Below are positions 1 to 64,000 of a DNA stretch of 64,000 nt, piece after piece. The stretch's first letter is position 1, and every line of letters begins with the position of its first letter. The position numbers were made by a program, and so were the translations under genes. The notes under the pieces are model-generated. The model made no database searches, was not told the DNA's origin, and was given only the letters and a program-made list of their open reading frames with translations. Origin of the DNA: Runella sp. MFBS21 (GTDB taxonomy: Bacteria; Bacteroidota; Bacteroidia; Cytophagales; Spirosomataceae); assembly GCF_029433105.1 (NCBI RefSeq), contig NZ_JARNTW010000013.1, forward strand, positions 62,001 to 126,000, written 5' to 3'.

Positions 1-2
1 TA

Positions 3-152
3 GAACATGCCTGTCGATTGCTGCGCGATTCGACCCACAGTATCAGTCAGATTGCTTTTGCTTGTGGATATTCTAATCTCTCAAATTTTAATCGCCAATT
101 TAAGCAAGTGACAGGCATGGCACCCAGGGATTATCTGAAAAAAACAGGCTAA
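3..152 (+). CDS. AraC-family transcriptional regulator, C-terminal fragment
   Basis: Only the last 49 codons are inside the window; the gene starts upstream of base 1. The reading frame beginning at base 3 gives the second helix-turn-helix of an AraC/XylS DNA-binding domain, with the typical run [20 protein letters not shown] (recognition helix) followed by a [13 protein letters not shown]-type ending. AraC proteins bind as regulators near catabolic promoters. The next gene on the same strand is a DHDPS-family lyase 166 bp downstream, so local control of that gene is a reasonable guess. The effector domain is not visible, so the inducer cannot be inferred. The family call is secure. Confidence 0.9.
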
Positions 153-318
153 TTGGCTGAATATTTAACCCGTTTTGGTGGGTTTATGTCTCATTTGTAA
201 TAAAATAATATTAGAATTTGCTAAGTGTTGGAGAGTGTGAGAATCGCTGATAGTCTAATTTTGTGGAGTCCTTTAGCAGATACAAAAACTCTCAGCTTAC
301 CAAAAATATTCTTCTCTT

Positions 319-1224
319 ATGAAACCAGATTGGATTGGCGTTTATCCCGCCGTGACAACCAAGTTTTTCGAAGACGAAACACTTGACCTCAAAACATTTA
401 ATTATAACATCGACGAACAAATCAAGGCTGGCGTGCATGGTATTATCATTTGTGGGTCGTTGGGTGAAAATAGTACCCTGACTTATGATGAAAAACTTAC
501 ACTCTTGACTTCGGCTCGTGAAGTGATTGCCGACCGGGTACCACTTATCATTGGCGTGGCCGAAAACATCACTCGGGTGGCCGTTAACTTTGTAAAACAA
601 GCGGCAGAAGCGGGAGCCGACGGTTTTATGTTGTTGCCCCCAATGCGCTACCCTTCAGATGAGCGCGAAACCTTGCATTATATGCACACCGTGGCTGATG
701 CGACTGATTTACCAGTGATGATTTATAATAATCCCATTGCTTATAAGACCTTGGTGACTATTCCGATGTTCAAGGATTTGGCCCAGAATGCTCACTTCGA
801 ATCTATGAAAGAATCGACAGGCGACATTCGGTATATGACCGACATCATCAATGAAATCGGGCATCGTTTCAAAATCCTTTCGGGTGTAGATGATATGGCG
901 CTTGAAAGCCTCATCATGGGAGCTGACGGTTGGATTGCGGGTTTGGTAGATGCCTTCCCACGCGAAACAGTTGTGATTTATGAATTGGCAAAACAAGGAC
1001 GTATCGAAGAAGCGCGGGAGATTTATCGGTGGTTTTATCCTTTGTTGCACTTAGATGTATCTACGAAGTTTGTCCAAAACATCAAACTAGCCGAAGTAGC
1101 TACTGGTTTGGGAACAGAGTATGTACGTCAGCCACGTTTGCCATTGATAGGAGAGGAGCGTGAGCGCGTGCTTAAAGTAATCAACGATTCGTTGGCAACG
1201 CGCCCTGTATTACCCCAAATCTAA
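319..1224 (+). CDS. DHDPS/NAL-superfamily class I lyase, possible hydroxyproline-pathway deaminase
   Basis: The 301-residue protein is the usual length for the dihydrodipicolinate synthase/N-acetylneuraminate lyase superfamily of TIM-barrel enzymes, which form a Schiff base with pyruvate-like substrates. GSLGEN at 46-51 is the substrate-binding loop, Tyr136 lies in MIYNNP, and Lys164 in SMKESTGD is the Schiff-base lysine. The protein is cytoplasmic and has no signal peptide. True DapA is less likely because the gene follows an AraC regulator, an arrangement common for catabolic members. In Bacteroidota, relatives beside 4-hydroxyproline epimerase genes are candidates for 1-pyrroline-4-hydroxy-2-carboxylate deaminase, and such an epimerase occurs in this window at 41.8 kb. 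That specific role is inference; the superfamily is certain. Confidence 0.85.
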   Translation: MKPDWIGVYPAVTTKFFEDETLDLKTFNYNIDEQIKAGVHGIIICGSLGENSTLTYDEKLTLLTSAREVIADRVPLIIGVAENITRVAVNFVKQAAEAGADGFMLLPPMRYPSDERETLHYMHTVADATDLPVMIYNNPIAYKTLVTIPMFKDLAQNAHFESMKESTGDIRYMTDIINEIGHRFKILSGVDDMALESLIMGADGWIAGLVDAFPRETVVIYELAKQGRIEEAREIYRWFYPLLHLDVSTKFVQNIKLAEVATGLGTEYVRQPRLPLIGEERERVLKVINDSLATRPVLPQI

Positions 1225-1297
1225 GAACACAATTATAGTTTTAATGAAGACAGTAGGCATAAGGTATGACTTTATGTTTACTGTCTTTTTCTTGAAT

Positions 1298-2908
1298 TTA
1301 TACTATAATTGTTAAGACATTTTTTCCCAAAGGAGTGATTAAATACCGTTGTAAAGGGCTGTTGGGGCGGTCTTTAATGGTAGGTTGGATAAGCCCTAAT
1401 TCTAACATCGGTATAAGGTATTGGTTGGTGTTGAAGGTTTGTGTGGTCATTCCGACGTGGTTAAATATCTCCTTTTTCTTCTTGGGCCCTTCCTCCGACA
1501 AAAATTGCAGCATTTGAATCATGGTATCATTCAGCTTTTCAAGATTTTGTCGTGCTTTTTCTATTTGTTTAGGAGTTAGTTTTTGTTCTTCTTCAAACAT
1601 ATGCCGTATAACCTCGTGAAGTACTGAAAATTTACCATCAGCTTGGTTAGTTACTTGGTTAGTTAGTTCTTCTCGTTTGAACAGTGTAGTCAGAAAGTAA
1701 GTACTTTGGGCATCCGTTTCAAATAGTGGTTTTTCTGAGCCGTTTGCCTCCATTGAACGATAAATAACGGGAAAGCCTGTCCCTCGACCTTCGGTCAGGC
1801 GAAGTTCTTTGAGAAAATCTCCAATGCGTCGATTGCGGTAATCTCGGGCGACGATGCGCTGATTTTGCTTTAGTATTTGGGCATCTACTGGTGGCACAGG
1901 CCCAGGATAACTCAGGATTTCTATTCTATCAGGCCAAAGTTGCACCTCTATAGGTTTGGAGAGTTCATAACTTTTATGATATACTGCATTTGCCAGTGCT
2001 TCTTCCAACGCCGCGAACGGATAATTGTAAAAACGCTCGGCTTCTGCCTGTTTCGATACTTTGATTATTTGCTCTTGAATGACGTTGGCTTTAAAATAAT
2101 CTAATATCGCCCTGAGCTGATGATGAAGCGGACCTTTGAAATATTTTTCGGTAAAACTTCTGCCCGAGTCGTCGGTATGGATTACTAATTCTATCCAACT
2201 CCTTTCTAAGTATTTTTCAGGCTCCCGGCAGAAAAATAGCACCCCAACATTCAGCGGTTGAATGGCCTCGTCAGGGCCTTTGGCAATGAGCATCCTACGG
2301 CACAAATCAGCAAAAGAAATCCGCTTACTTTCTTCATAAAGATCGCTTTTCACCTCCTGTAAGAATGCTTGTATCAAACCTAAATCTAAGGCATTCAGGT
2401 GTGCTTTTCCATTGATTCGGTCGTCAAAGGGCGTACGGGCCGTGAGTTCCTGCAATCGTCGCAGATTGTCATCTTTGGCAATAATACTGCGCGAACCAAA
2501 GCGGATATAGGGGTAGCGTTGCGCCTGTTTTCCCTGAGTGGTGGGTGCCGTATAAGGGCGGTTATCACCCGCAGGGCACCAAATCACCAGAATGTGTTTA
2601 CCAGAGATAACATAGGGCTGTATAAGGGGAAAATAATTGGGTAAAATCTGATAGGCCAATTGCAATACTTCGCCCTGAATCGAATCTAAATCAGCCGGAT
2701 TGATACCAAAAGGAGGTAGCACGGCCTTTCCTTTATCTTCTTCAACGCCTACAATCACATATCCGCCCCCCCAATTATTCAAATCATTGGCAAAGGCGCA
2801 AAGGGTATGAATAATTTCTTCGGGATTCCAACCGCGTTTGAACTCAATCCGTTCCCATTCGACGGTTTGGCCATTGATGAGGTCTTCTATATTGATTGGA
2901 AGTGCCAT
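1298..2908 (-). CDS. AlbA_2 (Schlafen-like) domain ATP-binding protein, last gene of the defence operon
   Basis: The 536 residues show an N-terminal AlbA_2/Schlafen-type domain (about 15-140, with the ERIEFKRGW entry motif and a GGGYVIVGV strand). A RecG-C/HATPase_c_4-like region follows at about 290-410 (ALANAVYHKSYE and LTEGRGTGFPVIYRSM), and then a C-terminal winged-helix region. Proteins of this layout are widespread, often annotated as putative transcriptional regulators or ATP-dependent helicase-like proteins, and recur in defence islands; their reaction is not established. The gene starts 23 bp after the PIN-like gene on the same strand, so it probably shares its transcript. It could act as regulator, nucleic-acid sensor or effector. 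A run of coiled-coil character (EEQKLTPKQIEKARQNLEKL) precedes the winged helix. Confidence 0.8.
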   Translation of the reverse strand: MALPINIEDLINGQTVEWERIEFKRGWNPEEIIHTLCAFANDLNNWGGGYVIVGVEEDKGKAVLPPFGINPADLDSIQGEVLQLAYQILPNYFPLIQPYVISGKHILVIWCPAGDNRPYTAPTTQGKQAQRYPYIRFGSRSIIAKDDNLRRLQELTARTPFDDRINGKAHLNALDLGLIQAFLQEVKSDLYEESKRISFADLCRRMLIAKGPDEAIQPLNVGVLFFCREPEKYLERSWIELVIHTDDSGRSFTEKYFKGPLHHQLRAILDYFKANVIQEQIIKVSKQAEAERFYNYPFAALEEALANAVYHKSYELSKPIEVQLWPDRIEILSYPGPVPPVDAQILKQNQRIVARDYRNRRIGDFLKELRLTEGRGTGFPVIYRSMEANGSEKPLFETDAQSTYFLTTLFKREELTNQVTNQADGKFSVLHEVIRHMFEEEQKLTPKQIEKARQNLEKLNDTMIQMLQFLSEEGPKKKKEIFNHVGMTTQTFNTNQYLIPMLELGLIQPTIKDRPNSPLQRYLITPLGKNVLTIIV

Positions 2909-2931
2909 TTTTTGTTAAAAGATTACAAAAA

Positions 2932-3306
2932 CTATTTTACTTGTTTCGGTAACTTCCCATTCAGCGAATATGTGTAAATAAACGGGGTAGAAGTTTGGGA
3001 AATAAGTTGAAGTATTTTTGGCCAATGTTGCAGTGTTACGAGTGCCAATTTAAAGGGTGTACATGGAGTGTTAGGGGCTAATTTTAGAGCAAACACTTTA
3101 AAGCCGGCCTGAAATTGCTTTTCGGTAGAAATATCAAGTCCGCGAATCCCCTTATCAACAACGAACACAGCTGTATTAGCAGGGTCAGTTACATCAAAAT
3201 GAATAGTTCGCCCAATCTCAATCTCTTGTGGGTCTTGCATATCGTGCAAGACTCTTAGTGCTTCGGCCAAACTTTTGGGGAAATTGACGTGAAACAAAAC
3301 TTTCAT
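2932..3306 (-). CDS. Small PIN-like (DUF5615/Mut7-C type) protein, partner candidate for the DUF433 tail of the upstream methyltransferase
   Basis: This 124-residue protein begins MKVLFHVNFPKSLAEALRVL, which follows the start of the small PIN-like toxin families (usual form: MKxLxDENLPxxLAExLRxL). A middle segment FVVDKGIRGLDI and the strand KVFALKL also fit that fold. In the toxin family the residue in place of His6 is normally a catalytic Asp, so the active site may be lost or altered here. Its ATG overlaps the stop of the methyltransferase gene (ATGA), which implies translational coupling. DUF433 antitoxins are normally encoded just upstream of such PIN-like toxins, and a DUF433-like domain sits at the end of the upstream protein. 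The family call rests on weak similarity read by eye, so it could also be an unrelated small protein. Confidence 0.6.
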   Translation of the reverse strand: MKVLFHVNFPKSLAEALRVLHDMQDPQEIEIGRTIHFDVTDPANTAVFVVDKGIRGLDISTEKQFQAGFKVFALKLAPNTPCTPFKLALVTLQHWPKILQLISQTSTPFIYTYSLNGKLPKQVK

Positions 3307-6300
3307 TGCTGTATATATTTCTCATAATAGCTTCGGGTAGCCTCTATTTCAATCTCATTTAAGTCATACTCTTTAACAAGCGATTGAACGGAAACCCCGC
3401 CTTTAAGATAACTATCTATCTCGCTCGCATAGATACCTTTATCTTTTATAACCGCATGGCCACCGCTGAGTTTTGGATCTATGACAATAGGTACATGAAT
3501 ACCTAACGGGAACATTCTTTGAGCAACTCCAGCATCATCAAACTCAATATTTTTGAAAAATTGTTTGATAAATTCCAAATTATACTGCCCTGTACCATCA
3601 AGAGTTACATCACCGTTTTTAGTTTTAAAAATGAGTGACTTGCCTGCTATTTTTAAATCATCTCGGACATTGTTGGTTGCAAAAGGATATTGCTTTTTGG
3701 TGATTTGCGAGAGTTGAGTGCGTGCTTTCAAAATTTTGGCCATCGAAAATCCATTTTCGCGCAGTGTCCCAATTACTACGATTTCAATCACCCCATAAAA
3801 ACTTACTTTAAGTTGTTCAATATCAGCTCGTTCAGCCCCTGTAAGCCCCTCATAGTTAGCTTGATACAACTCTCTAAACCAACGACGGATTTTCCCTTCG
3901 CTGAGGCGCGTGATTTCGGCCACGTTGCGAATACGATAAATACCGTCGAAAGGAGATTGTTCTACCATTGGTTTAGGTAATTGCTTTTCAGTGGGTAAAA
4001 GTACATCTTTTTTGTTTTCTAAGCGTTCCCATGCTTCCAATATTAAGCGCTGCGTGCGGTATTCGCCATAGCGACGAATGTCTTTGTCCTTCAAAACGCG
4101 AAAGGTTTCGCCAGGGAAGTCTTCCCCCATGACGGATTGCGGGTCTAAGACATAGCGTAACTCTTGTTCAGTAAGACCGTACAAACGGGCATAGTAAGCA
4201 TCCAACTCGGCGCGTAGTTGGGCGCGACGCTCTTCGTGCCAGATAAAAGGAGCCGTATCTTCCTCGGCAAATGCTTCAATGCGCCCCGTGACCCTGCCGT
4301 TTGCCTCCCACTGTTCAGTGATGCTTGCTCGTAGTTCATCATCGGCTTCCAGCCATATTTCTTCAAAAAAGGCTCGTAAATCGGTAGCAGTATAGCTGAG
4401 TTCAAGTACTCGCGGTACAATAAAATTCAGGTCTTGGGTTTGATAAGTTTCAGGAGCAAGTACCGCTAATTGTTTGAATAAAAAGAAATTCAATGTTGTT
4501 CCGCCAATTTTTTGCCTCGATAAATAATCAAATACCATTGAAGTAAAATTGGCAACAAAGGCACATTTCAAAAGAGACAATTGATCATTAATGTACAATA
4601 TCGGGAATTTATTACTAACACCAGATAAAGGTAAAATATGAGAAATTATTGTTCTCTCATTGGTACTGTTTGTAATGTCTCTAAACCCAATTAACCATTG
4701 GGGGCTACGTGCTTTCAGCAAATCAAAGACGATTTCATAGGGCAATTGGTCATACAGTGCTTCTTCAATATCAGCCATTTCCAGCGGATGAAGGGAGAAA
4801 CCAGTATAATTTTTGAGCTGCTTGCGCAGGTCGGTAATGGTAGTTCGGGAGGTATAGGCGAGTGCTTTTTTTAGGTAGGGTTCTGCTTCCTGTAATGGAT
4901 ATTGGGCTGCTAACCACAGGTATAGACTGGCACATAAATCATTCGTTTCTTGGGTTTTATAGGCTCTTTTTATAGGTGTTGGCACTTGCGAAGTTACTAA
5001 ATATACCTCTACTTCTTCAACCCAATACCAAGGAATAGCCACAAAATCGGGGTTGGCGTATTGCTCGGGCGTTGGGTTATTGATTTCATTACGTGCATTT
5101 ACGCCTTCAAACGTGCCGAAACGATGATCATAGTGCCAAATCATCTTCGATTCATAAAGCGGAAAGAATACTTTATCCTCTTTTATCAAGCGGTTGCCCG
5201 TTAATTCAAAACCTTGATTAGTCAATTCTTCCAAGGTTCGGAACAAATGAGAATCGTTTGACATGTGGAACATGGCCGAAAATCGTATTCCCCAAGGGTT
5301 TTCTTCGGGGCTGTTGTCCGTCGCTTCTTTGATGAGAATGGGGGCTTTTCGGTAAATCTTGGCGGTCAGCTCGGCATCTTGGCGGGTACGAAATATCGGG
5401 CAGGTATGGGTGTTGGGGTTTAATCGTAAAAAATCATCACTGGTTAAGGAGAATACGCGTCGTGGATCTTCGAGGTGGGTGGTCCGAGTAGCAAAAAAAG
5501 CAAACTGCATGGCTTGATTAGCAACTTGAGGTTTACCAGAAAGAGTTAAAAGACAAAATTTTTGCCTGCTATCTACATCAGCAAATAACTTTTCTCGGTT
5601 TTCAAAATCGAACAAACTTACCAAACGATTTTCGGTAATGAGATGGCCGAAATAGGCTTTGTTGTTATCATCGGTGGCAATGCCCGTAGGTACAATGACG
5701 GCTGCGCGTCCATTGGGAGCGAGCAAGCGCAGGCATAGTTCGGCAAAAATGGGATAGGTATTGATGTCGCCTACGGCAGTCAGCGGAAAACGCCCGCAAC
5801 CTCGGATAAACTTAGAGTAAGCTTCGGCTGTATGCAGGGCTTTCTGAAACTCACCGTATAAATCAGGGTGCGTAATGGGCAGATTTTTGATGATTTTCTC
5901 GCGGGCTGCTTTGTTGGGCGCATTGGCAATATCGGCGTGGCGCGTGGCAAAATATTCTTGTTCCTGAAGTTTGATGCGCTCCCAAGGTGGATTCCCCATG
6001 ATGATGTCAAAGCCAACCCCTGCCCCTCCCCCTGTAGGGGTGGGGGTATCGGCAAAGATGTCAGGAAATTCGAGTGGATAGTGAAAAAAGCAGTTTTCTT
6101 CCGTAGCAGCAAGGGCTTTACCGACGAGTTGCCCGTGAGAGGCAGCAGGATTAAAAAAGTGATTGCCTAATTTTTCAGAGGTAGGTGCAGCAGGGTCATT
6201 TTCTAAGGTGAAATTATAGTAAAATGCAGAAGTATATATATTTGCAGCAACGTAATCTCTGAACCAATCCGGTTTTTGGCGGAGGGCAAGGTATTTTTGA

Positions 6301-8318
6301 CGAATCTTGTTAATTTCTTCCACGTTATTTTGCTCCACTTGATCTATTTCTCGATATTCCTTAGCAAAATCAAGCTGCTCTAAGTGTTCGTTTGGCGCGG
6401 GCTGAAAGAGTGCGAATTGTCGTTTTTCTCGAAACTGCTTATTAACTTTTTTATAGTTTAATGCAACCTCGCGTACATCGCCTGTAAGGGGATTGAAGGC
6501 ATCATCAGGAATTCCCTTGTCAAGGGTTTTTAGGTCCACAATTCCTACTAAGCTGTTGCCACATTTTATTTTGTGTTCTAAAAAACTAAGTGGCTTTCCA
6601 CTGTTGTGACCTTCTATCCAAAGCGCCAGTCGGCAAAGTTCGACCGCATCGGGATTAAGGTCAATACCATAGATACACCGTTGAATTACGTCACGCAGGG
6701 CTTTACGATAAGCTTTTGGGGCTGGATTGTCTTCATTGGTGCGAACTCTCGCCACATACCAAGCCAAAGTACGGGCCGCCGCCAGCAGGATATGACCTGA
6801 GCCCGCAGCGGTATCGCATATTTTGAGGGAAAGCAGTGCCTCCTCTCGTTCTCTAATAGGTGAAGCTATTTCTAATCGCTGTTCAATGACGGGGAGGAGA
6901 GCCGATTTGATGAGTTCGTTGACCAATTCGGGACGGGTATAATAGGAGCCCGTTGTTTTACGGTCGGTGCCGGCATGAAACACAAAGGGGTGAGCAATTT
7001 CATGTAAGCGTATAACGGGCTGCAAATCAAGCAGGCCTTCATAGACCGAGCCAAGTTCTTCTACGTCTAAGGAAGCGTAATTTATTTTGACCTTTTGACC
7101 ACTGTCTTTGTCATAAAACTCATGCAACGAACCAATACAATCGAGAAGTAATTTGTTGGATATGAGGCTATGGTTTAGTATTCCAAGCGCTGATTCGTTA
7201 AACAAGTCCCCGTCTAAGGGAGCCAATCCCATAGGCAAACCGGCTCCGTCGGCTTCCAACAGTCGGAAAGTAGCCAATAACCCTTGCCATAAGTCCGTGT
7301 AACGCTCTTCGTAGAGGTAGGGATTTTCAGAGAGTTTTCGCAGACGGCTCACACTATAAAAACTGTAGTAAAGTTGGCGGTTTTTGGCCAGCTTGGAGCG
7401 TTCGGCTTCGGCTACTTCGTCGGGTTGGGGATAAATAATGTCGCGCTCTTCGGTCACCATCAAAAACAACATTCGGTACACCAACCGACGCAGTTGACGA
7501 TAGTAATCTTGGGGGCTAAGATGCTGATTCTCCAGTTGCTGGCGTAGTGCGTCATTGGAAGGGTGCAGGATAAAACCGTTCCCAAGAGCCATCAATGAGC
7601 TTTCAACGGCATTACGAAGATTTTCACGAACCCGGTTGCCTTCTTCGAGACTCAATTGATGGTACCGTTCGAGCAGGCAATGCGATGCCTCGGCTTGGGA
7701 GCGAGGCATTCGGGTGGCGTGTAACAGCCTGAAAAGCAAAGCAAACTCGGGATAACGATCTTCGTCCAGCATCTGCCGTAGGTCAAACTCCACGTAGTTG
7801 AGATTGACAATGCGCCCCGAATCGCGCAGCAAACGGAGTTGATAGCCATTGGTTACGATTCCATACAGGTGCTCGGTGAGGTTGAGATACTCTTGCATGA
7901 GGCCGTGCGGGGAAAGTCGCGGACCCGAATCACTCCGTTTTTTGTCCAGCTCATCCGTAAAACCCATGATATGGACAGGCAGTCCGTCCAAGTGGCCAGC
8001 ACGGTGACTGATGGCGTAGCTTCTTTCGTGCAGCATTTCCGCTTTAGCAGGTTCGAGGTCATACCCCAATAGCCGCAGTAACGGTACAATCCAGTCTTTA
8101 CGCGTTTCGGCGGTGCCCGATTGATGGGCAGGTAAGCGTTCTATTTTTCGGTTAAAAATTGTCCAATAATCTTTAGCCATTGACCACGCAAAGGCAATTT
8201 CGTCCCTTACTTTTTGCTGGGGTGTAAGGCCAAAGTCGGTAGGTTGCTGACCTTCAAACTGATTTTGTTCGAGTTTGGAGACGAGTTCGGCAGAGAGGAT
8301 ATTTCCGTGTAAGTGCAT
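3303..8318 (-). CDS. Giant Eco57I/DrmMI-type adenine-specific DNA methyltransferase with C-terminal DUF433-like domain
   Basis: This is a large N6-adenine methyltransferase of the Eco57I/DISARM DrmMI type, expected to mark host DNA in a defence system. Counting from the ATG at 8318 (about 1671 residues), the AdoMet motif DTAAGSGH lies near residue 502 and the catalytic NPPW near 776. A target-recognition and helical region follows. The last ~220 residues resemble a DUF433 antitoxin: a MerR-like YRIRNVAEITRLSEGKIRRW, then IDPKLSGGHAVIKDKGI, then a YDLNEIEIEATRSYYEKY helix. The longer in-frame start at 8369 would place 17 codons inside a perfect 22-bp hairpin, so I prefer the internal Met. A Gly/Pro/Thr-rich insert (TPTPTGGGAGVG) encoded by a GC-rich repeat sits just before NPPW. 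The stop overlaps the next gene by ATGA. Confidence 0.88.
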   Translation of the reverse strand: MHLHGNILSAELVSKLEQNQFEGQQPTDFGLTPQQKVRDEIAFAWSMAKDYWTIFNRKIERLPAHQSGTAETRKDWIVPLLRLLGYDLEPAKAEMLHERSYAISHRAGHLDGLPVHIMGFTDELDKKRSDSGPRLSPHGLMQEYLNLTEHLYGIVTNGYQLRLLRDSGRIVNLNYVEFDLRQMLDEDRYPEFALLFRLLHATRMPRSQAEASHCLLERYHQLSLEEGNRVRENLRNAVESSLMALGNGFILHPSNDALRQQLENQHLSPQDYYRQLRRLVYRMLFLMVTEERDIIYPQPDEVAEAERSKLAKNRQLYYSFYSVSRLRKLSENPYLYEERYTDLWQGLLATFRLLEADGAGLPMGLAPLDGDLFNESALGILNHSLISNKLLLDCIGSLHEFYDKDSGQKVKINYASLDVEELGSVYEGLLDLQPVIRLHEIAHPFVFHAGTDRKTTGSYYTRPELVNELIKSALLPVIEQRLEIASPIREREEALLSLKICDTAAGSGHILLAAARTLAWYVARVRTNEDNPAPKAYRKALRDVIQRCIYGIDLNPDAVELCRLALWIEGHNSGKPLSFLEHKIKCGNSLVGIVDLKTLDKGIPDDAFNPLTGDVREVALNYKKVNKQFREKRQFALFQPAPNEHLEQLDFAKEYREIDQVEQNNVEEINKIRQKYLALRQKPDWFRDYVAANIYTSAFYYNFTLENDPAAPTSEKLGNHFFNPAASHGQLVGKALAATEENCFFHYPLEFPDIFADTPTPTGGGAGVGFDIIMGNPPWERIKLQEQEYFATRHADIANAPNKAAREKIIKNLPITHPDLYGEFQKALHTAEAYSKFIRGCGRFPLTAVGDINTYPIFAELCLRLLAPNGRAAVIVPTGIATDDNNKAYFGHLITENRLVSLFDFENREKLFADVDSRQKFCLLTLSGKPQVANQAMQFAFFATRTTHLEDPRRVFSLTSDDFLRLNPNTHTCPIFRTRQDAELTAKIYRKAPILIKEATDNSPEENPWGIRFSAMFHMSNDSHLFRTLEELTNQGFELTGNRLIKEDKVFFPLYESKMIWHYDHRFGTFEGVNARNEINNPTPEQYANPDFVAIPWYWVEEVEVYLVTSQVPTPIKRAYKTQETNDLCASLYLWLAAQYPLQEAEPYLKKALAYTSRTTITDLRKQLKNYTGFSLHPLEMADIEEALYDQLPYEIVFDLLKARSPQWLIGFRDITNSTNERTIISHILPLSGVSNKFPILYINDQLSLLKCAFVANFTSMVFDYLSRQKIGGTTLNFFLFKQLAVLAPETYQTQDLNFIVPRVLELSYTATDLRAFFEEIWLEADDELRASITEQWEANGRVTGRIEAFAEEDTAPFIWHEERRAQLRAELDAYYARLYGLTEQELRYVLDPQSVMGEDFPGETFRVLKDKDIRRYGEYRTQRLILEAWERLENKKDVLLPTEKQLPKPMVEQSPFDGIYRIRNVAEITRLSEGKIRRWFRELYQANYEGLTGAERADIEQLKVSFYGVIEIVVIGTLRENGFSMAKILKARTQLSQITKKQYPFATNNVRDDLKIAGKSLIFKTKNGDVTLDGTGQYNLEFIKQFFKNIEFDDAGVAQRMFPLGIHVPIVIDPKLSGGHAVIKDKGIYASEIDSYLKGGVSVQSLVKEYDLNEIEIEATRSYYEKYIQQ
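6015..6050. repeat. GC-rich REP-like palindrome inside the methyltransferase gene
   Basis: A C-run/G-run imperfect palindrome (CCCCTCCCCCTG, then TAGGGGTGGGGG) lies in the coding sequence just upstream of the NPPW codons. It is read in frame as TPTPTGGGAGVG. The opposite frame reads like the PPPLQGEGQG peptides that REP-like repeats produce in Bacteroidota genomes. The base composition differs sharply from the surrounding gene. It looks like an inserted mobile palindrome that kept the frame; this is inference from composition. Confidence 0.55.
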
Positions 8319-8331
8319 GAGTATTTTTGTT

Positions 8332-8378
8332 TCCTCCCCCTTGCTCTTCTCCATTTTGGAGAAGAGCAAGGGGGAGGA
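8332..8378. repeat. Perfect 22-bp inverted repeat (3-nt loop) between helicase and methyltransferase genes
   Basis: The arms 8332-8353 and 8357-8378 are exact reverse complements around TTT. Each arm runs from a CCTCCCCC block through TTGCTCTTCTCC. The hairpin fills the gap between the DrmD-like gene and the methyltransferase ATG at 8318. It could attenuate or stabilise the operon mRNA, or simply be a dispersed REP-like palindrome. It has no following T-run on the minus strand, so it is not a classical terminator. Confidence 0.85.
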
Positions 8379-8387
8379 ATAAGTGTG

Positions 8388-11222
8388 TTATAGTTCGGGT
8401 AATAGGATATAAACTCCTATGACGTCCATGGGTAGGACTGGCTCAACAGGTCGAAATTTATTGCCCAAGCCGACGGCTCGTCGGAAGCGTTCGTGGGCTT
8501 CTACCAAAGCATTGGCTCTGGTGATGGCAATGGGGTCGGTGATTTGGTTGTACAGTGTTGGTTTGTTTATCCATTCCAATTCTTCATTGAGCCAGTACAT
8601 TTGTTCACCCAACTCCACGTTTTCAGCGGCTTTTGTTTCCATAAGAAGGCGATTTGCGATAGGTTCTTCTAAAAACAATTGCTCAGAAACATCCCCTTCA
8701 TAACCCCATACAAGGAGTTCTTCGGCAACGAGTTCCTGCTTTTCGGTCACTTCCGAAATTACATTTCTTACCCTAAACTGGACCAGTGTCGTTTTATTCG
8801 TGACTGCTCCTGTTCTAACCACGGAGGCGCGTGCCACGCCCGTTTGGTAGCGTTTTTCGAGCGCATCGGTGAGTAAATATTGACAGAGTTGCTCCACAAA
8901 CAGGTGATTACGGCCTAAATAATGATAGCCTTGCGGAGTAGGTGAGATAAAAGATATGGATACTTTTTCCTGATCAGAAAGCAATCCCCGCAAACGAGCA
9001 GGTATATTTTGCGTAAAAATCAGAAAACCTTCAGGTTGTACTTTGACCTGTACTCCCAAGAAACGTAATGTTTCTATTACGAAATTTTGAACGGCTTCCA
9101 CGTTTCCAATAGCCTGATCTACTTCTTTCAAATCATCCTCAATTTCCTGCGCTTTGATGGCATTTTGGGCAAAAATACTGCGAGAGGCTTTCTCCAGTTT
9201 CGTTGCTTTTTGGTAAGCATCCGACACCTTGAGAAGATTCTGCTGATACGTGTCATCACTTCCAAAATCCAGTGCCATTTGAGTACCATGATGCCTGGTA
9301 TCATTGAGAAGAACTTTATTCAAAACTGCATCCATGATGGAACGGCTATCTTCGGGAAACGGTACGCTGATACCCGTTGCCTTGCGAATTTCTTTGGCTT
9401 TACGGAGTAATACTTCCAATACAATGCTGTCGATGGGGTTGTCGCTTCCGTAGAGCAGCATTACAAAGACCTCTTTGGTCAATTGCCCGAAACGGTCAAT
9501 TCGTCCTTCCCGTTGCTCCAGCCGATTAGGATTCCAAGGCAAGTCATAGTGGAGAATGGCACTGAAATACGCTTGTAAATTAACCCCTTCGCTAAGACAG
9601 TCCGTTGCGATGAGCACACGTAAAGGGGCTTTGCCTATTTCATCAATTCGTTCGCGGCGTTGCTCATCGGCCAATTCACTCGTGATTACTTCCACCTCAA
9701 TGTGAGGGAATTGCCGTTTAAGTTCCGCAGTTAGTACTTTACCCAAGTAATTGGCAGTGGCAATATAGCGACAGAAAACAATGGGATTGATTCCCTTTTT
9801 GAGCCAGTTGGACAGTTGTTCAAGGGTAGTTTGGGCCTTCGTATCCTTGCTTAGACTCATCAGGTTAGCACATTCATTTGCTAATGATTTAAAGGATGTT
9901 ACCAAGCCCTCTACAGAACGCTGCGAGTATTCAGTCACCTGCACGGGCGCAACATCGCCGGCATAAAAGTCGGCATCCAATACAGGGTTTTCGTCGGTAA
10001 ATACTTCAGTAAAGTCATTGTCGTCCCCCAATTTTCGAGAAAACATTTCGTAACCTACCGCAGGGCTGGACATCACACCTCGTAACAATGCCAAGGCTGC
10101 AAAGTAATTACCTTTGATTTGAATATCGCTACTACCCATTTGGGTGATTTTTCGGGCTACTTTCAGTACTTTCTCAAAAAAAACTGCATAAGGCTTCGAA
10201 AGAGCATAAGCCAATTCGGCAGATATTCGGTCGGGGAAAGGGGTGTCTTCCCCCAGCCATTTTTCAACGTCAATACGTCGCCTTTGTACAAAATGGCGGG
10301 CAATTTCTTTACGTTTGGTTTCATCGGCTTCGGCGACGTGGGTATTTTTGAAAGAAGATTTTAACAGCCCCAATAACGATTGAAACTCTTCCTGCTTTCC
10401 GCTGTGGGGGGTAGCGGTAAGCAAAAGCAAGTGTTGTTTTTGCTTTTGTGAAATTTCGTGTAACAAATGGAATCGTTGTTGCTGACTTGGGGCCGTTGCT
10501 CCTGCTGGCATTGCGCAGGTATGGACTTCATCCACGATGATAAACTCGGGAATATGGTCTAAAAAAATCCGTTTGTGGCTTTCGGCTTTGACATATTCTA
10601 TGGAAATGACCTGAAACGGAAACTTTCGATATAAAATTTCGTCGTTACGGAGTTGGCGTTCCAACTTGGCAATGGTTCCTGAACGAATGATGATAGCTTC
10701 AATTCCGAACTTATTTTTAAGCTCTTCCTGCCACTGTTCGCACAGGTGCGGCAAGCACAAAATGGCGAAGCGTTTGATTTCGCCTCGATCCAGTAGCTCC
10801 CGGGCAATCAATAATGCTTCAATAGTTTTGCCTACCCCCACGTCGTCAGCAATGAGTAAGCGTACGGTATCTTGTCGCAGTGCCATAATCAGCGGTACCA
10901 TCTGATAGGAACGGGGACGAAAAGAAAGTCGTCCTAAACTGCGAAACGGTCCCGATGCCGAGCGAAACGAAAGGCGATTGGCATTGTAGAGCAGTTTGGC
11001 GGATTCAAAGTTTCCTAAATCCTCGTTGGAAGGTTTAGGAAAATCAGTAGGTTCGACTTTTTCAAGCAGTTTGGCTTGTAGTGGTAAAAAGATACCCGTT
11101 ATTTCTTCCTCATTACCACCAAGCGGCTTGAGCAGCAAAACGTCTTCTGAATCATGCGGTTGCACGACCCAATCGCGTTGTCGAAAACGTACTAAATTAC
11201 CTGGTTTGAACGTGAGTTTCAT
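8388..11222 (-). CDS. SNF2-family helicase of the DISARM DrmD type
   Basis: The 944-residue protein opens with a small beta-rich region (FKPGNLVRFRQRDWVV) and then a two-lobe SF2/SNF2 ATPase. Walker A is DDVGVGKT at 126-133, preceded by SYQMVPLIMAL (Q-motif-like). The Walker B box is IIVDEVH near 225-231, motif III is LTATPHSG, and the second lobe ends with EQREGRIDRFGQ (motif VI). The phrase LCLPHLCEQWQEELKNKFGI with the CAMP box after DEVH matches what I know of DISARM class 1 DrmD. It is expected to translocate on DNA as part of a restriction complex in the cytoplasm. Its ATG overlaps the stop of the upstream helicase gene by ATGA. A bacterial HepA/RapA relative is the alternative, but the neighbours favour defence. 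Confidence 0.85.
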   Translation of the reverse strand: MKLTFKPGNLVRFRQRDWVVQPHDSEDVLLLKPLGGNEEEITGIFLPLQAKLLEKVEPTDFPKPSNEDLGNFESAKLLYNANRLSFRSASGPFRSLGRLSFRPRSYQMVPLIMALRQDTVRLLIADDVGVGKTIEALLIARELLDRGEIKRFAILCLPHLCEQWQEELKNKFGIEAIIIRSGTIAKLERQLRNDEILYRKFPFQVISIEYVKAESHKRIFLDHIPEFIIVDEVHTCAMPAGATAPSQQQRFHLLHEISQKQKQHLLLLTATPHSGKQEEFQSLLGLLKSSFKNTHVAEADETKRKEIARHFVQRRRIDVEKWLGEDTPFPDRISAELAYALSKPYAVFFEKVLKVARKITQMGSSDIQIKGNYFAALALLRGVMSSPAVGYEMFSRKLGDDNDFTEVFTDENPVLDADFYAGDVAPVQVTEYSQRSVEGLVTSFKSLANECANLMSLSKDTKAQTTLEQLSNWLKKGINPIVFCRYIATANYLGKVLTAELKRQFPHIEVEVITSELADEQRRERIDEIGKAPLRVLIATDCLSEGVNLQAYFSAILHYDLPWNPNRLEQREGRIDRFGQLTKEVFVMLLYGSDNPIDSIVLEVLLRKAKEIRKATGISVPFPEDSRSIMDAVLNKVLLNDTRHHGTQMALDFGSDDTYQQNLLKVSDAYQKATKLEKASRSIFAQNAIKAQEIEDDLKEVDQAIGNVEAVQNFVIETLRFLGVQVKVQPEGFLIFTQNIPARLRGLLSDQEKVSISFISPTPQGYHYLGRNHLFVEQLCQYLLTDALEKRYQTGVARASVVRTGAVTNKTTLVQFRVRNVISEVTEKQELVAEELLVWGYEGDVSEQLFLEEPIANRLLMETKAAENVELGEQMYWLNEELEWINKPTLYNQITDPIAITRANALVEAHERFRRAVGLGNKFRPVEPVLPMDVIGVYILLPEL

Positions 11223-14200
11223 CGTATCTTTTTGAAAATATCAGGGCGTTTGGCCACAAATTGGGGAAGCGGTTCGCTGTAATACCAGACTAAAATCTGA
11301 TAGCCTGCTTTTTTGAGGGCTGCTCGTTTTTGAGTATCGTCTTCATTTACCTGCGGACTGTCATGTACGCTGCCATCGCAAAAAATACAGATATTGGGTT
11401 TATATAAAAAATCAGGACGTACGTACATGTTAGGAATGGAGGGTTGAGCTACATCAGGGAGACGTAAGTTATTGGTATATAAAAATTTCAAAAATACCTG
11501 TTCGGTCGAAGAGTTTGGGTCGCGGGCAGCTTCGAGTGTATTGTATTGGGCATCATAGTTGTCGTAAGTGCGTGACGTTTGGAGTTCAATGGTACAGTTC
11601 ATTAATCGCTCCAAAGCATCTTTTATTTCCCAACGGTCTATTTCCTTGTGGTCCCGCTGGTTATAATAAGATAGTAAGTCGTCGTAAGTGGCAGCGGGTG
11701 AATTTTGAGCCTCCATTAAGACGCCCTCTTTCATAAAACAGATATTGAATGCTTCTTTAACAATTTCCTGAAACATTTCTACTCGCTCTACTAACTGCGA
11801 CAATACCCCTAAGCTGCCCTGCGCCGATTCATACAGTAAAATATTGGGCTGTTCGGTTTCACCCATCAACATTACGCCAATTTCGTTTGATTCTACTTGA
11901 AATACGTTTTCAATGGCTCGTTTCAAGGCGTATTGAAGAGAAATTACTCCTTTTTTATTAAGTGCAAGAGCTTGGACAGGTTGAATATAAATAGCATTGG
12001 CGGTGTCAGAAGTAAAGATTTTTACGTCCTTATATTCATCGTTATTTGCCGGATTGGTTTCTTCATCGTCCCCTCTCCAATAGCCTGACTTTAATTCTAA
12101 GCGAAAGCCCTCTTCCTGTTTAATGCGCCATTTATAATTGACATGAACGATGCGGGCCGTAGGCATTGAATGGATTCTAAGTAAAACGGTATCATTGTAC
12201 TTTACATGAGCGTCCACCGTTTTTTCAAAACCGTCTTCCACATAAAAATACGTTTTGATGTCAAACCCGCGAGAGGTGCGTTCTTCTTCTTCACAATTAA
12301 TTCGCTGAATTTCTCGAGCACGGGTTTCAGCCATTTCAATGATCGGAACGACAATTTTTCGCTCCGCGTCATTTCCCAGAGGCTTTTTTACAATGGGGTC
12401 AGTATCCCAACTCAATTGATTATCCATCATAAAATACCCAGTCAATCGGCTTACTTTGGCCGTTTTGAGTTTATTTTCAGCATCAGGAATGATGATTTGA
12501 TTAATACGGTACTTGGAACCATCGTGGTAAATGATGTTTTGAGGGCCAAATTCCCGTAAAGCTAAGAAACGAGGGCGTGATACGTATTCCCCTCCTTTGT
12601 CGCTGTTTTCCATAAAGGAGCGAATTGGCAAGCGGGTAAAGTTATAGCCGGGTAAAAAGCCTTCTGAGGCAAAATACCGATAGGGATAAAATTCGGAGAG
12701 TTGACGAATACCTCCCTGATTTTCGTTGAGCAACAGATCGCGTTGCTGTTTACCCTGACGGATGTCAGTTTCAGCACTCTTACGTTCTCGGCTTTCACGC
12801 CCGTAAATTGGGTTCTCAATAATTGCATTTCCCCGCACAATTTGGTCCTGCGCCGACTTATAGAGCGTTCGCCAGCGGTTAAGACATTTATCAAGGTCAT
12901 TAGTAAAACTGTCGACTTTGGTTTTCACCCATTCCTTCTGAAACCATTTGTAGTTATGGTCATTCAGGCGTTGCTGAATGACTGGATCTTCAATAAGCTT
13001 ATAAAAAGTCGTAATAATTCGTTTTTTTTCCCCTTCTGAGAGAGCAAAAGCGATTTTTATATCTTCTTTGAGAGGAACGCCCGCCGGAATGGCATCAATC
13101 TCCAGAAAATCTCGGATGGTTCTTTCAAAAGCATGAGACGATTTGACCATGATGTAGCAAGCGTGCAGGTGGTTTTCCCAAAGCTCTTCATTAATTAGGT
13201 CAATGCGCGGCGCCTGAACATTGCCAGCCACCATATCGGCAGCATGATCGAAGTAATGGCGGTCGTGGGGGGAATGATTGGAACAATAAGTAAAAACCAT
13301 CGCGGCTTGTCCTCCCCGACCAGCGCGCCCGCTTCGTTGGGCATAATTGGCAGGGGTAGGCGGCACATTACGCATGTGTACGACGCTGAGTTCAGAAATA
13401 TCAATACCGAGTTCCATGGTGGGTGAGCAAAACAATAGGCTAATTTTGCCATCACGGAAAAGTTGCTCACGTTCTTTACGAGTCTCGGAACTAATTTGGC
13501 CAGTATGTTCTTTTCCCTCAATGGTAGTTTCAGCTAACCTTCGGGCGTAGAATTGTTGAAAATATAAATTGGGCTTTAAGCTTCTGGATTTATAACTTCG
13601 GCTCTTGATTTCGTCAAGAATTACTGTTTGACTATCTCCCAATTCCCAGGAAATCATATCCACCCGAATTTGATAGATTAATATTTCCTGATGACTATCT
13701 GATTTAACCTTTGTTGGCTTCAACCAACCTGCATCGTGCATAAAGTTCAGTAGTAAATAAACCGTTTCCTGATAGATACTCTCCTCGTGCAGGTCTTCTC
13801 CGAATGATTGGGCTAAGGGAATCAGCCATTTCGCAAAACCACTTCGTCGTCCTATACTATGGGTGTATTTGTTATTGTTAGGGGCTAAATTTTCGACCCG
13901 AATAAAGGATGGACTTTCAATTTTTTCGTTTTTATCTAAAGTCCAAGGGGCTTTCAGTTTTTCAGCAAAAATGCGAGTATTCTGGTCAATAACATTTTCC
14001 TGTAGGAGCGAATATTCGAGAGCGTATTGTTTACGAAAAAAATCAAGAATCTGATGAACGAACGTAATACGATTAGAAATAGGCATTTTGAAAAGTAGAG
14101 GAACTCGTTGACAGAGTTCGTCGCTGACCATTGTTTCTTTTAATTGTTTGTAAGTTACTTTTAGCAGCGCACACTGCTCTAAGTTGGGCATAATGACTCG

Positions 14201-16336
14201 CCAACTTCGGCGCAAATCGTGTAAAATACGATACATCAAATAATCCCGAAAGGCATCGGAATTGTCTTTAGCAGGCCCAGGGAATGCACTGGGATATTGG
14301 GCATATTGCTCTTGTGGTATTTTCAGGCTACTAAATACTTCAAATGCAATCGTTGAATAATCTAAACTTCGATTCTTGGTAAGTGCGTGAAAAATAGAGG
14401 ATCTTAACTGCCCAACTCGAATAAAATCATTGAAATGCCCTGCCTGAAGCGATGCATCTTGCCGGTTGTCGGTAAAGCTCAATAATTTACTTTCCTTGAC
14501 AGTTAATCCAGTGGATTTTAATTGATTCAATACTGCCAGAGAAAGAACGGTAGTAGCGGTACTTCTCCCTTCACCACCCAAACCAATTAATTTGGTTTGC
14601 TCGGAGCTGCGGGTGTCGAAAAATGTACCCGAAGTAGGGTCAAAAAGCAAAGGAAACGATATAAACCATCCTTCAAACGAAAGAGGTTCGACGAAAGAAT
14701 AACTGCCATTGGCATCAAAATAAATCTTTTTGGGAAGTCGGTCACGGTATTCTTTAATGGGTTTGAGTCCTTCTTTTTTTGTTTCTCTAAACCAAGCTTT
14801 AGGTAGAGAATCTTTATCACGTTCATAGTCCCAAATCATCTCCTCTTCGGGATAGTCTAAAAAGATGTACCCGTTGAGCTTGCCTGATTCATCGTCAGCG
14901 GTATCCCAAAAGGTACGAGGCTCAACGCTGCCAGCCTCCAAAGTTACACAGATGAACTCATGACCAGAATTGCGGCTAAATGCCACTGGATACAATTTCT
15001 TGGAGTTATCCTGTATTGAGTACCGTGCCGTATCCAGTGAGATTTCCCGGGTAGCTATTGATTCTAATGTTACGTAAACGGAACCCGTTTGAGCCACAAA
15101 TTGATGGATTCTGTATGGTAAATAATTTTGTTTTTTTTGAGGATTTGCATTTAGTGTATTTGCCCAAGTAAGTATGAGAAGCAGAGCATTTGTACATATC
15201 TGTTCATCCAGATAGACATAAGCCGCCAATTCTTTAGCTATTTGGGTAAGTGTTTGTGGTTTCTTCCTCACCAAAACATCATCTTTTTCTTCCAAAGCAA
15301 TTTGTTTTTCGAGCCAGATTGCCAAAGGGTTATTTCTGAATAATTTGGCATCACCATCTACATTAATGGGTTCAAGAACAACTTGTCTTACTTTAATTTC
15401 TGAGTATTCCTGATTGGATAGGCTTCTGCGAAGTTTCTCAATAACCACTTGGTTTGGATTGAACTCTTTTCCAAAAATGATGGTAGCTACTTCGGCAACT
15501 TTCTGTTTTTGTTGAATCAGAGTGGTATCTTTCGCGGAAATCATGGTGGCAGAAGTACCAATGGGTATCAAATCATTGGTGGCCAAAGCTTTGATACGGC
15601 GAATCAGGAATGCTACATCAGCGCCTTGCCGACCTCGGTAGGTATGTAATTCGTCAAAAACAATGAATTTAAGTTTTTCTTTGATTGCTTCTCGGAAGCT
15701 GCTCTCCCCACTTCGAGTCATAATGAGTTCAAGCATCATGTAGTTAGTCAAAAGGATATGCGGTGGGTTGTTCTTAAGTTCTTCACGCTCTTCCTCTTTT
15801 TCCTGTCCAGTATATTGTCCAAAGCGAATAGGAAATGATTGGCCTGACTTCTCATAGTTCTCCTGGTACTTTTCAATTTCTTTGTATTGGGAATTAATTA
15901 GTGCGTTCATCGGATAAACTATAATCGCGCGTATCCCTTCTGTAATTTTACTTTGCAGGATGTCATTGAAGATAGTAGCTATGTAAGTCAACGATTTGCC
16001 TGACCCTGTACCCGAGGTGACGATAAACCCTTCGCCTTTAGTGCCGATTTCAATCGCATCAATTTGATGTTGATACAATTCCCATGTGCGCCCCGAATCA
16101 CTTGAAAAAATTCTTTTCATGTAAGGGTGAAACACAGATTTTTGGATCAGCATCTCCACTGTTGTTCCCTTTTCAAAAGAAGGATTGAACTGAATAAGTG
16201 GCTCTGGCCAGAGTTTACCGCTGTTTAGGCCGGTATTGACTTTTGATTCAATGTGCGGGTCTTTAATTGAAATAAAACTATTGATGTATGAGCTGTATTC
16301 ATCAATAATTTTTCGGTGTGTGTCAAAGACATTCAT
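11219..16336 (-). CDS. Large DEAD/DEAH-box helicase with DUF1998 region and C-terminal Vsr/DUF559-like nuclease domain
   Basis: The 1705-residue protein is the first gene of the operon. It has Walker A TSGTGSGKS at 107-115, Walker B FIVFDELHTYRGRQGAD, motif III GTSATM, a second helicase lobe with LLFCSPTMELGIDIS, and motif VI NYAQRSGRAGRGG. A DUF1998/MZB-like segment follows (ILLYESAQGSLGVLSQL). The last ~70 residues read PDFLYKPNICIFCDGSVHD and continue with TQKRAALKKAGYQILVWYY, the layout of DUF559/Vsr-type PD-(D/E)XK nucleases. DISARM splits helicase and DUF1998 into DrmA and DrmB, whereas Druantia DruE joins them; this protein could be a DrmA-DrmB fusion or a DruE-like variant. It probably unwinds and cuts invading DNA, which is inference. 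Confidence 0.85.
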   Translation of the reverse strand: MNVFDTHRKIIDEYSSYINSFISIKDPHIESKVNTGLNSGKLWPEPLIQFNPSFEKGTTVEMLIQKSVFHPYMKRIFSSDSGRTWELYQHQIDAIEIGTKGEGFIVTSGTGSGKSLTYIATIFNDILQSKITEGIRAIIVYPMNALINSQYKEIEKYQENYEKSGQSFPIRFGQYTGQEKEEEREELKNNPPHILLTNYMMLELIMTRSGESSFREAIKEKLKFIVFDELHTYRGRQGADVAFLIRRIKALATNDLIPIGTSATMISAKDTTLIQQKQKVAEVATIIFGKEFNPNQVVIEKLRRSLSNQEYSEIKVRQVVLEPINVDGDAKLFRNNPLAIWLEKQIALEEKDDVLVRKKPQTLTQIAKELAAYVYLDEQICTNALLLILTWANTLNANPQKKQNYLPYRIHQFVAQTGSVYVTLESIATREISLDTARYSIQDNSKKLYPVAFSRNSGHEFICVTLEAGSVEPRTFWDTADDESGKLNGYIFLDYPEEEMIWDYERDKDSLPKAWFRETKKEGLKPIKEYRDRLPKKIYFDANGSYSFVEPLSFEGWFISFPLLFDPTSGTFFDTRSSEQTKLIGLGGEGRSTATTVLSLAVLNQLKSTGLTVKESKLLSFTDNRQDASLQAGHFNDFIRVGQLRSSIFHALTKNRSLDYSTIAFEVFSSLKIPQEQYAQYPSAFPGPAKDNSDAFRDYLMYRILHDLRRSWRVIMPNLEQCALLKVTYKQLKETMVSDELCQRVPLLFKMPISNRITFVHQILDFFRKQYALEYSLLQENVIDQNTRIFAEKLKAPWTLDKNEKIESPSFIRVENLAPNNNKYTHSIGRRSGFAKWLIPLAQSFGEDLHEESIYQETVYLLLNFMHDAGWLKPTKVKSDSHQEILIYQIRVDMISWELGDSQTVILDEIKSRSYKSRSLKPNLYFQQFYARRLAETTIEGKEHTGQISSETRKEREQLFRDGKISLLFCSPTMELGIDISELSVVHMRNVPPTPANYAQRSGRAGRGGQAAMVFTYCSNHSPHDRHYFDHAADMVAGNVQAPRIDLINEELWENHLHACYIMVKSSHAFERTIRDFLEIDAIPAGVPLKEDIKIAFALSEGEKKRIITTFYKLIEDPVIQQRLNDHNYKWFQKEWVKTKVDSFTNDLDKCLNRWRTLYKSAQDQIVRGNAIIENPIYGRESRERKSAETDIRQGKQQRDLLLNENQGGIRQLSEFYPYRYFASEGFLPGYNFTRLPIRSFMENSDKGGEYVSRPRFLALREFGPQNIIYHDGSKYRINQIIIPDAENKLKTAKVSRLTGYFMMDNQLSWDTDPIVKKPLGNDAERKIVVPIIEMAETRAREIQRINCEEEERTSRGFDIKTYFYVEDGFEKTVDAHVKYNDTVLLRIHSMPTARIVHVNYKWRIKQEEGFRLELKSGYWRGDDEETNPANNDEYKDVKIFTSDTANAIYIQPVQALALNKKGVISLQYALKRAIENVFQVESNEIGVMLMGETEQPNILLYESAQGSLGVLSQLVERVEMFQEIVKEAFNICFMKEGVLMEAQNSPAATYDDLLSYYNQRDHKEIDRWEIKDALERLMNCTIELQTSRTYDNYDAQYNTLEAARDPNSSTEQVFLKFLYTNNLRLPDVAQPSIPNMYVRPDFLYKPNICIFCDGSVHDSPQVNEDDTQKRAALKKAGYQILVWYYSEPLPQFVAKRPDIFKKIR

Positions 16337-16373
16337 GGTTTAGGCAAAGAAATTGTATTGCAATGAAAGGTGT

Positions 16374-16381
16374 CAAATATA
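16374..16381 (-). promoter_or_regulatory. Candidate promoter -7 box of the defence operon
   Basis: Read on the minus strand the site is TATATTTG, a perfect match to the Bacteroidota -7 consensus TAnnTTTG, lying 37 bp upstream of the large helicase ATG. I do not see a well-spaced TTTG -33 box, so support is one-sided. Confidence 0.45.
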
Positions 16382-16508
16382 TACACTATTCTATAAAACT
16401 ACCTACTTAAAATTTTGCAAAGTAGTGTTCCTCTTTGAGGCCATGAAATCTCTTTACTTGCTTTTTCTGGACAATCTTCAAGAAAATAAATTTCTAAAGG
16501 GAGAGTTG

Positions 16509-17531
16509 TTAAAACATTAGTTCTTCATACTTCTTTGCCCCTTCAACCAAACGTTTATGGATTTGCTTACGGAGGGCATCGGGGGCGAGTACTTTCACAA
16601 TTTCTCCAAACCCTAAGATTTCCTTTTCTAATTCAAAATTCAGCTGCACAAAAAGCTCAATGATAATTCCCTCTTGATGACGCTCTAAGGTCACTTGTGA
16701 GCTATGAAGGGGTTTGGTTTCGAGATAAGGCGCATGAGCGGCGGCGACCCAGAGCCGCACCTTTCGGGGTCTTTGGTTGGGCGCCACTGTCACCCCAATC
16801 ACATCGCGGTAGTATTCTTCTGGATTGAGGTGCTCGTTGGGGCGATAGGCTGATTCGTTGCTAGGGGTTATATCAATCATGCGGTCGATGGCTAGATTTA
16901 AAATATCCTTTTGGTTGTTTTTGACTCCTACCGCAAACCAACGATTCTTAAATTCTTTGAGCCACCATACATGAAAAATAAACTTCTGTGGTGCTCTGGC
17001 CTTAAAAGATTGATAAGTAAGTGATATAGGTTTTTGTTGGATTATGACTTGATACAATGTATCCAAAAATACCAGCCCTTTCAGGTTTTCATTTTTTTCA
17101 AAATCAATAACCGTACGCTGATGATGCTTGGCAGCATATACATGGTCTTCTAATTTTTGAATTACATCCGTAAGTTGTTGAAAATGAGAAAAACCTTTGA
17201 ATTGGCGTAATACCTCTACGGCCTCATTCATACGTAGCAGGTCTTGGTCAGTTAGAGGGATTTGGGTAATGCTGTAATTTGGGTCTTCGTAAGTATAGTA
17301 CTTTTTGTCTACTACAATAATCGGCGCAAAGTAGCCTAATTTGTCACTCCGCATCATTTGCAGGTCGGCTTGGATAGTGCGGCGACTGATGCCTTTATCC
17401 ATACCTTCATATTCATACATGGTTTCGGAGACTTTGTCTATAAGGTCTTCGAGTGTCCATTTGCGGTGGCGATTGCGCAAACAGGCGTCTATCGTTTTGT
17501 ATCGAATAAGGGCGTTGCGGTTGACAGGCAT
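16509..17531 (-). CDS. WYL-domain transcriptional regulator
   Basis: The 340-residue protein has an N-terminal winged helix-turn-helix (about 5-75; SRRTIQADLQMMRSDKLGY), a WYL ligand-binding domain (about 155-235; PISLTYQSFKA, then WWLKEFKNRWFAVG) and a C-terminal WCX-type extension (VRLWVAAAHAPYL). WYL proteins bind nucleic-acid or nucleotide ligands and control phage-defence or DNA/RNA-damage genes. This subtype (MPVNRNALIRYKTID start) is common in Bacteroidota, and I associate it with RNA-repair clusters. It is divergent from the slipin across 573 bp carrying a Y-RNA-like element, so it probably controls both directions. It also lies 172 bp upstream of the defence operon on the same strand and could be co-transcribed with it. 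Which of the two modules it serves is open. Confidence 0.88.
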   Translation of the reverse strand: MPVNRNALIRYKTIDACLRNRHRKWTLEDLIDKVSETMYEYEGMDKGISRRTIQADLQMMRSDKLGYFAPIIVVDKKYYTYEDPNYSITQIPLTDQDLLRMNEAVEVLRQFKGFSHFQQLTDVIQKLEDHVYAAKHHQRTVIDFEKNENLKGLVFLDTLYQVIIQQKPISLTYQSFKARAPQKFIFHVWWLKEFKNRWFAVGVKNNQKDILNLAIDRMIDITPSNESAYRPNEHLNPEEYYRDVIGVTVAPNQRPRKVRLWVAAAHAPYLETKPLHSSQVTLERHQEGIIIELFVQLNFELEKEILGFGEIVKVLAPDALRKQIHKRLVEGAKKYEELMF

Positions 17532-17611
17532 GTGATTGTGATGTTTTTCTCAAAATTTCTGAAAATAATTTCAACTACGCAAAAAGACTGCGCAGACGCC
17601 GCTCACCTTTG

Positions 17612-17636
17612 CATCGTCAAACAAGGGATGACGATG
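17612..17636. promoter_or_regulatory. Perfect 8-bp inverted repeat, possible WYL operator or terminator
   Basis: The arms CATCGTCA and TGACGATG are separated by nine bases and followed by GTTTTA. The site lies between the WYL gene start and the Y-RNA-like element. It could be an operator for the divergent WYL regulator, a terminator-like hairpin, or the 5' part of the structured RNA. Confidence 0.4.
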
Positions 17637-17830
17637 GTTTTATAGAGCCACGTAGTACCGACGAAGTATCGCACGGTATACTGTCACAACCATCTCTATT
17701 TGATTTTTCTGTGGGTCGTGGGTTCGAATCCCGCCTTGGCGAAAGCCATGTAACTCAGTTGGGTAGAGTAACAGTCTCGGTAGAAGAAGGCCACTTCGTT
17801 AAAAATAGGTCACCTGATTCCATCAAGGCA
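17637..17830 (+). ncRNA. Bacterial Y RNA-like noncoding RNA (YrlA-type permuted tRNA mimic)
   Basis: A tRNA core is written in permuted order. CTGT at 17709-17712 pairs with ACAG at 17771-17774 as an anticodon-stem-like helix. Next comes a five-base variable loop GGGTC, then a T-arm at 17718-17734 (GTGGG, loop TTCGAAT, CCCGC). An acceptor-like stem at 17735-17750 (CTTGGC / GCCATG, one T-T mismatch) is closed by a GAAA tetraloop. After linker TA comes a D-arm at 17753-17769 (ACTC, loop AGTTGGGTA, GAGT) and then A at position 26. This is the architecture of the tRNA-like module of bacterial Y RNAs, which tether effectors to Ro60. Flanking bases can form a stem, but I cannot settle which pairing. 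No Ro60 (TROVE) gene is in the window. Boundaries are approximate. Confidence 0.7.
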
Positions 17831-17865
17831 AAAAATACTTCGGTGGGGGTGTTGAAATTCAATAC

Positions 17866-17920
17866 CAACCTACGATTCACACAAAGCCTGAAAGCGAGCA
17901 GATACCGCACTCGTAGGTTG
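17866..17920. other. 10-bp inverted repeat with 35-nt loop in the WYL-slipin intergenic region
   Basis: The arms CAACCTACGA and TCGTAGGTTG are exact reverse complements. The loop contains GCCTGAAAGCGAGC. It follows the Y-RNA-like core by about 90 bases and may be a second domain of the same transcript, a separate small RNA, or a leader structure of the slipin mRNA. No open reading frame of credible length covers it. Confidence 0.5.
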
Positions 17921-17928
17921 TATCTCTT

Positions 17929-17997
17929 TTTGAAGGGGCATTTTTGGTGGCTCAAACAGCGAGTGAGCTGTTTGAAAAGCCAAAAACAAACTTCAAA
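17929..17997. other. Long imperfect hairpin upstream of slipin
   Basis: Three nested pairings stack: TTTGAAG with CTTCAAA at the outside, TTTTTGG with CCAAAAA in the middle, and CAAACAGC with GCTGTTTG around a GAGTGA loop at the tip. The bulges between them are small. The element ends about 107 bp before the slipin ATG and is not followed by a T-run, so a structured RNA or leader is more likely than a terminator. Confidence 0.55.
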
Positions 17998-18104
17998 CAC
18001 AGTTGCAAAATAAGAATGCTTAAGCCAGCTTCCGCCTTGGGCGAATGAGGTATTTTTTGTCATAGGAATAAAACAAGAACAGCAATTATTAAACATACAA
18101 AACC

Positions 18105-19205
18105 ATGAAATTTGTCAACATCAACGCGTATCAAGTAGGGCTGGTATTTCGTAACGAAACCTATCTGAAGGCCCTCACAGAAGGGGTTCATTTCGTTGGC
18201 CCTTTCCAAACTGTAAAAGTGTATGACATTACCAAACCTTTTACAGCCCCTTACTCGCTCGATATATTGTTGGCAGACAAGGTTTTGGCTGATTTGTTGG
18301 AGGTGATTGATGTGAAAGACCACGAAATTGTACTTCAGTATGAAAACCAAGTACTCAAAACCGTTTTGAAACCTGGTCGTCATGCTTTTTGGAAAAACAT
18401 GGTCAACTATCGCTATGTCAGAGCTGACTTGAGCAAAGTAGAGATTACGGAAGATATTGATTTGGTGTCACTTACTTCTAAGGAAGTATTGGTGTATATG
18501 CGTTCTTATACGGTTGAATCTTACGAAAAAGGGCTACTTTTTGTGAATGGTAAATACCAAAAAGTGCTTGAGGCAGGTACTTACTATTGGTGGAGAAACA
18601 ATCTATCGGTACATATTTCTAAAGTGGACATTCGTCAGCTGCAATTAGAAATTGCGGGGCAAGAAATCTTGACCAAAGACAAGGCTACTTTGCGAATTAA
18701 CTTTTACGTTCAGTACAAAGTGACGGATATAATGAAAGCGTTACTCGAAAATAAAGACATCGATAAACAATTGTATATTTTGATGCAGTTGGGGTTACGA
18801 GAGTACATTGGTACGCTTACTTTGGATGAGTTGCTGGAAAAAAAAGAAGGCATTTCAAAATTTATCTTGGACGCCATTGCCGAAAAAGCAGGGCAGTTAG
18901 GGGTAGCATTGGTGAACTGTGGTATCAGGGATGTGATTTTGCCTGGCGATATGAAAGAAATCATGAACCGCGTGCTTATCGCTGAAAAAACAGCGCAGGC
19001 CAACATCATCATGCGCCGCGAAGAAACGGCTTCGATGCGTAGCCTTCTCAACACCGCCAAACTCATGGAGGAAAACGAAATGCTATTCCGCCTCAAAGAA
19101 ATGGAATACGTGGAAAAAATTGCCGATAAAATCAATACCATTTCTATTTCGGGAGGTGGGCAAGTACTCGACCAATTGAAGCAAATTTTCGGTACGGCTA
19201 AATAA
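18105..19205 (+). CDS. Slipin family protein (SPFH/band-7 domain)
   Basis: The 366-residue protein has an SPFH core at about 130-310. Recognisable parts are the strands FVNGKYQKVLEAGTYYW and VDIRQLQLEIAGQEILTKD, then LRINFYVQYKV, and a helical ILPGDMKEIMNRVLIAEKTA segment typical of slipin/stomatin proteins. Unlike standard slipins it lacks an obvious N-terminal membrane anchor and begins with MKFVNINAYQVGLVFRN, as in the soluble slipins found beside RtcB, Y RNA and polynucleotide kinase genes. SPFH proteins oligomerise as scaffolds. In RNA-repair operons their exact job is unknown. The gene is followed by a terminator-like hairpin and then a broken kinase/phosphatase gene. The family call is firm; the RNA-repair link comes from context. 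Confidence 0.88.
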   Translation: MKFVNINAYQVGLVFRNETYLKALTEGVHFVGPFQTVKVYDITKPFTAPYSLDILLADKVLADLLEVIDVKDHEIVLQYENQVLKTVLKPGRHAFWKNMVNYRYVRADLSKVEITEDIDLVSLTSKEVLVYMRSYTVESYEKGLLFVNGKYQKVLEAGTYYWWRNNLSVHISKVDIRQLQLEIAGQEILTKDKATLRINFYVQYKVTDIMKALLENKDIDKQLYILMQLGLREYIGTLTLDELLEKKEGISKFILDAIAEKAGQLGVALVNCGIRDVILPGDMKEIMNRVLIAEKTAQANIIMRREETASMRSLLNTAKLMEENEMLFRLKEMEYVEKIADKINTISISGGGQVLDQLKQIFGTAK

Positions 19206-19226
19206 AGGTTAGTATTTTATTTTTGT

Positions 19227-19254
19227 AGGTTCGCGTCATAAGCGCGAACCTTTT
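19227..19254 (+). terminator. Rho-independent terminator after slipin
   Basis: A perfect 9-bp stem (AGGTTCGCG / CGCGAACCT) with a seven-base loop is followed by TTTTC. It lies just before the start codon of the kinase fragment, so read-through may be limited. Confidence 0.7.
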
Positions 19255-19260
19255 CTTACA

Positions 19261-19942
19261 ATGAAAAAAGTAATTATACTTCGGGGATTGCCAGCAAGTG
19301 GCAAATCTACCTTTTGAGCGTATTGGCGCGGTGGTAGAAAGGTACAACCAAGAATCAGGCGAAAACGTAAAAATAGAAATGAAAGAACTAAATACTTCTT
19401 TGGAGGAGTGTTTGGCAAGAGATGAAGTGAGAGAAAAAAAAGTAGGACGGGAGGTAATCATGAAAATGTACAAAACGCATCAATTAGGCAACGAGCGGGG
19501 ACCGCATTATCAAGCGCAAGATGCTACTTTGCCAGCGGCAATTATTTGTGATTTGGACGGGACATTGGCGCTCATTAGGCATCGAAACCCCTACAATGCA
19601 ATGGCCTGTGAACTAGACGAACTCAATGAGCCTATTGCTAATATGCTACATACTTATCACAAGTTGGGGGTAAAAATTATATTAATGTCGGGCCGGGAAG
19701 AGAAGGCTCGTCAGCCTACGTTAAATTGGCTTTCGTATAATCACATCCCCTTTGAAGCACTCTACATGCGACCTCAGGATGACAACCGGCAGGATGCCGT
19801 TGTGAAGAAAGAACTTTATCAAACTCACATCCAAGGCAAATATTTTGTGCAGTTTGTGCTTGATGACCGCAATCAAGTAGTGGATTTGTGGCGATTAGAA
19901 CTAGGGCTTCCGTGTTTGCAAGTTAATTATGGAGATTTTTGA
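19261..19942 (+). pseudogene. Polynucleotide kinase/phosphatase (T4 Pnkp-like) with broken kinase domain
   Basis: The ATG at 19261 opens a typical 5'-kinase start, RGLPASGKSTF (Walker A), but a TGA follows at 19315-19317. In another frame, from a GTG at 19298, the protein resumes at FERIGAVVERYNQ. It continues with the kinase lid region (LEECLARDEVREKKVG) and then a complete HAD phosphatase domain: CDLDGTL, the SGRE box, and LDDRNQVVDLWR. The kinase part normally spans about 150 residues, so some 60 residues between P-loop and lid are missing along with the frame. This looks like an internal deletion. The GTG-initiated 214-residue remnant could still be a working 3'-phosphatase. In intact systems the enzyme heals cleaved RNA ends before ligation; no RNA ligase is encoded nearby. 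Confidence 0.8.
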
Positions 19943-20037
19943 GGAGAAGGAGTGGTTTTGTTGGGGATATGCACTTAACTATTTAGTAGTTGAGTTGGCA
20001 AAAATGCTTTTTAAAGTACCAAAAAGCCACTTCTCCC

Positions 20038-21306
20038 ATGACCCTTCACTCGCGCCGTATTTTTTTACAACAGTCTCTATTGGCACTTTCAATGCCGCTG
20101 CTGGGATATAACCCTAAAACTGTCCCTCTAAGAGCTATCACAAAAGGCCCTTATTATCATTGGTTTGGATATTATGACAAATGGCAATTTGATCCTACTG
20201 GGCGTTATGTGTTGGGAATGCAGGTGGATTTTCAGCATCGTTCGCCTACAGAAAAGGATAGTGTCAAAATTGGCCTTATTGATTTGCAAGACAATGACCG
20301 CTGGACTACCCTTGGCGAAAGTCGCTCATGGGGATGGCAGCAGGGCTGTATGCTACAGTGGGTTCCCCAATCTACGACGGAGGTGATTTGGAACGACCGC
20401 GTTGACAATCAGTTTGTAAGCCATGTTGTCAACATCAAAACAGGCAAAAAACGTACCCTTCCCAAGGCTGTTTATGCGCTTAGTCCTGACGGTAAATGGG
20501 CCATCGGGACTGAGTTTTCGCGGATTCAAGACCTGCGCCCAGGCTATGGGTATTCGGGGATTCCTGACCCGTATTTTGAGGTCAAAGCTCCTAAAGAGAT
20601 AGGGCTTTATAAGATGGACTTACAAACAGGGAAAACGCAATTGTTGTTTTCGCTCAACGAACTGGCTCAGTTGCCGCATCAAGGACAATCGGTAGTGGAT
20701 AATTATCACTGGTTCAATCATTTACTGGTCAATACCGACGCCTCTCGTTTTACTTTTTTGCATCGCTGGCGCGCCAAACGCGAAGACCGCCAAATCATGG
20801 CACGTACCAATTTCGTAACGCGGATGTTTACAGCCAATGCCGATGGAAGCAATCTTTATTGTATCGACCCTTCAGGTTTTACCTCGCATTTTATTTGGAA
20901 AGACCCGCGTAGCATATGCGCTTACACGCGCCCAGAAGGGCAGCCGTCGGGGTTTTATATACTGGATGATTTTACCGGAAAATATACCCGTATCGGCGCC
21001 GACAAAATGAAAGTAAATGGGCATCAAACCTACTTGCCCGTGGGCAATGGCACTGAGTGGATTCTCAACGACAACTACGCAAGTGGGCAAGACCGCCTTC
21101 AAACCCCTTATTTATATCATATCCCTACCGACCGCCGTACCGACTTAGGGAGTTTTTATTCGCCGCCTGAGTTTGTGGCCGAATGGCGCTGTGATTTACA
21201 TCCGAGATTTAGCCATGACGGCACCAAAATCTGCATCGATTCCCCACACGAAGGAAACGGACGCCAAATGTATCTGCTTGATGTTTCGGAAATCATAAAA
21301 TCATAA
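20038..21306 (+). CDS. Exported beta-propeller-like protein of unknown function
   Basis: From the ATG at 20038 the protein has about 422 residues and begins with a Tat/Sec-like signal (SRRIFLQQSLLALSMPLLG). The body carries repeated blade-like segments of the TolB/WD40-like type (YALSPDGKWAIGTEFSR, HPRFSHDGTKICIDSPHEG), as in oligogalacturonide-lyase-like and other propeller proteins. The longer start at 19990 would add 16 residues before the signal and is less likely. It stands 215 bp before a sulfatase gene on the same strand, so a role in periplasmic carbohydrate metabolism is plausible. I see no catalytic motif that names the reaction. Confidence 0.7.
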   Translation: MTLHSRRIFLQQSLLALSMPLLGYNPKTVPLRAITKGPYYHWFGYYDKWQFDPTGRYVLGMQVDFQHRSPTEKDSVKIGLIDLQDNDRWTTLGESRSWGWQQGCMLQWVPQSTTEVIWNDRVDNQFVSHVVNIKTGKKRTLPKAVYALSPDGKWAIGTEFSRIQDLRPGYGYSGIPDPYFEVKAPKEIGLYKMDLQTGKTQLLFSLNELAQLPHQGQSVVDNYHWFNHLLVNTDASRFTFLHRWRAKREDRQIMARTNFVTRMFTANADGSNLYCIDPSGFTSHFIWKDPRSICAYTRPEGQPSGFYILDDFTGKYTRIGADKMKVNGHQTYLPVGNGTEWILNDNYASGQDRLQTPYLYHIPTDRRTDLGSFYSPPEFVAEWRCDLHPRFSHDGTKICIDSPHEGNGRQMYLLDVSEIIKS

Positions 21307-21437
21307 TCGGGGATTAATTATATAATTTGCAAATGATGTATAATGTACTGATAATCAGAAGTATTTTTTGAGTGGTATACAATAGTGATTGGCAAATGTT
21401 GTCTTTGTTCCCACATCAGGCTGGGACGCGTATAACT

Positions 21438-21461
21438 TGACCCAAACTATGATTTGGGTCA
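21438..21461. promoter_or_regulatory. 9-bp inverted repeat upstream of sulfatase gene
   Basis: TGACCCAAA and TTTGGGTCA are exact reverse complements around CTATGA, 60 bp before the sulfatase ATG. It may be an operator or an mRNA hairpin; no T-run follows. Confidence 0.35.
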
Positions 21462-21521
21462 CAAATGGTACAGCGTCTCTGACGCAAAATACACAAGCTA
21501 AACAATTAAAAAATAACCTTT

Positions 21522-22955
21522 ATGTCGAGAGTTTTATTCTTGTTTTGTTGTCTTTTTTGTCAAATCGTATTGGCGCAATCTTCTAAGCCAAACATCCTTT
21601 TTCTTTTTGCCGACGATCTACGCGCCGATGCAGTGGGATGTTATGGCAACCCTTATGTACAAACTCCCAATCTTGATAAACTTGCCCAAAATGGTATCAT
21701 GTTTAGCGAGGCGCATATTTTGGGAGGTCATCACGGGGCAGTATGTGCGCCTAGTCGGGCCATGTTGATGAGCGGCAAAGGTTTTTTTAGAGTAACCGAC
21801 AAACTCAATGGCGTCACCACGTGGCCGATGCTATTGCGCCAAAAAGGATACTATACCTTTATGACGGGCAAATGGCACAATGAACCTGCTGCTGTAAGTG
21901 CGAGTTTTATGGAGGCCAAAAACGTAATGCTCGGCGGCATGGCCGATCATTATCAAACACCCATGTGCGATTTAAAACCCGACGGGACTTTTACTGAACC
22001 TATCAAAAAAGGTTTTTCTACGGATTATTTTGCCGAGTCGGCGATTGCGTTTTTGGATAAACAAACTCCCAAAAAACCATTTGTTACATATGTAGCTTTT
22101 ACCGCTCCGCACGACCCACGGTCGCCGCTGCCCGATTATCTCAAACGCTACGGTACGGCACCGCTGCCTCCTAATTTTATGCCGGCTCATCCTTTCAATT
22201 TTGGCAGTGATATGACCGTGCGCGATGAAATGCTGGCGGCTTATCCTCGCACGACTGATGTTATCAAGTCACAGTTGACCGAGTACTACGCCATGATTAC
22301 GCATTTGGACGAAGCGATTGGTAAAATCTTGGCCAAACTCAAAGAAAAAGGACTCGACAAAAATACCATTGTGGTATTTGCCGCCGACAATGGTTTGGCA
22401 ATGGGAAGTCATGGGCTATTGGGCAAGCAAAACCTCTATGAACATAGCATGAGAGTGCCGCTGATTATGAGTGGGGTAGGCATCCCCAAAAACCAAAAGA
22501 GAGATGCTTTTGTGTATCTTTTTGACCTTTTTCCCACTTTCAGCCAAATGCTCAACTTCGCAGCACCCAATGATTTGGACGGAAAAGACTTGTCGGGAAT
22601 CATTCAAAACAAAACACAGGCTGTGCGTCAACAAGTATTTACGGCTTATACCTTCAATCAACGAGCAATTCGTGATCGTCGTTGGAAATTGATTCGTTAT
22701 CCGAAAGTAGATTTCACGCAGCTTTTTGATTTGCAATCAGACCCTTATGAGCTTAATAATTTGGCTCAAAAACCCGAACATGCCGATAGAGTCAAGGCGA
22801 TGACCGAAGACTTGAAAAAACATCAACAACTCTATGGCGACCCGCATCCGCTTACGGCTACCGAAATCTCTTCTCAGGTATTTGATTATAAAAATGTAGT
22901 GCGTAAACCCGACCAATGGCAGCCCAAAGAAGTATTAGAAAAGTATTTTAAGTAA
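21522..22955 (+). CDS. Exported sulfatase (family S1, formylglycine type)
   Basis: The 477-residue protein has a signal peptide ending near residue 19 (FCQIVLAQS). The metal-binding start SKPNILFLFADDLRADAVG is typical of type I sulfatases. The formylglycine signature CAPSR (Cys75-Arg79) is intact and is followed by MLMSGK. Further metal and active-site boxes are TGKWHNE, HDPR and FAADNGLAMGSHG. The enzyme removes sulfate esters from carbohydrate in the periplasm and needs an anaerobic-type or FGE maturase encoded elsewhere. Downstream on the same strand come an esterase and an isomerase-like gene, suggesting a small catabolic cluster. Confidence 0.93.
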   Translation: MSRVLFLFCCLFCQIVLAQSSKPNILFLFADDLRADAVGCYGNPYVQTPNLDKLAQNGIMFSEAHILGGHHGAVCAPSRAMLMSGKGFFRVTDKLNGVTTWPMLLRQKGYYTFMTGKWHNEPAAVSASFMEAKNVMLGGMADHYQTPMCDLKPDGTFTEPIKKGFSTDYFAESAIAFLDKQTPKKPFVTYVAFTAPHDPRSPLPDYLKRYGTAPLPPNFMPAHPFNFGSDMTVRDEMLAAYPRTTDVIKSQLTEYYAMITHLDEAIGKILAKLKEKGLDKNTIVVFAADNGLAMGSHGLLGKQNLYEHSMRVPLIMSGVGIPKNQKRDAFVYLFDLFPTFSQMLNFAAPNDLDGKDLSGIIQNKTQAVRQQVFTAYTFNQRAIRDRRWKLIRYPKVDFTQLFDLQSDPYELNNLAQKPEHADRVKAMTEDLKKHQQLYGDPHPLTATEISSQVFDYKNVVRKPDQWQPKEVLEKYFK

Positions 22956-22971
22956 AAATAAACGTGATAAA

Positions 22972-23748
22972 ATGTACATGAAATCTCTTCTCTGCGTGGT
23001 ATTATGTCTTTTTGTGGTGGGAGCAACCGCCCAAAATCCCGATTTTAAAGGCAAAAAAGTACATCTATATCTACTTGTAGGTCAGTCAAATATGGCAGGA
23101 AGGGGAATTCCCGAAGCGGCTGACAAGGTGGCACATCCACGGATTTGGATGTTCAGTAAAGACAATCAATGGGTGCCCGCCGTCGCTCCTTTGCATTTTG
23201 ATAAACCTGAAGCGGGAGTAGGGCCCGGATTGGAGTTTGCAAAAGTAATGGCAGAGGCCGACACCAACATCATCATAGGACTCATACCTGCGGCGGCGGG
23301 TGGCTCAAGTATTGATAAATGGCAACCCGGAGGCTATCACGACCAAACCAAAAGCTACCCTTATGATGATGCGATTCGGAGAGCTAAAGCGGCTTTGGCC
23401 GCGGGCAAATTGAAAGGCATCTTGTGGCATCAGGGCGAAAGCGATAGCAAGGCGGAACTAGTAGGAAGCTATACCGAAAAATTAAAGGCTTTGATTAAGC
23501 GGTTTCGTAAAGAACTATCTGCTAAAAAAGTCCCGTTTGTTGTAGGTACTTTGGGTGATTTTTATGTGCTTAAAGTGCCTGAAGCTCAAAATATTAATCA
23601 ACAACTCCGCAATTTGCCTAAAGAGGTCAAAAAAACAGCCTGTGTAGAAGCCACGGGCCTGACCGACAAAGGGGATAAAACGCACTTTGATACCCCTTCG
23701 GCGCGCGAATTGGGACGCCGGTACGCTGAGGCTATGAAGAAGTTTTAG
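22972..23748 (+). CDS. Exported SASA-domain carbohydrate esterase (DUF303/CE6-like)
   Basis: The 258-residue protein has a signal peptide (LCLFVVGATAQ). Its SGNH-type esterase core has LLVGQSNMAG with nucleophile Ser39, the oxyanion segment PAAAGGSSIDKW, and the WHQGESD box that supplies a second conserved block. The C-terminal THFDTPSARELGRRYAE carries the expected Asp/His pair. Members deacetylate sialic acid or xylan-type sugars. The gene starts 16 bp after the sulfatase, so co-transcription is likely and the substrate may be an acetylated, sulfated glycan. Confidence 0.88.
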   Translation: MYMKSLLCVVLCLFVVGATAQNPDFKGKKVHLYLLVGQSNMAGRGIPEAADKVAHPRIWMFSKDNQWVPAVAPLHFDKPEAGVGPGLEFAKVMAEADTNIIIGLIPAAAGGSSIDKWQPGGYHDQTKSYPYDDAIRRAKAALAAGKLKGILWHQGESDSKAELVGSYTEKLKALIKRFRKELSAKKVPFVVGTLGDFYVLKVPEAQNINQQLRNLPKEVKKTACVEATGLTDKGDKTHFDTPSARELGRRYAEAMKKF

Positions 23749-23851
23749 AGAGGTAAGTATTCTTGCGAAGTGTATTCTTGTACGTTTACTTATTATCAGT
23801 AAAATAGAGCTAAATTGACTTTTTAATCAGTAGGCTAAAATCTAAGATATT

Positions 23852-23890
23852 AAATCATCGTATTTTTTTAAGTACTAAAATACTTGATTT
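23852..23890. other. Imperfect inverted repeat before the isomerase-like gene
   Basis: An AAATCATCGTATTTT arm is mirrored by AAAATACTTGATTT with one bulge and a ten-base loop. The 216-bp gap otherwise shows only AT-rich DNA. A terminator for the esterase gene or an operator for the following gene are both possible. Confidence 0.35.
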
Positions 23891-23964
23891 AACATCCTGT
23901 TTATTAGATAATTAATAATTAACCATGCGAAAGCATTTAACTAATTCAAAATCAATTTTATACA

Positions 23965-24816
23965 ATGAGAAAAATCGCTGTTTTATTTTGTCTTTCTCTT
24001 TTGTTGATAGGCATTGATACCTTCGCTCAAAAAGGGAAATTGTATTCTTTCCCCATTGGTATGCAGGCTTACACCTATCGGGCTAGTTTTCCGAAAGATG
24101 TCGCTGCTACACTCGATACCCTCAAAGCCTTGGGTGTGACGGAGCTTGAGGGCGGGGCACAAAAAGGAACCACCCCAGAGCAATTTAGAAAAATGTGTGA
24201 AGAGCGAGGTATCAAAATACCCGCTACGGGCGGTGGCTATGAACAATTGGTAAAAGACCCCGTTGCAGCCGCCAAAACAGCCAATATTTTAGGTTCTAAA
24301 TACCTCATGTGCGCTTGGATTCCGCACAAAGTAAAAGGAGGTTTTACGCTAGAAGAGGCCAAAAAAGCCGTGACTGACTTCAACATGATTGGAAAAGCCT
24401 TGAAAGAAAACGGTGTCACATTTTGTTATCATATCCACGGCTATGAGTTTCAGCCTTACGAAGACGGCACTTTGTTTGATTATATTGTCAAAAACACCAA
24501 TCCTGATTATGTATCTTTTGAATTGGATATACTTTGGGCGTTTTACGGAGGGGCAGACCCCGTGGCATTGTTGAAAAAATATGGAAAACGCTTTCAGCTT
24601 GTGCATCTCAAAGATCTTCGCAAAGGAGTAAAAGGGGATTTGACCGGAGGTACGCCACTAGAAAATGATGTGACGCTCGGGACAGGCCAAATCGATATTC
24701 CAGGAGTAATAAGAGAAGCCAAAAAAATTGGCATCAAACACTATTTTATCGAAGACGAAAGCCCTATCTGGAGTCAGCAAGTGCCTAAAAGCATTGCTTA
24801 TTTGAAAAGTTTGTAG
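23965..24816 (+). CDS. Exported sugar phosphate isomerase/epimerase-like TIM-barrel protein
   Basis: The 283 residues carry an N-terminal signal peptide (LFCLSLLLIGIDTFAQ) and an AP_endonuc_2/xylose-isomerase-like TIM barrel. Recognisable motifs are FPIGMQAYTYR, GVTELEGG, FCYHIHGYEF, SFELDILWAFYGG, LVHLKDLRKG and a final HYFIEDESP. The His/Glu/Asp ligands for a divalent metal are in place (HIHGYE, ELDILW, HLKD). Exported members in Bacteroidota occur with Gfo/Idh oxidoreductases and DUF1080 proteins in 3-keto-sugar metabolism, both of which are encoded at 49-51 kb here. The substrate is unknown. Confidence 0.85.
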   Translation: MRKIAVLFCLSLLLIGIDTFAQKGKLYSFPIGMQAYTYRASFPKDVAATLDTLKALGVTELEGGAQKGTTPEQFRKMCEERGIKIPATGGGYEQLVKDPVAAAKTANILGSKYLMCAWIPHKVKGGFTLEEAKKAVTDFNMIGKALKENGVTFCYHIHGYEFQPYEDGTLFDYIVKNTNPDYVSFELDILWAFYGGADPVALLKKYGKRFQLVHLKDLRKGVKGDLTGGTPLENDVTLGTGQIDIPGVIREAKKIGIKHYFIEDESPIWSQQVPKSIAYLKSL

Positions 24817-24895
24817 ATTGGGATTAGAAGATTTTGAACAAGAAGCCAAAATAATAGCGACTTATTGTAATTCCTAAACATTTTTTTTGTTGATA

Positions 24896-24927
24896 CAGAA
24901 TAACTAAAAGTACTTTTAGTTATTCTG
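24896..24927. terminator. Perfect 32-bp palindrome, probable bidirectional terminator
   Basis: The sequence reads the same on both strands for 32 bases (half-site CAGAATAACTAAAAGT) with no spacer. It sits 80 bp after the isomerase-like gene and is followed by TTGTTTATT. A terminator is likely, although a spacer-less palindrome of this length could equally be a protein-binding site. Confidence 0.5.
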
Positions 24928-25036
24928 TTGTTTATTGTGCTAACGAATTTTGTTCATCTCTACTTCTATTTATCGAATTATTTTAGATGAACTTAGTGCT
25001 TAGTGAGATGATGAAGACTGAAAATTTAAACCAAAC

Positions 25037-25270
25037 ATGGTTATGCGAACAGTACAATTAAAAGTGAGTGAGACCGACTTCCAAAAATACAATTTGGGGG
25101 TAGGAGAAATCAAATTCACAGATTTAGTGGAGATGATAAGTCGTGAGTATGCGCGAAAAGCACTTCTAGAGTGTAATGAGATAGCCGAGCAAGTAGGGTT
25201 ATCTCAAATGACGATGGACGAAATAAACGCCGAAATCAAAGCCGTAAGAGATGCAAAAACTCATTCTTGA
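25037..25270 (+). CDS. Putative antitoxin of a PIN-domain toxin-antitoxin pair
   Basis: The 77-residue protein has an N-terminal beta-strand-like segment (RTVQLKVSETDFQKYNL) and an acidic C-terminal helix ending with EINAEIKAVRDAK, a composition usual for antitoxins that wrap around a PIN toxin. Its last 20 bases overlap the toxin gene. No known DNA-binding motif is clear, and the call rests mainly on gene order. A second ATG two codons later is an equally good start. Confidence 0.65.
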   Translation: MVMRTVQLKVSETDFQKYNLGVGEIKFTDLVEMISREYARKALLECNEIAEQVGLSQMTMDEINAEIKAVRDAKTHS

Positions 25271-25673
25271 TACGAATGTCATTGTTTCGGCACTCATTTC
25301 AAATTCTATTCCCACTAAAATTTTGTACGAATTGGTACTAACCAAAAAAGTGGAAACTTGCCTTTCGGAAGAAGTATTTGCAGAATATATAGAAGTATTA
25401 AACCGAGATAAATTTTCTAAATTCACTAACTTCAAAACAAAAGCAGAAGTAGTGTTGAACAAACTTCGGGAAATTTCAATCTTTTATAAGACAAATAGAA
25501 AAATAGAAGTTTTGAGCGACACGAGCGATAACAAATTTTTGGAGTTAGCAGCGGTAAGTGCAGCAGACTATTTGACCACAGGCAACACACTTGACTTCAC
25601 GATAACAGAATTTGAGTACACCAGAATTCTAACACCCAGAGAGTACTGGGAAAACTACGCACCTAAAGGGTAA
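25251..25673 (+). CDS. PIN-domain ribonuclease toxin (COG1569 type)
   Basis: The 140-residue protein begins KLILDTNVIVSALIS, the first acidic box of PIN nucleases (Asp7). It continues with a conserved Glu in SEEVFAEYIEV, then DTSDNKFLELA and ADYLTTGNTLDF, which supply the remaining acidic residues. Toxins of this group cut RNA when freed from their antitoxin. The ORF starts inside the antitoxin gene, implying translational coupling. Confidence 0.85.
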   Translation: MQKLILDTNVIVSALISNSIPTKILYELVLTKKVETCLSEEVFAEYIEVLNRDKFSKFTNFKTKAEVVLNKLREISIFYKTNRKIEVLSDTSDNKFLELAAVSAADYLTTGNTLDFTITEFEYTRILTPREYWENYAPKG

Positions 25674-25836
25674 AAACACATTTTAGTTAGATAGTACTAC
25701 TTCTCTGATGCTCCTCATGCCCATACTACTTTGTGGGCTTTGGAATTCCTTCTTTCATTATTATTCAAAGATTTTTTAAAATCATTTAGGGATTTTGCCG
25801 ACTTGATTGACTATACACCAACAGAAGCACTTACTT

Positions 25837-26394
25837 ATGAAGTATCAAGCCCTGACGGATGAGCAATTAGTGGATTTTTTGAAAAGCGACAACCAAAGTG
25901 CTTTTGAAGAAATCTATCATCGGTATTGGTATAAATTGTTGGGGGTAGCCTATCACGAAACGGGCACGCGTGAGGAAGCCGAAGAATTGGTTCAAGACCT
26001 CTTTGAAAAACTCTGGAAACGCAGGCACGTAAGTATCATTCAGCATTTGAGTGCGTATTTGGTAGTTTCGATTAAGCACTTAGCTACCAACTACATCAAG
26101 TCGCAGATTACACATCGTAAGTTTCAGGAGTATTTGATTTTTAATGAAATAAGGCAGTCGTATGCCACGGACGAAACCGTTCAGTTTTCGGATTTGTCGA
26201 AGGCAGTAGAGGAAGCAATGAAAAAACTCCCCGAAAAAAGCGTCGAGATTTTTAAGTTGAGTCGGTTTGAAAACCAATCTGTGAAGGCAATTGCCCAACA
26301 ACTCAATCTTTCTGAAAAAGCGGTAGAGTATCATATCACCAAGTCGCTAAAGGTTCTTAAAGAACAACTCAAAGCCTATCATTCTGACAATTGA
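25837..26394 (+). CDS. ECF-type RNA polymerase sigma factor of the SusCD locus
   Basis: From the ATG at 25837 the protein has 185 residues, normal for Bacteroidota ECF sigma factors. Region 2 is at about 20-85 (FEEIYHRYWYKLLGVAYHET, then EAEELVQDLFEKLW). Region 4 is at about 120-175 (AMKKLPEKSVEIFKLSR, then SVKAIAQQLNLSEKAVEYHI). An upstream TTG would add ten residues and is less likely. It is followed 32 bp later by its anti-sigma FecR and then SusC/SusD, so it should direct transcription of the polysaccharide locus when FecR signals substrate uptake. Confidence 0.92.
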   Translation: MKYQALTDEQLVDFLKSDNQSAFEEIYHRYWYKLLGVAYHETGTREEAEELVQDLFEKLWKRRHVSIIQHLSAYLVVSIKHLATNYIKSQITHRKFQEYLIFNEIRQSYATDETVQFSDLSKAVEEAMKKLPEKSVEIFKLSRFENQSVKAIAQQLNLSEKAVEYHITKSLKVLKEQLKAYHSDN

Positions 26395-26426
26395 TATCCA
26401 CCCATTTCTTCATACACAGACACAAA

Positions 26427-27440
26427 ATGAACCAGTACGAATTCAATCAATTGTTAGAAAAATACTTAGCAGGACAATGTAGCCCTGATGAGGAGCGCTT
26501 GATTATGGAGTGGCAGGGCAACTTGCTAAAAAGCACTGATTTGGGATTAGGAGAACAAGAAAAAGAAACCACAAAAAAACGACTTTGGCATCACATCCAA
26601 GAAGCTACTTCTGAGCCAGTGATAGAAGAGGCGCATCGACACCGTATAGGCTGGTGGAAATGGCTGAGTGCGGCCTCGGTGATATTGCTTTTGGGTGTTT
26701 ATTGGGGGCTTAATCGTTCAGAAACCCCTCCTGTGCCCCGCGCTGAAGCTGAGATAGAAGCCCCGCACGGTATTGAAGTTAAAAATACCGCCACCAATCC
26801 TCGCCAAATCAAATTAGAAGACGGGAGTATCGTGGTATTGAAGGCCAACAGCAGTGTGACTTATCCTGAGCATTTTGGAAAACAAAGCCGAAGTGTATTT
26901 CTAAAAGGCGAAGCTTTTTTCAATGTTAAACGTGACCCTACCAAACCTTTTATCGTTCATACGGGCGATTTGATAACTGAGGTATTAGGGACGAGTTTTA
27001 CGGTCAAATCTTACGAAGAGGCCCAATCTATCGAAGTAGTAGTAGCTACGGGGAGAGTATCGGTTTATGAAAATTCTTCCAAAAAAACGCAGCCTCGAAA
27101 CGGCATGATTTTGACTCCCAATCAAAAAATTGTATTTGATAAAGCATCCGGAAAACTCACGCCGGGTATCATCGAAGTGCCCGTTATTGTGCGCCCTCCT
27201 GCGGCCTCTACTGCTTTTATTTTTGACGAAACCCCCTTGCCTCAAGTCTTGAAAAGGCTCGAAAAAGCCTACGGACTTCAAATTATTGTTGAAAACCAAA
27301 CCCTTAACCAATGTATTTTTACGGCAGACCTCAATGACCTACCTCTTTATACGCAGCTAGATTTGGTGTGTAAGTCGGTAAATGCTACCTACGAACAACG
27401 CGGCACCAGCCTTTTTATTAACGGTGAAGGATGTAAGTAA
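26427..27440 (+). CDS. FecR-family anti-sigma/sigma regulator
   Basis: The 337-residue inner-membrane protein has a short cytoplasmic N-terminus that would contact the sigma factor. A single membrane segment lies near residue 85 (WWKWLSAASVILLLGVYWG). The periplasmic FecR domain (about 125-220; IKLEDGSIVVLKANSSVTYP, then GEAFFNVKRDPTKPFIVHTG) is followed by a C-terminal DUF4974/STN-like domain (LPQVLKRLEKAYGLQIIVEN). I start at the ATG at 26427 because the upstream codons add only an unlikely leader. It should receive the signal from the STN domain of the SusC-like receptor encoded next. Confidence 0.92.
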   Translation: MNQYEFNQLLEKYLAGQCSPDEERLIMEWQGNLLKSTDLGLGEQEKETTKKRLWHHIQEATSEPVIEEAHRHRIGWWKWLSAASVILLLGVYWGLNRSETPPVPRAEAEIEAPHGIEVKNTATNPRQIKLEDGSIVVLKANSSVTYPEHFGKQSRSVFLKGEAFFNVKRDPTKPFIVHTGDLITEVLGTSFTVKSYEEAQSIEVVVATGRVSVYENSSKKTQPRNGMILTPNQKIVFDKASGKLTPGIIEVPVIVRPPAASTAFIFDETPLPQVLKRLEKAYGLQIIVENQTLNQCIFTADLNDLPLYTQLDLVCKSVNATYEQRGTSLFINGEGCK

Positions 27441-27489
27441 AACCTACGGTTTTTGTTTGTAATTCCTTAAAATGAAATGGACTTTTTAC

Positions 27490-27590
27490 AAAAAAGCCGA
27501 CAATGTAGCGAGCATTGTCGGCTTAGCGTAGCCGCCACCGAATTGGCGTTCGGGGTGTTCAGACTTCATTGGCGTGAGGTCTGGTGGGCG
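27490..27590. repeat. Structured GC-rich repeat-like element between fecR and susC
   Basis: A perfect 12-bp hairpin (AAGCCGACAATG / CATTGTCGGCTT, loop TAGCGAG) is followed by a larger stem. Its outer arms are CCGCCACC and GGTGGGCGG, and its inner arms CAGAC and GTCTG. The element lies in the 190-bp gap before the SusC gene. It is probably either a dispersed palindromic repeat or an attenuator between regulator and transporter genes. Confidence 0.5.
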
Positions 27591-27630
27591 GTTAGTTTTT
27601 GCCTTACGAAACCAAAAACATGTTAAAATT

Positions 27631-30600
27631 ATGCAAAAAAATGTACGAACCAAAGCGTTCTTACTCAAAGCGATGAGAATGACGGTTACTCAATTTATGC
27701 TGCTGGTAGTTTTTTGTGGACTAGCCAGCGCCAACGCTACCAAAGCTCAAGAAGTACTGAATACGACTGTTTCGCTGCAAATCGAAGCCGTGGAGATAAA
27801 ACGTGTATTTAGTAATATTGAAAAACAAGCAAAAGTCAAATTTGTATATAGCCCCAATGCCATCCGAGCCGACCAAAAGGTGTCGTTGGCTACTACCAAC
27901 AAACTCTCGGAGGTATTGAAAGAACTTCTTACGCCGCTTCATATTTCGTATGAAGTGGTAGGGACGCGCATTTTGTTGCGCCAAAAACTCCCCGAAAAAT
28001 CTGCTTCGCTAGAAGAAGTTTCGGTGCCAGTCCCAAACGTAATCGAACCCCAAGAGCAAGTCATCAAAGGTAAAGTCACCGATGGCGACAAAGGCGATGG
28101 CCTGCCTGGTGTGAGTGTATTGTTGAGAGGCACTCAAAAAGGAACTACCACCAATCCTAATGGAGAGTTTTCGCTGGCCGTGCCTGACGCAAACGCCATT
28201 TTGGTGTTTAGTTTTGTGGGCTATGAGCCGCAAGAGGTAGTGGTAGGCAACCGTACCCAAATCAATATAAGCTTAAAAGTAGATACCAAAGCACTCGACG
28301 AAGTGGTGGTAGTGGGGTATGGTACTGTAAAACGAAGCGATTTGACGGGGTCGGTGACACAGGTAAAATCAAAAGAATTGAATGCTTTTCCCGCCGCCAA
28401 TGTATTACAAGCCTTGTCGGGACGAGCAGCAGGGGTACAAGTGACCCAAAATACAGGAGCACCAGGAGGAGGGGTGAGTGTTCGTATCAGAGGTACCAAT
28501 TCGATTCAGGGAAGTAACGAGCCTTTGTATGTAGTAGATGGCTTCCCTACTTCGGGTAGCAATCCTACCGTTTTGAACAATGCCGATATCGAAAGCATGG
28601 AAATCCTCAAAGATGCTTCCGCTACGGCAATTTATGGGTCAAGGGGTGCTAATGGCGTGGTTTTGATTACCACCAAACGCGGAAAATCAGGCAAAACAAA
28701 GGTCGATTTTGAAACAAGCTTTACCTCTCAGTCTCTCATCAAAAGATTGGATTTGATGAATGCCAAAGAGTATGCTACGTTTTATAACCTACAGGCCGCC
28801 AACGACAAACTGAATCCTTATTTTACACAAGCCCAAGTAGATGGTTTTGGGGAGGGATTTGATTGGCAAAACTTGGTATTTACCAAAGCTCCTATGAAGA
28901 CTACCTCGCTCAATATTAGCGGCGGAAATGACAAGACACAGTTTTCGATATCAGGTAGTTTTTTTGGACAAGATGGTATCATCAAAGGGAGTGACTACAA
29001 GCGTTATTCATTACGAACCAATCTATCTCATAAAATCAGCGAAAAATTTAGCGTGACGCTTTCTAGTACTCTTTCACGCCTCAAAACCGACCGAAGAGAC
29101 AGTGAAGGTGGCTCGCGTGGCAATTCGATGATTTCGGCAGCTATTTCGGCACCTCCTACTTTGACACCTTACAATGACAACGGTACGTATCGGGTGTTGG
29201 CGATTGCGTATCCTTTTGTGGCTACCGACCTTATCAATCCGCTGAATTTTATTAATGAGCAAACAAACCGCATCAAAGCCAATCGGGTATTGACCAATGC
29301 CGCTTTGATATATAATCCTATTCCCGAAATTACGATAAAAATATCGGGTGGTATCGAAAATGCCGATGACCGTACAGACAATTATACAACCACCAATTTC
29401 TTCAATTCACCCGGACGGGCTAGTGTAAGTACCACTCAGCAAACTAGTTTGTTGAACGAAAATACCATTAGTTATAGTAAAGTATTTGGCCAAGTGCATA
29501 GTGTGTCGGCAGTGGCTGGATTTACGTATCAGGATTTTGTAAATACCTCGCTTTCCGCTTCGGGCAATGGCTTTTTGAGCGATATTATCGAAACCTCGGG
29601 CTTAGGTTCGGCCATTACGCCTGGCATTCCGAACTCGGGTTATTCTAAATCAGTACTCTTGTCTTATCTAGGTCGCATCAATTATACCTTCAAAGACAAG
29701 TACTTAGCCACGGTAAGTATTCGTAGAGATGGTTCGTCGCGCTATAGTGAGGGCAACAAATGGGGTTATTTCCCGTCGGGAGCTTTGGCGTGGCGGATTT
29801 CAAATGAAGACTTTCTGAAAAGCAATACTTTCATCTCCGACCTGAAACTACGCGCAAGCTGGGGACTTACGGGTAGCCAGGCCATTAGCCCCTATGCGAC
29901 GCTCAATCAACTTTCTTCGTTTCGGACCGTGTTTGACGACGCCATGTACACCACCTTTTCGCCAGGAACCCGCCTTCCGGGTAATCTCAAATGGGAAACT
30001 ACCGAGCAAAAAGACATTGGGATAGACTTTGGGATTTTGAATAATCGCATCATTTTGACGGCCGATTATTACATCAAAAATACCCGCGACTTGCTCAATA
30101 CCGTGGCTTTGCCTTCTTCTTTAGGTTTTACTTCTACGATTCAGAATGTAGGAGAAGTTCAAAACAAAGGGTTTGAGCTAGGAGTAGATAGCCGCTTGTT
30201 TACGGGAAGTTTCAAATGGGATGTCAACGCCAATATTTCATTCAATCGCAACAAAGTAGTAAAACTCTACGGTGGTGACGATATTTTGGGAGGAAACGTA
30301 AACGTGGTTGTCATCAATGATGTCACCAGTATTTTGAGAGAAGGTAGGCCTATTGGGCAGTTTTGGGGCTACGTAGAAGACGGCTATACCGATCAAGGTC
30401 GCATCAATTTCAAAGATTTGGACGGCAATGGAAGCATCACTCAAAACGACAAAACCTACATCGGCGACCCCAACCCTAATTTTATCTATGGGTTGAATTC
30501 GAATATGTCTTACAAGAATTTCGATTTATCGTTTTTTGTACAAGGCGTGCAAGGCAATGATTTGTTTAATGTAAGTTCGATTGTCAATACGATTGATTAT

Positions 30601-30975
30601 GGTTTTGGATTAAATATGCCCAAAGAAGTCCTTTACAACCACTGGACTCCTACCAACACCAACGCCAAATATCCGATTATTAGCCGCACCACCACCACTC
30701 GTGTCTCAAACCGATTTATCGAGGACGGTTCTTACTTGCGTCTCCGAACCATACAACTTGCCTACAATCTCCCAATGGAAAAATTGGGGGTGAAGTGGAT
30801 ACGCAATTTGCAAGTGTATGGCAGTGGCCAAAATCTACTTACGCTCACCAAGTATTCGTGGTGGGACCCTGAGGTCAATTCAAGAGGAGGGAGCAATTCG
30901 ACCATGCAAGGAATTGACCACAACAGTTATCCTACTGCTAAGTCATGGACGATTGGACTCAGAGCAGGGTTTTAA
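27631..30975 (+). CDS. SusC/RagA-family TonB-dependent receptor with N-terminal STN domain
   Basis: From the ATG at 27631 the protein has about 1114 residues. A signal peptide is followed by a secretin/TonB short N-terminal (STN) domain at about 40-110, which identifies the sigma/anti-sigma-linked subtype. A carboxypeptidase-regulatory-like beta domain follows (KGKVTDGDKGDGLPGVSVLL), then the TonB box region (DEVVVVGYGTVKRSDLTGSV), the plug (VRIRGTNSIQGSNEPLYVVD) and the barrel. The C-terminus GLRAGF fits an outer-membrane barrel. It imports oligosaccharides using TonB energy together with the SusD-like lipoprotein. The longer start at 27574 lies within the repeat element and is unlikely. Confidence 0.95.
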   Translation: MQKNVRTKAFLLKAMRMTVTQFMLLVVFCGLASANATKAQEVLNTTVSLQIEAVEIKRVFSNIEKQAKVKFVYSPNAIRADQKVSLATTNKLSEVLKELLTPLHISYEVVGTRILLRQKLPEKSASLEEVSVPVPNVIEPQEQVIKGKVTDGDKGDGLPGVSVLLRGTQKGTTTNPNGEFSLAVPDANAILVFSFVGYEPQEVVVGNRTQINISLKVDTKALDEVVVVGYGTVKRSDLTGSVTQVKSKELNAFPAANVLQALSGRAAGVQVTQNTGAPGGGVSVRIRGTNSIQGSNEPLYVVDGFPTSGSNPTVLNNADIESMEILKDASATAIYGSRGANGVVLITTKRGKSGKTKVDFETSFTSQSLIKRLDLMNAKEYATFYNLQAANDKLNPYFTQAQVDGFGEGFDWQNLVFTKAPMKTTSLNISGGNDKTQFSISGSFFGQDGIIKGSDYKRYSLRTNLSHKISEKFSVTLSSTLSRLKTDRRDSEGGSRGNSMISAAISAPPTLTPYNDNGTYRVLAIAYPFVATDLINPLNFINEQTNRIKANRVLTNAALIYNPIPEITIKISGGIENADDRTDNYTTTNFFNSPGRASVSTTQQTSLLNENTISYSKVFGQVHSVSAVAGFTYQDFVNTSLSASGNGFLSDIIETSGLGSAITPGIPNSGYSKSVLLSYLGRINYTFKDKYLATVSIRRDGSSRYSEGNKWGYFPSGALAWRISNEDFLKSNTFISDLKLRASWGLTGSQAISPYATLNQLSSFRTVFDDAMYTTFSPGTRLPGNLKWETTEQKDIGIDFGILNNRIILTADYYIKNTRDLLNTVALPSSLGFTSTIQNVGEVQNKGFELGVDSRLFTGSFKWDVNANISFNRNKVVKLYGGDDILGGNVNVVVINDVTSILREGRPIGQFWGYVEDGYTDQGRINFKDLDGNGSITQNDKTYIGDPNPNFIYGLNSNMSYKNFDLSFFVQGVQGNDLFNVSSIVNTIDYGFGLNMPKEVLYNHWTPTNTNAKYPIISRTTTTRVSNRFIEDGSYLRLRTIQLAYNLPMEKLGVKWIRNLQVYGSGQNLLTLTKYSWWDPEVNSRGGSNSTMQGIDHNSYPTAKSWTIGLRAGF

Positions 30976-31025
30976 TGAAGAGTAGATATTCATTCCAAAA
31001 TGTCGGTAAAATCAAAAAATTGAAC

Positions 31026-32507
31026 ATGGAAAAGCCAATCATAAATTTTTTAAAACCTTCTAAGAATGTGTTTAGAAGAGGCATATTCGGGTTGTTTATT
31101 TGTTTCGCCCTTACTTCTTGCGAGAATCTTTTGGTGGAAGAACCCAAGTTTATTGTAGTTGAAAATTTCTTCAATACGGCAGCCGAAGTAGAGGCAGCTA
31201 CCAATGCAATTTACACGCCACTTCGGAGTACCAACTTCACCGTGTTTGAAACCTCCCTAGAGTGCCAAGCCGACTACGCGTATGGGCGGGGAAGTTGGGC
31301 ACCGCTGCATGGATATCAAGGTCTTAACGATGCCAATATCAGCCGCGTAGCAGGGCTTTGGAATGCTTTTTATCTGAGTATTCGCAATGCCAATTTGGTC
31401 ATTAAAAACGCACCTTTGGGTAAATCCATTTCACAGGCCGACATCAACAAATACGTGGCGGAAGCCAAATTTTTACGGGCTTTTAATTATTTCCAACTCG
31501 TGCGAACTTGGGCGGGCGTACCCTTGCGTACCGAACAAAATATGACCGACATCAATCTCAAAAAAAGCAGTGTAGAAGAGGTCTATAATCTGATTATGGC
31601 TGATTTGAAAGAAGCCGAAACCAACCTCCCCGAAACTCCCTCCAATGTGGGGCGTCCTTCCAAATGGGCTGCCAAGACCTTCTTGGCTGATGTATATCTC
31701 AATCTAGGCCGATACGCAGAAGCCAGAGATAAAGCCGATGAGGTGATTAAGAGCAATAAGTTTTCGCTTGTACCAGTAGTTTCAAAAGAAGATTTTCAAT
31801 TGAAAGTATTTGGGCCAGAGTTGGTTTCTACGACCGAAGAAATCTTTTATTTTAAATACACGCGCCAAGTGGACCAAGGAAACTATATGCTTTGGATTAC
31901 CAACCACCCAAGTACCAATCTCTTCAATTTTGGGGGAGCGTATGTGGTATATGGTGAAACCACCGACCCTTTTTACAAAGCATGGGACCCTGCTGATATT
32001 CGCAAGGCTTTATGGGAAAAAGTCAACATCGGGCTAGGAGCCAATACAGTTATCAGTTCTAAATTTATTGACCAAAAGGCCATCAGTCAAAACGGCGCTG
32101 GCAACGACGACCCTGTATATGCCTATGCCGATGTGCTGTTGATTTATGCTGAAGCTGCCGCTCGGGCAGGCAATGGCCCTACCGCCCAAGCGCTTGAAGC
32201 GCTCAATCAAGTACACCGCAGAGCTTACGGCAAAAACCCAAAAGTGGCTTCTTCGGTTGATTTTGTGTTGGGTAATTACAATGCCACTTCTTTTGTAGAT
32301 TTGGTTTTACAAGAACGTGCCTATGAGTTTTTGTACCTCGGTAAAAGATGGCTTGACCTCGTCAGAACAGGAAAAGTAAAAGAGGTAATCAAAGCCTCTA
32401 AAGGAATTACGGTAGCCGACAAACACCTCTTGTGGCCGATTCCAGTATCGGAAATGAACTTCAACAAAGCCCTTGACCCCGTAAAAGACCAAAATCCTGG
32501 TTATTAA
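31026..32507 (+). CDS. SusD/RagB-family outer-membrane glycan-binding lipoprotein
   Basis: From the ATG at 31026 the protein has about 493 residues and a lipoprotein signal with lipobox-like LTSC. SusD hallmarks are the TPR-like helices around AKFLRAFNYFQLVRTWAGVP, the ADVYLNLGRYAEARD repeat, YADVLLIYAEAAAR, and the C-terminal LLWPIPVSEM with DQNPGY. It captures oligosaccharide at the cell surface and acts as the lid of the SusC transporter. The gene begins about 50 bp after susC; upstream in-frame starts overlap the susC stop codon. Confidence 0.93.
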   Translation: MEKPIINFLKPSKNVFRRGIFGLFICFALTSCENLLVEEPKFIVVENFFNTAAEVEAATNAIYTPLRSTNFTVFETSLECQADYAYGRGSWAPLHGYQGLNDANISRVAGLWNAFYLSIRNANLVIKNAPLGKSISQADINKYVAEAKFLRAFNYFQLVRTWAGVPLRTEQNMTDINLKKSSVEEVYNLIMADLKEAETNLPETPSNVGRPSKWAAKTFLADVYLNLGRYAEARDKADEVIKSNKFSLVPVVSKEDFQLKVFGPELVSTTEEIFYFKYTRQVDQGNYMLWITNHPSTNLFNFGGAYVVYGETTDPFYKAWDPADIRKALWEKVNIGLGANTVISSKFIDQKAISQNGAGNDDPVYAYADVLLIYAEAAARAGNGPTAQALEALNQVHRRAYGKNPKVASSVDFVLGNYNATSFVDLVLQERAYEFLYLGKRWLDLVRTGKVKEVIKASKGITVADKHLLWPIPVSEMNFNKALDPVKDQNPGY

Positions 32508-32518
32508 ATTTTTAGCTT

Positions 32519-33880
32519 ATGGAAAAAATAAAAAGAAGAACCGCACTAGCTTCTTTGGGAAGTCTCATGACGGCCCCCGTTTTAGAAAAGGGTGAGTTTG
32601 TACAAGCACCTTATCAAATCAAAAAAACAACCCTCAAAACCGATATTTTAGTAATTGGGGGCGGTACGGCGGGGGTCATTGCGGCGATTCAGGCAGGGCG
32701 AGCGGGTCGCAAAACGATTCTCGTCGAAAATGGTAGTCAACTAGGCGGTACCACCACCACGGGTGGCGTGGCTTTTCCGGGAATTTTCTTCGCGTGGGGC
32801 AAACAGGTCATCAGCGGGATTGGCTGGGAATTGGTACAATCGGCAGTGGCTATGAACGACGACACTTTACCCAACTTTTCGATACCACATGGCCGCAACC
32901 ACCCTCGACATCAGGTGCGGCTCAATGGGCAATTGTATGCTTTGCTCATCGAAGAAAAATGCGTAGAAGCGGGCGTACAAATTCGGTTTTATGAAACTCC
33001 TACCAAAATTACGCCTCAAAAAAATGGGTGGTTGGTACAAACCATGGGGAAAGGCGTAATTGCCGAAATTACTTGTAATCAGCTGATTGACTGTACGGGA
33101 AATGCCTTCGCTACTTCTTTGGCGGGTTTTCCGGTATTGAGAGAAGCCGAGACACAGCCGGGTACTTTGATGTTTCAGATTGGCGGATATGACCTTAAAA
33201 CTTTGGATGTGAAATTGATACAACAACGCTACCAAGAGGCCCTTGCCAAAGGAGAACTGGTAAAAGCGGATTTTCGTAACAATATCGTGGGGCTGCTCAG
33301 AAGTGCTGGCGACAATATTTCGCACGTTCTGGGGGCCGATGCTACTACTTCCGAAACCCATACAGTGGCCAATTTGAAGGGACGGAAGTCGTTGTTAGAT
33401 ACGCTGCGCTTTTTGCGAACCTTGCCAGGATTGGAAAAAACCCACCTTATAGACATGCAAAACGAGACGGCAGTGCGCGAAACTTACCGCATTGACGGGC
33501 ATTACAAAATCACCCACGAAGATTATGTCACGGGCAAGATGTTTGATGATTCGGTTTCGTATTCTTACTATCCTATCGATGTGCACGACGAAAATGGCGT
33601 AGTCCCTGACCACCTCAAAGAGGGTATTGTGCCTACCGTTCCTCTAAGGGCGTTGATTCCCAAAAATAGTCGTAATTTTATGGTAGCAGGCCGCTGTGTG
33701 AGTAGTGACCGATTGGCCAATTCGGCCCTCCGTGTGCAGGCGTCTTGCATGGGAATGGGACAGGCCGCCGGGGCGACGGCGGTGTTGGCTAACCTTCAAA
33801 ACAAAACACCTTTGGAAGTATCGATGAAAGATATTCGGCAGCTTTTGGAGGAGCACGGCGGCATTGTTCCCAAAGTTTAA
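32519..33880 (+). CDS. FAD-dependent oxidoreductase (FAD_oxidored family), exported
   Basis: The 453 residues start with a twin-Arg-like KIKRRTALASLGSLMTAPVL. The Rossmann FAD-binding loop VIGGGTAGVIAAIQAGRAGR is at about 46-64, followed by NGSQLGGTTTTGGVA. The C-terminal NFMVAGRCVSSDRLANSA and GMGQAAGATAVL close the FAD site. Members of this family in polysaccharide loci have no agreed substrate. The gene follows susD by 11 bp, so it belongs to the same transcript. Confidence 0.85.
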   Translation: MEKIKRRTALASLGSLMTAPVLEKGEFVQAPYQIKKTTLKTDILVIGGGTAGVIAAIQAGRAGRKTILVENGSQLGGTTTTGGVAFPGIFFAWGKQVISGIGWELVQSAVAMNDDTLPNFSIPHGRNHPRHQVRLNGQLYALLIEEKCVEAGVQIRFYETPTKITPQKNGWLVQTMGKGVIAEITCNQLIDCTGNAFATSLAGFPVLREAETQPGTLMFQIGGYDLKTLDVKLIQQRYQEALAKGELVKADFRNNIVGLLRSAGDNISHVLGADATTSETHTVANLKGRKSLLDTLRFLRTLPGLEKTHLIDMQNETAVRETYRIDGHYKITHEDYVTGKMFDDSVSYSYYPIDVHDENGVVPDHLKEGIVPTVPLRALIPKNSRNFMVAGRCVSSDRLANSALRVQASCMGMGQAAGATAVLANLQNKTPLEVSMKDIRQLLEEHGGIVPKV

Positions 33881-33901
33881 AACAAGACTCTTTGATTGGT
33901 T

Positions 33902-35047
33902 TTGAAGAAGCTTATTTTTAAAATAACCTTATTGATTTTGTGGGGAGGCATCCTTAGCACCGTGGATGCCTCCGACAAAATTCGCTATTTTCAATCTCCT
34001 ACCGTAAAGTTAGAACAAGATAAGGTCGTATTTCATCTTGTTGATTTTCAGGAAGATTTAGGGATTGATACTTTGTTCCAATTTCAATCAAAAGAGGGAT
34101 TCCCCACGGCTTATTATCGGCATATCCAAAGCAATGTTTGTTTTGAGGGTAAATGTCGTATGCTCGTTGTTACGCTTTACTGGAATATTACAGGGCGCTA
34201 TCTGGGGTTTGAACTACCCAAAGGAGAGTTTTTGAGCAAAACCGACCACGAACCATTTGTACCTCAAGAATATGAGCGTTTGCACACCTTGCTGGCCGAT
34301 TCGTTGTCGCCTTTAGGGACGATTGCGTACGAGGCTTTAGTGCCCAAGGTTTCTTCGGATTCCCAAAAAGTAGATGCTATTTCGTCGCCTACCGCGCCTG
34401 ATGTACTCGAATATATTATTAAGGGAGCTGCTTATACGACTTACAAACTTTGGCATTTTGTGTATGGAATTACGCAAAGCGAAGTCCAACAAAAAACGTT
34501 GAGTGTTTTAACGCCTTCTTTATTGCTTCAAATTTTGGATAGCCCCGATTTGGGTGACAGGATATGGGCACTCAATCATGCTACTCCTTATTTTAACGAG
34601 AATCCCCTGATTACTTCCAAAGTACTTTCTTTGATTCATGAAGATGCTTATAATCTCTCCGAAACGGCGATTCGGGTACTTCCTTTGACCGACGAAACGG
34701 TCCAAAAGGGTCTGACAGAGGTGTTTTTGAAAAGTAATTACGCCATTCAAAAATTGATTATCAACAAACTCAGACGTATGCAATCTTTGACTCCCTCTAC
34801 GGTCTATGCGTTGGCGTCGTCGTTATCATCTCTCAGTGGGGAGTTGGTCAACAATGTGTTGGCTCTTTTTCAAAAAAACCAAGTAGAAGAGGTCGAAATT
34901 GAGACGATGGTGGCAAAATTGTTGAATCACAAAAATAGCTTTATTGCCGATAAAGCCTACCAATTTTTGGTCAAACAAAAACACAAAAGTGCGGATACCG
35001 AGCAGCAAATAAAGGTGTATTTGGCAAAAAATCAGTCGCAAAAGTAG
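33902..35047 (+). CDS. Exported protein of unknown function with HEAT-like C-terminal repeats
   Basis: About 381 residues read from a TTG (KKLIFKITLLILWGGILS signal peptide); another TTG two codons upstream is also possible and no ATG fits. The N-terminal half contains a Cys pair in CFEGKCRML and strands such as YWNITGRYLGFELP. The C-terminal half repeats helical pairs (SVLTPSLLLQILDSPD, then IWALNHATPYF, then AYNLSETAIRVLPL), as in armadillo/HEAT folds. I do not recognise a family. It stands between the FAD oxidoreductase and a sulfatase in one direction, so it may assist a periplasmic redox or sulfatase function. Confidence 0.65.
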   Translation: MKKLIFKITLLILWGGILSTVDASDKIRYFQSPTVKLEQDKVVFHLVDFQEDLGIDTLFQFQSKEGFPTAYYRHIQSNVCFEGKCRMLVVTLYWNITGRYLGFELPKGEFLSKTDHEPFVPQEYERLHTLLADSLSPLGTIAYEALVPKVSSDSQKVDAISSPTAPDVLEYIIKGAAYTTYKLWHFVYGITQSEVQQKTLSVLTPSLLLQILDSPDLGDRIWALNHATPYFNENPLITSKVLSLIHEDAYNLSETAIRVLPLTDETVQKGLTEVFLKSNYAIQKLIINKLRRMQSLTPSTVYALASSLSSLSGELVNNVLALFQKNQVEEVEIETMVAKLLNHKNSFIADKAYQFLVKQKHKSADTEQQIKVYLAKNQSQK

Positions 35048-35094
35048 AAGCTGCTTGGCCTCGACTTCTATTCAAAACTAAATTCTGTTTTCTG

Positions 35095-36486
35095 ATGAAG
35101 TACTGTGGCTATCTGCTTGTTGTGGGGTGTTTGGGACTTGGTGCTTTTGGCATGATTGCTAAAAAAAAACCAGCCGATGCTCGTCCCAATATTATTTTTT
35201 TGCTTACTGACGACCATCGCTGGAATTCATTGGGGGTGATGGGAAATACCCTCATCAAAACCCCTCACCTAGACCAAATCGCTACCAAAGGGATATTATT
35301 CAAAAACGCCTACGTCACTACTTCTATCTGTTGCGTAAGTCGGGCTAGCTTGTTGAGTGGGCAGTACATGTCACGTCACAAAATCGAAGATTTTAATACT
35401 AGTTTTACCCCCGAAGCTTTTCAAAATACCTATCCAATGCTGCTCAAAAGTGCGGGTTATCAGACAGGCTTTATTGGGAAATATGGGGTAGGAGTACCCA
35501 AAGAACAACCCGCCAAGGCTTTTGATTTTTGGGCGGGGTCTGACAAGCCTCAGCCCGATTATGAAATGAAAGACGCCCAAGGGCGATTTATTCATCATAC
35601 CGACAAGGTCAACAACGATATTCAAGCGTTTTTGACCAATCTACCCTCCGACGCCCCGTTTTGCCTTTCGGTGAGTTTCAAAGCGCCGCATATTCAAGAT
35701 GGCGACCCACGGCAGTTTATTGTCCAAGAACGCTACAAAACCATGTATGCCCAAGACTCCATTCCCGAATCAGAAAAAGCAAATCCTAAATATTGGCAGT
35801 CGTTTCCAGATTTTTTCCGAACCGACAAAAACATCGCCCGCGAGCGTTGGTATCTTCAATTTGACGGCAATCGTATGTATCAAGAAAGTGTGCGTCAGTA
35901 TTATCGGCTTATTAGTGGCGTAGATGAAGTAGTCGGAAATATGATGAAGACATTGCAAGACAAAGGATTAGCCGACAATACGGTGATTGTGTTTATGGGC
36001 GACAACGGTTATTATTTGGGCGAATACGGTCTTTCGGGTAAGTGGTTTGGTCATGAAGAGTCGATTCGGGTGCCACTTATTATTTATGACCCTCGTAATG
36101 CTAAATTGCAGAAAAAAGTGAATACGCAATTTGCGCTTAATATCGACATCGCCCCTACCATTGTGGCCTTGGCGGGAGTCAAGATTCCTGCGCAAATGCA
36201 AGGCATCAATTTGCTGGAAATGGTGGCAGGGAAAAACAAACGCCTCCACCGAGAAGAGTTTTTTTACGAACACACTTTTTTAGGAACCCCCCGTTTGCCA
36301 AAAGTAGAAGGCGTTGTAAGAAAGGATTTCAAATACATGAACTATCTCGAACATGGCTACGAGGAATTTTATGACCTAAAAAAAGACCCTGACGAAAAGC
36401 GTAATGTAGCCAAAGAAGCGGCTTATCAGGCTTCCTTAACCCAAATGCGACAAAAATACCAAGACTGGAAAACCAAAGTGCGCTAA
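35095..36486 (+). CDS. Exported sulfatase (family S1)
   Basis: The 463-residue protein has a short N-terminal hydrophobic signal and the sulfatase core beginning ARPNIIFLLTDDHRWNSLG. The modification site reads CCVSR (Cys79-Arg83), the variant with Val instead of Pro that is frequent in Bacteroidota sulfatases, followed by ASLLSGQYMSRH. The conserved IGKYG, FKAPH and GDNGYYLGEYG boxes provide the lysine, histidine and metal ligands. It should act in the periplasm on oligosaccharides brought in by the SusCD pair. Confidence 0.93.
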   Translation: MKYCGYLLVVGCLGLGAFGMIAKKKPADARPNIIFLLTDDHRWNSLGVMGNTLIKTPHLDQIATKGILFKNAYVTTSICCVSRASLLSGQYMSRHKIEDFNTSFTPEAFQNTYPMLLKSAGYQTGFIGKYGVGVPKEQPAKAFDFWAGSDKPQPDYEMKDAQGRFIHHTDKVNNDIQAFLTNLPSDAPFCLSVSFKAPHIQDGDPRQFIVQERYKTMYAQDSIPESEKANPKYWQSFPDFFRTDKNIARERWYLQFDGNRMYQESVRQYYRLISGVDEVVGNMMKTLQDKGLADNTVIVFMGDNGYYLGEYGLSGKWFGHEESIRVPLIIYDPRNAKLQKKVNTQFALNIDIAPTIVALAGVKIPAQMQGINLLEMVAGKNKRLHREEFFYEHTFLGTPRLPKVEGVVRKDFKYMNYLEHGYEEFYDLKKDPDEKRNVAKEAAYQASLTQMRQKYQDWKTKVR

Positions 36487-36598
36487 CAATGGGATAGGGG
36501 AGTTTTGGAAACCAAAAGTAGGCAAGTAAAGGATAGTTCGGAAGGCGTTTTTTTGCTACTTGTGGCTCATAGTTTTGATTCCAAACCTTTACGCCTTT

Positions 36599-39409
36599 AT
36601 GTTCCCGAAAATCACTTTTTGGTTTTTATTCGTCTTAATATCAGTGGGTTCGGTAGCCCAGAGTGACCTTGCACCTACTTATTTACGGTGCGAATACAAA
36701 GTAAATCCAGTCACCGATGTGGCGCATCCACGCTTGAGTTGGGAGCTGACTTCCAAGGCTACTAATCAGTTTCAAAGTGCTTATCATATTTTGGTCGCTA
36801 CGTCGCCTGCGCTTTTGAGAGAAGGAAAGGCTGATTTGTGGGATTCACAGTTGATCAAAACCTCGGCTACGGCTCAGATTTCGTATGCGGGCAAAGCCCT
36901 TGCGTCGCGTCAGCTATGTTATTGGAAAGTAAGAAGTTGGGACAAAAACAATCAGCCAGGCCCTTGGAGTGAAGTGGCAACTTGGGAAATGGGCTTATTG
37001 CATAAAACCGACTGGAAAGCTGATTTTATTAGCTTAAACCTCAATCATTTAGGCAAAGGAAAAGAATATCACCTGCCACCTGCCCCTTTTTTTAGAAAAG
37101 AGATTTCGGTCAATACTCCTGTCAAAAAAGCGCGGTTGTATGTGACGGCCTTGGGGCTTTATGAGTTTCAAATCAATGGTAAAAAAATCGGGAAAGATTA
37201 TTTTACACCCGGCTGGACTGACTACAACAAGCGCCTTTACTATCAAGTATATGATGTCAGTAAAGAACTCAAACAGGGAAAAAACGCGCTAGGCTCTATC
37301 ATTTCTTATGGCTGGTACGCGGGATATTTGGGCTACGCACTGTTGGTAGGAAACCCCGTCGTCAAAAATTTTTATGGCGATGTACCAGCCCTCAAAGCCC
37401 AACTCGAAATCGAATACGCCAACGGTCAAAAAGAAACTATCGCCACCGACAACACTTGGAAAGCCAACTATGGCCCTATCATAGAGTCAGATATTTTGAA
37501 TGGAGAGGTATATAACGCCAATAAAGAGCTAACAGGTTGGAATCAAGCCTCTTACAAAGAAGCTGATTGGAAGTCCATTGCCGTGATTGCTGATAAGCCC
37601 GACCGTCAGTTGGAGGTGTATCCGGGAGTGCCCGTAAAAGAAATTACTACGCTCACTCCCAAAAGCATCAAGGTCATCGGTAAAGACAAATACCTTGTCG
37701 ATTTGGGACAAAATTTTGCGGGCATTATCCGCGTCAAGTTAAAAGCTGCCAAAGGTGATTCGGTGCTGTTTAGATTTGGCGAAATGCTTTATCCTGATGG
37801 CAAGCTCATGACCGAAAACCTCCGCAAAGCGCGTGGCACGGACTTGTATATTGCCAAAGGCTTGCCCGAGGGCGAAACTTATCAGCCGCGATTTACGTAT
37901 CATGGCTTTCAGTATGTACAAATCGAAGGTCTCAAAATCCCTCTTCAAAAAAGTGATTTGGTAGGCATTGTTTTATCATCAGCTACGGCACAAGTGGGCA
38001 CGTTCGAAACCGACAATCCTTTTGTGAATCAATTGTACCACAACATCATCTGGACGCAGCAGTCCAATTATTTTGAGATACCCACCGACTGCCCGCAGCG
38101 CGACGAGCGCCTCGCATGGACGGGCGACGCCCAAGCCTACGTCAAAAGTGCTACTTTCAACAACGACATTGCCGCTTTTGGTACCAAATGGCTGGTCGAT
38201 TTGAACGACGCCTTACTGCCCAATGGTGCCTATCCGCTCTATGCACCGGCACCATCGGTACGCAAAACCGATACGTATTCGCCAGGTTGGATGGAAGCGG
38301 GTATCATTTATCCTTACCAAATTTTTAGGTCTTATGGAGATACGCAACTCCTCAAGCGGCATTGGCCCGAAATGAAGCGTTTCATGGCTTTTCTCGAAAC
38401 CAAAAGCAAAGGAGAATATGTGTTTAAAGAAACGGCCTTTGCCGAAATCGACCCCAAAGGTGGATTTGGCGATTGGCTGAGCGTGGGCAAAAAGACCCCA
38501 CCCGATATGCTGGCTACGATGTATTATGCGTATTCGGCAAGTTTGATGCAAGAAATGGCGGAGGCTATTGGCGAATCCCAAGACGCTCAGCAGTTTAGAA
38601 CCGTAGCGGCAAAGGTGAGAAAAGCGTTTTTGCAACATTATACCGATACCAACGGCAAATTCAAATGCAATGCCGCCGCTTATGGCAACGGACGTGGCTA
38701 TGTGGACGGTGAGCAAGGCTTTGAAGGACATACCCAAACTGCCTACGCCAATGCCCTGTATATGAATCTTTTGGATAGTGCTCACGCAGTAAAAGCAGCG
38801 ACTTGGCTCAACGAACTCGTCGTCAACAATGGTAACAAACTCACCACGGGATTTTTGGGAGTGCGGCCTATGTTGCCCTCACTTTCGCGCATGGGATATA
38901 CGCCTACGGCTTACAAGTTGTTGTTCCAAAAAGAATATCCTTCGTGGGGCTTCGAAATCGAAAATGGTGCCAATACTATCTGGGAGCGTTGGAATAGTTT
39001 TACCAAAGAAGGTGGATTTCCGGCTGGTATGAATTCATTCAATCACTATGCTTTTGGCTCTATCTGCGAGTGGATGTTTGAGACGATGGCAGGCATCCAA
39101 GAAACCGCCCCCGCTTTCAAGTCTTTTGTGATTCAGCCTGAGATGGGCTTGGGCGTAAATCGCCTCAAAGCCACTTATCGTTCTATGAGTGGAAATATCG
39201 TTTCATCTTGGCAGAAAACGCTCTCTGGTACTTCTCTTATGGTAGAAATTCCGGTAAATACTTCGGCTACGATTTGCGTACCTTCCCATACGCCTATCAC
39301 CCTCAACGGCAAGCCCGTACCGTCGTCGTTGCTACGTTCGCAATGGCTCAATGGCAAGCTACAGACAGTGCTGTCAGTAGGTTCGGGAAAATATAACTTT
39401 CATTGGTGA
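36599..39409 (+). CDS. Alpha-L-rhamnosidase, glycoside hydrolase family 78
   Basis: From the ATG at 36599 (signal peptide WFLFVLISVGSVAQS) the protein has about 936 residues, normal for GH78. It carries N-terminal Ig-like and beta-sandwich domains (LRCEYKVNPVTDVAHPRLSW; LYVTALGLYEFQINGKKIG). The catalytic (alpha/alpha)6 domain has the hallmark EIPTDCPQRDERLAWTGDAQ and a later WNSFTKEGGFPAGMNSFNHY. It releases terminal alpha-L-rhamnose in the periplasm. Together with the adjacent sulfatase it points to a sulfated rhamnose-bearing glycan. Confidence 0.94.
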   Translation: MFPKITFWFLFVLISVGSVAQSDLAPTYLRCEYKVNPVTDVAHPRLSWELTSKATNQFQSAYHILVATSPALLREGKADLWDSQLIKTSATAQISYAGKALASRQLCYWKVRSWDKNNQPGPWSEVATWEMGLLHKTDWKADFISLNLNHLGKGKEYHLPPAPFFRKEISVNTPVKKARLYVTALGLYEFQINGKKIGKDYFTPGWTDYNKRLYYQVYDVSKELKQGKNALGSIISYGWYAGYLGYALLVGNPVVKNFYGDVPALKAQLEIEYANGQKETIATDNTWKANYGPIIESDILNGEVYNANKELTGWNQASYKEADWKSIAVIADKPDRQLEVYPGVPVKEITTLTPKSIKVIGKDKYLVDLGQNFAGIIRVKLKAAKGDSVLFRFGEMLYPDGKLMTENLRKARGTDLYIAKGLPEGETYQPRFTYHGFQYVQIEGLKIPLQKSDLVGIVLSSATAQVGTFETDNPFVNQLYHNIIWTQQSNYFEIPTDCPQRDERLAWTGDAQAYVKSATFNNDIAAFGTKWLVDLNDALLPNGAYPLYAPAPSVRKTDTYSPGWMEAGIIYPYQIFRSYGDTQLLKRHWPEMKRFMAFLETKSKGEYVFKETAFAEIDPKGGFGDWLSVGKKTPPDMLATMYYAYSASLMQEMAEAIGESQDAQQFRTVAAKVRKAFLQHYTDTNGKFKCNAAAYGNGRGYVDGEQGFEGHTQTAYANALYMNLLDSAHAVKAATWLNELVVNNGNKLTTGFLGVRPMLPSLSRMGYTPTAYKLLFQKEYPSWGFEIENGANTIWERWNSFTKEGGFPAGMNSFNHYAFGSICEWMFETMAGIQETAPAFKSFVIQPEMGLGVNRLKATYRSMSGNIVSSWQKTLSGTSLMVEIPVNTSATICVPSHTPITLNGKPVPSSLLRSQWLNGKLQTVLSVGSGKYNFHW

Positions 39410-39429
39410 TGATATAGCTATTTTACCTT

Positions 39430-40206
39430 ATGAAACACTACCTCTTTGCACTCATTGCTGGCTTGGGGAGCCTTGTAGCAGCTGCTCAACGTCCTGCACA
39501 GCCGCCAATGTCGCCCGAACGTTATACGCCCGAAAAGCTGGGCTATCAGTTGTTTTGGGAAGATAATTTTGATGGTGATCGATTAGATGAATCAAAATGG
39601 AGTGTGCGTGGGGTAGGGCCACGAGCATTGGGGTATGTATCGGCCGAAACGGTCAAGGTAGAAGATGGAATGCTCAAAATCTACGCCCTTCAGCGAAACG
39701 ATAGCCTGCTTATCGGAGCCGTAGGAACCCAAGGCAAGCTCATGACTAAATACGGCTATTTTGAATGCCGCGCACAGCTCCAAAAGTCGCCAGGGGTGTG
39801 GGCTGCTTTTTGGATTCAATCACCCGATATTTCCAAAGGAGAAGACCCCGCCGTGTATGGAGCGGAGATTGATATTTTTGAATTTTTCAAAAAACTGGGT
39901 ACCGACATTGTTTCGCACAATGTACACTGGGCCTATGGTCCCAACCAAAAAACCACTCGTGGGATGCAAAGCTACCTGAAAGGAGTGAGCGAAGGATTTC
40001 ATACCTTTGCGCTGGAGTGGACTCCTGAGAAATACTCGTTTTTTATTGATGGCTATAAGTTTTACGAAGTCACGATGGGTATTTCGCGTATCGAACAATA
40101 CCTCATTTTGAGCATGGAGCTTCCTTCCGAAAAAAAAGATTTACAGCATACCGTCTATCCTGATGTATTTGTGGTAGACTATGTAAAAGTCTATAAAAAA
40201 CCTTAG
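39430..40206 (+). CDS. Glycoside hydrolase family 16 protein
   Basis: The 258-residue exported protein has a signal peptide (FALIAGLGSLVAAAQ) and the GH16 jelly-roll. The catalytic motif EIDIFE is complete: Glu146 nucleophile, Asp148, Glu151 acid/base. KYGYFECRAQLQKSPGVWAAFW precedes it (quoted here as KYGYFECRAQLQ then GVWAAFW), as in beta-glucanases, agarases and porphyranases. The exact bond cut cannot be told from the sequence by eye. It follows the GH78 gene by 20 bp and is probably the last enzyme of the polysaccharide locus. Confidence 0.92.
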   Translation: MKHYLFALIAGLGSLVAAAQRPAQPPMSPERYTPEKLGYQLFWEDNFDGDRLDESKWSVRGVGPRALGYVSAETVKVEDGMLKIYALQRNDSLLIGAVGTQGKLMTKYGYFECRAQLQKSPGVWAAFWIQSPDISKGEDPAVYGAEIDIFEFFKKLGTDIVSHNVHWAYGPNQKTTRGMQSYLKGVSEGFHTFALEWTPEKYSFFIDGYKFYEVTMGISRIEQYLILSMELPSEKKDLQHTVYPDVFVVDYVKVYKKP

Positions 40207-40207
40207 A

Positions 40208-41089
40208 ATGTCTCAAACGTCTATCGTGCTCTCCGTGGCCGAGCCTGCCGAATTAATGGCTTTTTTGTTGGTAAAACTACCCCAAAAAAGCCGTAACAAC
40301 ATCAAAACCTTACTGCGCGACGGGCAAGTATGGGTGGAAGGTAAGGTGCAATCTCAGTACAATTTGCAGCTTCAGGCAGGGCAGCGCGTTGAGATTCGTC
40401 GCGAAAAAACCGAACGTGCGCCCGCTTTATCGGGACTCACGATTTTGTTTGAAGATGCGCATCTGATTGTGATTGACAAACCCGAAGGTCTACTCTCCAT
40501 TTCGACTGGAAAATCGGACGAAAAAACGGCCTATAATCTATTAAGTGCCTACTTAAAACGCCAAAATCCCGCCCACAAGATTTTTATCGTGCATCGCCTC
40601 GACCGCGACACTTCGGGCGTGATGGTTTTTGCCAAAAGTGAAAAAGCCAAAGAACGTCTGCAAGCTTCGTGGGAACCTAGTACCAAAGAGCGTACTTATT
40701 TGGCGATTGCGGAAGGCAAAGTGAGCGAGCCCCAAGGCACGATTATTTCTTATTTGAAAGAAAGTAAGGCATTTGTTGTATATTCGACCCAAGACCCTAC
40801 ACAAGGACAAAAAGCCGTCACTCATTTTGAGGTTGTTAGTCAAAATCAAGACTTTAGTCTCTTGAAAATCAACCTAGAAACAGGTCGAAAAAATCAGATT
40901 CGGGTGCATTTACAAGACTTAGGGCATCCTATTGTGGGAGATAAAAAATATGGCGCAAATTCCAATCCCATTCGGCGGCTAGGTTTGCACGCGTGGATTC
41001 TTGGATTTGTACATCCAATAACCAACGAGAAATTGCGTTTTGAAACAAAAGTACCTAGTCATTTTCGGGGACTTTTTCCAACCTTTTAG
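40208..41089 (+). CDS. RluA-family pseudouridine synthase
   Basis: The 293-residue cytoplasmic enzyme has an N-terminal S4-like RNA-binding region (about 15-65; NNIKTLLRDGQVWVEGK). The RluA catalytic motif HRLDRDTSG is at 129-137, with Asp132 as the catalytic residue, and a C-terminal LETGRKNQIRVHLQDLGHPI box is present. It isomerises specific uridines in rRNA or tRNA; which site cannot be deduced. It begins one base after the GH16 stop, so it may be carried along on that transcript although its role is unrelated. Confidence 0.93.
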   Translation: MSQTSIVLSVAEPAELMAFLLVKLPQKSRNNIKTLLRDGQVWVEGKVQSQYNLQLQAGQRVEIRREKTERAPALSGLTILFEDAHLIVIDKPEGLLSISTGKSDEKTAYNLLSAYLKRQNPAHKIFIVHRLDRDTSGVMVFAKSEKAKERLQASWEPSTKERTYLAIAEGKVSEPQGTIISYLKESKAFVVYSTQDPTQGQKAVTHFEVVSQNQDFSLLKINLETGRKNQIRVHLQDLGHPIVGDKKYGANSNPIRRLGLHAWILGFVHPITNEKLRFETKVPSHFRGLFPTF

Positions 41090-41120
41090 TTATTATCATC
41101 ACCTAAATTCCTGTACGACT

Positions 41121-41231
41121 ATGTCAAAAGATAAACCAAGCAAGGAAAAGAAAAAAGAGCCTGAAAAAAATCTAAAAGAAAAACGGGCTGAGAAAAAAGC
41201 CAAGAAAGAAGGCAAAAGTAAAGGTATGTAA
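41121..41231 (+). CDS. Small lysine/glutamate-rich protein (36 aa)
   Basis: The ATG at 41121 opens a 36-codon ORF made mostly of Lys and Glu (SKDKPSKEKKKEPEKNLKEK), followed by a strong terminator about 30 bp later. Similar tiny charged proteins are often annotated as hypothetical in Cytophagales. It probably forms a single helix; no function is known. Confidence 0.55.
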   Translation: MSKDKPSKEKKKEPEKNLKEKRAEKKAKKEGKSKGM

Positions 41232-41261
41232 TGCTTATCTGCGATGCTATCTAAACGGCGA

Positions 41262-41293
41262 AATAATCCTCGGCATACGTGCCGAGGATTATT
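41262..41293. terminator. Rho-independent terminator, 14-bp perfect stem
   Basis: AATAATCCTCGGCA and TGCCGAGGATTATT pair exactly around a TACG loop and are followed by CATTTTA. The site closes the rluA-type gene and the small Lys-rich ORF. Confidence 0.75.
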
Positions 41294-41365
41294 CATTTTA
41301 GGCGGATTTTCGTCGCTTCCCAAATCCTCTTAACTTTGTCTTCTATCTAAAAAAATCCTACTATC

Positions 41366-41776
41366 ATGGCAGAAAACAAAACCCAACCTACCGACAAAAG
41401 CGTGGACGCTTTTTTGGAAAGTATCGTACCTCCGCAGCGTCAGGCTGATAGCCGTACCGTGGCCGAAATCATGGAGCGTTTGAGCCAAAGTCCAGCTCGC
41501 ATGTGGGGTGAGAATATTGTGGGTTTTGGAGATACTCACTACCAATACGCTAGTGGGCGTCAAGGTGATTGGTTTTTGGTGGGTTTTTCGCCCCGCAAAC
41601 AAAACCTCACCCTCTATCTTACTGGTGGCATTGGGTATTTTGAGGAAGAACTAAAACGCCTTGGTAAGTACAAAACGAGTGCTTACTGTTTGTATATCAA
41701 TAAGTTGTCGGGAGTAGACCTTGCTGTTTTAGAAGAAATTATTCAAAAAGCACTCCGCCAAGCGGCGCTCAAGTAA
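41366..41776 (+). CDS. DUF1801 domain-containing protein
   Basis: The 136-residue protein matches the DUF1801 (YdhG-like) pattern: an N-terminal helix with SVDAFLESIVPPQRQADS, then MWGENIVGFGDTHYQYASGR, and a strand-rich LVGFSPRKQNLTLYL. The family is cytoplasmic and has no established reaction. It appears to be a single gene between a terminator and the epimerase. Confidence 0.85.
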   Translation: MAENKTQPTDKSVDAFLESIVPPQRQADSRTVAEIMERLSQSPARMWGENIVGFGDTHYQYASGRQGDWFLVGFSPRKQNLTLYLTGGIGYFEEELKRLGKYKTSAYCLYINKLSGVDLAVLEEIIQKALRQAALK

Positions 41777-41808
41777 ATCGTCATCATCAACCCCAATTTA
41801 TATTTTAC

Positions 41809-42813
41809 GTGTCAGCCAAAACATTTTTTTGCATTGATGCCCATACTTGTGGCAACCCTGTTCGTCTCGTAGCGGGCGGTGGCCCGGTCCTCGAAGGCCG
41901 TAATATGAGCGAAAAACGCCAACATTTCTTGCGCGAATACGACTGGATTCGCAAGGGCCTTATGTTTGAGCCACGCGGCCACGACATGATGTCGGGCAGT
42001 ATCTTGTATCCACCCCATGACCCCCAAAACGACGTAGCGGTGCTATTTATCGAAACCAGCGGTTGTTTGCCCATGTGCGGGCATGGCACCATTGGGACCA
42101 TTACGATTGCGATTGAGCACGGCCTGATTCAGCCCAAAACGCCCGGTATCGTGCGCATGGAAGCGCCTGCGGGATTGGTACTTATCAGCTATGTACAGGA
42201 AGGCAAGAAGGTAAAATCAGTCAAACTCGTTAATGTGCCGTCGTATTTGGCGGCGGAAGGCATCGAAGCTGAGTGCCCCGACCTTGGTACGCTCAAAATG
42301 GACGTGGCATATGGGGGTAATTTCTATGCCATAGTGGATGTACAGGAAAACTTCCCTGGCTTGGAGCATTTCAAGGCCGAGCAACTCATCGGTTGGGCGC
42401 GGGTGTTGCGTCAGCGCATCAACGAAAAATACAGCTTCGTTCACCCCAACGACCCTACTATCAATGGCCTGAGCCATATCGAATGGACGGGGGCGGTGAT
42501 TGACCCTACGTCGTCGGCGCGCAATGCCGTTTTTTACGGCGACAAAGCCATCGACCGCTCGCCTTGTGGTACGGGCACCTCTGCCCGTATGGCCCAGTGG
42601 GCCGCCAAAGGCAAGCTAAAAAAAGGCGACCGCTTTGTGCATGAAAGCATCATTGGGAGTAAATTTATCGGTACAGTCGAAGACTATGCTAAAGTGGGTG
42701 AGTACGATGCTATCATTCCAGGCGTGGAAGGCTGGGCCAAAGTATATGGTCTCAATACCATCACCATCGACCCCGACGACGACCCGTACGCGCATGGTTT
42801 TCAGGTGATATAA
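41809..42813 (+). CDS. 4-hydroxyproline 2-epimerase (proline racemase family)
   Basis: The 334-residue enzyme starts with GTG. Its two catalytic cysteines are Cys90 in MCGHGTIG and Cys254 in SPCGTGTSA. The Cys/Cys pair distinguishes epimerases and racemases from the Cys/Thr hydroxyproline dehydratases. It interconverts trans-4-hydroxy-L-proline and cis-4-hydroxy-D-proline in the cytoplasm, the first step of hydroxyproline breakdown. The downstream pathway enzymes (D-amino-acid oxidase-type and aldehyde dehydrogenase) are not adjacent; a possible deaminase and an AraC regulator stand 40 kb away at the left end of the window. Confidence 0.9.
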   Translation: MSAKTFFCIDAHTCGNPVRLVAGGGPVLEGRNMSEKRQHFLREYDWIRKGLMFEPRGHDMMSGSILYPPHDPQNDVAVLFIETSGCLPMCGHGTIGTITIAIEHGLIQPKTPGIVRMEAPAGLVLISYVQEGKKVKSVKLVNVPSYLAAEGIEAECPDLGTLKMDVAYGGNFYAIVDVQENFPGLEHFKAEQLIGWARVLRQRINEKYSFVHPNDPTINGLSHIEWTGAVIDPTSSARNAVFYGDKAIDRSPCGTGTSARMAQWAAKGKLKKGDRFVHESIIGSKFIGTVEDYAKVGEYDAIIPGVEGWAKVYGLNTITIDPDDDPYAHGFQVI

Positions 42814-42839
42814 TTAAAGGTTTTTTCAGGAAAAGAATA

Positions 42840-43826
42840 ATGCAAGAAGAAAATCGGATTATTGGCTACTATATCCACGCTTTCGCGAATCTTCGTCGTG
42901 ATTCAAAAAAAGGGGGTGCCCCTCACAAACCCGTTTTACTTCTTGCCATTATTTATGAATATGAATTAGGCCGAATTAAGGACAATCGTATTTTTATCAC
43001 GCCTGAGTTAACTCATTCGTTTTCTGTTCTTTGGAATCAACTTGTAACAACGGAGCATGACCAACGTTTTGTATTGCCGTTTTATCATCTTTCGGGCGAA
43101 AAAGGTAATTGGTGGCAATTAATCCCTAACGTTGGTTGTGAAATTTGGATTGAAAACCCTGGTTCCATGCGGAGTTTTGGCAATTTGAGTGCTGCCGTCG
43201 CTTATGCTGAAATTGACCCAAATTTGGCCTCGTTACTTTTAAATAAAGAAAGTAGAGACGTTTTAAAACAAATGGTCTTAAAAACGTACTTTCCTCAAAA
43301 GTCTATGCAGTCAATTGAAAACCAGAAAGATGACTATTTAGATGATTTAAAAAACGAAGTTTTTGAACCTTCAGTGGAATACAAAACTAAACTACTGAAC
43401 CTCAAAAAGCGTCTTGACCCCGAAACATATCAAATCGAAGTCTATAACCGAGGTGCGATTTTTAGACGCGAAGTAATTAAGATTTACGACGAAACTTGTT
43501 GTGTATCAGGGCTTCGGGTTTCAGCTTTGTTTGCTATTACGATGGTGGACGCTTGTCATATTGTGCCTTTTTCAAAAGATTTTGATAACTCATTAAGTAA
43601 CGGTGTTGCGCTCTGCCCAAACCTTCATCGTGCTTTTGACAGAGGCTTAATTTCAGTAAATGACAACTACGAAGTAATACTTTCCAAATCCTTCAAAGAA
43701 AATGCCCAAAGTGAGTACAGTTTTTCAAAAATTGAAGGAAAAACAATTGCTTTGCCTTCTGACAAGGATTTTTGGCCGTCATTGGCTAATTTTGAATGGC
43801 ATCGTAAAAATGTGTTTAAGAAATGA
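42840..43826 (+). CDS. HNH endonuclease, putative modification-dependent restriction enzyme
   Basis: The 328-residue protein has an N-terminal domain with GGAPHKPVLLLAIIYEYELG, seen in ScoMcrA-like and other HNH restriction proteins. The C-terminal HNH nuclease is at about 220-285 (CCVSGLRVSALF, DACHIVPFSKD, NGVALCPNLHRAFDRGLI). Such proteins cut DNA, often when it is methylated or otherwise modified. The stop overlaps the next small gene by ATGA, so both products are probably made together. The gene lies directly before an IS110 element in an accessory patch. Confidence 0.85.
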   Translation: MQEENRIIGYYIHAFANLRRDSKKGGAPHKPVLLLAIIYEYELGRIKDNRIFITPELTHSFSVLWNQLVTTEHDQRFVLPFYHLSGEKGNWWQLIPNVGCEIWIENPGSMRSFGNLSAAVAYAEIDPNLASLLLNKESRDVLKQMVLKTYFPQKSMQSIENQKDDYLDDLKNEVFEPSVEYKTKLLNLKKRLDPETYQIEVYNRGAIFRREVIKIYDETCCVSGLRVSALFAITMVDACHIVPFSKDFDNSLSNGVALCPNLHRAFDRGLISVNDNYEVILSKSFKENAQSEYSFSKIEGKTIALPSDKDFWPSLANFEWHRKNVFKK

Positions 43827-44110
43827 GTGACGTAACTATACATCCTTTGAATTGGGAAGGTGATGTAGCTATTGGAAAACAAGGAGATAGCTACATTATG
43901 TATCAAGTTTTTGAAAATGGCGAACTCTGGATTTCAGGGCCAAAATGGAAGCAGAAAAAGGACAAAAACGGTCAACTAATTATTCATCCAAATAGAATTT
44001 CAAAGCTTGGCACAAAAGAATATGCCACTTTAATAGCAGAAAATATAAATAAACTGCTTAATTCTGAGCCATTTACTAGCTTATACGCTAAAAGGACAAA
44101 GAAGGAGTAA
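43823..44110 (+). CDS. Small protein of unknown function coupled to the HNH endonuclease
   Basis: The 95-residue protein (VTIHPLNWEGDVAIGKQGDS at the start, RISKLGTKEYATLIAENINK near the end) has no motif that I recognise. It starts within the HNH gene's stop codon, which suggests it is a partner such as an immunity or accessory factor. No signal peptide or membrane segment is seen. Confidence 0.6.
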   Translation: MSDVTIHPLNWEGDVAIGKQGDSYIMYQVFENGELWISGPKWKQKKDKNGQLIIHPNRISKLGTKEYATLIAENINKLLNSEPFTSLYAKRTKKE

Positions 44111-44167
44111 AGCTTTTTTTCTTAAAGTATTTTCATTCGCTCCCCAAGTCTTAGCTGGTTTGTCTTT

Positions 44168-44259
44168 AGCCTAAAAGCCTTTGTCGCCAACCTCTGAAAT
44201 ATGCGTTTTTAACATAACACATTCTCCAAAACGATTCCAGACGCTTACAGCGTGACAAA
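44168..44259. repeat. Left copy of an imperfect ~90-bp direct repeat flanking the IS110 element
   Basis: The segment runs from CTAAAAGCCTTT through ATGCGTTTTTAAC to GACGCTTACAGCGTGACAAA. It matches the copy at 45650-45744 over its whole length by eye (roughly four in five bases), in the same orientation. Its end carries the small inverted repeat GACGCT/AGCGT. Confidence 0.65.
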
Positions 44260-44274
44260 TTAACGTCCCTTATA

Positions 44275-44302
44275 CCCACCCCTACGGAGCTTTATGGGTG
44301 GG
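44275..44302. other. 7-bp inverted repeat near the IS110 left end
   Basis: CCCACCC and GGGTGGG pair around a 14-base loop just after the left flanking repeat. It may be part of the element end or an older palindromic repeat used as insertion target. Confidence 0.4.
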
Positions 44303-44304
44303 AA

Positions 44305-44585
44305 ATTACTTTTTTCTACCGCACGGGCCTTTAGATTTACACCGTTGTGCGATTCGAAGATAGTCGTGTAACTTAAAGCCCTCACAGATTGTGAGAAACC
44401 AACCGCGCGGCGGACCGTCCCGGTGGGTCACCTTAGCGCACGGGCCAGGTAAAACCTATGGGCCGATTGAAGCCCCACCGGGTTCTTAATTTTTAACCTC
44501 AAATAGAAATGCGGGTTCGTGACCCATTAGTAAGGTGATGAGGAAACTTAAGTGTTGGTTACCACTTTTTTAATCAGTCAAAGGT
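44305..44585 (+). ncRNA. Probable IS110 bridge RNA region
   Basis: IS110-family elements carry a bridge RNA in the noncoding end next to the transposase gene. This GC-rich stretch without an ORF directly upstream of the IS110 transposase folds well by eye. CTCAC/GTGAG closes a small hairpin at 44381-44395. CCCGGTGGG (44419-44427) pairs exactly with CCCACCGGG (44474-44482), enclosing an inner stem formed around AGGT-AAA-ACCT. The position, composition and loops fit target- and donor-binding loops, but I could not map their guide bases. Boundaries are estimates. Confidence 0.5.
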
Positions 44586-45587
44586 ATGAATTTTACCCAT
44601 TTCATTGGTATTGATGTCTCTAAAGACACGCTGGATTTTGCCGTCGTCCTGGCCAATAAAGTCTTGTTTCATCAACAGGTGAGCAATGACAAAAAAGGCA
44701 TCACTCAATTTCTAAAAGAACTTCGAAAACAAACTAAAGCCAACTTAACTGATTGTCTGTTTTGCCTGGAGTTTACCGGTATTTATAATAACCCGTTATT
44801 AAATGCCCTCTACCAGAAAACTTCGATTTGGGTTGAACGAGCAGCTCACATTAAAGATAGTCTGGGCTTATGCCGGGGAAAAACAGACAAACTTGATTCA
44901 AAGCGAATCGCTTTATTTGCCTATAAAAATCGGGAGGATGCCCGTTTATGGGCACCACCACGCCAGATTATCAGCCAGTTAGATCGACTCACAGCTCAAC
45001 GTGCCCGCTTGACCAAAGCCATTAAATTGCTAAAAACACCACTCACTAACACTGCAGGCTTCATTAGTAAAGAAGACCGGAAAGCAAATAGCCAAGCCTG
45101 TGATCATTCTCTAAAAGCGCTCAAAGCGGATTTGAAAAGCACTGATAAATCAATCGCGGCAGTCATCGAAAGTGACCCTGAATTGAAACATCTTTTTGAG
45201 CGAGTCACTTCAATTAAAGGCATTAGCCAGACTACGGCAGTTGAAGTGATCATCACCACCAACGAGTTCAAAAGCATTACAGACCCTAAAAAATACGCTT
45301 GTTATGCTGGCGTGGTTCCCTTTGAACATAGTTCGGGGAAGCGCAAAGGGAAACCTAAAGTGAGTCAGATGGCGAATAAGAAAGTTAAATCCTTGCTGCA
45401 TTTAGCGGCCTTATCGGCCATCCAACATTGTCAAGAACTGAAGGCTTATTACGACCGAAAAGTCTTGGAGGGCAAGAACAAAATGCTCGTGATTAACAAC
45501 GTTCGCAATAAGCTGGTGCTTCGAATATTCGCTTGCGTTCGAGATGACCGAAATTATGACGAAAACTATAAACATGCGCTTGCATAG
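44586..45587 (+). mobile_element. IS110-family transposase (IS element)
   Basis: The 333-residue recombinase has the N-terminal RuvC-like DEDD domain: Asp10 in FIGIDVSKD, Glu62 in CLEFTGIY, and the GKTDKLDSKRIA acidic pair. The C-terminal Transposase_20 domain shows SIKGISQTTAVEVI and then YAGVVPFEHSSGKRKGKP with the serine nucleophile candidate. IS110 elements lack terminal inverted repeats and insert at a target chosen by their bridge RNA. The gene is full length and appears intact, so the element may still move. Confidence 0.93.
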
Positions 45588-45649
45588 ATCATAGAAATCG
45601 GCCCCGCAATATTACGCCCCTCTGGGGCTGTTTGAGCTTGTTTATGTTT

Positions 45650-45744
45650 GGCTAAAAGCCTTTATCTCTAACCTCTCTAAGATGCGTTTTTAACGTCTGA
45701 CGCTTTCCCCAAAAACGATTTCAGACGCTTGCAGCGTGACAAAA
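45650..45744. repeat. Right copy of the imperfect ~90-bp direct repeat flanking the IS110 element
   Basis: The segment mirrors 44168-44259 in the same orientation: CTAAAAGCCTTT, ATGCGTTTTTAAC, then CGATTTCAGACGCTTGCAGC. It has a few extra bases (GTCTGACGC) in the middle. The rest of the 317-bp gap around it shows only a GCCCC/GGGGC hairpin at about 45601-45629 and a short antitoxin remnant. Confidence 0.65.
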
Positions 45745-45761
45745 GAAAAAATCATATTTCG

Positions 45762-45902
45762 ATGAAAAACAATCCTAATATCACTTCTTTAGAAGACATT
45801 TTAGACATAAAATGCGGCTCTCTTGGTACTGAGGCACAAGAATTTGCTTATTACACCTATTACTACTCCACTTCCCTAGCAAAAAAACTTTGCCTTTGCT
45901 GA
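45762..45902 (+). pseudogene. Truncated HigA-like antitoxin remnant
   Basis: The 46-codon ORF begins MKNNPNITSLEDILDIKCGS and continues LGTEAQEFA. This closely follows the start of HigA/HTH antitoxins (ITSLEDxLDxKYGxxGT). After about 29 residues the reading turns to low-complexity YYTYYYSTS and stops, so the HTH domain is gone. It lies beside the IS110 element; a deletion linked to element activity is likely. The family link rests on a short stretch. Confidence 0.5.
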
Positions 45903-45904
45903 GC

Positions 45905-46582
45905 TTATCGATAATGATTGATGTAGATTTTGTGGACTTTTCCTTCTTTAAAATGCAACTGTATTTCGTCCATTTGCTTAGGACCCGTGGGATAAGTAAA
46001 ATACCATTGGGGAGAGCGAGTCATACCAAGATCATAGGGAGTGGCTAAGTTTTTGGTGAGGAGCGAAATACGTTCAAATTTATTAGAATAGGAGTTTAAT
46101 TGCCTGATATTTACCAGTTTTTGATACAATACGCTGACATGATCTCCCATTCTTACCGATGATTTTTCTTTTGAGTTGGTCGGCCATTGATTGAGTTTTG
46201 TACCACTATTGAGATAAATTGCTTTTACGGTTTGGCCTTCTATCGTTATCTGTACGCCCGAATCGGTCCCTTGTTTTTGGTCTAACAAAATGTATTGATA
46301 CAAAGGAAGGCGCTCTTGGAGCTGTCCCAAATCTGAATAGGTATTACTAACGATGTTTAAGAACGCCACTCCTTTAAGAGACTGAAGGGCTTGGATTTTG
46401 CTATAGGCATCGGCGGCATTTTCGTCAATATTGATTCCTAAATAGCTACCTGTTTCGACACTATCACGGGTGACTTGATAAGGGATCGGATCAATGATAA
46501 TTTCTGGTTGTACTGTTGAATCCAACTTACAGCTGCTCATCCCTACGCTTATCGCGATGATTCCGATAAGAATTTTTTTCAT
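45905..46582 (-). CDS. Putative lipoprotein of unknown function
   Basis: From the Met encoded at 46582 the protein has 225 residues with a lipoprotein signal (KKILIGIIAISVGMSSCKLD), so the mature protein should be anchored at Cys18. The body is mixed alpha/beta without a motif I can name. The longer start 36 bases upstream is unlikely because it would bury the signal. The gene is convergent to the antitoxin remnant. Confidence 0.7.
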   Translation of the reverse strand: MKKILIGIIAISVGMSSCKLDSTVQPEIIIDPIPYQVTRDSVETGSYLGINIDENAADAYSKIQALQSLKGVAFLNIVSNTYSDLGQLQERLPLYQYILLDQKQGTDSGVQITIEGQTVKAIYLNSGTKLNQWPTNSKEKSSVRMGDHVSVLYQKLVNIRQLNSYSNKFERISLLTKNLATPYDLGMTRSPQWYFTYPTGPKQMDEIQLHFKEGKVHKIYINHYR

Positions 46583-46909
46583 AAAAATAGAAAGGTTGAT
46601 TTTAGTAGAGAGACGCAACTGATGGTATAAAAGGTTGTAAGAAGTATGTTAAAAAATGGAGGGTAAAATGAGTACCCTAAAAAAATGCAAAAACGTGTGA
46701 ACCTAATTATTTTTTATCTTACTTTGTGTTTAAAAGTACTTTTTTGTTTTATAATGAAGTTCAACAAACCCAGTCTTATTGATGTCATCGTTATAGTACT
46801 TAAACAATGAACAACTCAAAACTGGCGGGTTCGCTCGTAACTTTGATACAATAGATAGAAATAAATGAGTAAGAGTACATATAACTACATAAAATGTTAT
46901 AATAAGTAG

Positions 46910-46939
46910 TTTGAAAAATGTTTATTTAGGGTAAATTTG
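46910..46939 (+). promoter_or_regulatory. Bacteroidota-type promoter for the AAA/DUF4143 gene
   Basis: TTTG at 46910-46913 and TAAATTTG at 46932-46939 are separated by 18 bp and match the -33/-7 consensus of Bacteroidota. The -7 box ends 17 bp before the ATG, giving a very short leader. The remaining part of the 374-bp gap (46583-46956) is AT-rich, and I see nothing else in it. Confidence 0.6.
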
Positions 46940-46956
46940 TAAAAATAAATAATTTT

Positions 46957-48405
46957 ATGGACAATATAAGCCTTATTCCTGTCGAAAAAATAATAGAACG
47001 GTTACGTTATGAAAACCCTTGGTGGGTAAACAGACATATACCAGAAGTGTATAGTTCTATGGCAGAACGGTTATATTTTAGGTTGTTTTATCCTTACGTT
47101 ATAGAAAAAAATGTGCGTAGAGCATTAGTACTTATGGGGCCAAGACGTGTAGGCAAAACGGTAATGTTATTCCATAGCATAAAACAATTATTGGCGGAAA
47201 ATGTAAATCCACAAAAAATATTCTTTGTGGGTATAGACAACCCTATCTATGTCCATTTAAGTTTAGAAGATATTTTAGCCCTCTGCAAAAAAGCACTTAA
47301 CCAAATCAACTTGAACGGCTGCTACGTTTTTTTTGATGAAATACAATACCTTAAAGATTGGGAACGTCACCTCAAGGTTTTGGTGGATTCTTATCCCGAG
47401 ACTAAATTTATTGTTTCAGGTTCAGCTGCTGCGGCCTTGAAATGGCACAGTACCGAAAGTGGGGCGGGCAGATTCACCGATTTTATGTTGCCACCGCTTA
47501 CTTTTCAAGAGTACATTCATCTCAAAAATATGAATCACCTCCTTTATGAGGGAAATATTTGGTATGGCGAAAGACAAATGCCTTATTGTCTTACACACGA
47601 TATAAAAGTACTCAATAAAGAATTTGTGCATTATTTGAATTTTGGCGGTTATCCAGAAGTGGTTCTATCTGAAAGAATACAAAGTGATATGGGCAGGTAC
47701 GTCAAAAATGACATTGTGGACAAGGTACTTTTGAGGGATTTACCAAGTTTATATGGTATAAAAGATGTTCAAGAGTTAAATCGTTTTTTTACTTACATTG
47801 CTTACAACACAGCCAACGAGTTTTCGTATGAAATAATGAGCAGAGAAAGTGGAATACAGAAAGACACACTGAAAAAATACTTGGAATACTTAGAAGCAGC
47901 ATTCCTTATAAAAGTATTGAACAAAGTGGACGTTAACGCCAAAAGACTGAAAAGAGTTACGAGCTTTAAAGTATATCTAACGAATCCATCCTTACGTACA
48001 GCTTTATTTTCCCCTATTTCTGAAACAGACAGTGAAATGGGAAATATGGTAGAAACAGGGGTGTTATCACAATGGATGCACCGTGAAAAGTTGGATTTAA
48101 CTTATGCCCGTTGGAAAGAAGGTAGAAGCGAAGGTGAGGTAGATTTGGTTTTGGTAGATGATAAACAATATAAACCAGTGTGGGGGGTAGAAATAAAATG
48201 GAGCAACCGATATTTTGAAAAGCCAAACGAGTTGAAAAGTTTAATTCAATTTTGTAAAGCTAATAATTTTCAAAATGCCGTAGTAACTTCAATTGATCAA
48301 ACAGGAGTAAAGAAATTAGACACTCTTACGTTTTCATTTTTACCTGTTTCTGTTTATAGTTACAACATTGGCGACATAACCTTGAAAATGAAAAATAACA
48401 ATTAA
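46957..48405 (+). CDS. AAA ATPase with DUF4143 C-terminal domain
   Basis: The 482-residue cytoplasmic protein has Walker A GPRRVGKT at 61-68, Walker B CYVFFDEIQYL near 126-136, the sensor phrase KFIVSGSAAAAL, and a C-terminal DUF4143 nuclease-like region (GEVDLVLVD, then WGVEIKWSNRY). The E-V-D...E-I-K spacing there is that of a PD-(D/E)XK fold. Members are common mobile or accessory ATPases with no proven role, sometimes linked to conflict systems. It stands alone with its own promoter. Confidence 0.85.
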   Translation: MDNISLIPVEKIIERLRYENPWWVNRHIPEVYSSMAERLYFRLFYPYVIEKNVRRALVLMGPRRVGKTVMLFHSIKQLLAENVNPQKIFFVGIDNPIYVHLSLEDILALCKKALNQINLNGCYVFFDEIQYLKDWERHLKVLVDSYPETKFIVSGSAAAALKWHSTESGAGRFTDFMLPPLTFQEYIHLKNMNHLLYEGNIWYGERQMPYCLTHDIKVLNKEFVHYLNFGGYPEVVLSERIQSDMGRYVKNDIVDKVLLRDLPSLYGIKDVQELNRFFTYIAYNTANEFSYEIMSRESGIQKDTLKKYLEYLEAAFLIKVLNKVDVNAKRLKRVTSFKVYLTNPSLRTALFSPISETDSEMGNMVETGVLSQWMHREKLDLTYARWKEGRSEGEVDLVLVDDKQYKPVWGVEIKWSNRYFEKPNELKSLIQFCKANNFQNAVVTSIDQTGVKKLDTLTFSFLPVSVYSYNIGDITLKMKNNN

Positions 48406-48508
48406 CGGCTGAGATAAGTCGTAAAAATAACGGAGCATCAGTCATAGGCGAATTCTGCTTTCTCTTTGTATGGATTGTAGAAATGAAATTAAAACCTCTT
48501 GTATCAAA

Positions 48509-49267
48509 ATGGAATACTTTGTAGCTCCTGATTCTGTTGTAAGAAAAATCTGGGGAAAGTCCGATACCATTCTGTTTATTTTTGCGGGTGCTTCTGCCGA
48601 ATTTGCCCTGAATAAGGCTGTCGATTGGTTGTATTTTACGGGCAAGCTACCATCTGACCCCCTAGGTCGTTTGTTTTCGACGGTGGCTTATGCCCGCCAA
48701 ATTGTTTTTTCAGAATATCATCAAGCCCTTTTTGCCATTGACAAAATCGCCTCTATCCATCAGGCAGTGGAGCAAAGTCGTGCAGCCCAAATTCCCGATT
48801 GGGCTTATCGTGATGTTCTTTTTATGTTGATAGATTACTCCATTAGGTCCTATGAATTGCTAGAACGAACACTAACTGCCAAGGAAAAAGAAGAAGTCTT
48901 TGAGGTATTTTATCGGGTAGGGGCTAGGATGGGAATCAGAGGATTGCCCACCCATTTTCAAATGTGGGAGCAAATGCGGGCGGAGCATCTTCAAGAAAAT
49001 TTATTAGCAAGCCATTTTACTACCGATCTTTATCAACAATACAAAAAGCATCTAGGCTTATTTCGGTTTTTGCTTCTTAAGCAAGCACAGATTTTGGTAG
49101 TACCTTCAAGGGTGAATGCACTTCTGGGGTTGGGTAAAGTCCCTTTTTTTGCCCCTGTGGTGAGTTGTTATCAATTTTTACGTTTGCTAAAAGTCGAAAA
49201 TTATCTCAAAGATGTGATTTTGCCCCAAGCATACAAGCCGCAAATTATGGCTTTGGATAAGGTATGA
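48509..49267 (+). CDS. Oxygenase MpaB family protein (DUF2236)
   Basis: From the ATG at 48509 the protein has 252 residues. It shows the family start SVVRKIWGKSDTILFIFAGA, followed by ADWLYFTGKLP-like VDWLYFTGKLPSDPLGRLFS and the YARQIVFSEYHQALFAI histidine region. The family includes the latex-clearing protein and mycophenolic-acid oxygenase and probably binds haem. An in-frame ATG 39 bases upstream is possible. A hairpin follows the gene. Confidence 0.8.
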   Translation: MEYFVAPDSVVRKIWGKSDTILFIFAGASAEFALNKAVDWLYFTGKLPSDPLGRLFSTVAYARQIVFSEYHQALFAIDKIASIHQAVEQSRAAQIPDWAYRDVLFMLIDYSIRSYELLERTLTAKEKEEVFEVFYRVGARMGIRGLPTHFQMWEQMRAEHLQENLLASHFTTDLYQQYKKHLGLFRFLLLKQAQILVVPSRVNALLGLGKVPFFAPVVSCYQFLRLLKVENYLKDVILPQAYKPQIMALDKV

Positions 49268-49314
49268 CTCCAGATTAATGAAGATTCTCACGGTATCTGT
49301 GGGTAAGAAATCCA

Positions 49315-49346
49315 CCTTTGAGACTTCTTATGAGTAGTCTCAAAGG
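49315..49346 (+). terminator. Hairpin after the MpaB-like gene
   Basis: CCTTTGAGACT and AGTCTCAAAGG pair perfectly (11 bp, ten-base loop) about 48 bp after the stop. The T-run is weak. Confidence 0.5.
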
Positions 49347-49408
49347 CTTATGTCCTTGATATGACCTTTCAAGCAGCAAACCAAATTCAATGCTAATTCG
49401 ATATATGT

Positions 49409-50104
49409 ATGAAAATTAGATTTTTATTAGTGTCTTTATCGTTTTTGGTGTCAGTGGCTCAAGCTCAGACCGAAAGCGATAATACTTTGTCTAAAAAAGA
49501 AAAAGCCGAAGGATGGAAACTCCTCTGGGACGGCAAAACCAGCAATGGTTGGAAAAGTACCAAAGGCGATAATTTCCCCGATAAAGGTTGGAGTGTAGAT
49601 GGAGGCGCGCTAAAAGTCCTGAAAAGTGCGCGTGGTGGTGATATTATTACGACCACTAAATACAAAAACTTCGTTTTGAAAGTAGATTTCAAACTGACCG
49701 AAGGTGCAAATAGCGGTATTAAGTACTTTGTAGATCCATCAGGAATTGGATGCGAGTTTCAGGTACTTGACGATGAAAAGCATCCCGATGCCAAAGCTGG
49801 CGTAGAAGGCAATCGTACCTTAGGCTCACTTTATGATTTGATTGCGGCGGCTCCCAATAAGCCTTATAAAAATGGTGAATTCAATACCGCAATGGTTGTA
49901 GTCAACAACAACAAGGTAGAGCATTGGCTCAATGGCGTCAAAATTGTGGAATATGAGCGCAACAATCAGATGTGGCGCGCTTTGGTCAACTATAGCAAAT
50001 ACAAAAAATATGCTGACTTTGGCAATGCTGCCGAAGCCCCTATTTTATTGCAAGACCACGGAGACGAAGTTTGGTTTAAAAACCTCAAAATATTAGCAAA
50101 ATAA
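49409..50104 (+). CDS. DUF1080 family exported protein (3-keto-disaccharide hydrolase-like)
   Basis: The 231-residue protein has a signal peptide ([14 protein letters not shown]) and the LamG-like beta-sandwich of DUF1080. Typical segments are [43 protein letters not shown] and [16 protein letters not shown]. Members include 3-keto-glucoside hydrolases and occur with Gfo/Idh/MocA oxidoreductases that make the 3-keto sugar. Such an oxidoreductase follows 14 bp downstream, so a two-gene unit for glycoside breakdown by oxidation and hydrolysis is likely. Confidence 0.88.
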
Positions 50105-50118
50105 CAATTATCTATACC

Positions 50119-51522
50119 ATGGCAACCAGAAGGGATTTTATAAAAAAAACAGGTTTGGCGGGCACAGGGCTCGCGTTTTCACAACTTAGTCCGGGGATTA
50201 TTACCAACAAAAAAGCTGAAAAAGTAAAATTGGCTTGTATCGGTATTGGGTTCCGAGGAGGGGAGATTATCAAGGAGTTAGACAAAACTGGCCTGGCCGA
50301 GATTGTGGCTTTGTGCGATATTGATATGGGTGCAAAGCATACGCAAGAGATTGCGGCCAAATTCCCCAATGCAAGACAATTCCAAGATTTTCGGAAGATG
50401 TTTGACAGCATGGGCAACCAAATTGAGGCGGTGTCTATCGGGATTCCTGATTTCGCCCACTTCGTAGTGGCTATGCACGCAATGGCATTGGGAAAACACG
50501 TCTATGTCGAAAAACCAATGGCGCGTACTTTTCATGAGTCAGAGTTGATGATGAAAGCGGCCAAAAAATACCCAAAAGTGGTGACCCAAATGGGAAATCA
50601 AGGTCACTCGGAGGCCAACTATTTCCAGTTTAAAGCGTGGAAAGAAGCGGGTATCATCAAAGATGTGACCAAAATCACCGCTCATATGAACTCGGCGCGT
50701 AGATGGCACGGTTGGGATACCAACATCAGCAGATATCCCGAAGCACAGCCTATTCCTGCTACCTTAGATTGGAATACTTGGCACCTGAATACCATGTATC
50801 ATGATTTCAACGAAAAATACCACTACGGCAACTGGCGCTGCTGGTATGACTTTGGAATGGGTGCGCTCGGTGACTGGGGCGCGCATATTTTGGATACCGC
50901 GCACCAATTCCTCGACCTTGGCTTGCCTACCGAGGTCAACGCGCTTAAATTGGAAGGGCATAATGACTACTTTTTCCCGATGTCTTCTACGTTGTTGTTC
51001 CGTTTCCCTGAGCGAAAAGGAATGCCCGCAGTGGATGTTACTTGGTATGATGGCGTCAACAATCAGCCTCCATTGCCAGAAGGCTATGGCTTGTCGGAAT
51101 TAGATCCCAATATTCCGGTGGCAGCGGGTCAAAAAGTAAAAGAGGCCAAATTGAATCCTGGTAAGATTATTTATTCAAAAGATCTTATTTTCAAAGGTGG
51201 TTCTCACGGAAGTACTTTGAGCATTATCCCCAAAGAAAAAGCGTTGGCTATGCAATCTAAACTTCCGGTAGTGCCTCAAAGCCCTTCGAATCACTTCAAA
51301 AACTTCTTGTTGGCATGCCAAGGCGAAGAAAAAACACGCTCGCCATTCGAAATCGCAGGGCCATTATGTCAGGTGTTTTCGCTAGGAGTGCTTGCCCAAC
51401 GGATGAATACCAAACTGTTGTTTGACCGTAATACCAAGACCATCACCAACAATGCTTTTGCCAATGCATGGCTTACAGGATTGCCTCCGCGTAAAGGATG
51501 GGAAGATTATTATAAAGTATAA
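50119..51522 (+). CDS. Gfo/Idh/MocA-family oxidoreductase with Tat signal
   Basis: The 467-residue protein begins with a twin-arginine signal (TRRDFIKKTGLAGTGLAFS), so it is probably exported folded with its cofactor. The Rossmann domain shows KLACIGIGFRGGEII, and the conserved VYVEKPMAR contains the catalytic-site lysine. A C-terminal alpha/beta domain follows with WYDFGMGALGDWGAHILDTA. It should oxidise a sugar hydroxyl in the periplasm with a bound NAD(P). It forms a unit with the DUF1080 gene. Confidence 0.9.
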   Translation: MATRRDFIKKTGLAGTGLAFSQLSPGIITNKKAEKVKLACIGIGFRGGEIIKELDKTGLAEIVALCDIDMGAKHTQEIAAKFPNARQFQDFRKMFDSMGNQIEAVSIGIPDFAHFVVAMHAMALGKHVYVEKPMARTFHESELMMKAAKKYPKVVTQMGNQGHSEANYFQFKAWKEAGIIKDVTKITAHMNSARRWHGWDTNISRYPEAQPIPATLDWNTWHLNTMYHDFNEKYHYGNWRCWYDFGMGALGDWGAHILDTAHQFLDLGLPTEVNALKLEGHNDYFFPMSSTLLFRFPERKGMPAVDVTWYDGVNNQPPLPEGYGLSELDPNIPVAAGQKVKEAKLNPGKIIYSKDLIFKGGSHGSTLSIIPKEKALAMQSKLPVVPQSPSNHFKNFLLACQGEEKTRSPFEIAGPLCQVFSLGVLAQRMNTKLLFDRNTKTITNNAFANAWLTGLPPRKGWEDYYKV

Positions 51523-51535
51523 GGTCTATAACTGG

Positions 51536-51567
51536 GTTAAGCTTTACTCGTTTTGATAAAGCTTAAC
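51536..51567 (+). terminator. Perfect 11-bp hairpin after the oxidoreductase gene
   Basis: GTTAAGCTTTA and TAAAGCTTAAC pair exactly around ten bases, 13 bp after the stop codon. The next hairpin has a better T-run. Confidence 0.5.
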
Positions 51568-51605
51568 TCCATGTTTCACCTCGGGTTATTTTAGTTTATC
51601 CATAA

Positions 51606-51657
51606 AAAACCTTCCGAATTTAGCTTTCTAAGAAGCTGACCGGAAGGTTTTCTTTTT
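51606..51657 (+). terminator. Rho-independent terminator
   Basis: AAAACCTTCCG and CGGAAGGTTTT enclose an inner AGCTT/AAGCT stem and are followed by CTTTTTA. It separates the oxidoreductase unit from the metal-efflux operon. Confidence 0.75.
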
Positions 51658-51755
51658 ATCCAACAATGTCAACGATTTTTAGGATAAGACAAACAATTTG
51701 TAATTTAAAACTAAATAAAAACTTTCCTGAAACCCTGTTGCATAGGTTTTTACTT

Positions 51756-51763
51756 TAAATTTG
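51756..51763 (+). promoter_or_regulatory. Candidate -7 promoter box of the metal-efflux operon
   Basis: TAAATTTG matches the Bacteroidota -7 consensus and lies 19 bp before the ATG at 51783. A TTG 15 bp upstream could serve as a -33 box, although the spacing is short. Confidence 0.45.
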
Positions 51764-51782
51764 GGGCATACTCATATAGGTG

Positions 51783-52217
51783 ATGCTAAAAAAGTATTTT
51801 CAACGGACTCTCACACTCTTGCTCGCTACCTTCATATTGGTGATTGGTAGGGGGTATGGCTCGTTGACACATACATGTGAGCAGCATGGGGAGCATTTGC
51901 ACCTCATGGTCAATACCCAAAGCCAGGCTTGTGAGCATGAAGAGCATGAACATTCGCACCAAACCGAAGAAGGTTATGCTCAGAATGAACACGATACAGC
52001 TGATGTGCAGTTTGTTTTTATTCATGCAGAGACCATCGCCAAAAACCAACCTGAGTTTTTGGCCCCTTACATGGGCTTTGCTACTCCCCAATACACTTTT
52101 TTAATACTAGCTTTAAGAACTACTCTTACTTCGGTAGTATCTCATTTTGAACCCCCTTCCTCTCCACGACCGTCTGGGCGGCAGCTTCTGGCTTGGGTGC
52201 AGTCATTTTTGATTTAG
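51783..52217 (+). CDS. Small exported His-rich protein of the metal-efflux operon
   Basis: From the ATG at 51783 (a GTG one codon earlier is possible) the 144-residue protein has a signal peptide (TLTLLLATFILVIGRGYGS). A His/Glu/Cys-rich stretch follows (THTCEQHGEHLHLMV; EHEEHEHSHQ) that could bind Zn, Co or Cu. The C-terminal part holds another hydrophobic run. It precedes the CzcCBA genes by 86 bp and is probably a periplasmic metal-binding accessory. Confidence 0.7.
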   Translation: MLKKYFQRTLTLLLATFILVIGRGYGSLTHTCEQHGEHLHLMVNTQSQACEHEEHEHSHQTEEGYAQNEHDTADVQFVFIHAETIAKNQPEFLAPYMGFATPQYTFLILALRTTLTSVVSHFEPPSSPRPSGRQLLAWVQSFLI

Positions 52218-52303
52218 ACCATTGAAATCACGGGCAATTGATACAGACCGCAAACGCTTGCTGTCTGGTATAATCTATCCTATCCTTTCATTTCAATGTT
52301 GCT

Positions 52304-53494
52304 ATGAAAAAAATCCTTTTCATGGGCGTGCTATTGAGCTGCTTATCGGCTCATGCACAGCAGCTTCTTACCGAAACTGAAGCTGTAGAAACCGCCCTCA
52401 AAAATAGTCCTTCCCTCAAAGCAGGGGCTTTGAATGTCCGTCAAAATGAGCAATTGGTTCGTTCGGCGCGCAATATCCCCAACCCTGATGTGACCTTCGA
52501 TAGCCCTACGGGCGATTTCTATACTTTGGGTGTACAACAAACGTTACGGTTTCCGACGGTTTATAAACATCAAGCACAACTTCAAAGTCAGCAAATTGGC
52601 TTGGCTCAAAAAGAACAGGCTATTACCCAAAATGACCTCAAATGGCGGGTAAAGTCGATTTACTTGATGATTCAGGCGGCGCAAGCGAATCGAGCGCAAA
52701 TAGCCGCCCAAGATAGTGTGTACGAGCAGATAAGGCAGGCTGCCAAGCGTCAATTTGAGGCAGGAACTATCGACAAACTAGCTTTGACTTTTGCCGAGAT
52801 GCAAGCTGCTGAGGTACGCAATGCGCTGACCGAAGCTACTCAACAACTAACGACTGCCAAAGCTCAGTTGACAATCTTGATGCAAGGAAACACTAAGGCA
52901 GAAGCTGTGGCGACAGAATTTAATGTTTCGCCATTGGCTAGTATGCCAGTGAGGGCTTCTTTGTCTAGTGATTTTACCCAAAATCCACTTGTCCAAGCGG
53001 CTGAGCAAGTGGAAGTAATCAATCAAAAAGCCATTGATGTAGAGCGAGCCAATGCCCTGCCAGGTTTTATGGTGGGCTATTATAATCAAGGAACAAAAGA
53101 AAGCAATTTGGGGCTGCGCTGGCGCGCAGGCATGAGTATTCCGCTGTGGGCGGGGCAGTACAAAAGTCGCATCTCAGCTGCTCAAACAGGTTATGAAATA
53201 GCCAAACAGCGTACTGAAGCCCAAAAAGTAGCACTTGCTACCGACTTACAAGCCGCCGAAGGCGAATTGATTCGCTATCGAAATACACTCACTTATTTTC
53301 AGACCGTAGCGATTGGACAGGCGGAAGAGTTGATTTCGACGGCTCGTCGCTTATTTGAGAGTGGACAGACGGATTATATAGGTTTTCTAAGAACTACCAA
53401 TGATGCCTATAACATCAAATTGCGCTACTTAGAAACGTTGCGCTCTTATCACCAAACTCTACTGACCGTCAATTATTTAACAGGAAATTTATGA
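52304..53494 (+). CDS. czcC: CzcC-like outer-membrane factor (TolC family)
   Basis: The 396-residue protein has a signal peptide (LLSCLSAHAQQ) and the TolC-family helical repeats (ALKNSPSLKAGALNVRQNEQ; LVQAAEQVEVINQKAIDVER). It forms the outer-membrane channel of a heavy-metal RND pump. The stop overlaps the start of czcB by ATGA. The symbol is assigned from operon position and family. Confidence 0.88.
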   Translation: MKKILFMGVLLSCLSAHAQQLLTETEAVETALKNSPSLKAGALNVRQNEQLVRSARNIPNPDVTFDSPTGDFYTLGVQQTLRFPTVYKHQAQLQSQQIGLAQKEQAITQNDLKWRVKSIYLMIQAAQANRAQIAAQDSVYEQIRQAAKRQFEAGTIDKLALTFAEMQAAEVRNALTEATQQLTTAKAQLTILMQGNTKAEAVATEFNVSPLASMPVRASLSSDFTQNPLVQAAEQVEVINQKAIDVERANALPGFMVGYYNQGTKESNLGLRWRAGMSIPLWAGQYKSRISAAQTGYEIAKQRTEAQKVALATDLQAAEGELIRYRNTLTYFQTVAIGQAEELISTARRLFESGQTDYIGFLRTTNDAYNIKLRYLETLRSYHQTLLTVNYLTGNL

Positions 53495-55239
53495 AAAATA
53501 TACAAATAAGCCCCCAACCCCACAAGGGCTTTTTAAAAAAGTTATTGTTGTTATGCTCTCTTTGGGGAATAGGGAGCTTTGCTTTTGCACAGCACGTACA
53601 TGCAGATGGTACTGTGCACGACGACCACGACCACGGAGGACACGAACCCGCTGCCGAACAAATCAAAATGAAGAAGTCGGAGGCCGCTTCTGAGCGTTAC
53701 GAACTGGTCTTAAAATATGAACATCTACATGCCAATGAAGACGGGAAATTGACCCTTTATGTGGCTGACCCGCTCACTAATCGCCCCATTAGTAATGCCA
53801 AGATTGCTATTGCCGCTTCGTTGGATTCGAAGGCTACTTTTGAGGTAAAGCCCAAAGAAGCAGGGATATACGAAATTACTTCTAAGTTTAGCAGAGAGCG
53901 AAGATTTACATTGACTGTCAAAATAGACGGTATCAATGGGCCAGATTTGATACTATTGAAAGATGTGCTAGTAGGCCATGACGAATCCGAGCACTCCCAT
54001 GAACACGAAAGTGCAGCTATGAGCTGGTATCAAAACCCATATATATTAGGGATTGCAGGGGTATTGGTGGGAATGGTATTAATGTTTTTTTTAATGCGGA
54101 TTCGCAACAAAAAGCTCTTGATGATTTTGTGGGTAAGTGGTTTGCTATTGCCTACGGCGCGTTATCAGCCTAGCCAAGCCCAAGACGATGGTCATGATCA
54201 TGGAGGAAAAAAAGCCACCACTGTGATGACCGATGAGTTTGAAGTACCCAAAGAAACACAGTTTTTGTTTGAGGTTTTGACGGCTCAGGTAGAAACGGGC
54301 GATTTCCGCGAGACAACGCAGCTCTACGGAACGGTGATTCCGGCTTCTACAGGTATGGCTGTGGTACAAACACCGCAGGTGGGGCGCATCGTGTCGCTCA
54401 ATGCGCGTGTAGGGCAACGCGTCAGTAAGGGACAGACCTTGGCGGTTTTAGAACAAAATATCGATGCTAGTACGCAAGTGAGCTTACAAGCCGAGCGCAA
54501 CAACCTCGAAGCCGAACTTTCGGTAGCTCAAAAAGAGTACGAGCGTTTGAAAAAAATCGAAGACATCGCGGCCAAACGAGAAGTGGCAGAAGCCGAAGCA
54601 CGGCTAAAAAAAGCCCAAGAGAATCTCAAGGTTTTTAACAACATCGCTCAAAGCGGAAAAGGTAGTAGCCGTTTAATCGCCCTTACGGCTCCCATTACGG
54701 GTGTGGTGGCTCCTTTTGTGGTGGCTATCGGTTCTACCGTAGGCTTGGGCGAAACGCTCTTTACCGTTACCAATCTCAGCAAAGTATATGTAGAAGCGCA
54801 GGTGTTTGAACAAGACGCCGAAAAAGTTCGCGCTGGCGCAGGCTTTGAAGTAGTATGTCAACGAGATTTTGAGAAACACCAGACCAGCAGAGTACGTTTG
54901 CTTTCGTCAGCACAAATGGTCAATGCCAACCAATCACAAAAGGTGTTGTTTGAGGTAGAAAACCCTGACGGGGATTTCAAAATTGGAGAATATGTTACGG
55001 TGAGAGTACAGGGAGGAAAAGAGTCAAAAACCTTGGCTTTGCCCAATGCGGCACTTAATCAAATCAATGGAAAACCCTGTGTTTTTATCAAAGAAGCTCC
55101 CGAACAATTTCGGGTGGCGTATGTGGCTACAGGCCATAACAACGGTACAGCTACGACCATTTTACATGGTTTAGAATCAGGAGAAAAGGTGGTGGTGTCT
55201 TCTGCGTATCAGTTGAAAATGATTTTCTTAAATCAGTAA
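53491..55239 (+). CDS. czcB: CzcB-like periplasmic adaptor with extra His-rich N-terminal domain
   Basis: The 582-residue protein is longer than a usual adaptor. After a signal peptide comes a His-rich stretch (HDDHDHGGH), then a beta-sandwich-like domain (about 70-165; LTLYVADPLTNRPISNAKIA) and a second His cluster. A membrane segment lies near 185-205 (ILGIAGVLVGMVLMFFLMRI). A further signal-like stretch and a third His run (DDGHDHGG) precede a standard membrane-fusion-protein part (GRIVSLNARVGQRVSKGQTL hairpin, lipoyl half and beta-barrel). It looks like a fusion of a metal-binding sensor-like protein with the adaptor. It bridges CzcA and CzcC in the pump. Confidence 0.88.
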   Translation: MKNIQISPQPHKGFLKKLLLLCSLWGIGSFAFAQHVHADGTVHDDHDHGGHEPAAEQIKMKKSEAASERYELVLKYEHLHANEDGKLTLYVADPLTNRPISNAKIAIAASLDSKATFEVKPKEAGIYEITSKFSRERRFTLTVKIDGINGPDLILLKDVLVGHDESEHSHEHESAAMSWYQNPYILGIAGVLVGMVLMFFLMRIRNKKLLMILWVSGLLLPTARYQPSQAQDDGHDHGGKKATTVMTDEFEVPKETQFLFEVLTAQVETGDFRETTQLYGTVIPASTGMAVVQTPQVGRIVSLNARVGQRVSKGQTLAVLEQNIDASTQVSLQAERNNLEAELSVAQKEYERLKKIEDIAAKREVAEAEARLKKAQENLKVFNNIAQSGKGSSRLIALTAPITGVVAPFVVAIGSTVGLGETLFTVTNLSKVYVEAQVFEQDAEKVRAGAGFEVVCQRDFEKHQTSRVRLLSSAQMVNANQSQKVLFEVENPDGDFKIGEYVTVRVQGGKESKTLALPNAALNQINGKPCVFIKEAPEQFRVAYVATGHNNGTATTILHGLESGEKVVVSSAYQLKMIFLNQ

Positions 55240-55284
55240 AAAAGGCCCGTTTATTTCAGAAGTATCTTATCAGAAAATATAAAA

Positions 55285-58200
55285 ATGCTTGATAAAATCA
55301 TTCGATTTTCGCTGCACAATCGGCTGATTGTGTTGGCGGCAGCAGCCATTTTGCTGGTTGCTGGTACCTATATGGCGCTACGTATTCCGATCGACGTACT
55401 GCCCGATTTGAATCGTACCCGAGTCACTATTTTTTTAGAATCAAACGGCCTCGCGCCCGAAGAAATCGAGACCCAAGTGGTACTTCCTGTAGAGACAGCC
55501 CTCAATGGCGCACCGGGCGTGGAAGCCGTGCGGAGTAGCTCGGCGATTGGACTAGGTATGGTGTATGTCGAATTTGACTGGAATACCGACATCTATCGCG
55601 CTAGGCAATTGGTGGCCGAAAGGCTCCAAACCGTTTCGTTACCAACAGGTATCACACCTATCATGGGGCCAATCACGTCGGTGATGGGGCAGTTTATGTA
55701 CATTGGTCTTAGTGCCGATAAGACCACCACTCCGGCTGAATTGCGCACCTTGGCTGATTTTACAATACGTCGTAGATTGCTCACTATCAAGGGGGTATCT
55801 CAAGTAATACCCATAGGAGGAGAGCGTTTACAGTACCAAGTACAGGTATCAAGTGCCAAGCTCAAACAATTTGGGGTAGGACTTGACGAAGTCGAAAAAG
55901 CCCTCGGGCAAGCCACTCGCAATACCACTGGGAACTTTTATTATGAATACGGCACCGAAGTCTTGATTCGAAATGTGGGACGGGCGGAGTCGCTAGACGA
56001 CTTGGGTAATACAGTAATCACAAGCCGCAACGGACAGCCTATACTGCTAAAACAAGTGGCTGAAGTGAAGTTTGGCGCGGCTTTCAAACGGGGAGACGGT
56101 AGTATCAATGGAAAGCCCGCCGTAATCATGGCTGTCGAAAAGCAGCCTGGCGCCAATACTGTGGCACTTACCAATGCAATAGAAAAAGCCTGTGTAGAAT
56201 TACAGCAAGCGTTACCCAAAGATGTAAAACTGAATCCTAAGATTTTTCAGCAAAAAAACTTCATCGAAAACTCCATCAACAATGTCGTTGAGGCGTTACG
56301 AGATGGCTTTATACTGGTAGTGATTATTTTGTTTTTGTTTTTGATGAATCTACGTACCACCGTTATTACCCTTACGGCTATTCCGTTGTCATTGGTGATT
56401 ACGGCTATTATTTTTCAACTGCTTCATGTTTCTATCAATACCCTTACCTTGGGAGGATTAGCGATTGCGATTGGAGAGTTGGTAGATGATGCGATTGTGG
56501 ATGTTGAAAATGTTTTTCGTCGATTGCGCGAAAACAAAACTTTAGGTAGCCCTAAGTCTACATTACGAGTGGTGTACGAAGCAAGCTCTGAAGTTCGGAA
56601 TTCGATTGTATATGCCACTATCATTGTGGTATTGGTTTTTGTACCCTTGTTTTTCATGGAGGGCATCGAAGGTCGCATTTTTGCGCCTTTAGGCATCGCT
56701 TACATTACTTCTATCACGGCGTCGTTGTTTGTATCCCTAACGGTCACGCCTGTACTATGTAGCTATTTGTTAGGAAGTAAAAAGCAACAAACTCATCATA
56801 AAGGTTTTTGGGCCAATTTCTTAGGCGCTGAAGGGCATCAAGAAGATACGAAAATCGTGCGTTGGCTCAAGAAACAAGATACTAGGCTTTTAGATTGGGC
56901 TTTACAACGTCCTAAGTCTATCATAGGGGCGGCAGTTTTGATGATTGTGGTTTCAATAGGAGCAATTCCTTTTTTTGGCACAGAATTTTTACCTCCTTTC
57001 AATGAAGGTTCTTTTACTATCAACCTCATTGCACCGCCTGGTACGTCTTTAGAAGAGTCTAATCGGATTGGGACATTGGCCGAAAAGCTTATGTTGCAAG
57101 TGCCAGAGGTCGAGTATGCGAGCCGTCGAACTGGGCGAGCCGAGCTAGACGAGCACGTGGAGCCGGTGAGTCGTTCGGAAATTGAGGTTGAACTCAAACC
57201 TAACATTGAGCGGAATCGTGATGAAATTATTGCTGAGATTCGTAAAAAACTCTCGGTCATCAAAGGTGTAAATATTAGTGTAGGCCAACCGATTTCGCAC
57301 CGAATTGAACACTTATTATCGGGGGTACAGGCACAAATAGCCCTAAAACTCTATGGCAACGACCTTACCGAATTGAGAAGTAAAGCGGGCGAAATCAAAA
57401 ATGTAATGCAAGGAGTAGAAGGTATTACCGATCTCAATATAGAGCGACAAGTGATGGTACCTCAACTGTTGATTAGGGTAAAGCGCGATGCTCTCCAACG
57501 CTATGGGCTGCAAGCGGGCAAAGTGGCGGAAGAATTGGAGGTGTTTTATAATGGTAAAGTAACGGGACAGATATATGACGGACAAAAATCTTTTGATATT
57601 CTGATTCGTGCCAATGAGCAAGAACGTTCGAATTTAGAGGCAATTCGCAATACCCAAATCAGCACTCCCGACGGAACGCTCGTGCCGCTGGAGCAGATTG
57701 CGGACATTGAGCAGACGGTGACTGTCAACCAAGTAATGCACGAAAATACCCAACGACGAATGGTGATTTCGGCCAATGTCCAAGGGCGCGATTTGGGAAG
57801 TGTGGTTGACGAAATCAAGAAAAAAGTGGGTCAGTTGCAACTTCCAGCGGGTTATTATGTGGTGTATTCGGGCTTGATAGAGAGTCAGTCGTCGGCTACG
57901 CAGTTGATTGGACTTTTGAGCATTTTTTCCATTTTAAGCATCTATTTAGTTCTCTTTACGCATTTCAAATCTCACCATATTGTACTGCAAATCATGCTAA
58001 ATGTACCTTTAGCACTTGTAGGAAGTGTAGTGGCGGTAAGTCTTACAGGGGGAGTGTTTTCGGTGGCTACATTGGTCGGGTTTATCACGCTGACAGGCAT
58101 TGCGAGTCGCAATGGTATCATGATGATTTCGCATTATATTCATCTTGTCGAAAATGAAGGCGAGGTTTTTGGAAAAGCCATGATTGTCCGTGGCTCGTTG

Positions 58201-58440
58201 GAGCGGCTTGTGCCAGTATTGATGACCGCCTTGGTGGCGGCATTGGCTTTGATTCCACTGACGCTCGACCCCCAAGCGGCTGGCAAAGAGATTCTCTATC
58301 CCGTGGCTACGGTGATTTTAGGAGGGTTAATTTCCAGTACATTGCTAGATATGATTGTTACCCCCGTCGTATTTTACGCCTTTGGGAAAAGAGCCTTAGA
58401 AACCTACTTTAGCGAAAAACGTAGGGTGAAGGAGTTTTAG
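55285..58440 (+). CDS. czcA: CzcA/CusA-type heavy-metal RND efflux permease
   Basis: The 1051-residue inner-membrane pump has the RND layout: TM1 at the start (RLIVLAAAAILLVAGTYMAL), a large periplasmic loop, TM2-6, a second loop and TM8-12. The proton-relay motif is GELVDDAIVDVENVF with Asp401/Asp402, as in heavy-metal RND permeases. It expels divalent cations using proton flow, with CzcB and CzcC. The metal cannot be told from the sequence alone; Zn/Co/Cd or Cu/Ag are possible. Confidence 0.92.
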   Translation: MLDKIIRFSLHNRLIVLAAAAILLVAGTYMALRIPIDVLPDLNRTRVTIFLESNGLAPEEIETQVVLPVETALNGAPGVEAVRSSSAIGLGMVYVEFDWNTDIYRARQLVAERLQTVSLPTGITPIMGPITSVMGQFMYIGLSADKTTTPAELRTLADFTIRRRLLTIKGVSQVIPIGGERLQYQVQVSSAKLKQFGVGLDEVEKALGQATRNTTGNFYYEYGTEVLIRNVGRAESLDDLGNTVITSRNGQPILLKQVAEVKFGAAFKRGDGSINGKPAVIMAVEKQPGANTVALTNAIEKACVELQQALPKDVKLNPKIFQQKNFIENSINNVVEALRDGFILVVIILFLFLMNLRTTVITLTAIPLSLVITAIIFQLLHVSINTLTLGGLAIAIGELVDDAIVDVENVFRRLRENKTLGSPKSTLRVVYEASSEVRNSIVYATIIVVLVFVPLFFMEGIEGRIFAPLGIAYITSITASLFVSLTVTPVLCSYLLGSKKQQTHHKGFWANFLGAEGHQEDTKIVRWLKKQDTRLLDWALQRPKSIIGAAVLMIVVSIGAIPFFGTEFLPPFNEGSFTINLIAPPGTSLEESNRIGTLAEKLMLQVPEVEYASRRTGRAELDEHVEPVSRSEIEVELKPNIERNRDEIIAEIRKKLSVIKGVNISVGQPISHRIEHLLSGVQAQIALKLYGNDLTELRSKAGEIKNVMQGVEGITDLNIERQVMVPQLLIRVKRDALQRYGLQAGKVAEELEVFYNGKVTGQIYDGQKSFDILIRANEQERSNLEAIRNTQISTPDGTLVPLEQIADIEQTVTVNQVMHENTQRRMVISANVQGRDLGSVVDEIKKKVGQLQLPAGYYVVYSGLIESQSSATQLIGLLSIFSILSIYLVLFTHFKSHHIVLQIMLNVPLALVGSVVAVSLTGGVFSVATLVGFITLTGIASRNGIMMISHYIHLVENEGEVFGKAMIVRGSLERLVPVLMTALVAALALIPLTLDPQAAGKEILYPVATVILGGLISSTLLDMIVTPVVFYAFGKRALETYFSEKRRVKEF

Positions 58441-58829
58441 CTATGCTCTAAAATAAAGGCGGGATCAATTGACAACTTTTTATAGAGGCGTTTTGCTAAG
58501 TCCATGTTGACTCGCCGTTTTCCTGACATAACTTCTGAAAGACGAGTAGGCGTGATATTTAGCAAATGTGCCAAATCCTTTTGTTTCAGTTTCATCTGAT
58601 ACATTTTTAGAGATAGCATTTCGGGGAGTGACTGTGGAGATTGGACTACAATAGGGGCTAAAGGAATACGGTCTTCATATTGCTCTGCAGCAATTGAAAG
58701 TGTTTGTAATTCAGCCACTTCGTTTGGAGAGAGATTAGCAAAGCCACCCAACGAAGTTGCTTTTTTTAGAAAATATTCAATACGGTTCATGGTGGTTTCG
58801 TATTGAGTTTCATTTGTGATTGTACTCAT
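58437..58829 (-). CDS. HigA-like HTH antitoxin
   Basis: The 130-residue protein has a C-terminal Cro/C1-type helix-turn-helix (KLKQKDLAHLLNITPTRLSE) in the arrangement of HigA antitoxins, which bind their own promoter and the HigB toxin. Its stop codon overlaps the end of czcA on the other strand by four bases. The toxin gene lies six bases upstream, the usual higBA order. Confidence 0.85.
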   Translation of the reverse strand: MSTITNETQYETTMNRIEYFLKKATSLGGFANLSPNEVAELQTLSIAAEQYEDRIPLAPIVVQSPQSLPEMLSLKMYQMKLKQKDLAHLLNITPTRLSEVMSGKRRVNMDLAKRLYKKLSIDPAFILEHS

Positions 58830-58835
58830 CGCTAA

Positions 58836-59129
58836 CTAAATAATTGTTACATCAATTTTATTATATTCAGCATGAGAGCCTATAAAACGAATGTAAACGG
58901 TACGGATATCAAAGAAAATCATAGCAACTAGCCTATATTGATTCCCCATGATATTGAATACATAACGGTCATTCCCTACAAAGTCAACTGAATTAAAAGT
59001 TTGTTTTATGTGTAGAAAATTTCCCCAATCAGCATTTTTCGTTTTATCATACCACTCGTTTAGTGCTTCGATTGTTTCTGCATGCTTTGTGCCAAAACTG
59101 TTTGTGATAGTTTTACTAATGATTACCAT
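58836..59129 (-). CDS. HigB-like mRNA interferase toxin
   Basis: The 97-residue protein belongs to the HigB subgroup of RelE-type toxins: ALNEWYDKTKNADWGNFLHI, NDRYVFNIMGNQYRLVAMI and VYIRFIGSHAEYNKID are typical. It should cleave mRNA at the ribosome. The pair sits between the RND operon and the P-type ATPase, with transcription opposite to both. Confidence 0.88.
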   Translation of the reverse strand: MVIISKTITNSFGTKHAETIEALNEWYDKTKNADWGNFLHIKQTFNSVDFVGNDRYVFNIMGNQYRLVAMIFFDIRTVYIRFIGSHAEYNKIDVTII

Positions 59130-59307
59130 GAAAACAAAAAAGTATATCTTTTGAATAGTTCATATGCTTAAAATAAAGACTGTTTCATGTTTTTCATAAG
59201 TAATGCAAAAAGAGAATAAAATTACACTTTTCAAAATTTAATTTTGATTTATGTATGAAGAGGAATTGAGTTTTTTGTTGTAAAAATTTGTAAATCAATG
59301 TGGTATT

Positions 59308-61353
59308 ATGGAACATCAGCACATTTATGATGCCCAAGGCAAGCAGCTTTGTTGTCTTCAGGAAGAAAAAATATATACTAAAGCAGGAGCAAAAGAATTA
59401 CTCAGAAATGATACTTGCTGCACTATACATCAGCATGACGAACACCATGATGATGAGGGTCATGACCATGATCATTCGTCTGCAAACCAAACGACTTTCC
59501 AGATGTTTTTGCCGTCTGTGATTTCCTTAGTCTTGTTGTTGATAGGCATTGCTTTTGACAATTGGATGGTACAAAGTTGGTTTACGGGCTGGATACGTAT
59601 CATCTGGTATTTAGTAGCCTATGCTCCGGTTGGATTTCCAGTGATAAAAGAAGCCTTTGAAAGTATAACCAAAGGTGAGGTTTTCTCGGAATTTTTCTTG
59701 ATGACCATCGCTACAGTCGGGGCCTTTGCGATTCAAGAGTATCCAGAAGGAGTGGCAGTAATGCTTTTTTACGCCGTTGGAGAAGTATTCCAAACCTTGG
59801 CCGTTAAGCGTGCCAAAGGTAACATCAAAGCCTTGCTAGATCAGCGCCCCGACGAAGTTACGTTGGTGATGGACAATCGTCAAAATCAAATTGTAAAAGC
59901 CGAATTCGTAGAAATTGGCGCTGTTGTTCAGCTCAAAGCAGGAGAAAAGCTGGCTTTGGATGGCGTACTTCTTTCTGAAAACGCATCTTTCAATACGGCT
60001 GCTTTGACGGGAGAAAGCAAACCCGATACTAAAACCAAAGGAGAGGGCGTACTTGCTGGCATGATAAATCTCAACGGAGTAGCTCAAGTAAAAGTCACTA
60101 CAGCCTACAAGGATAGTAAATTGAGTCGTATCCTCGAATTGGTACAAAACGCTACTGCCCAAAAAGCCCCCACTGAGCTTTTTATTCGCAAGTTTGCTAA
60201 AATATATACTCCTATTGTGGTGGGGCTGGCGTTAGGTATTTGTTTGTTGCCTTACTTTTTTGTGGACACCTATGAGTTCAAAACATGGTTGTATCGTTCC
60301 TTGATTTTCTTAGTGATTTCATGTCCTTGTGCATTGGTTATTTCTATCCCGTTGGGGTATTTTGGGGGAATAGGCGCCGCCTCGCGCAATGGCATTTTGT
60401 TTAAGGGTAGTAGCTTTTTAGACCTCATCGCCAACATTCAAAACGTAGTAATGGACAAAACTGGCACCCTGACTAAAGGAGTCTTTAAAGTACAGGAAGT
60501 TGTTTTTAAGGAAGGAGTTGATAAAATAAAAATGCTTCAAATGGTCAATGCTTTAGAAAGCAAAAGCACCCACCCAGTAGCTACTGCGATTCATCACTAT
60601 GTGGGGGCTGTGGATGCATCTGTCCCAATTCAGGAGGTAGAAGAAATAGCGGGACATGGCCTAAAAGCCATCATTGAAGGCAATGAATTGTTGGTTGGTA
60701 ATTTTAAATTGATGGATAAGTTTGGGATTCAGTATGATGTAGATCCTCAAAGTGTTGTTGATACGCTCATTGCAGTGGCTTTCAATAAAGCGTTTGTGGG
60801 CTATTTGACGATTGCCGACGAAATCAAAGAAGATGCTTCTTCTGCGATAAATGCGCTAAAAAAATTGGGAGTGCAAGTGACGATGTTGAGCGGTGATAAA
60901 GATACTGTAGTAAAGGCCGTAGCTCAGAAACTCGCCATTCAACAGGCTTTTGGAGATTTGTTGCCCGAAGATAAAGTAAACAAAGTAAAGGCCCTTAAAG
61001 GCCAAAATGAAACCGTCGCTTTTGTGGGAGATGGTGTAAACGATGCCCCAGTGATAGCTCTAAGTGATGTGGGCATTGCAATGGGAGGTTTGGGAAGTGA
61101 TGCCACCATCGAAACCGCCGACATTGTTATTCAGGATGATGCACCTTCCAAAATCCCGATGGCTATTCATATCGGCAGACAAACCAAACGCATTGTGTGG
61201 CAAAATATCAGTTTGGCATTTGGCGTGAAAGCGATTGTGTTGATATTAGGGGCAGGTGGCCTCGCAACGATGTGGGAGGCTGTTTTTGCCGATGTAGGAG
61301 TCGCCTTATTGGCTATCTTGAATGCTTATCGGATACAAGGACTAAAAGTGTAG
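59308..61353 (+). CDS. Heavy-metal P1B-type ATPase (Zn/Cd/Co/Pb type)
   Basis: The 681-residue pump has a His/Asp-rich cytosolic start (HQHDEHHDDEGHDHDHSS) in place of an HMA domain. The metal-translocating motif CPC is at 339-341 (ISCPCALV), the phosphorylation site DKTGT begins at Asp383, TGES lies in the actuator domain, and GDGVNDAP in the hinge. This is the ZntA/CadA class rather than CopA, judged by the N-terminal His richness; the metal remains a guess. It exports ions across the inner membrane to the periplasm, where the Czc pump could take over. Confidence 0.92.
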   Translation: MEHQHIYDAQGKQLCCLQEEKIYTKAGAKELLRNDTCCTIHQHDEHHDDEGHDHDHSSANQTTFQMFLPSVISLVLLLIGIAFDNWMVQSWFTGWIRIIWYLVAYAPVGFPVIKEAFESITKGEVFSEFFLMTIATVGAFAIQEYPEGVAVMLFYAVGEVFQTLAVKRAKGNIKALLDQRPDEVTLVMDNRQNQIVKAEFVEIGAVVQLKAGEKLALDGVLLSENASFNTAALTGESKPDTKTKGEGVLAGMINLNGVAQVKVTTAYKDSKLSRILELVQNATAQKAPTELFIRKFAKIYTPIVVGLALGICLLPYFFVDTYEFKTWLYRSLIFLVISCPCALVISIPLGYFGGIGAASRNGILFKGSSFLDLIANIQNVVMDKTGTLTKGVFKVQEVVFKEGVDKIKMLQMVNALESKSTHPVATAIHHYVGAVDASVPIQEVEEIAGHGLKAIIEGNELLVGNFKLMDKFGIQYDVDPQSVVDTLIAVAFNKAFVGYLTIADEIKEDASSAINALKKLGVQVTMLSGDKDTVVKAVAQKLAIQQAFGDLLPEDKVNKVKALKGQNETVAFVGDGVNDAPVIALSDVGIAMGGLGSDATIETADIVIQDDAPSKIPMAIHIGRQTKRIVWQNISLAFGVKAIVLILGAGGLATMWEAVFADVGVALLAILNAYRIQGLKV

Positions 61354-61421
61354 GAAATAAAATAATTATAATGTTTTGGTAGTGAGTGTGTTATTTTTTT
61401 GGGATAAATAAAAGAAATATG

Positions 61422-61459
61422 GTGGGGGCTATTAAAATTATTCATGTAATAGTCCCCAC
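61422..61459. terminator. Bidirectional hairpin between convergent genes
   Basis: GTGGGGGCTATT and AATAGTCCCCAC pair with one G-T wobble around 14 bases, midway between the convergent ATPase and adaptor genes. Confidence 0.6.
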
Positions 61460-61504
61460 AAATCAATCCTATAATGAACCATCTTTTCATGAATGAGCTA
61501 GGGA

Positions 61505-62614
61505 TTATTGGACTAAGGTTCCTTCTTTGAGATCATCTCTCGGATTGAGCAGAATCTTATCGTCGGCATTGAGATTTCCAAAAACTTCGGTGAGCTCGCC
61601 CGATTGTTGGCCTTTCCTTACATCTACAAATTGAGCGCGCCCGTCTGTAACTCGAATAATATACTGTCGTTCGGTAGAGGCAATGACGGCCGATGAAGGT
61701 ACACTGAAGGCATTGGGAGTGCCTTCAGTGGAGAGAATTACTTCTGCAAACATACCGGGCTTGAATTTGCCAGCGTTGTTTGGGACGTCAATTTCGACAG
61801 TTTCGGACCTAAACTTTTCATTCATGTTACTAGCTCGTCGGCTGATTTTTTCACGGAAAGTTTGATTCGGAAGGGTATTTACCGAAAACGATACAACATC
61901 TCCCTTTTTTAGGCTCATGGCGTACGTTTCGGGCACATCTATGACCAGACGAAGAGGGTTTTGCTGTTGTAACACCATCATAGGTCCTTCCATTTTTGCC
62001 CCTAATCCTACCAATGCTCCGGGGTGCACATTCCGCTCAGTAATGATACCATCAAAAGGGGCCGTAACGGTGAGGTAAGATTTGATTTTGGTCAAGGCAC
62101 GTAGATTGGCTTCTTCTCCAAGTAGGGAGGCGCTATCGGCCATCATGCGGGCGTGAGCTGTTTCCAAATCTAAGGCCGAAACCGAGCCAGGTACTTTACT
62201 GCTAGATTTGAGTCGGCGGTAGTGCTCTTTGCTTGCTACGAGCAAGGCATTGGCTTTAAGGGTGTTAGAGCGGGCTGCTACGAGTCTTTCTTCTGATTCG
62301 GGAGAGTCAAGAATCATCAATACTTGGCCTTTGCGTACGACAGAGCCTCTATCGACCAGTACTTGTTCCACAAACCCATCTGCTTTTGGATAAATATTTA
62401 CCTCTTGGAAAGCCTTAAATTCGGCAGGGAGCTGAACCATTTGTCCCACTTTTTGGCGAGAGGGTGTCCCAATTTCGAAATTAATTTTGGGCTTATCTTT
62501 TTTTGTAGACTTTTTACGAGCTACCTCGTCTGACTCAGAAGAAGTACAATGAATAAGAGTAGGGATTAGCAACATTGCAGCTACCACACTATAAATGCTT
62601 TCAGAGATTCTCAT
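61505..62614 (-). CDS. RND efflux periplasmic adaptor lipoprotein (HlyD family)
   Basis: From the ATG complement at 62614 the protein has 369 residues with a lipoprotein signal ending at the Cys of LIHCTSS. The adaptor body has the lipoyl half-motifs (VEQVLVDRGSVVRKGQVLMI; YLTVTAPFDGIITERNVHPG) and a coiled-coil hairpin between them. It links an inner-membrane RND pump to an outer-membrane channel. The partner permease is encoded 116 bp upstream on the same strand. Confidence 0.9.
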   Translation of the reverse strand: MRISESIYSVVAAMLLIPTLIHCTSSESDEVARKKSTKKDKPKINFEIGTPSRQKVGQMVQLPAEFKAFQEVNIYPKADGFVEQVLVDRGSVVRKGQVLMILDSPESEERLVAARSNTLKANALLVASKEHYRRLKSSSKVPGSVSALDLETAHARMMADSASLLGEEANLRALTKIKSYLTVTAPFDGIITERNVHPGALVGLGAKMEGPMMVLQQQNPLRLVIDVPETYAMSLKKGDVVSFSVNTLPNQTFREKISRRASNMNEKFRSETVEIDVPNNAGKFKPGMFAEVILSTEGTPNAFSVPSSAVIASTERQYIIRVTDGRAQFVDVRKGQQSGELTEVFGNLNADDKILLNPRDDLKEGTLVQ

Positions 62615-62730
62615 GTGATTTAAGTAATTGAGAAAAGTTTTTGGGTATTTTAAGTCACTAAACATTCTGATTTTGAGTAAATAATCTCAAGAAGTGAAGC
62701 GCCATTAACTATTAAAATATGTTTTAGAGC

Positions 62731-64000
62731 TTAATGAGCTAATTGATGATTTTGGCTGATTTCGTCTTTGGAGTCTTGCGTAGAATCGGGCAACAATGAA
62801 GGGTCTTGGAAAGTAGTTTTTCCTTGCAACCATACATATACTTGAGGTACGATATACAACGCAGCTAAGGTAGAAGCTATAAGCCCCCCGATCACCGCCC
62901 TACCTAAGGGCGCAACTTGCTCGCCTGCTTCGCCCGTACCTAAGGCCATCGGAATCATGCCAGCAATCATGGCGAAGCTAGTCATCAATACAGGTCGTAG
63001 CCGAATCCCTGCGCTATCGATAGCCGCCCGATAAGCATCACGGTATTCCCAACGGAGTTGTTCGGCATTGGTAACTATCAAAATGGCATTGGCCACAGAG
63101 ATACCCACCGACATGATGATACCCATGTAAGACTGTAAGTTGAGGGTACTGCCTGTTAATAAAAGAAGCCCAAGCGCTCCCACAATCACCGCCGGAATCG
63201 TAGAAAGCACCACCAACGAAAGTTTGAAAGATTGGTAATTGGCCGCTAGTAGCAGGAAAATCACCAAAATAGCGATACCTAAGCCTGTTTGTAAGCTATT
63301 GAGGGTTTCGGTCAACAACGAAGACATTCCCTTGATTTGGGTGACTACACCTGCTGGCAATTCGCCCGCATTTGATACTACTTTCTCTACGGCAGTGGTA
63401 GCACTCCCTAAGTCTTTGTGGTGGACATTGGCGGAGACGGTCAAAAAACGCCGTGGGCCTGTGCGCGAATATTCTCCTGGCGACATTTCTAAAGCAAAAG
63501 TGGCCACATCCGACAACACGGGCCTGACTTGTCCCGCTACAAGGGGGATTTCTTGTAACTCAGATAAGCTACTCATAGCGTGTTCAGGGATTTGGACTTG
63601 TACCTGATACGTATAAGAGGAGTTACGGTCGAGCCATTGGTTTTTTTCGGTAAATCGGCTGGAGGAGGTTGAGGCAGTGATGGAGCGAGCCACTTGCTGT
63701 AAAGTGAGTCCCATCATGGCCAATTTATAACGATCCAAATTGATTTTGATCACTGGGAAATTGAGGGGTTGTACAATCCTCACATCCCTCAAAAAAGGCA
63801 CTTCCGATAGACCCTCCACGAGGTTTTGGGCATAGCCTTCAATTTGCTTCATATTGCGCCCTGCTACCTGAACCTCAATAGGGGTATTAGCTCCTTGACT
63901 CATTAGTTTTTCGGTGAGGTCGGCAGGTTCAAAGGAGATGGCTAGGTCTGGCATTTTTTCATGAACTGCTGTGCGTAGGCGTTCCTTGAAATCTTGCATA
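62731..64000 (-). CDS. RND efflux permease, C-terminal part (partial)
   Basis: The reading frame enters from the right edge, so only the C-terminal ~420 residues are seen. They comprise the second periplasmic loop (PIEVQVAGRNMKQIEGYAQN), TM8-TM12 with LGIAILVIFLLLAANYQSFK and MGIIMSVGISVANAILIVTN, and the closing LGRAVIGGLIASTLAALYIV. The transported substrate is unknown. It forms an operon with the following adaptor gene and is oriented opposite to the Czc genes. Confidence 0.9.
   Translation of the reverse strand, partial: MQDFKERLRTAVHEKMPDLAISFEPADLTEKLMSQGANTPIEVQVAGRNMKQIEGYAQNLVEGLSEVPFLRDVRIVQPLNFPVIKINLDRYKLAMMGLTLQQVARSITASTSSSRFTEKNQWLDRNSSYTYQVQVQIPEHAMSSLSELQEIPLVAGQVRPVLSDVATFALEMSPGEYSRTGPRRFLTVSANVHHKDLGSATTAVEKVVSNAGELPAGVVTQIKGMSSLLTETLNSLQTGLGIAILVIFLLLAANYQSFKLSLVVLSTIPAVIVGALGLLLLTGSTLNLQSYMGIIMSVGISVANAILIVTNAEQLRWEYRDAYRAAIDSAGIRLRPVLMTSFAMIAGMIPMALGTGEAGEQVAPLGRAVIGGLIASTLAALYIVPQVYVWLQGKTTFQDPSLLPDSTQDSKDEISQNHQLAH

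Follow-up and report, generated by a model that had tools for sequence, protein, structure and literature searches.

A probable non-coding RNA with a permuted tRNA-like module, conserved upstream of slipin genes in Bacteroidota

The 64,000-nt stretch of Runella sp. MFBS21 DNA analysed here (the window) carries on its plus strand an RNA-like stretch located between the divergently transcribed gene of a WYL/WCX transcription regulator, which is likely a repressor, and a gene encoding slipin, a membrane-scaffold protein of the SPFH/Band 7 type (Table 1). A palindrome separates the WYL gene from the RNA, and the slipin gene is followed by one encoding a polynucleotide kinase-type phosphatase domain (HAD_PNKP). 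On the strand of the WYL gene, positions 3303-16336 of the window encode a large protein with Eco57I and N6_Mtase methylase matches, a DrmD/DpdE-like SNF2 helicase and a DruE-like helicase. These genes look like an anti-phage-like cluster inserted next to the repair locus, because none of the three was found in the corresponding loci of R. zeae and R. aurantiaca; in these two species, the gene found at 319-1224 of the window lies within 0.1-1.2 kb of the WYL gene.

Table 1. Coordinates, in the window, of the RNA, its parts and the flanking genes.
Feature	Position	Strand	Evidence or remark
WYL/WCX transcription regulator, divergent from the RNA	16509..17531	-	Pfam WCX E=7.8e-11, WYL E=6.5e-9
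Palindrome CTACGCA-N7-TGCGCAG	17575..17595	.	Between the WYL gene and the RNA
Conserved 5' segment	17625..17655	+	Ends GCCACGTAGT; in relatives ACCTGATG..GCC.CATAGT; alignments of orthologous loci
5' hairpin TACCG..CGGTA, inner CGA/TCG	17656..17678	+	Pairing in 10 sequences
Permuted tRNA-like module	17709..17774	+	Order CTGT-GGGTC-[T-arm]-[capped hairpin, GAAA]-TA-[D-arm]-A-ACAG; Rfam YrlA match and covariation
CTGT, counterpart of the anticodon-stem 3' strand	17709..17712	+	Pairs with ACAG 17771-17774
GGGTC, between CTGT and T-arm	17713-17717	+	
T-arm, loop TTCGAAT	17718..17734	+	YrlA match, module covariation
Capped acceptor-like hairpin, GAAA loop	17735..17750	+	One U.U mismatch in six-position stem
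TA linker	17751-17752	+	
D-arm, loop AGTTGGGTA	17753..17769	+	YrlA match, module covariation
H-type pseudoknot	17783..17811	+	Stem 1 GAAG 17783-17786/CTTC 17794-17797; stem 2 GGCC 17789-17792/GGTC 17808-17811; A-rich loop 3
Conserved 3' element AAAGCCTGAAAGCG..GATACCGC	17883..17908	+	Alignment of orthologous loci
Slipin (SPFH/Band 7) gene	18105..19205	+	Pfam Band_7 E=1.6e-33
Polynucleotide kinase-type phosphatase domain (HAD_PNKP)	19298..19942	+	Pfam E=4.6e-50

The module at the centre of this interval (module 1) has an open anticodon loop, while a small loop seals its acceptor end; judging from the order of its parts, this layout would resemble that of a tRNA with a nick in the anticodon loop. 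The initial annotation had described a permuted tRNA core of the bacterial Y RNA (YrlA) design, and every element of this core lies where it had been placed. The design, too, was borne out by the covariance search that the annotation had proposed: in an Rfam search of 581 bases, the YrlA model (RF02553) matched positions 17710-17773 of the plus strand (44.3 bits, E=1.3e-8; model positions 23-85 of 114), and against the whole genome the same match had an E-value of 4.1e-8. The match is restricted to the tRNA-like module and stays below the gathering score of 69, which is why a default Rfam scan of the window listed nothing. The remaining three matches in the 581-base search, from whose listing one lower-scoring overlapping match of the same clan was omitted, were weak (a 10.2-bit match to a tmRNA T-arm and two with E >2). 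ARAGORN found zero tRNA genes in the window, and the stretch has neither a linear cloverleaf with an anticodon loop and a free 3' end nor an Rfam tRNA match at the gathering score. An exact-pattern search for this particular module hit one of 99 genomes, that of the window itself. A coding reading of a mechanically called open reading frame (17609-18013) was rejected, as four relatives show 2-11 stops in each frame and indels occur as well.

Conserved structure also occurs on both sides of the module. Among ten sequences, the outer helix of the 5' hairpin is 100% paired and the inner one 96.7%, with both-side changes at four of the eight pairs, and a regular expression for this hairpin fitted 36 of 68 wider loci. 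On the 3' side, stem 2 of the pseudoknot is present in all 55 loci that have stem 1 and the A-rich tract (33 of the 88 loci have no candidate), as compared with a mean of 23.4 and a maximum of 32 in 1000 trials in which tails were swapped among loci; the descriptor fixes stem 1 and the A-rich tract and, where a locus offers several candidates, retains the one bearing stem 2. The second stems themselves vary (GACC/GGTC, GAGC/GCTC, CATCG/TGATG and GCACAT/ATGTGC). An earlier, loose pseudoknot finder was dropped, since it reached a score of at least 24 in 59 real and 27 shuffled loci of 90 each and picked another site in locus L001. The conserved element further downstream may be a 3' domain of the RNA or belong to the slipin leader, and 26 of 87 loci contain the motif [GA]ATACCG, where 3.5 would be expected. 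The span that had originally been assigned to the RNA, 17637..17830, holds approximately: conservation starts 5' of 17637, and some of it reaches ~17908. By its position, the palindrome is a candidate for a WYL operator or a promoter element. Its pattern, CTRCGCAAAAANNNTGCGYA, has a single match in the 7.9-Mb genome (in the window, 1 against 0.03 expected), and 45 of 88 loci, every one of L001-L010 among them, have the looser CGCA-N7-TGCG upstream of slipin, compared with 9 of 80 letter-shuffled loci that contain it anywhere.

The folding energy of the 194-nt stretch 17637-17830 does not improve on that of shuffled sequences (z=0.21) and is thus uninformative; the evidence therefore consists of conservation and covariation, according to which the interval between the WYL gene and slipin probably encodes a conserved, non-coding RNA. 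In an alignment of 47 relatives (A2), the 18 pairs of the module are 98.8% paired, a value that is partly due to construction because parsing required paired arms, and both-side changes occur at 15 pairs and in 227 cells. The 15 pairs were reached by 3 of 500 shuffles and the 227 cells, like the 98.8% pairing, by none of 500, and sliding the partners lowered pairing to 43-55%. The rows of A2 are L001, L003, L004 and 44 of 62 parsed loci, i.e., those 46 whose acceptor parts measure 14-17 nt, minus L108 and L145, which were removed by hand. The closing stem takes 17 different strand pairs in the 62 parsed loci, a parse in which its pairing was required, though the search that placed L001-L005 scored it without requiring it; among them are CTGT/ACAG, TTGT/ACAA, CTAT/ATAG, CTAC/GTAG, TCGT/ACGA and GCTG/CAGC. 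An alignment of ten rows (A3) that also covers the 5' hairpin and stem 1 of the pseudoknot has 29 pairs, 96.9% paired, a level attained by 0 of 500 shuffles; both-side changes are found at 11 pairs and in 32 cells, and no shuffle reaches either count. These ten rows (L001-L007, L009, L139 and L157; L008 and L010 omitted) were picked by hand, and several are closely related. Within A3 the closing stem is invariant, stem 1 of the pseudoknot lacks both-side changes, and 67 of 500 shuffles attained the observed number of further pair types. The compensatory changes that the initial annotation had suggested looking for in homologous intergenic regions are thus present in both alignments.

Conservation upstream of slipin in Bacteroidota covers the module, the 5' hairpin and the 3' pseudoknot. 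A search of 59 genomes detected full-length slipin orthologues (at least 56% identity) in ten, one of them the window's own, and nine of these ten have a YrlA-type match just upstream of the gene. A slipin-alignment scan of 84,980 species returned at least 556 relatives; the 80 best, all from named lineages of Bacteroidota, were used. The module lies upstream of slipin, on the same strand, in 84 of 88 non-duplicate slipin loci: 62 that were fully parsed, L001-L005, for which one acceptor mismatch was allowed, and 17 with a match of at least 39 bits to a covariance model (L082 and L095, duplicates of L007 and L002, are omitted from most counts). The exceptions are L092 (226 nt of upstream DNA searched), L093 and L110, which have no module, and L010, which has a degenerate copy only. 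In L092, L093 and L110, where no mimic module was found, the same palindrome lies 166-171 bp before slipin and a T-arm ~55-60 bp before it; in L110 this T-arm belongs to a complete tRNA-Tyr. In a class-wide sample of 395 genomes, slipin (E<=1e-60) occurs in 26, and 23 of these have a module match up to ~1.2 kb upstream, as read by eye from the match lists. The other three comprise two with no module match (G016 and G137) and one, G319, with two matches ranking below those listed.

These counts are confined to matches near slipin because the module covariance model of this analysis (R1), in whose training set the window was included (78.9 bits), is unspecific. At E<=1e-9 it matches 180 of the 395 genomes, and junctions between tandem tRNA genes score 61-63 bits (L185, L189 and, for tandem tRNA-Ala genes, L180 and L186); in L194 (61.2 bits), where ARAGORN calls two tRNAs 'Stop (tta)', the match connects the last tRNA called with one more tRNA-like copy outside the ARAGORN calls. 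The 17 loci that R1 contributed all have their match away from ARAGORN tRNAs. Weak YrlA matches likewise carry little weight, since at E<=1 they are obtained in 11 of 14 control genomes as well as in 92 of the 99 relatives' genomes. The independent YrlA match in the window and the covariation are untouched by the tRNA-junction scores.

Genes of RNA repair are frequent at slipin loci. Counted through one named representative per protein cluster, the families found in the 80 loci include RtcB (48), WYL (28), RNaseH_like (20), TPR (18) and AAA (16), followed by the RNA-repair nucleotidyltransferase RlaP (12), TROVE (6), RF-1 domain (5) and AAA_33 (5); a WYL homologue was found in 36 of 90 loci searched. 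The genome of the window has RtcB genes on other contigs. The RNA-repair neighbourhood proposed initially therefore stands for the locus type, whereas its PNKP member is not generally conserved: in the DNA searched (1.5 kb downstream for L003-L010), HAD_PNKP homologues occur elsewhere only in R. zeae, adjacent to slipin, and in R. aurantiaca, 2.6 kb past it, and PNKP was rejected as a general partner. One locus, L193 of genome G355, combines at its positions 4614-9318 a WYL gene, tRNA-Phe, two mimic modules, a gene for a 214-aa protein with no Pfam match, and RtcB (Pfam E=1.1e-34); there is no slipin within the 14 kb read and none at E<=1e-60 genome-wide. Because the RNA stands there beside WYL and RtcB without slipin, slipin is possibly not its sole partner.

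Many relatives have a more elaborate RNA, with a second T-arm/hairpin/D-arm unit (module 2) and, behind it, one or two anticodon-like arms whose loops measure 7 nt. The anticodon arm that comes after module 2 is intact. In some mimics, the hairpin after the T-arm has an anticodon-like loop (CTGTCAC, CTTGAAA or CTTTTAA in L010, L102, L125, L128, L149 and L152). Additionally, ARAGORN recognises tRNA genes in 61 of the 80 slipin loci, with a maximum of 20 in one locus; most lie upstream and on the same strand as slipin (308 vs 22 distinct sequences). The Runella window has module 1 only, with neither an anticodon arm nor a tRNA array. The array tRNAs are unusual at position 37. All 73 distinct non-array tRNAs of two genomes obey the rule of G if position 36 is G and A otherwise, whereas array tRNAs (slipin loci L082-L161) obey it in 173 of 308 cases and break it in 135. 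The exceptions cluster by anticodon (GTG 19/19, TGG 12/12, GTC 19/21, TAG 12/13, GAA 22/29) and are absent from TTT (28), GTA (25) and GTT (16). Within the same genome, for example, the housekeeping Phe loop CTGAAAA corresponds to TTGAAGC in the array, and the Asp loop CTGTCAC to TTGTCTA or CTGTCTC. The mimic arms tend to keep the rule: 69 of 88 mimic hairpins do so, against 173 of 308 array tRNAs (P=1.8e-4), and the difference grows to 28 of 32 against 24 of 154 (Fisher P=6e-15) when only anticodon classes with deviating array copies are considered, a restriction chosen after the unrestricted result and applied to arms from a loose descriptor, some of the 32 of which may be chance hairpins.

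On balance, we lean towards the view that this RNA, of which ~190 nt or more are conserved, belongs to a slipin-type RNA-repair locus, in which it would be a WYL-controlled scaffold or bait in a response to tRNA damage, reduced in Runella. The WYL protein would repress the operon by binding the palindrome; upon sensing of tRNA or RNA damage, the RNA and slipin would be made together, the RNA being the cognate partner of slipin and possibly anchoring slipin assemblies, together with enzymes for end healing or ligation (RtcB, PNKP-phosphatase), on damaged tRNA. Alternatively, the RNA could draw tRNA-acting enzymes to itself, a bait role that fits the full-length relatives because these show anticodon arms with housekeeping-like loops. 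The Runella copy has no such arms and would therefore be left with the role that its nicked-tRNA layout could play as a scaffold or decoy. More tentatively, the loci can be seen as one possible form of a tRNA-damage island of Bacteroidota, with the mimic RNA, an array of altered tRNAs, slipin and repair enzymes under a single WYL-type switch. In such an island, the permuted, nicked-looking body of the mimic with its susceptible housekeeping-like anticodon arms could act as bait or sensor; the spare tRNAs, which cover many isoacceptors and are systematically changed at position 37, could pass unrecognised by anticodon nucleases; and slipin and RtcB/PNKP-type enzymes could assemble on the mimic and repair cut RNAs. 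The window would then be a stripped-down form consisting of the switch, the nicked-tRNA module, slipin and the phosphatase domain.

Bacterial Y RNAs are described as partners of Ro60, and the YrlA module match invites the reading that this is a true Y RNA whose Ro60 is encoded elsewhere or was recently lost. We disfavour this reading as improbable. The initial annotation had noted that no Ro60 gene is visible, and indeed TROVE (Ro60) has no match near the locus or anywhere in the window's genome (rated 100% complete), nor in any of ten slipin relatives. In the class-wide sample it occurs in 17 of 395 genomes and together with slipin in two (G138 and G288), which, with the TROVE gene in six of the 80 slipin loci, speaks for this reading; in one of them (G138, locus L192), Ro60, tRNAs, module-type matches of 70.5, 53.6 and 51.8 bits and slipin lie in a single cluster. 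However, Ro60 is absent from the other 24 of the 26 slipin genomes, the YrlA match ends at the module, and no long basal stem of the kind that binds Ro60/Rsr is present in that match or in the MFE fold of 17637-17830, the flanks being occupied by the 5' hairpin and the 3' pseudoknot instead. The YrlA gathering score is reached by none of the 99 relatives' genomes, Ro60-bearing ones included. The module model matches 19 of 20 TROVE loci at E<=0.01 (26 to 67 bits), and thus the tRNA part is common to Ro60-type and slipin-type loci. Since the linkage to slipin holds where Ro60 is missing, the RNA is best classified as a relative or analogue of the Y RNA mimic that is linked to slipin, rather than as a Ro60 Y RNA; what had been suggested to be a Y RNA without its usual partner nearby is instead one of a set of RNAs tied to slipin. 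A further reading regards the module as what is left of a tandem tRNA array, with a T-arm and a D-arm contributed by two successive tRNAs, together with pairing acceptor remnants. The fit of tandem junctions to the module model means that permuted order alone is no proof of a dedicated RNA, and the real tRNA arrays upstream in many relatives make such an array a plausible origin of the module; indeed, a tandem tRNA junction is a possible and simple origin of the permuted order and of Y RNA tRNA mimicry. As a full account, decay is nevertheless disfavoured to the point of being very improbable, because the closing stem, the capped hairpin, the 5' hairpin and the pseudoknot have been kept by compensatory change across distant genera; the window, moreover, contains no complete tRNA.

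Two other alternatives concern the function of the RNA. tRNA-like leaders set expression elsewhere, and the module could be a cis-acting part of the slipin 5' UTR that is read or cut by tRNA enzymes (a nuclease, RtcB or modification enzymes) and thereby sets slipin expression. This is unlikely in our judgement, although the placement of the module directly upstream of slipin on the same strand and the extension of conservation to ~200 nt before the start codon both agree with it. Against it, the module of L193 precedes a different gene and RtcB, and modules of the same design stand beside Ro60 genes, where YrlA is described, in the accessible part of the source, as a separate RNA (PMC8394870). 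Rather doubtful, too, is that the RNA serves as bait or sensor for an anticodon nuclease, the mimic offering susceptible arms while translation passes to array tRNAs whose loops are altered. The contrast at position 37 between mimic arms and array tRNAs supports this possibility, yet it shrinks once the choice of anticodon classes is lifted, and the window possesses neither the arm nor the array on which it depends; we also know of no nuclease associated with slipin/mimic loci.

To our knowledge, the role of the slipin family in RNA repair is unexplained. The retention of a Y-RNA-type tRNA mimic beside slipin in many genera without Ro60 makes the binding of tRNA-shaped RNA by slipin directly testable. 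Likewise, the spare arrays with altered loops suggest that bacteria themselves may use the trick proposed for phage tRNAs, namely escape from anticodon nucleases.

Burroughs and Aravind reportedly described, in 2016, SPFH/Band-7 modules with 'a novel tRNA-like molecule' in RNA-repair clusters. The slipin-linked RNA is very probably of the same kind; the reported feature, a tRNA-like RNA beside an SPFH/Band-7 gene in repair clusters, is present here. The literature searched, with subscription papers mostly outside it, yielded no description of a permuted slipin-linked RNA or of changed tRNA arrays, which is no proof of novelty.

Among known RNAs, YrlA (RF02553) shares the permuted module of T-arm, capped acceptor-like hairpin and D-arm, as well as RtcB-type repair genes nearby. 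In the accessible parts of the sources, YrlA is characterised by an end stem that binds Ro60/Rsr, a length of 90-150 nt, the tethering of PNPase and its use as a substrate by tRNA-modifying enzymes (PMC8394870; PMC7790460), and TROVE proteins with a tRNA-like partner are mentioned in the context of RNA repair (PMC7824862, accessible part). The stretch conserved here extends over ~190 nt or more (17625-17815), a span of conservation and not a transcript length. In contrast to YrlA, the conserved neighbour here is slipin and not Ro60, the flanks form a 5' hairpin and a 3' pseudoknot where no long basal stem was detected, and relatives often have two modules and free anticodon arms.

The trn operon of Anabaena offers a second parallel, in which one repressor controls a silent tRNA array together with RtcB and a slipin: deletion of TrcR raises a slipin gene and rtcB, TrcR also represses the tRNA array, and the array is induced by translational stress. 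It differs in that the repressor is a ribbon-helix-helix protein rather than a WYL protein and the tRNA array is plasmid-borne, apart from the rest, and the available portion of the article mentions no tRNA mimic (PMC10272220). Finally, phage tRNAs, whose anticodon loops are unlike those of the host and have been proposed to resist anticodon nucleases, resemble the array tRNAs in their altered anticodon loops (PMC10264068, accessible part), whereas the slipin-side arrays are part of bacterial genomes, where they occur only in the window's relatives.
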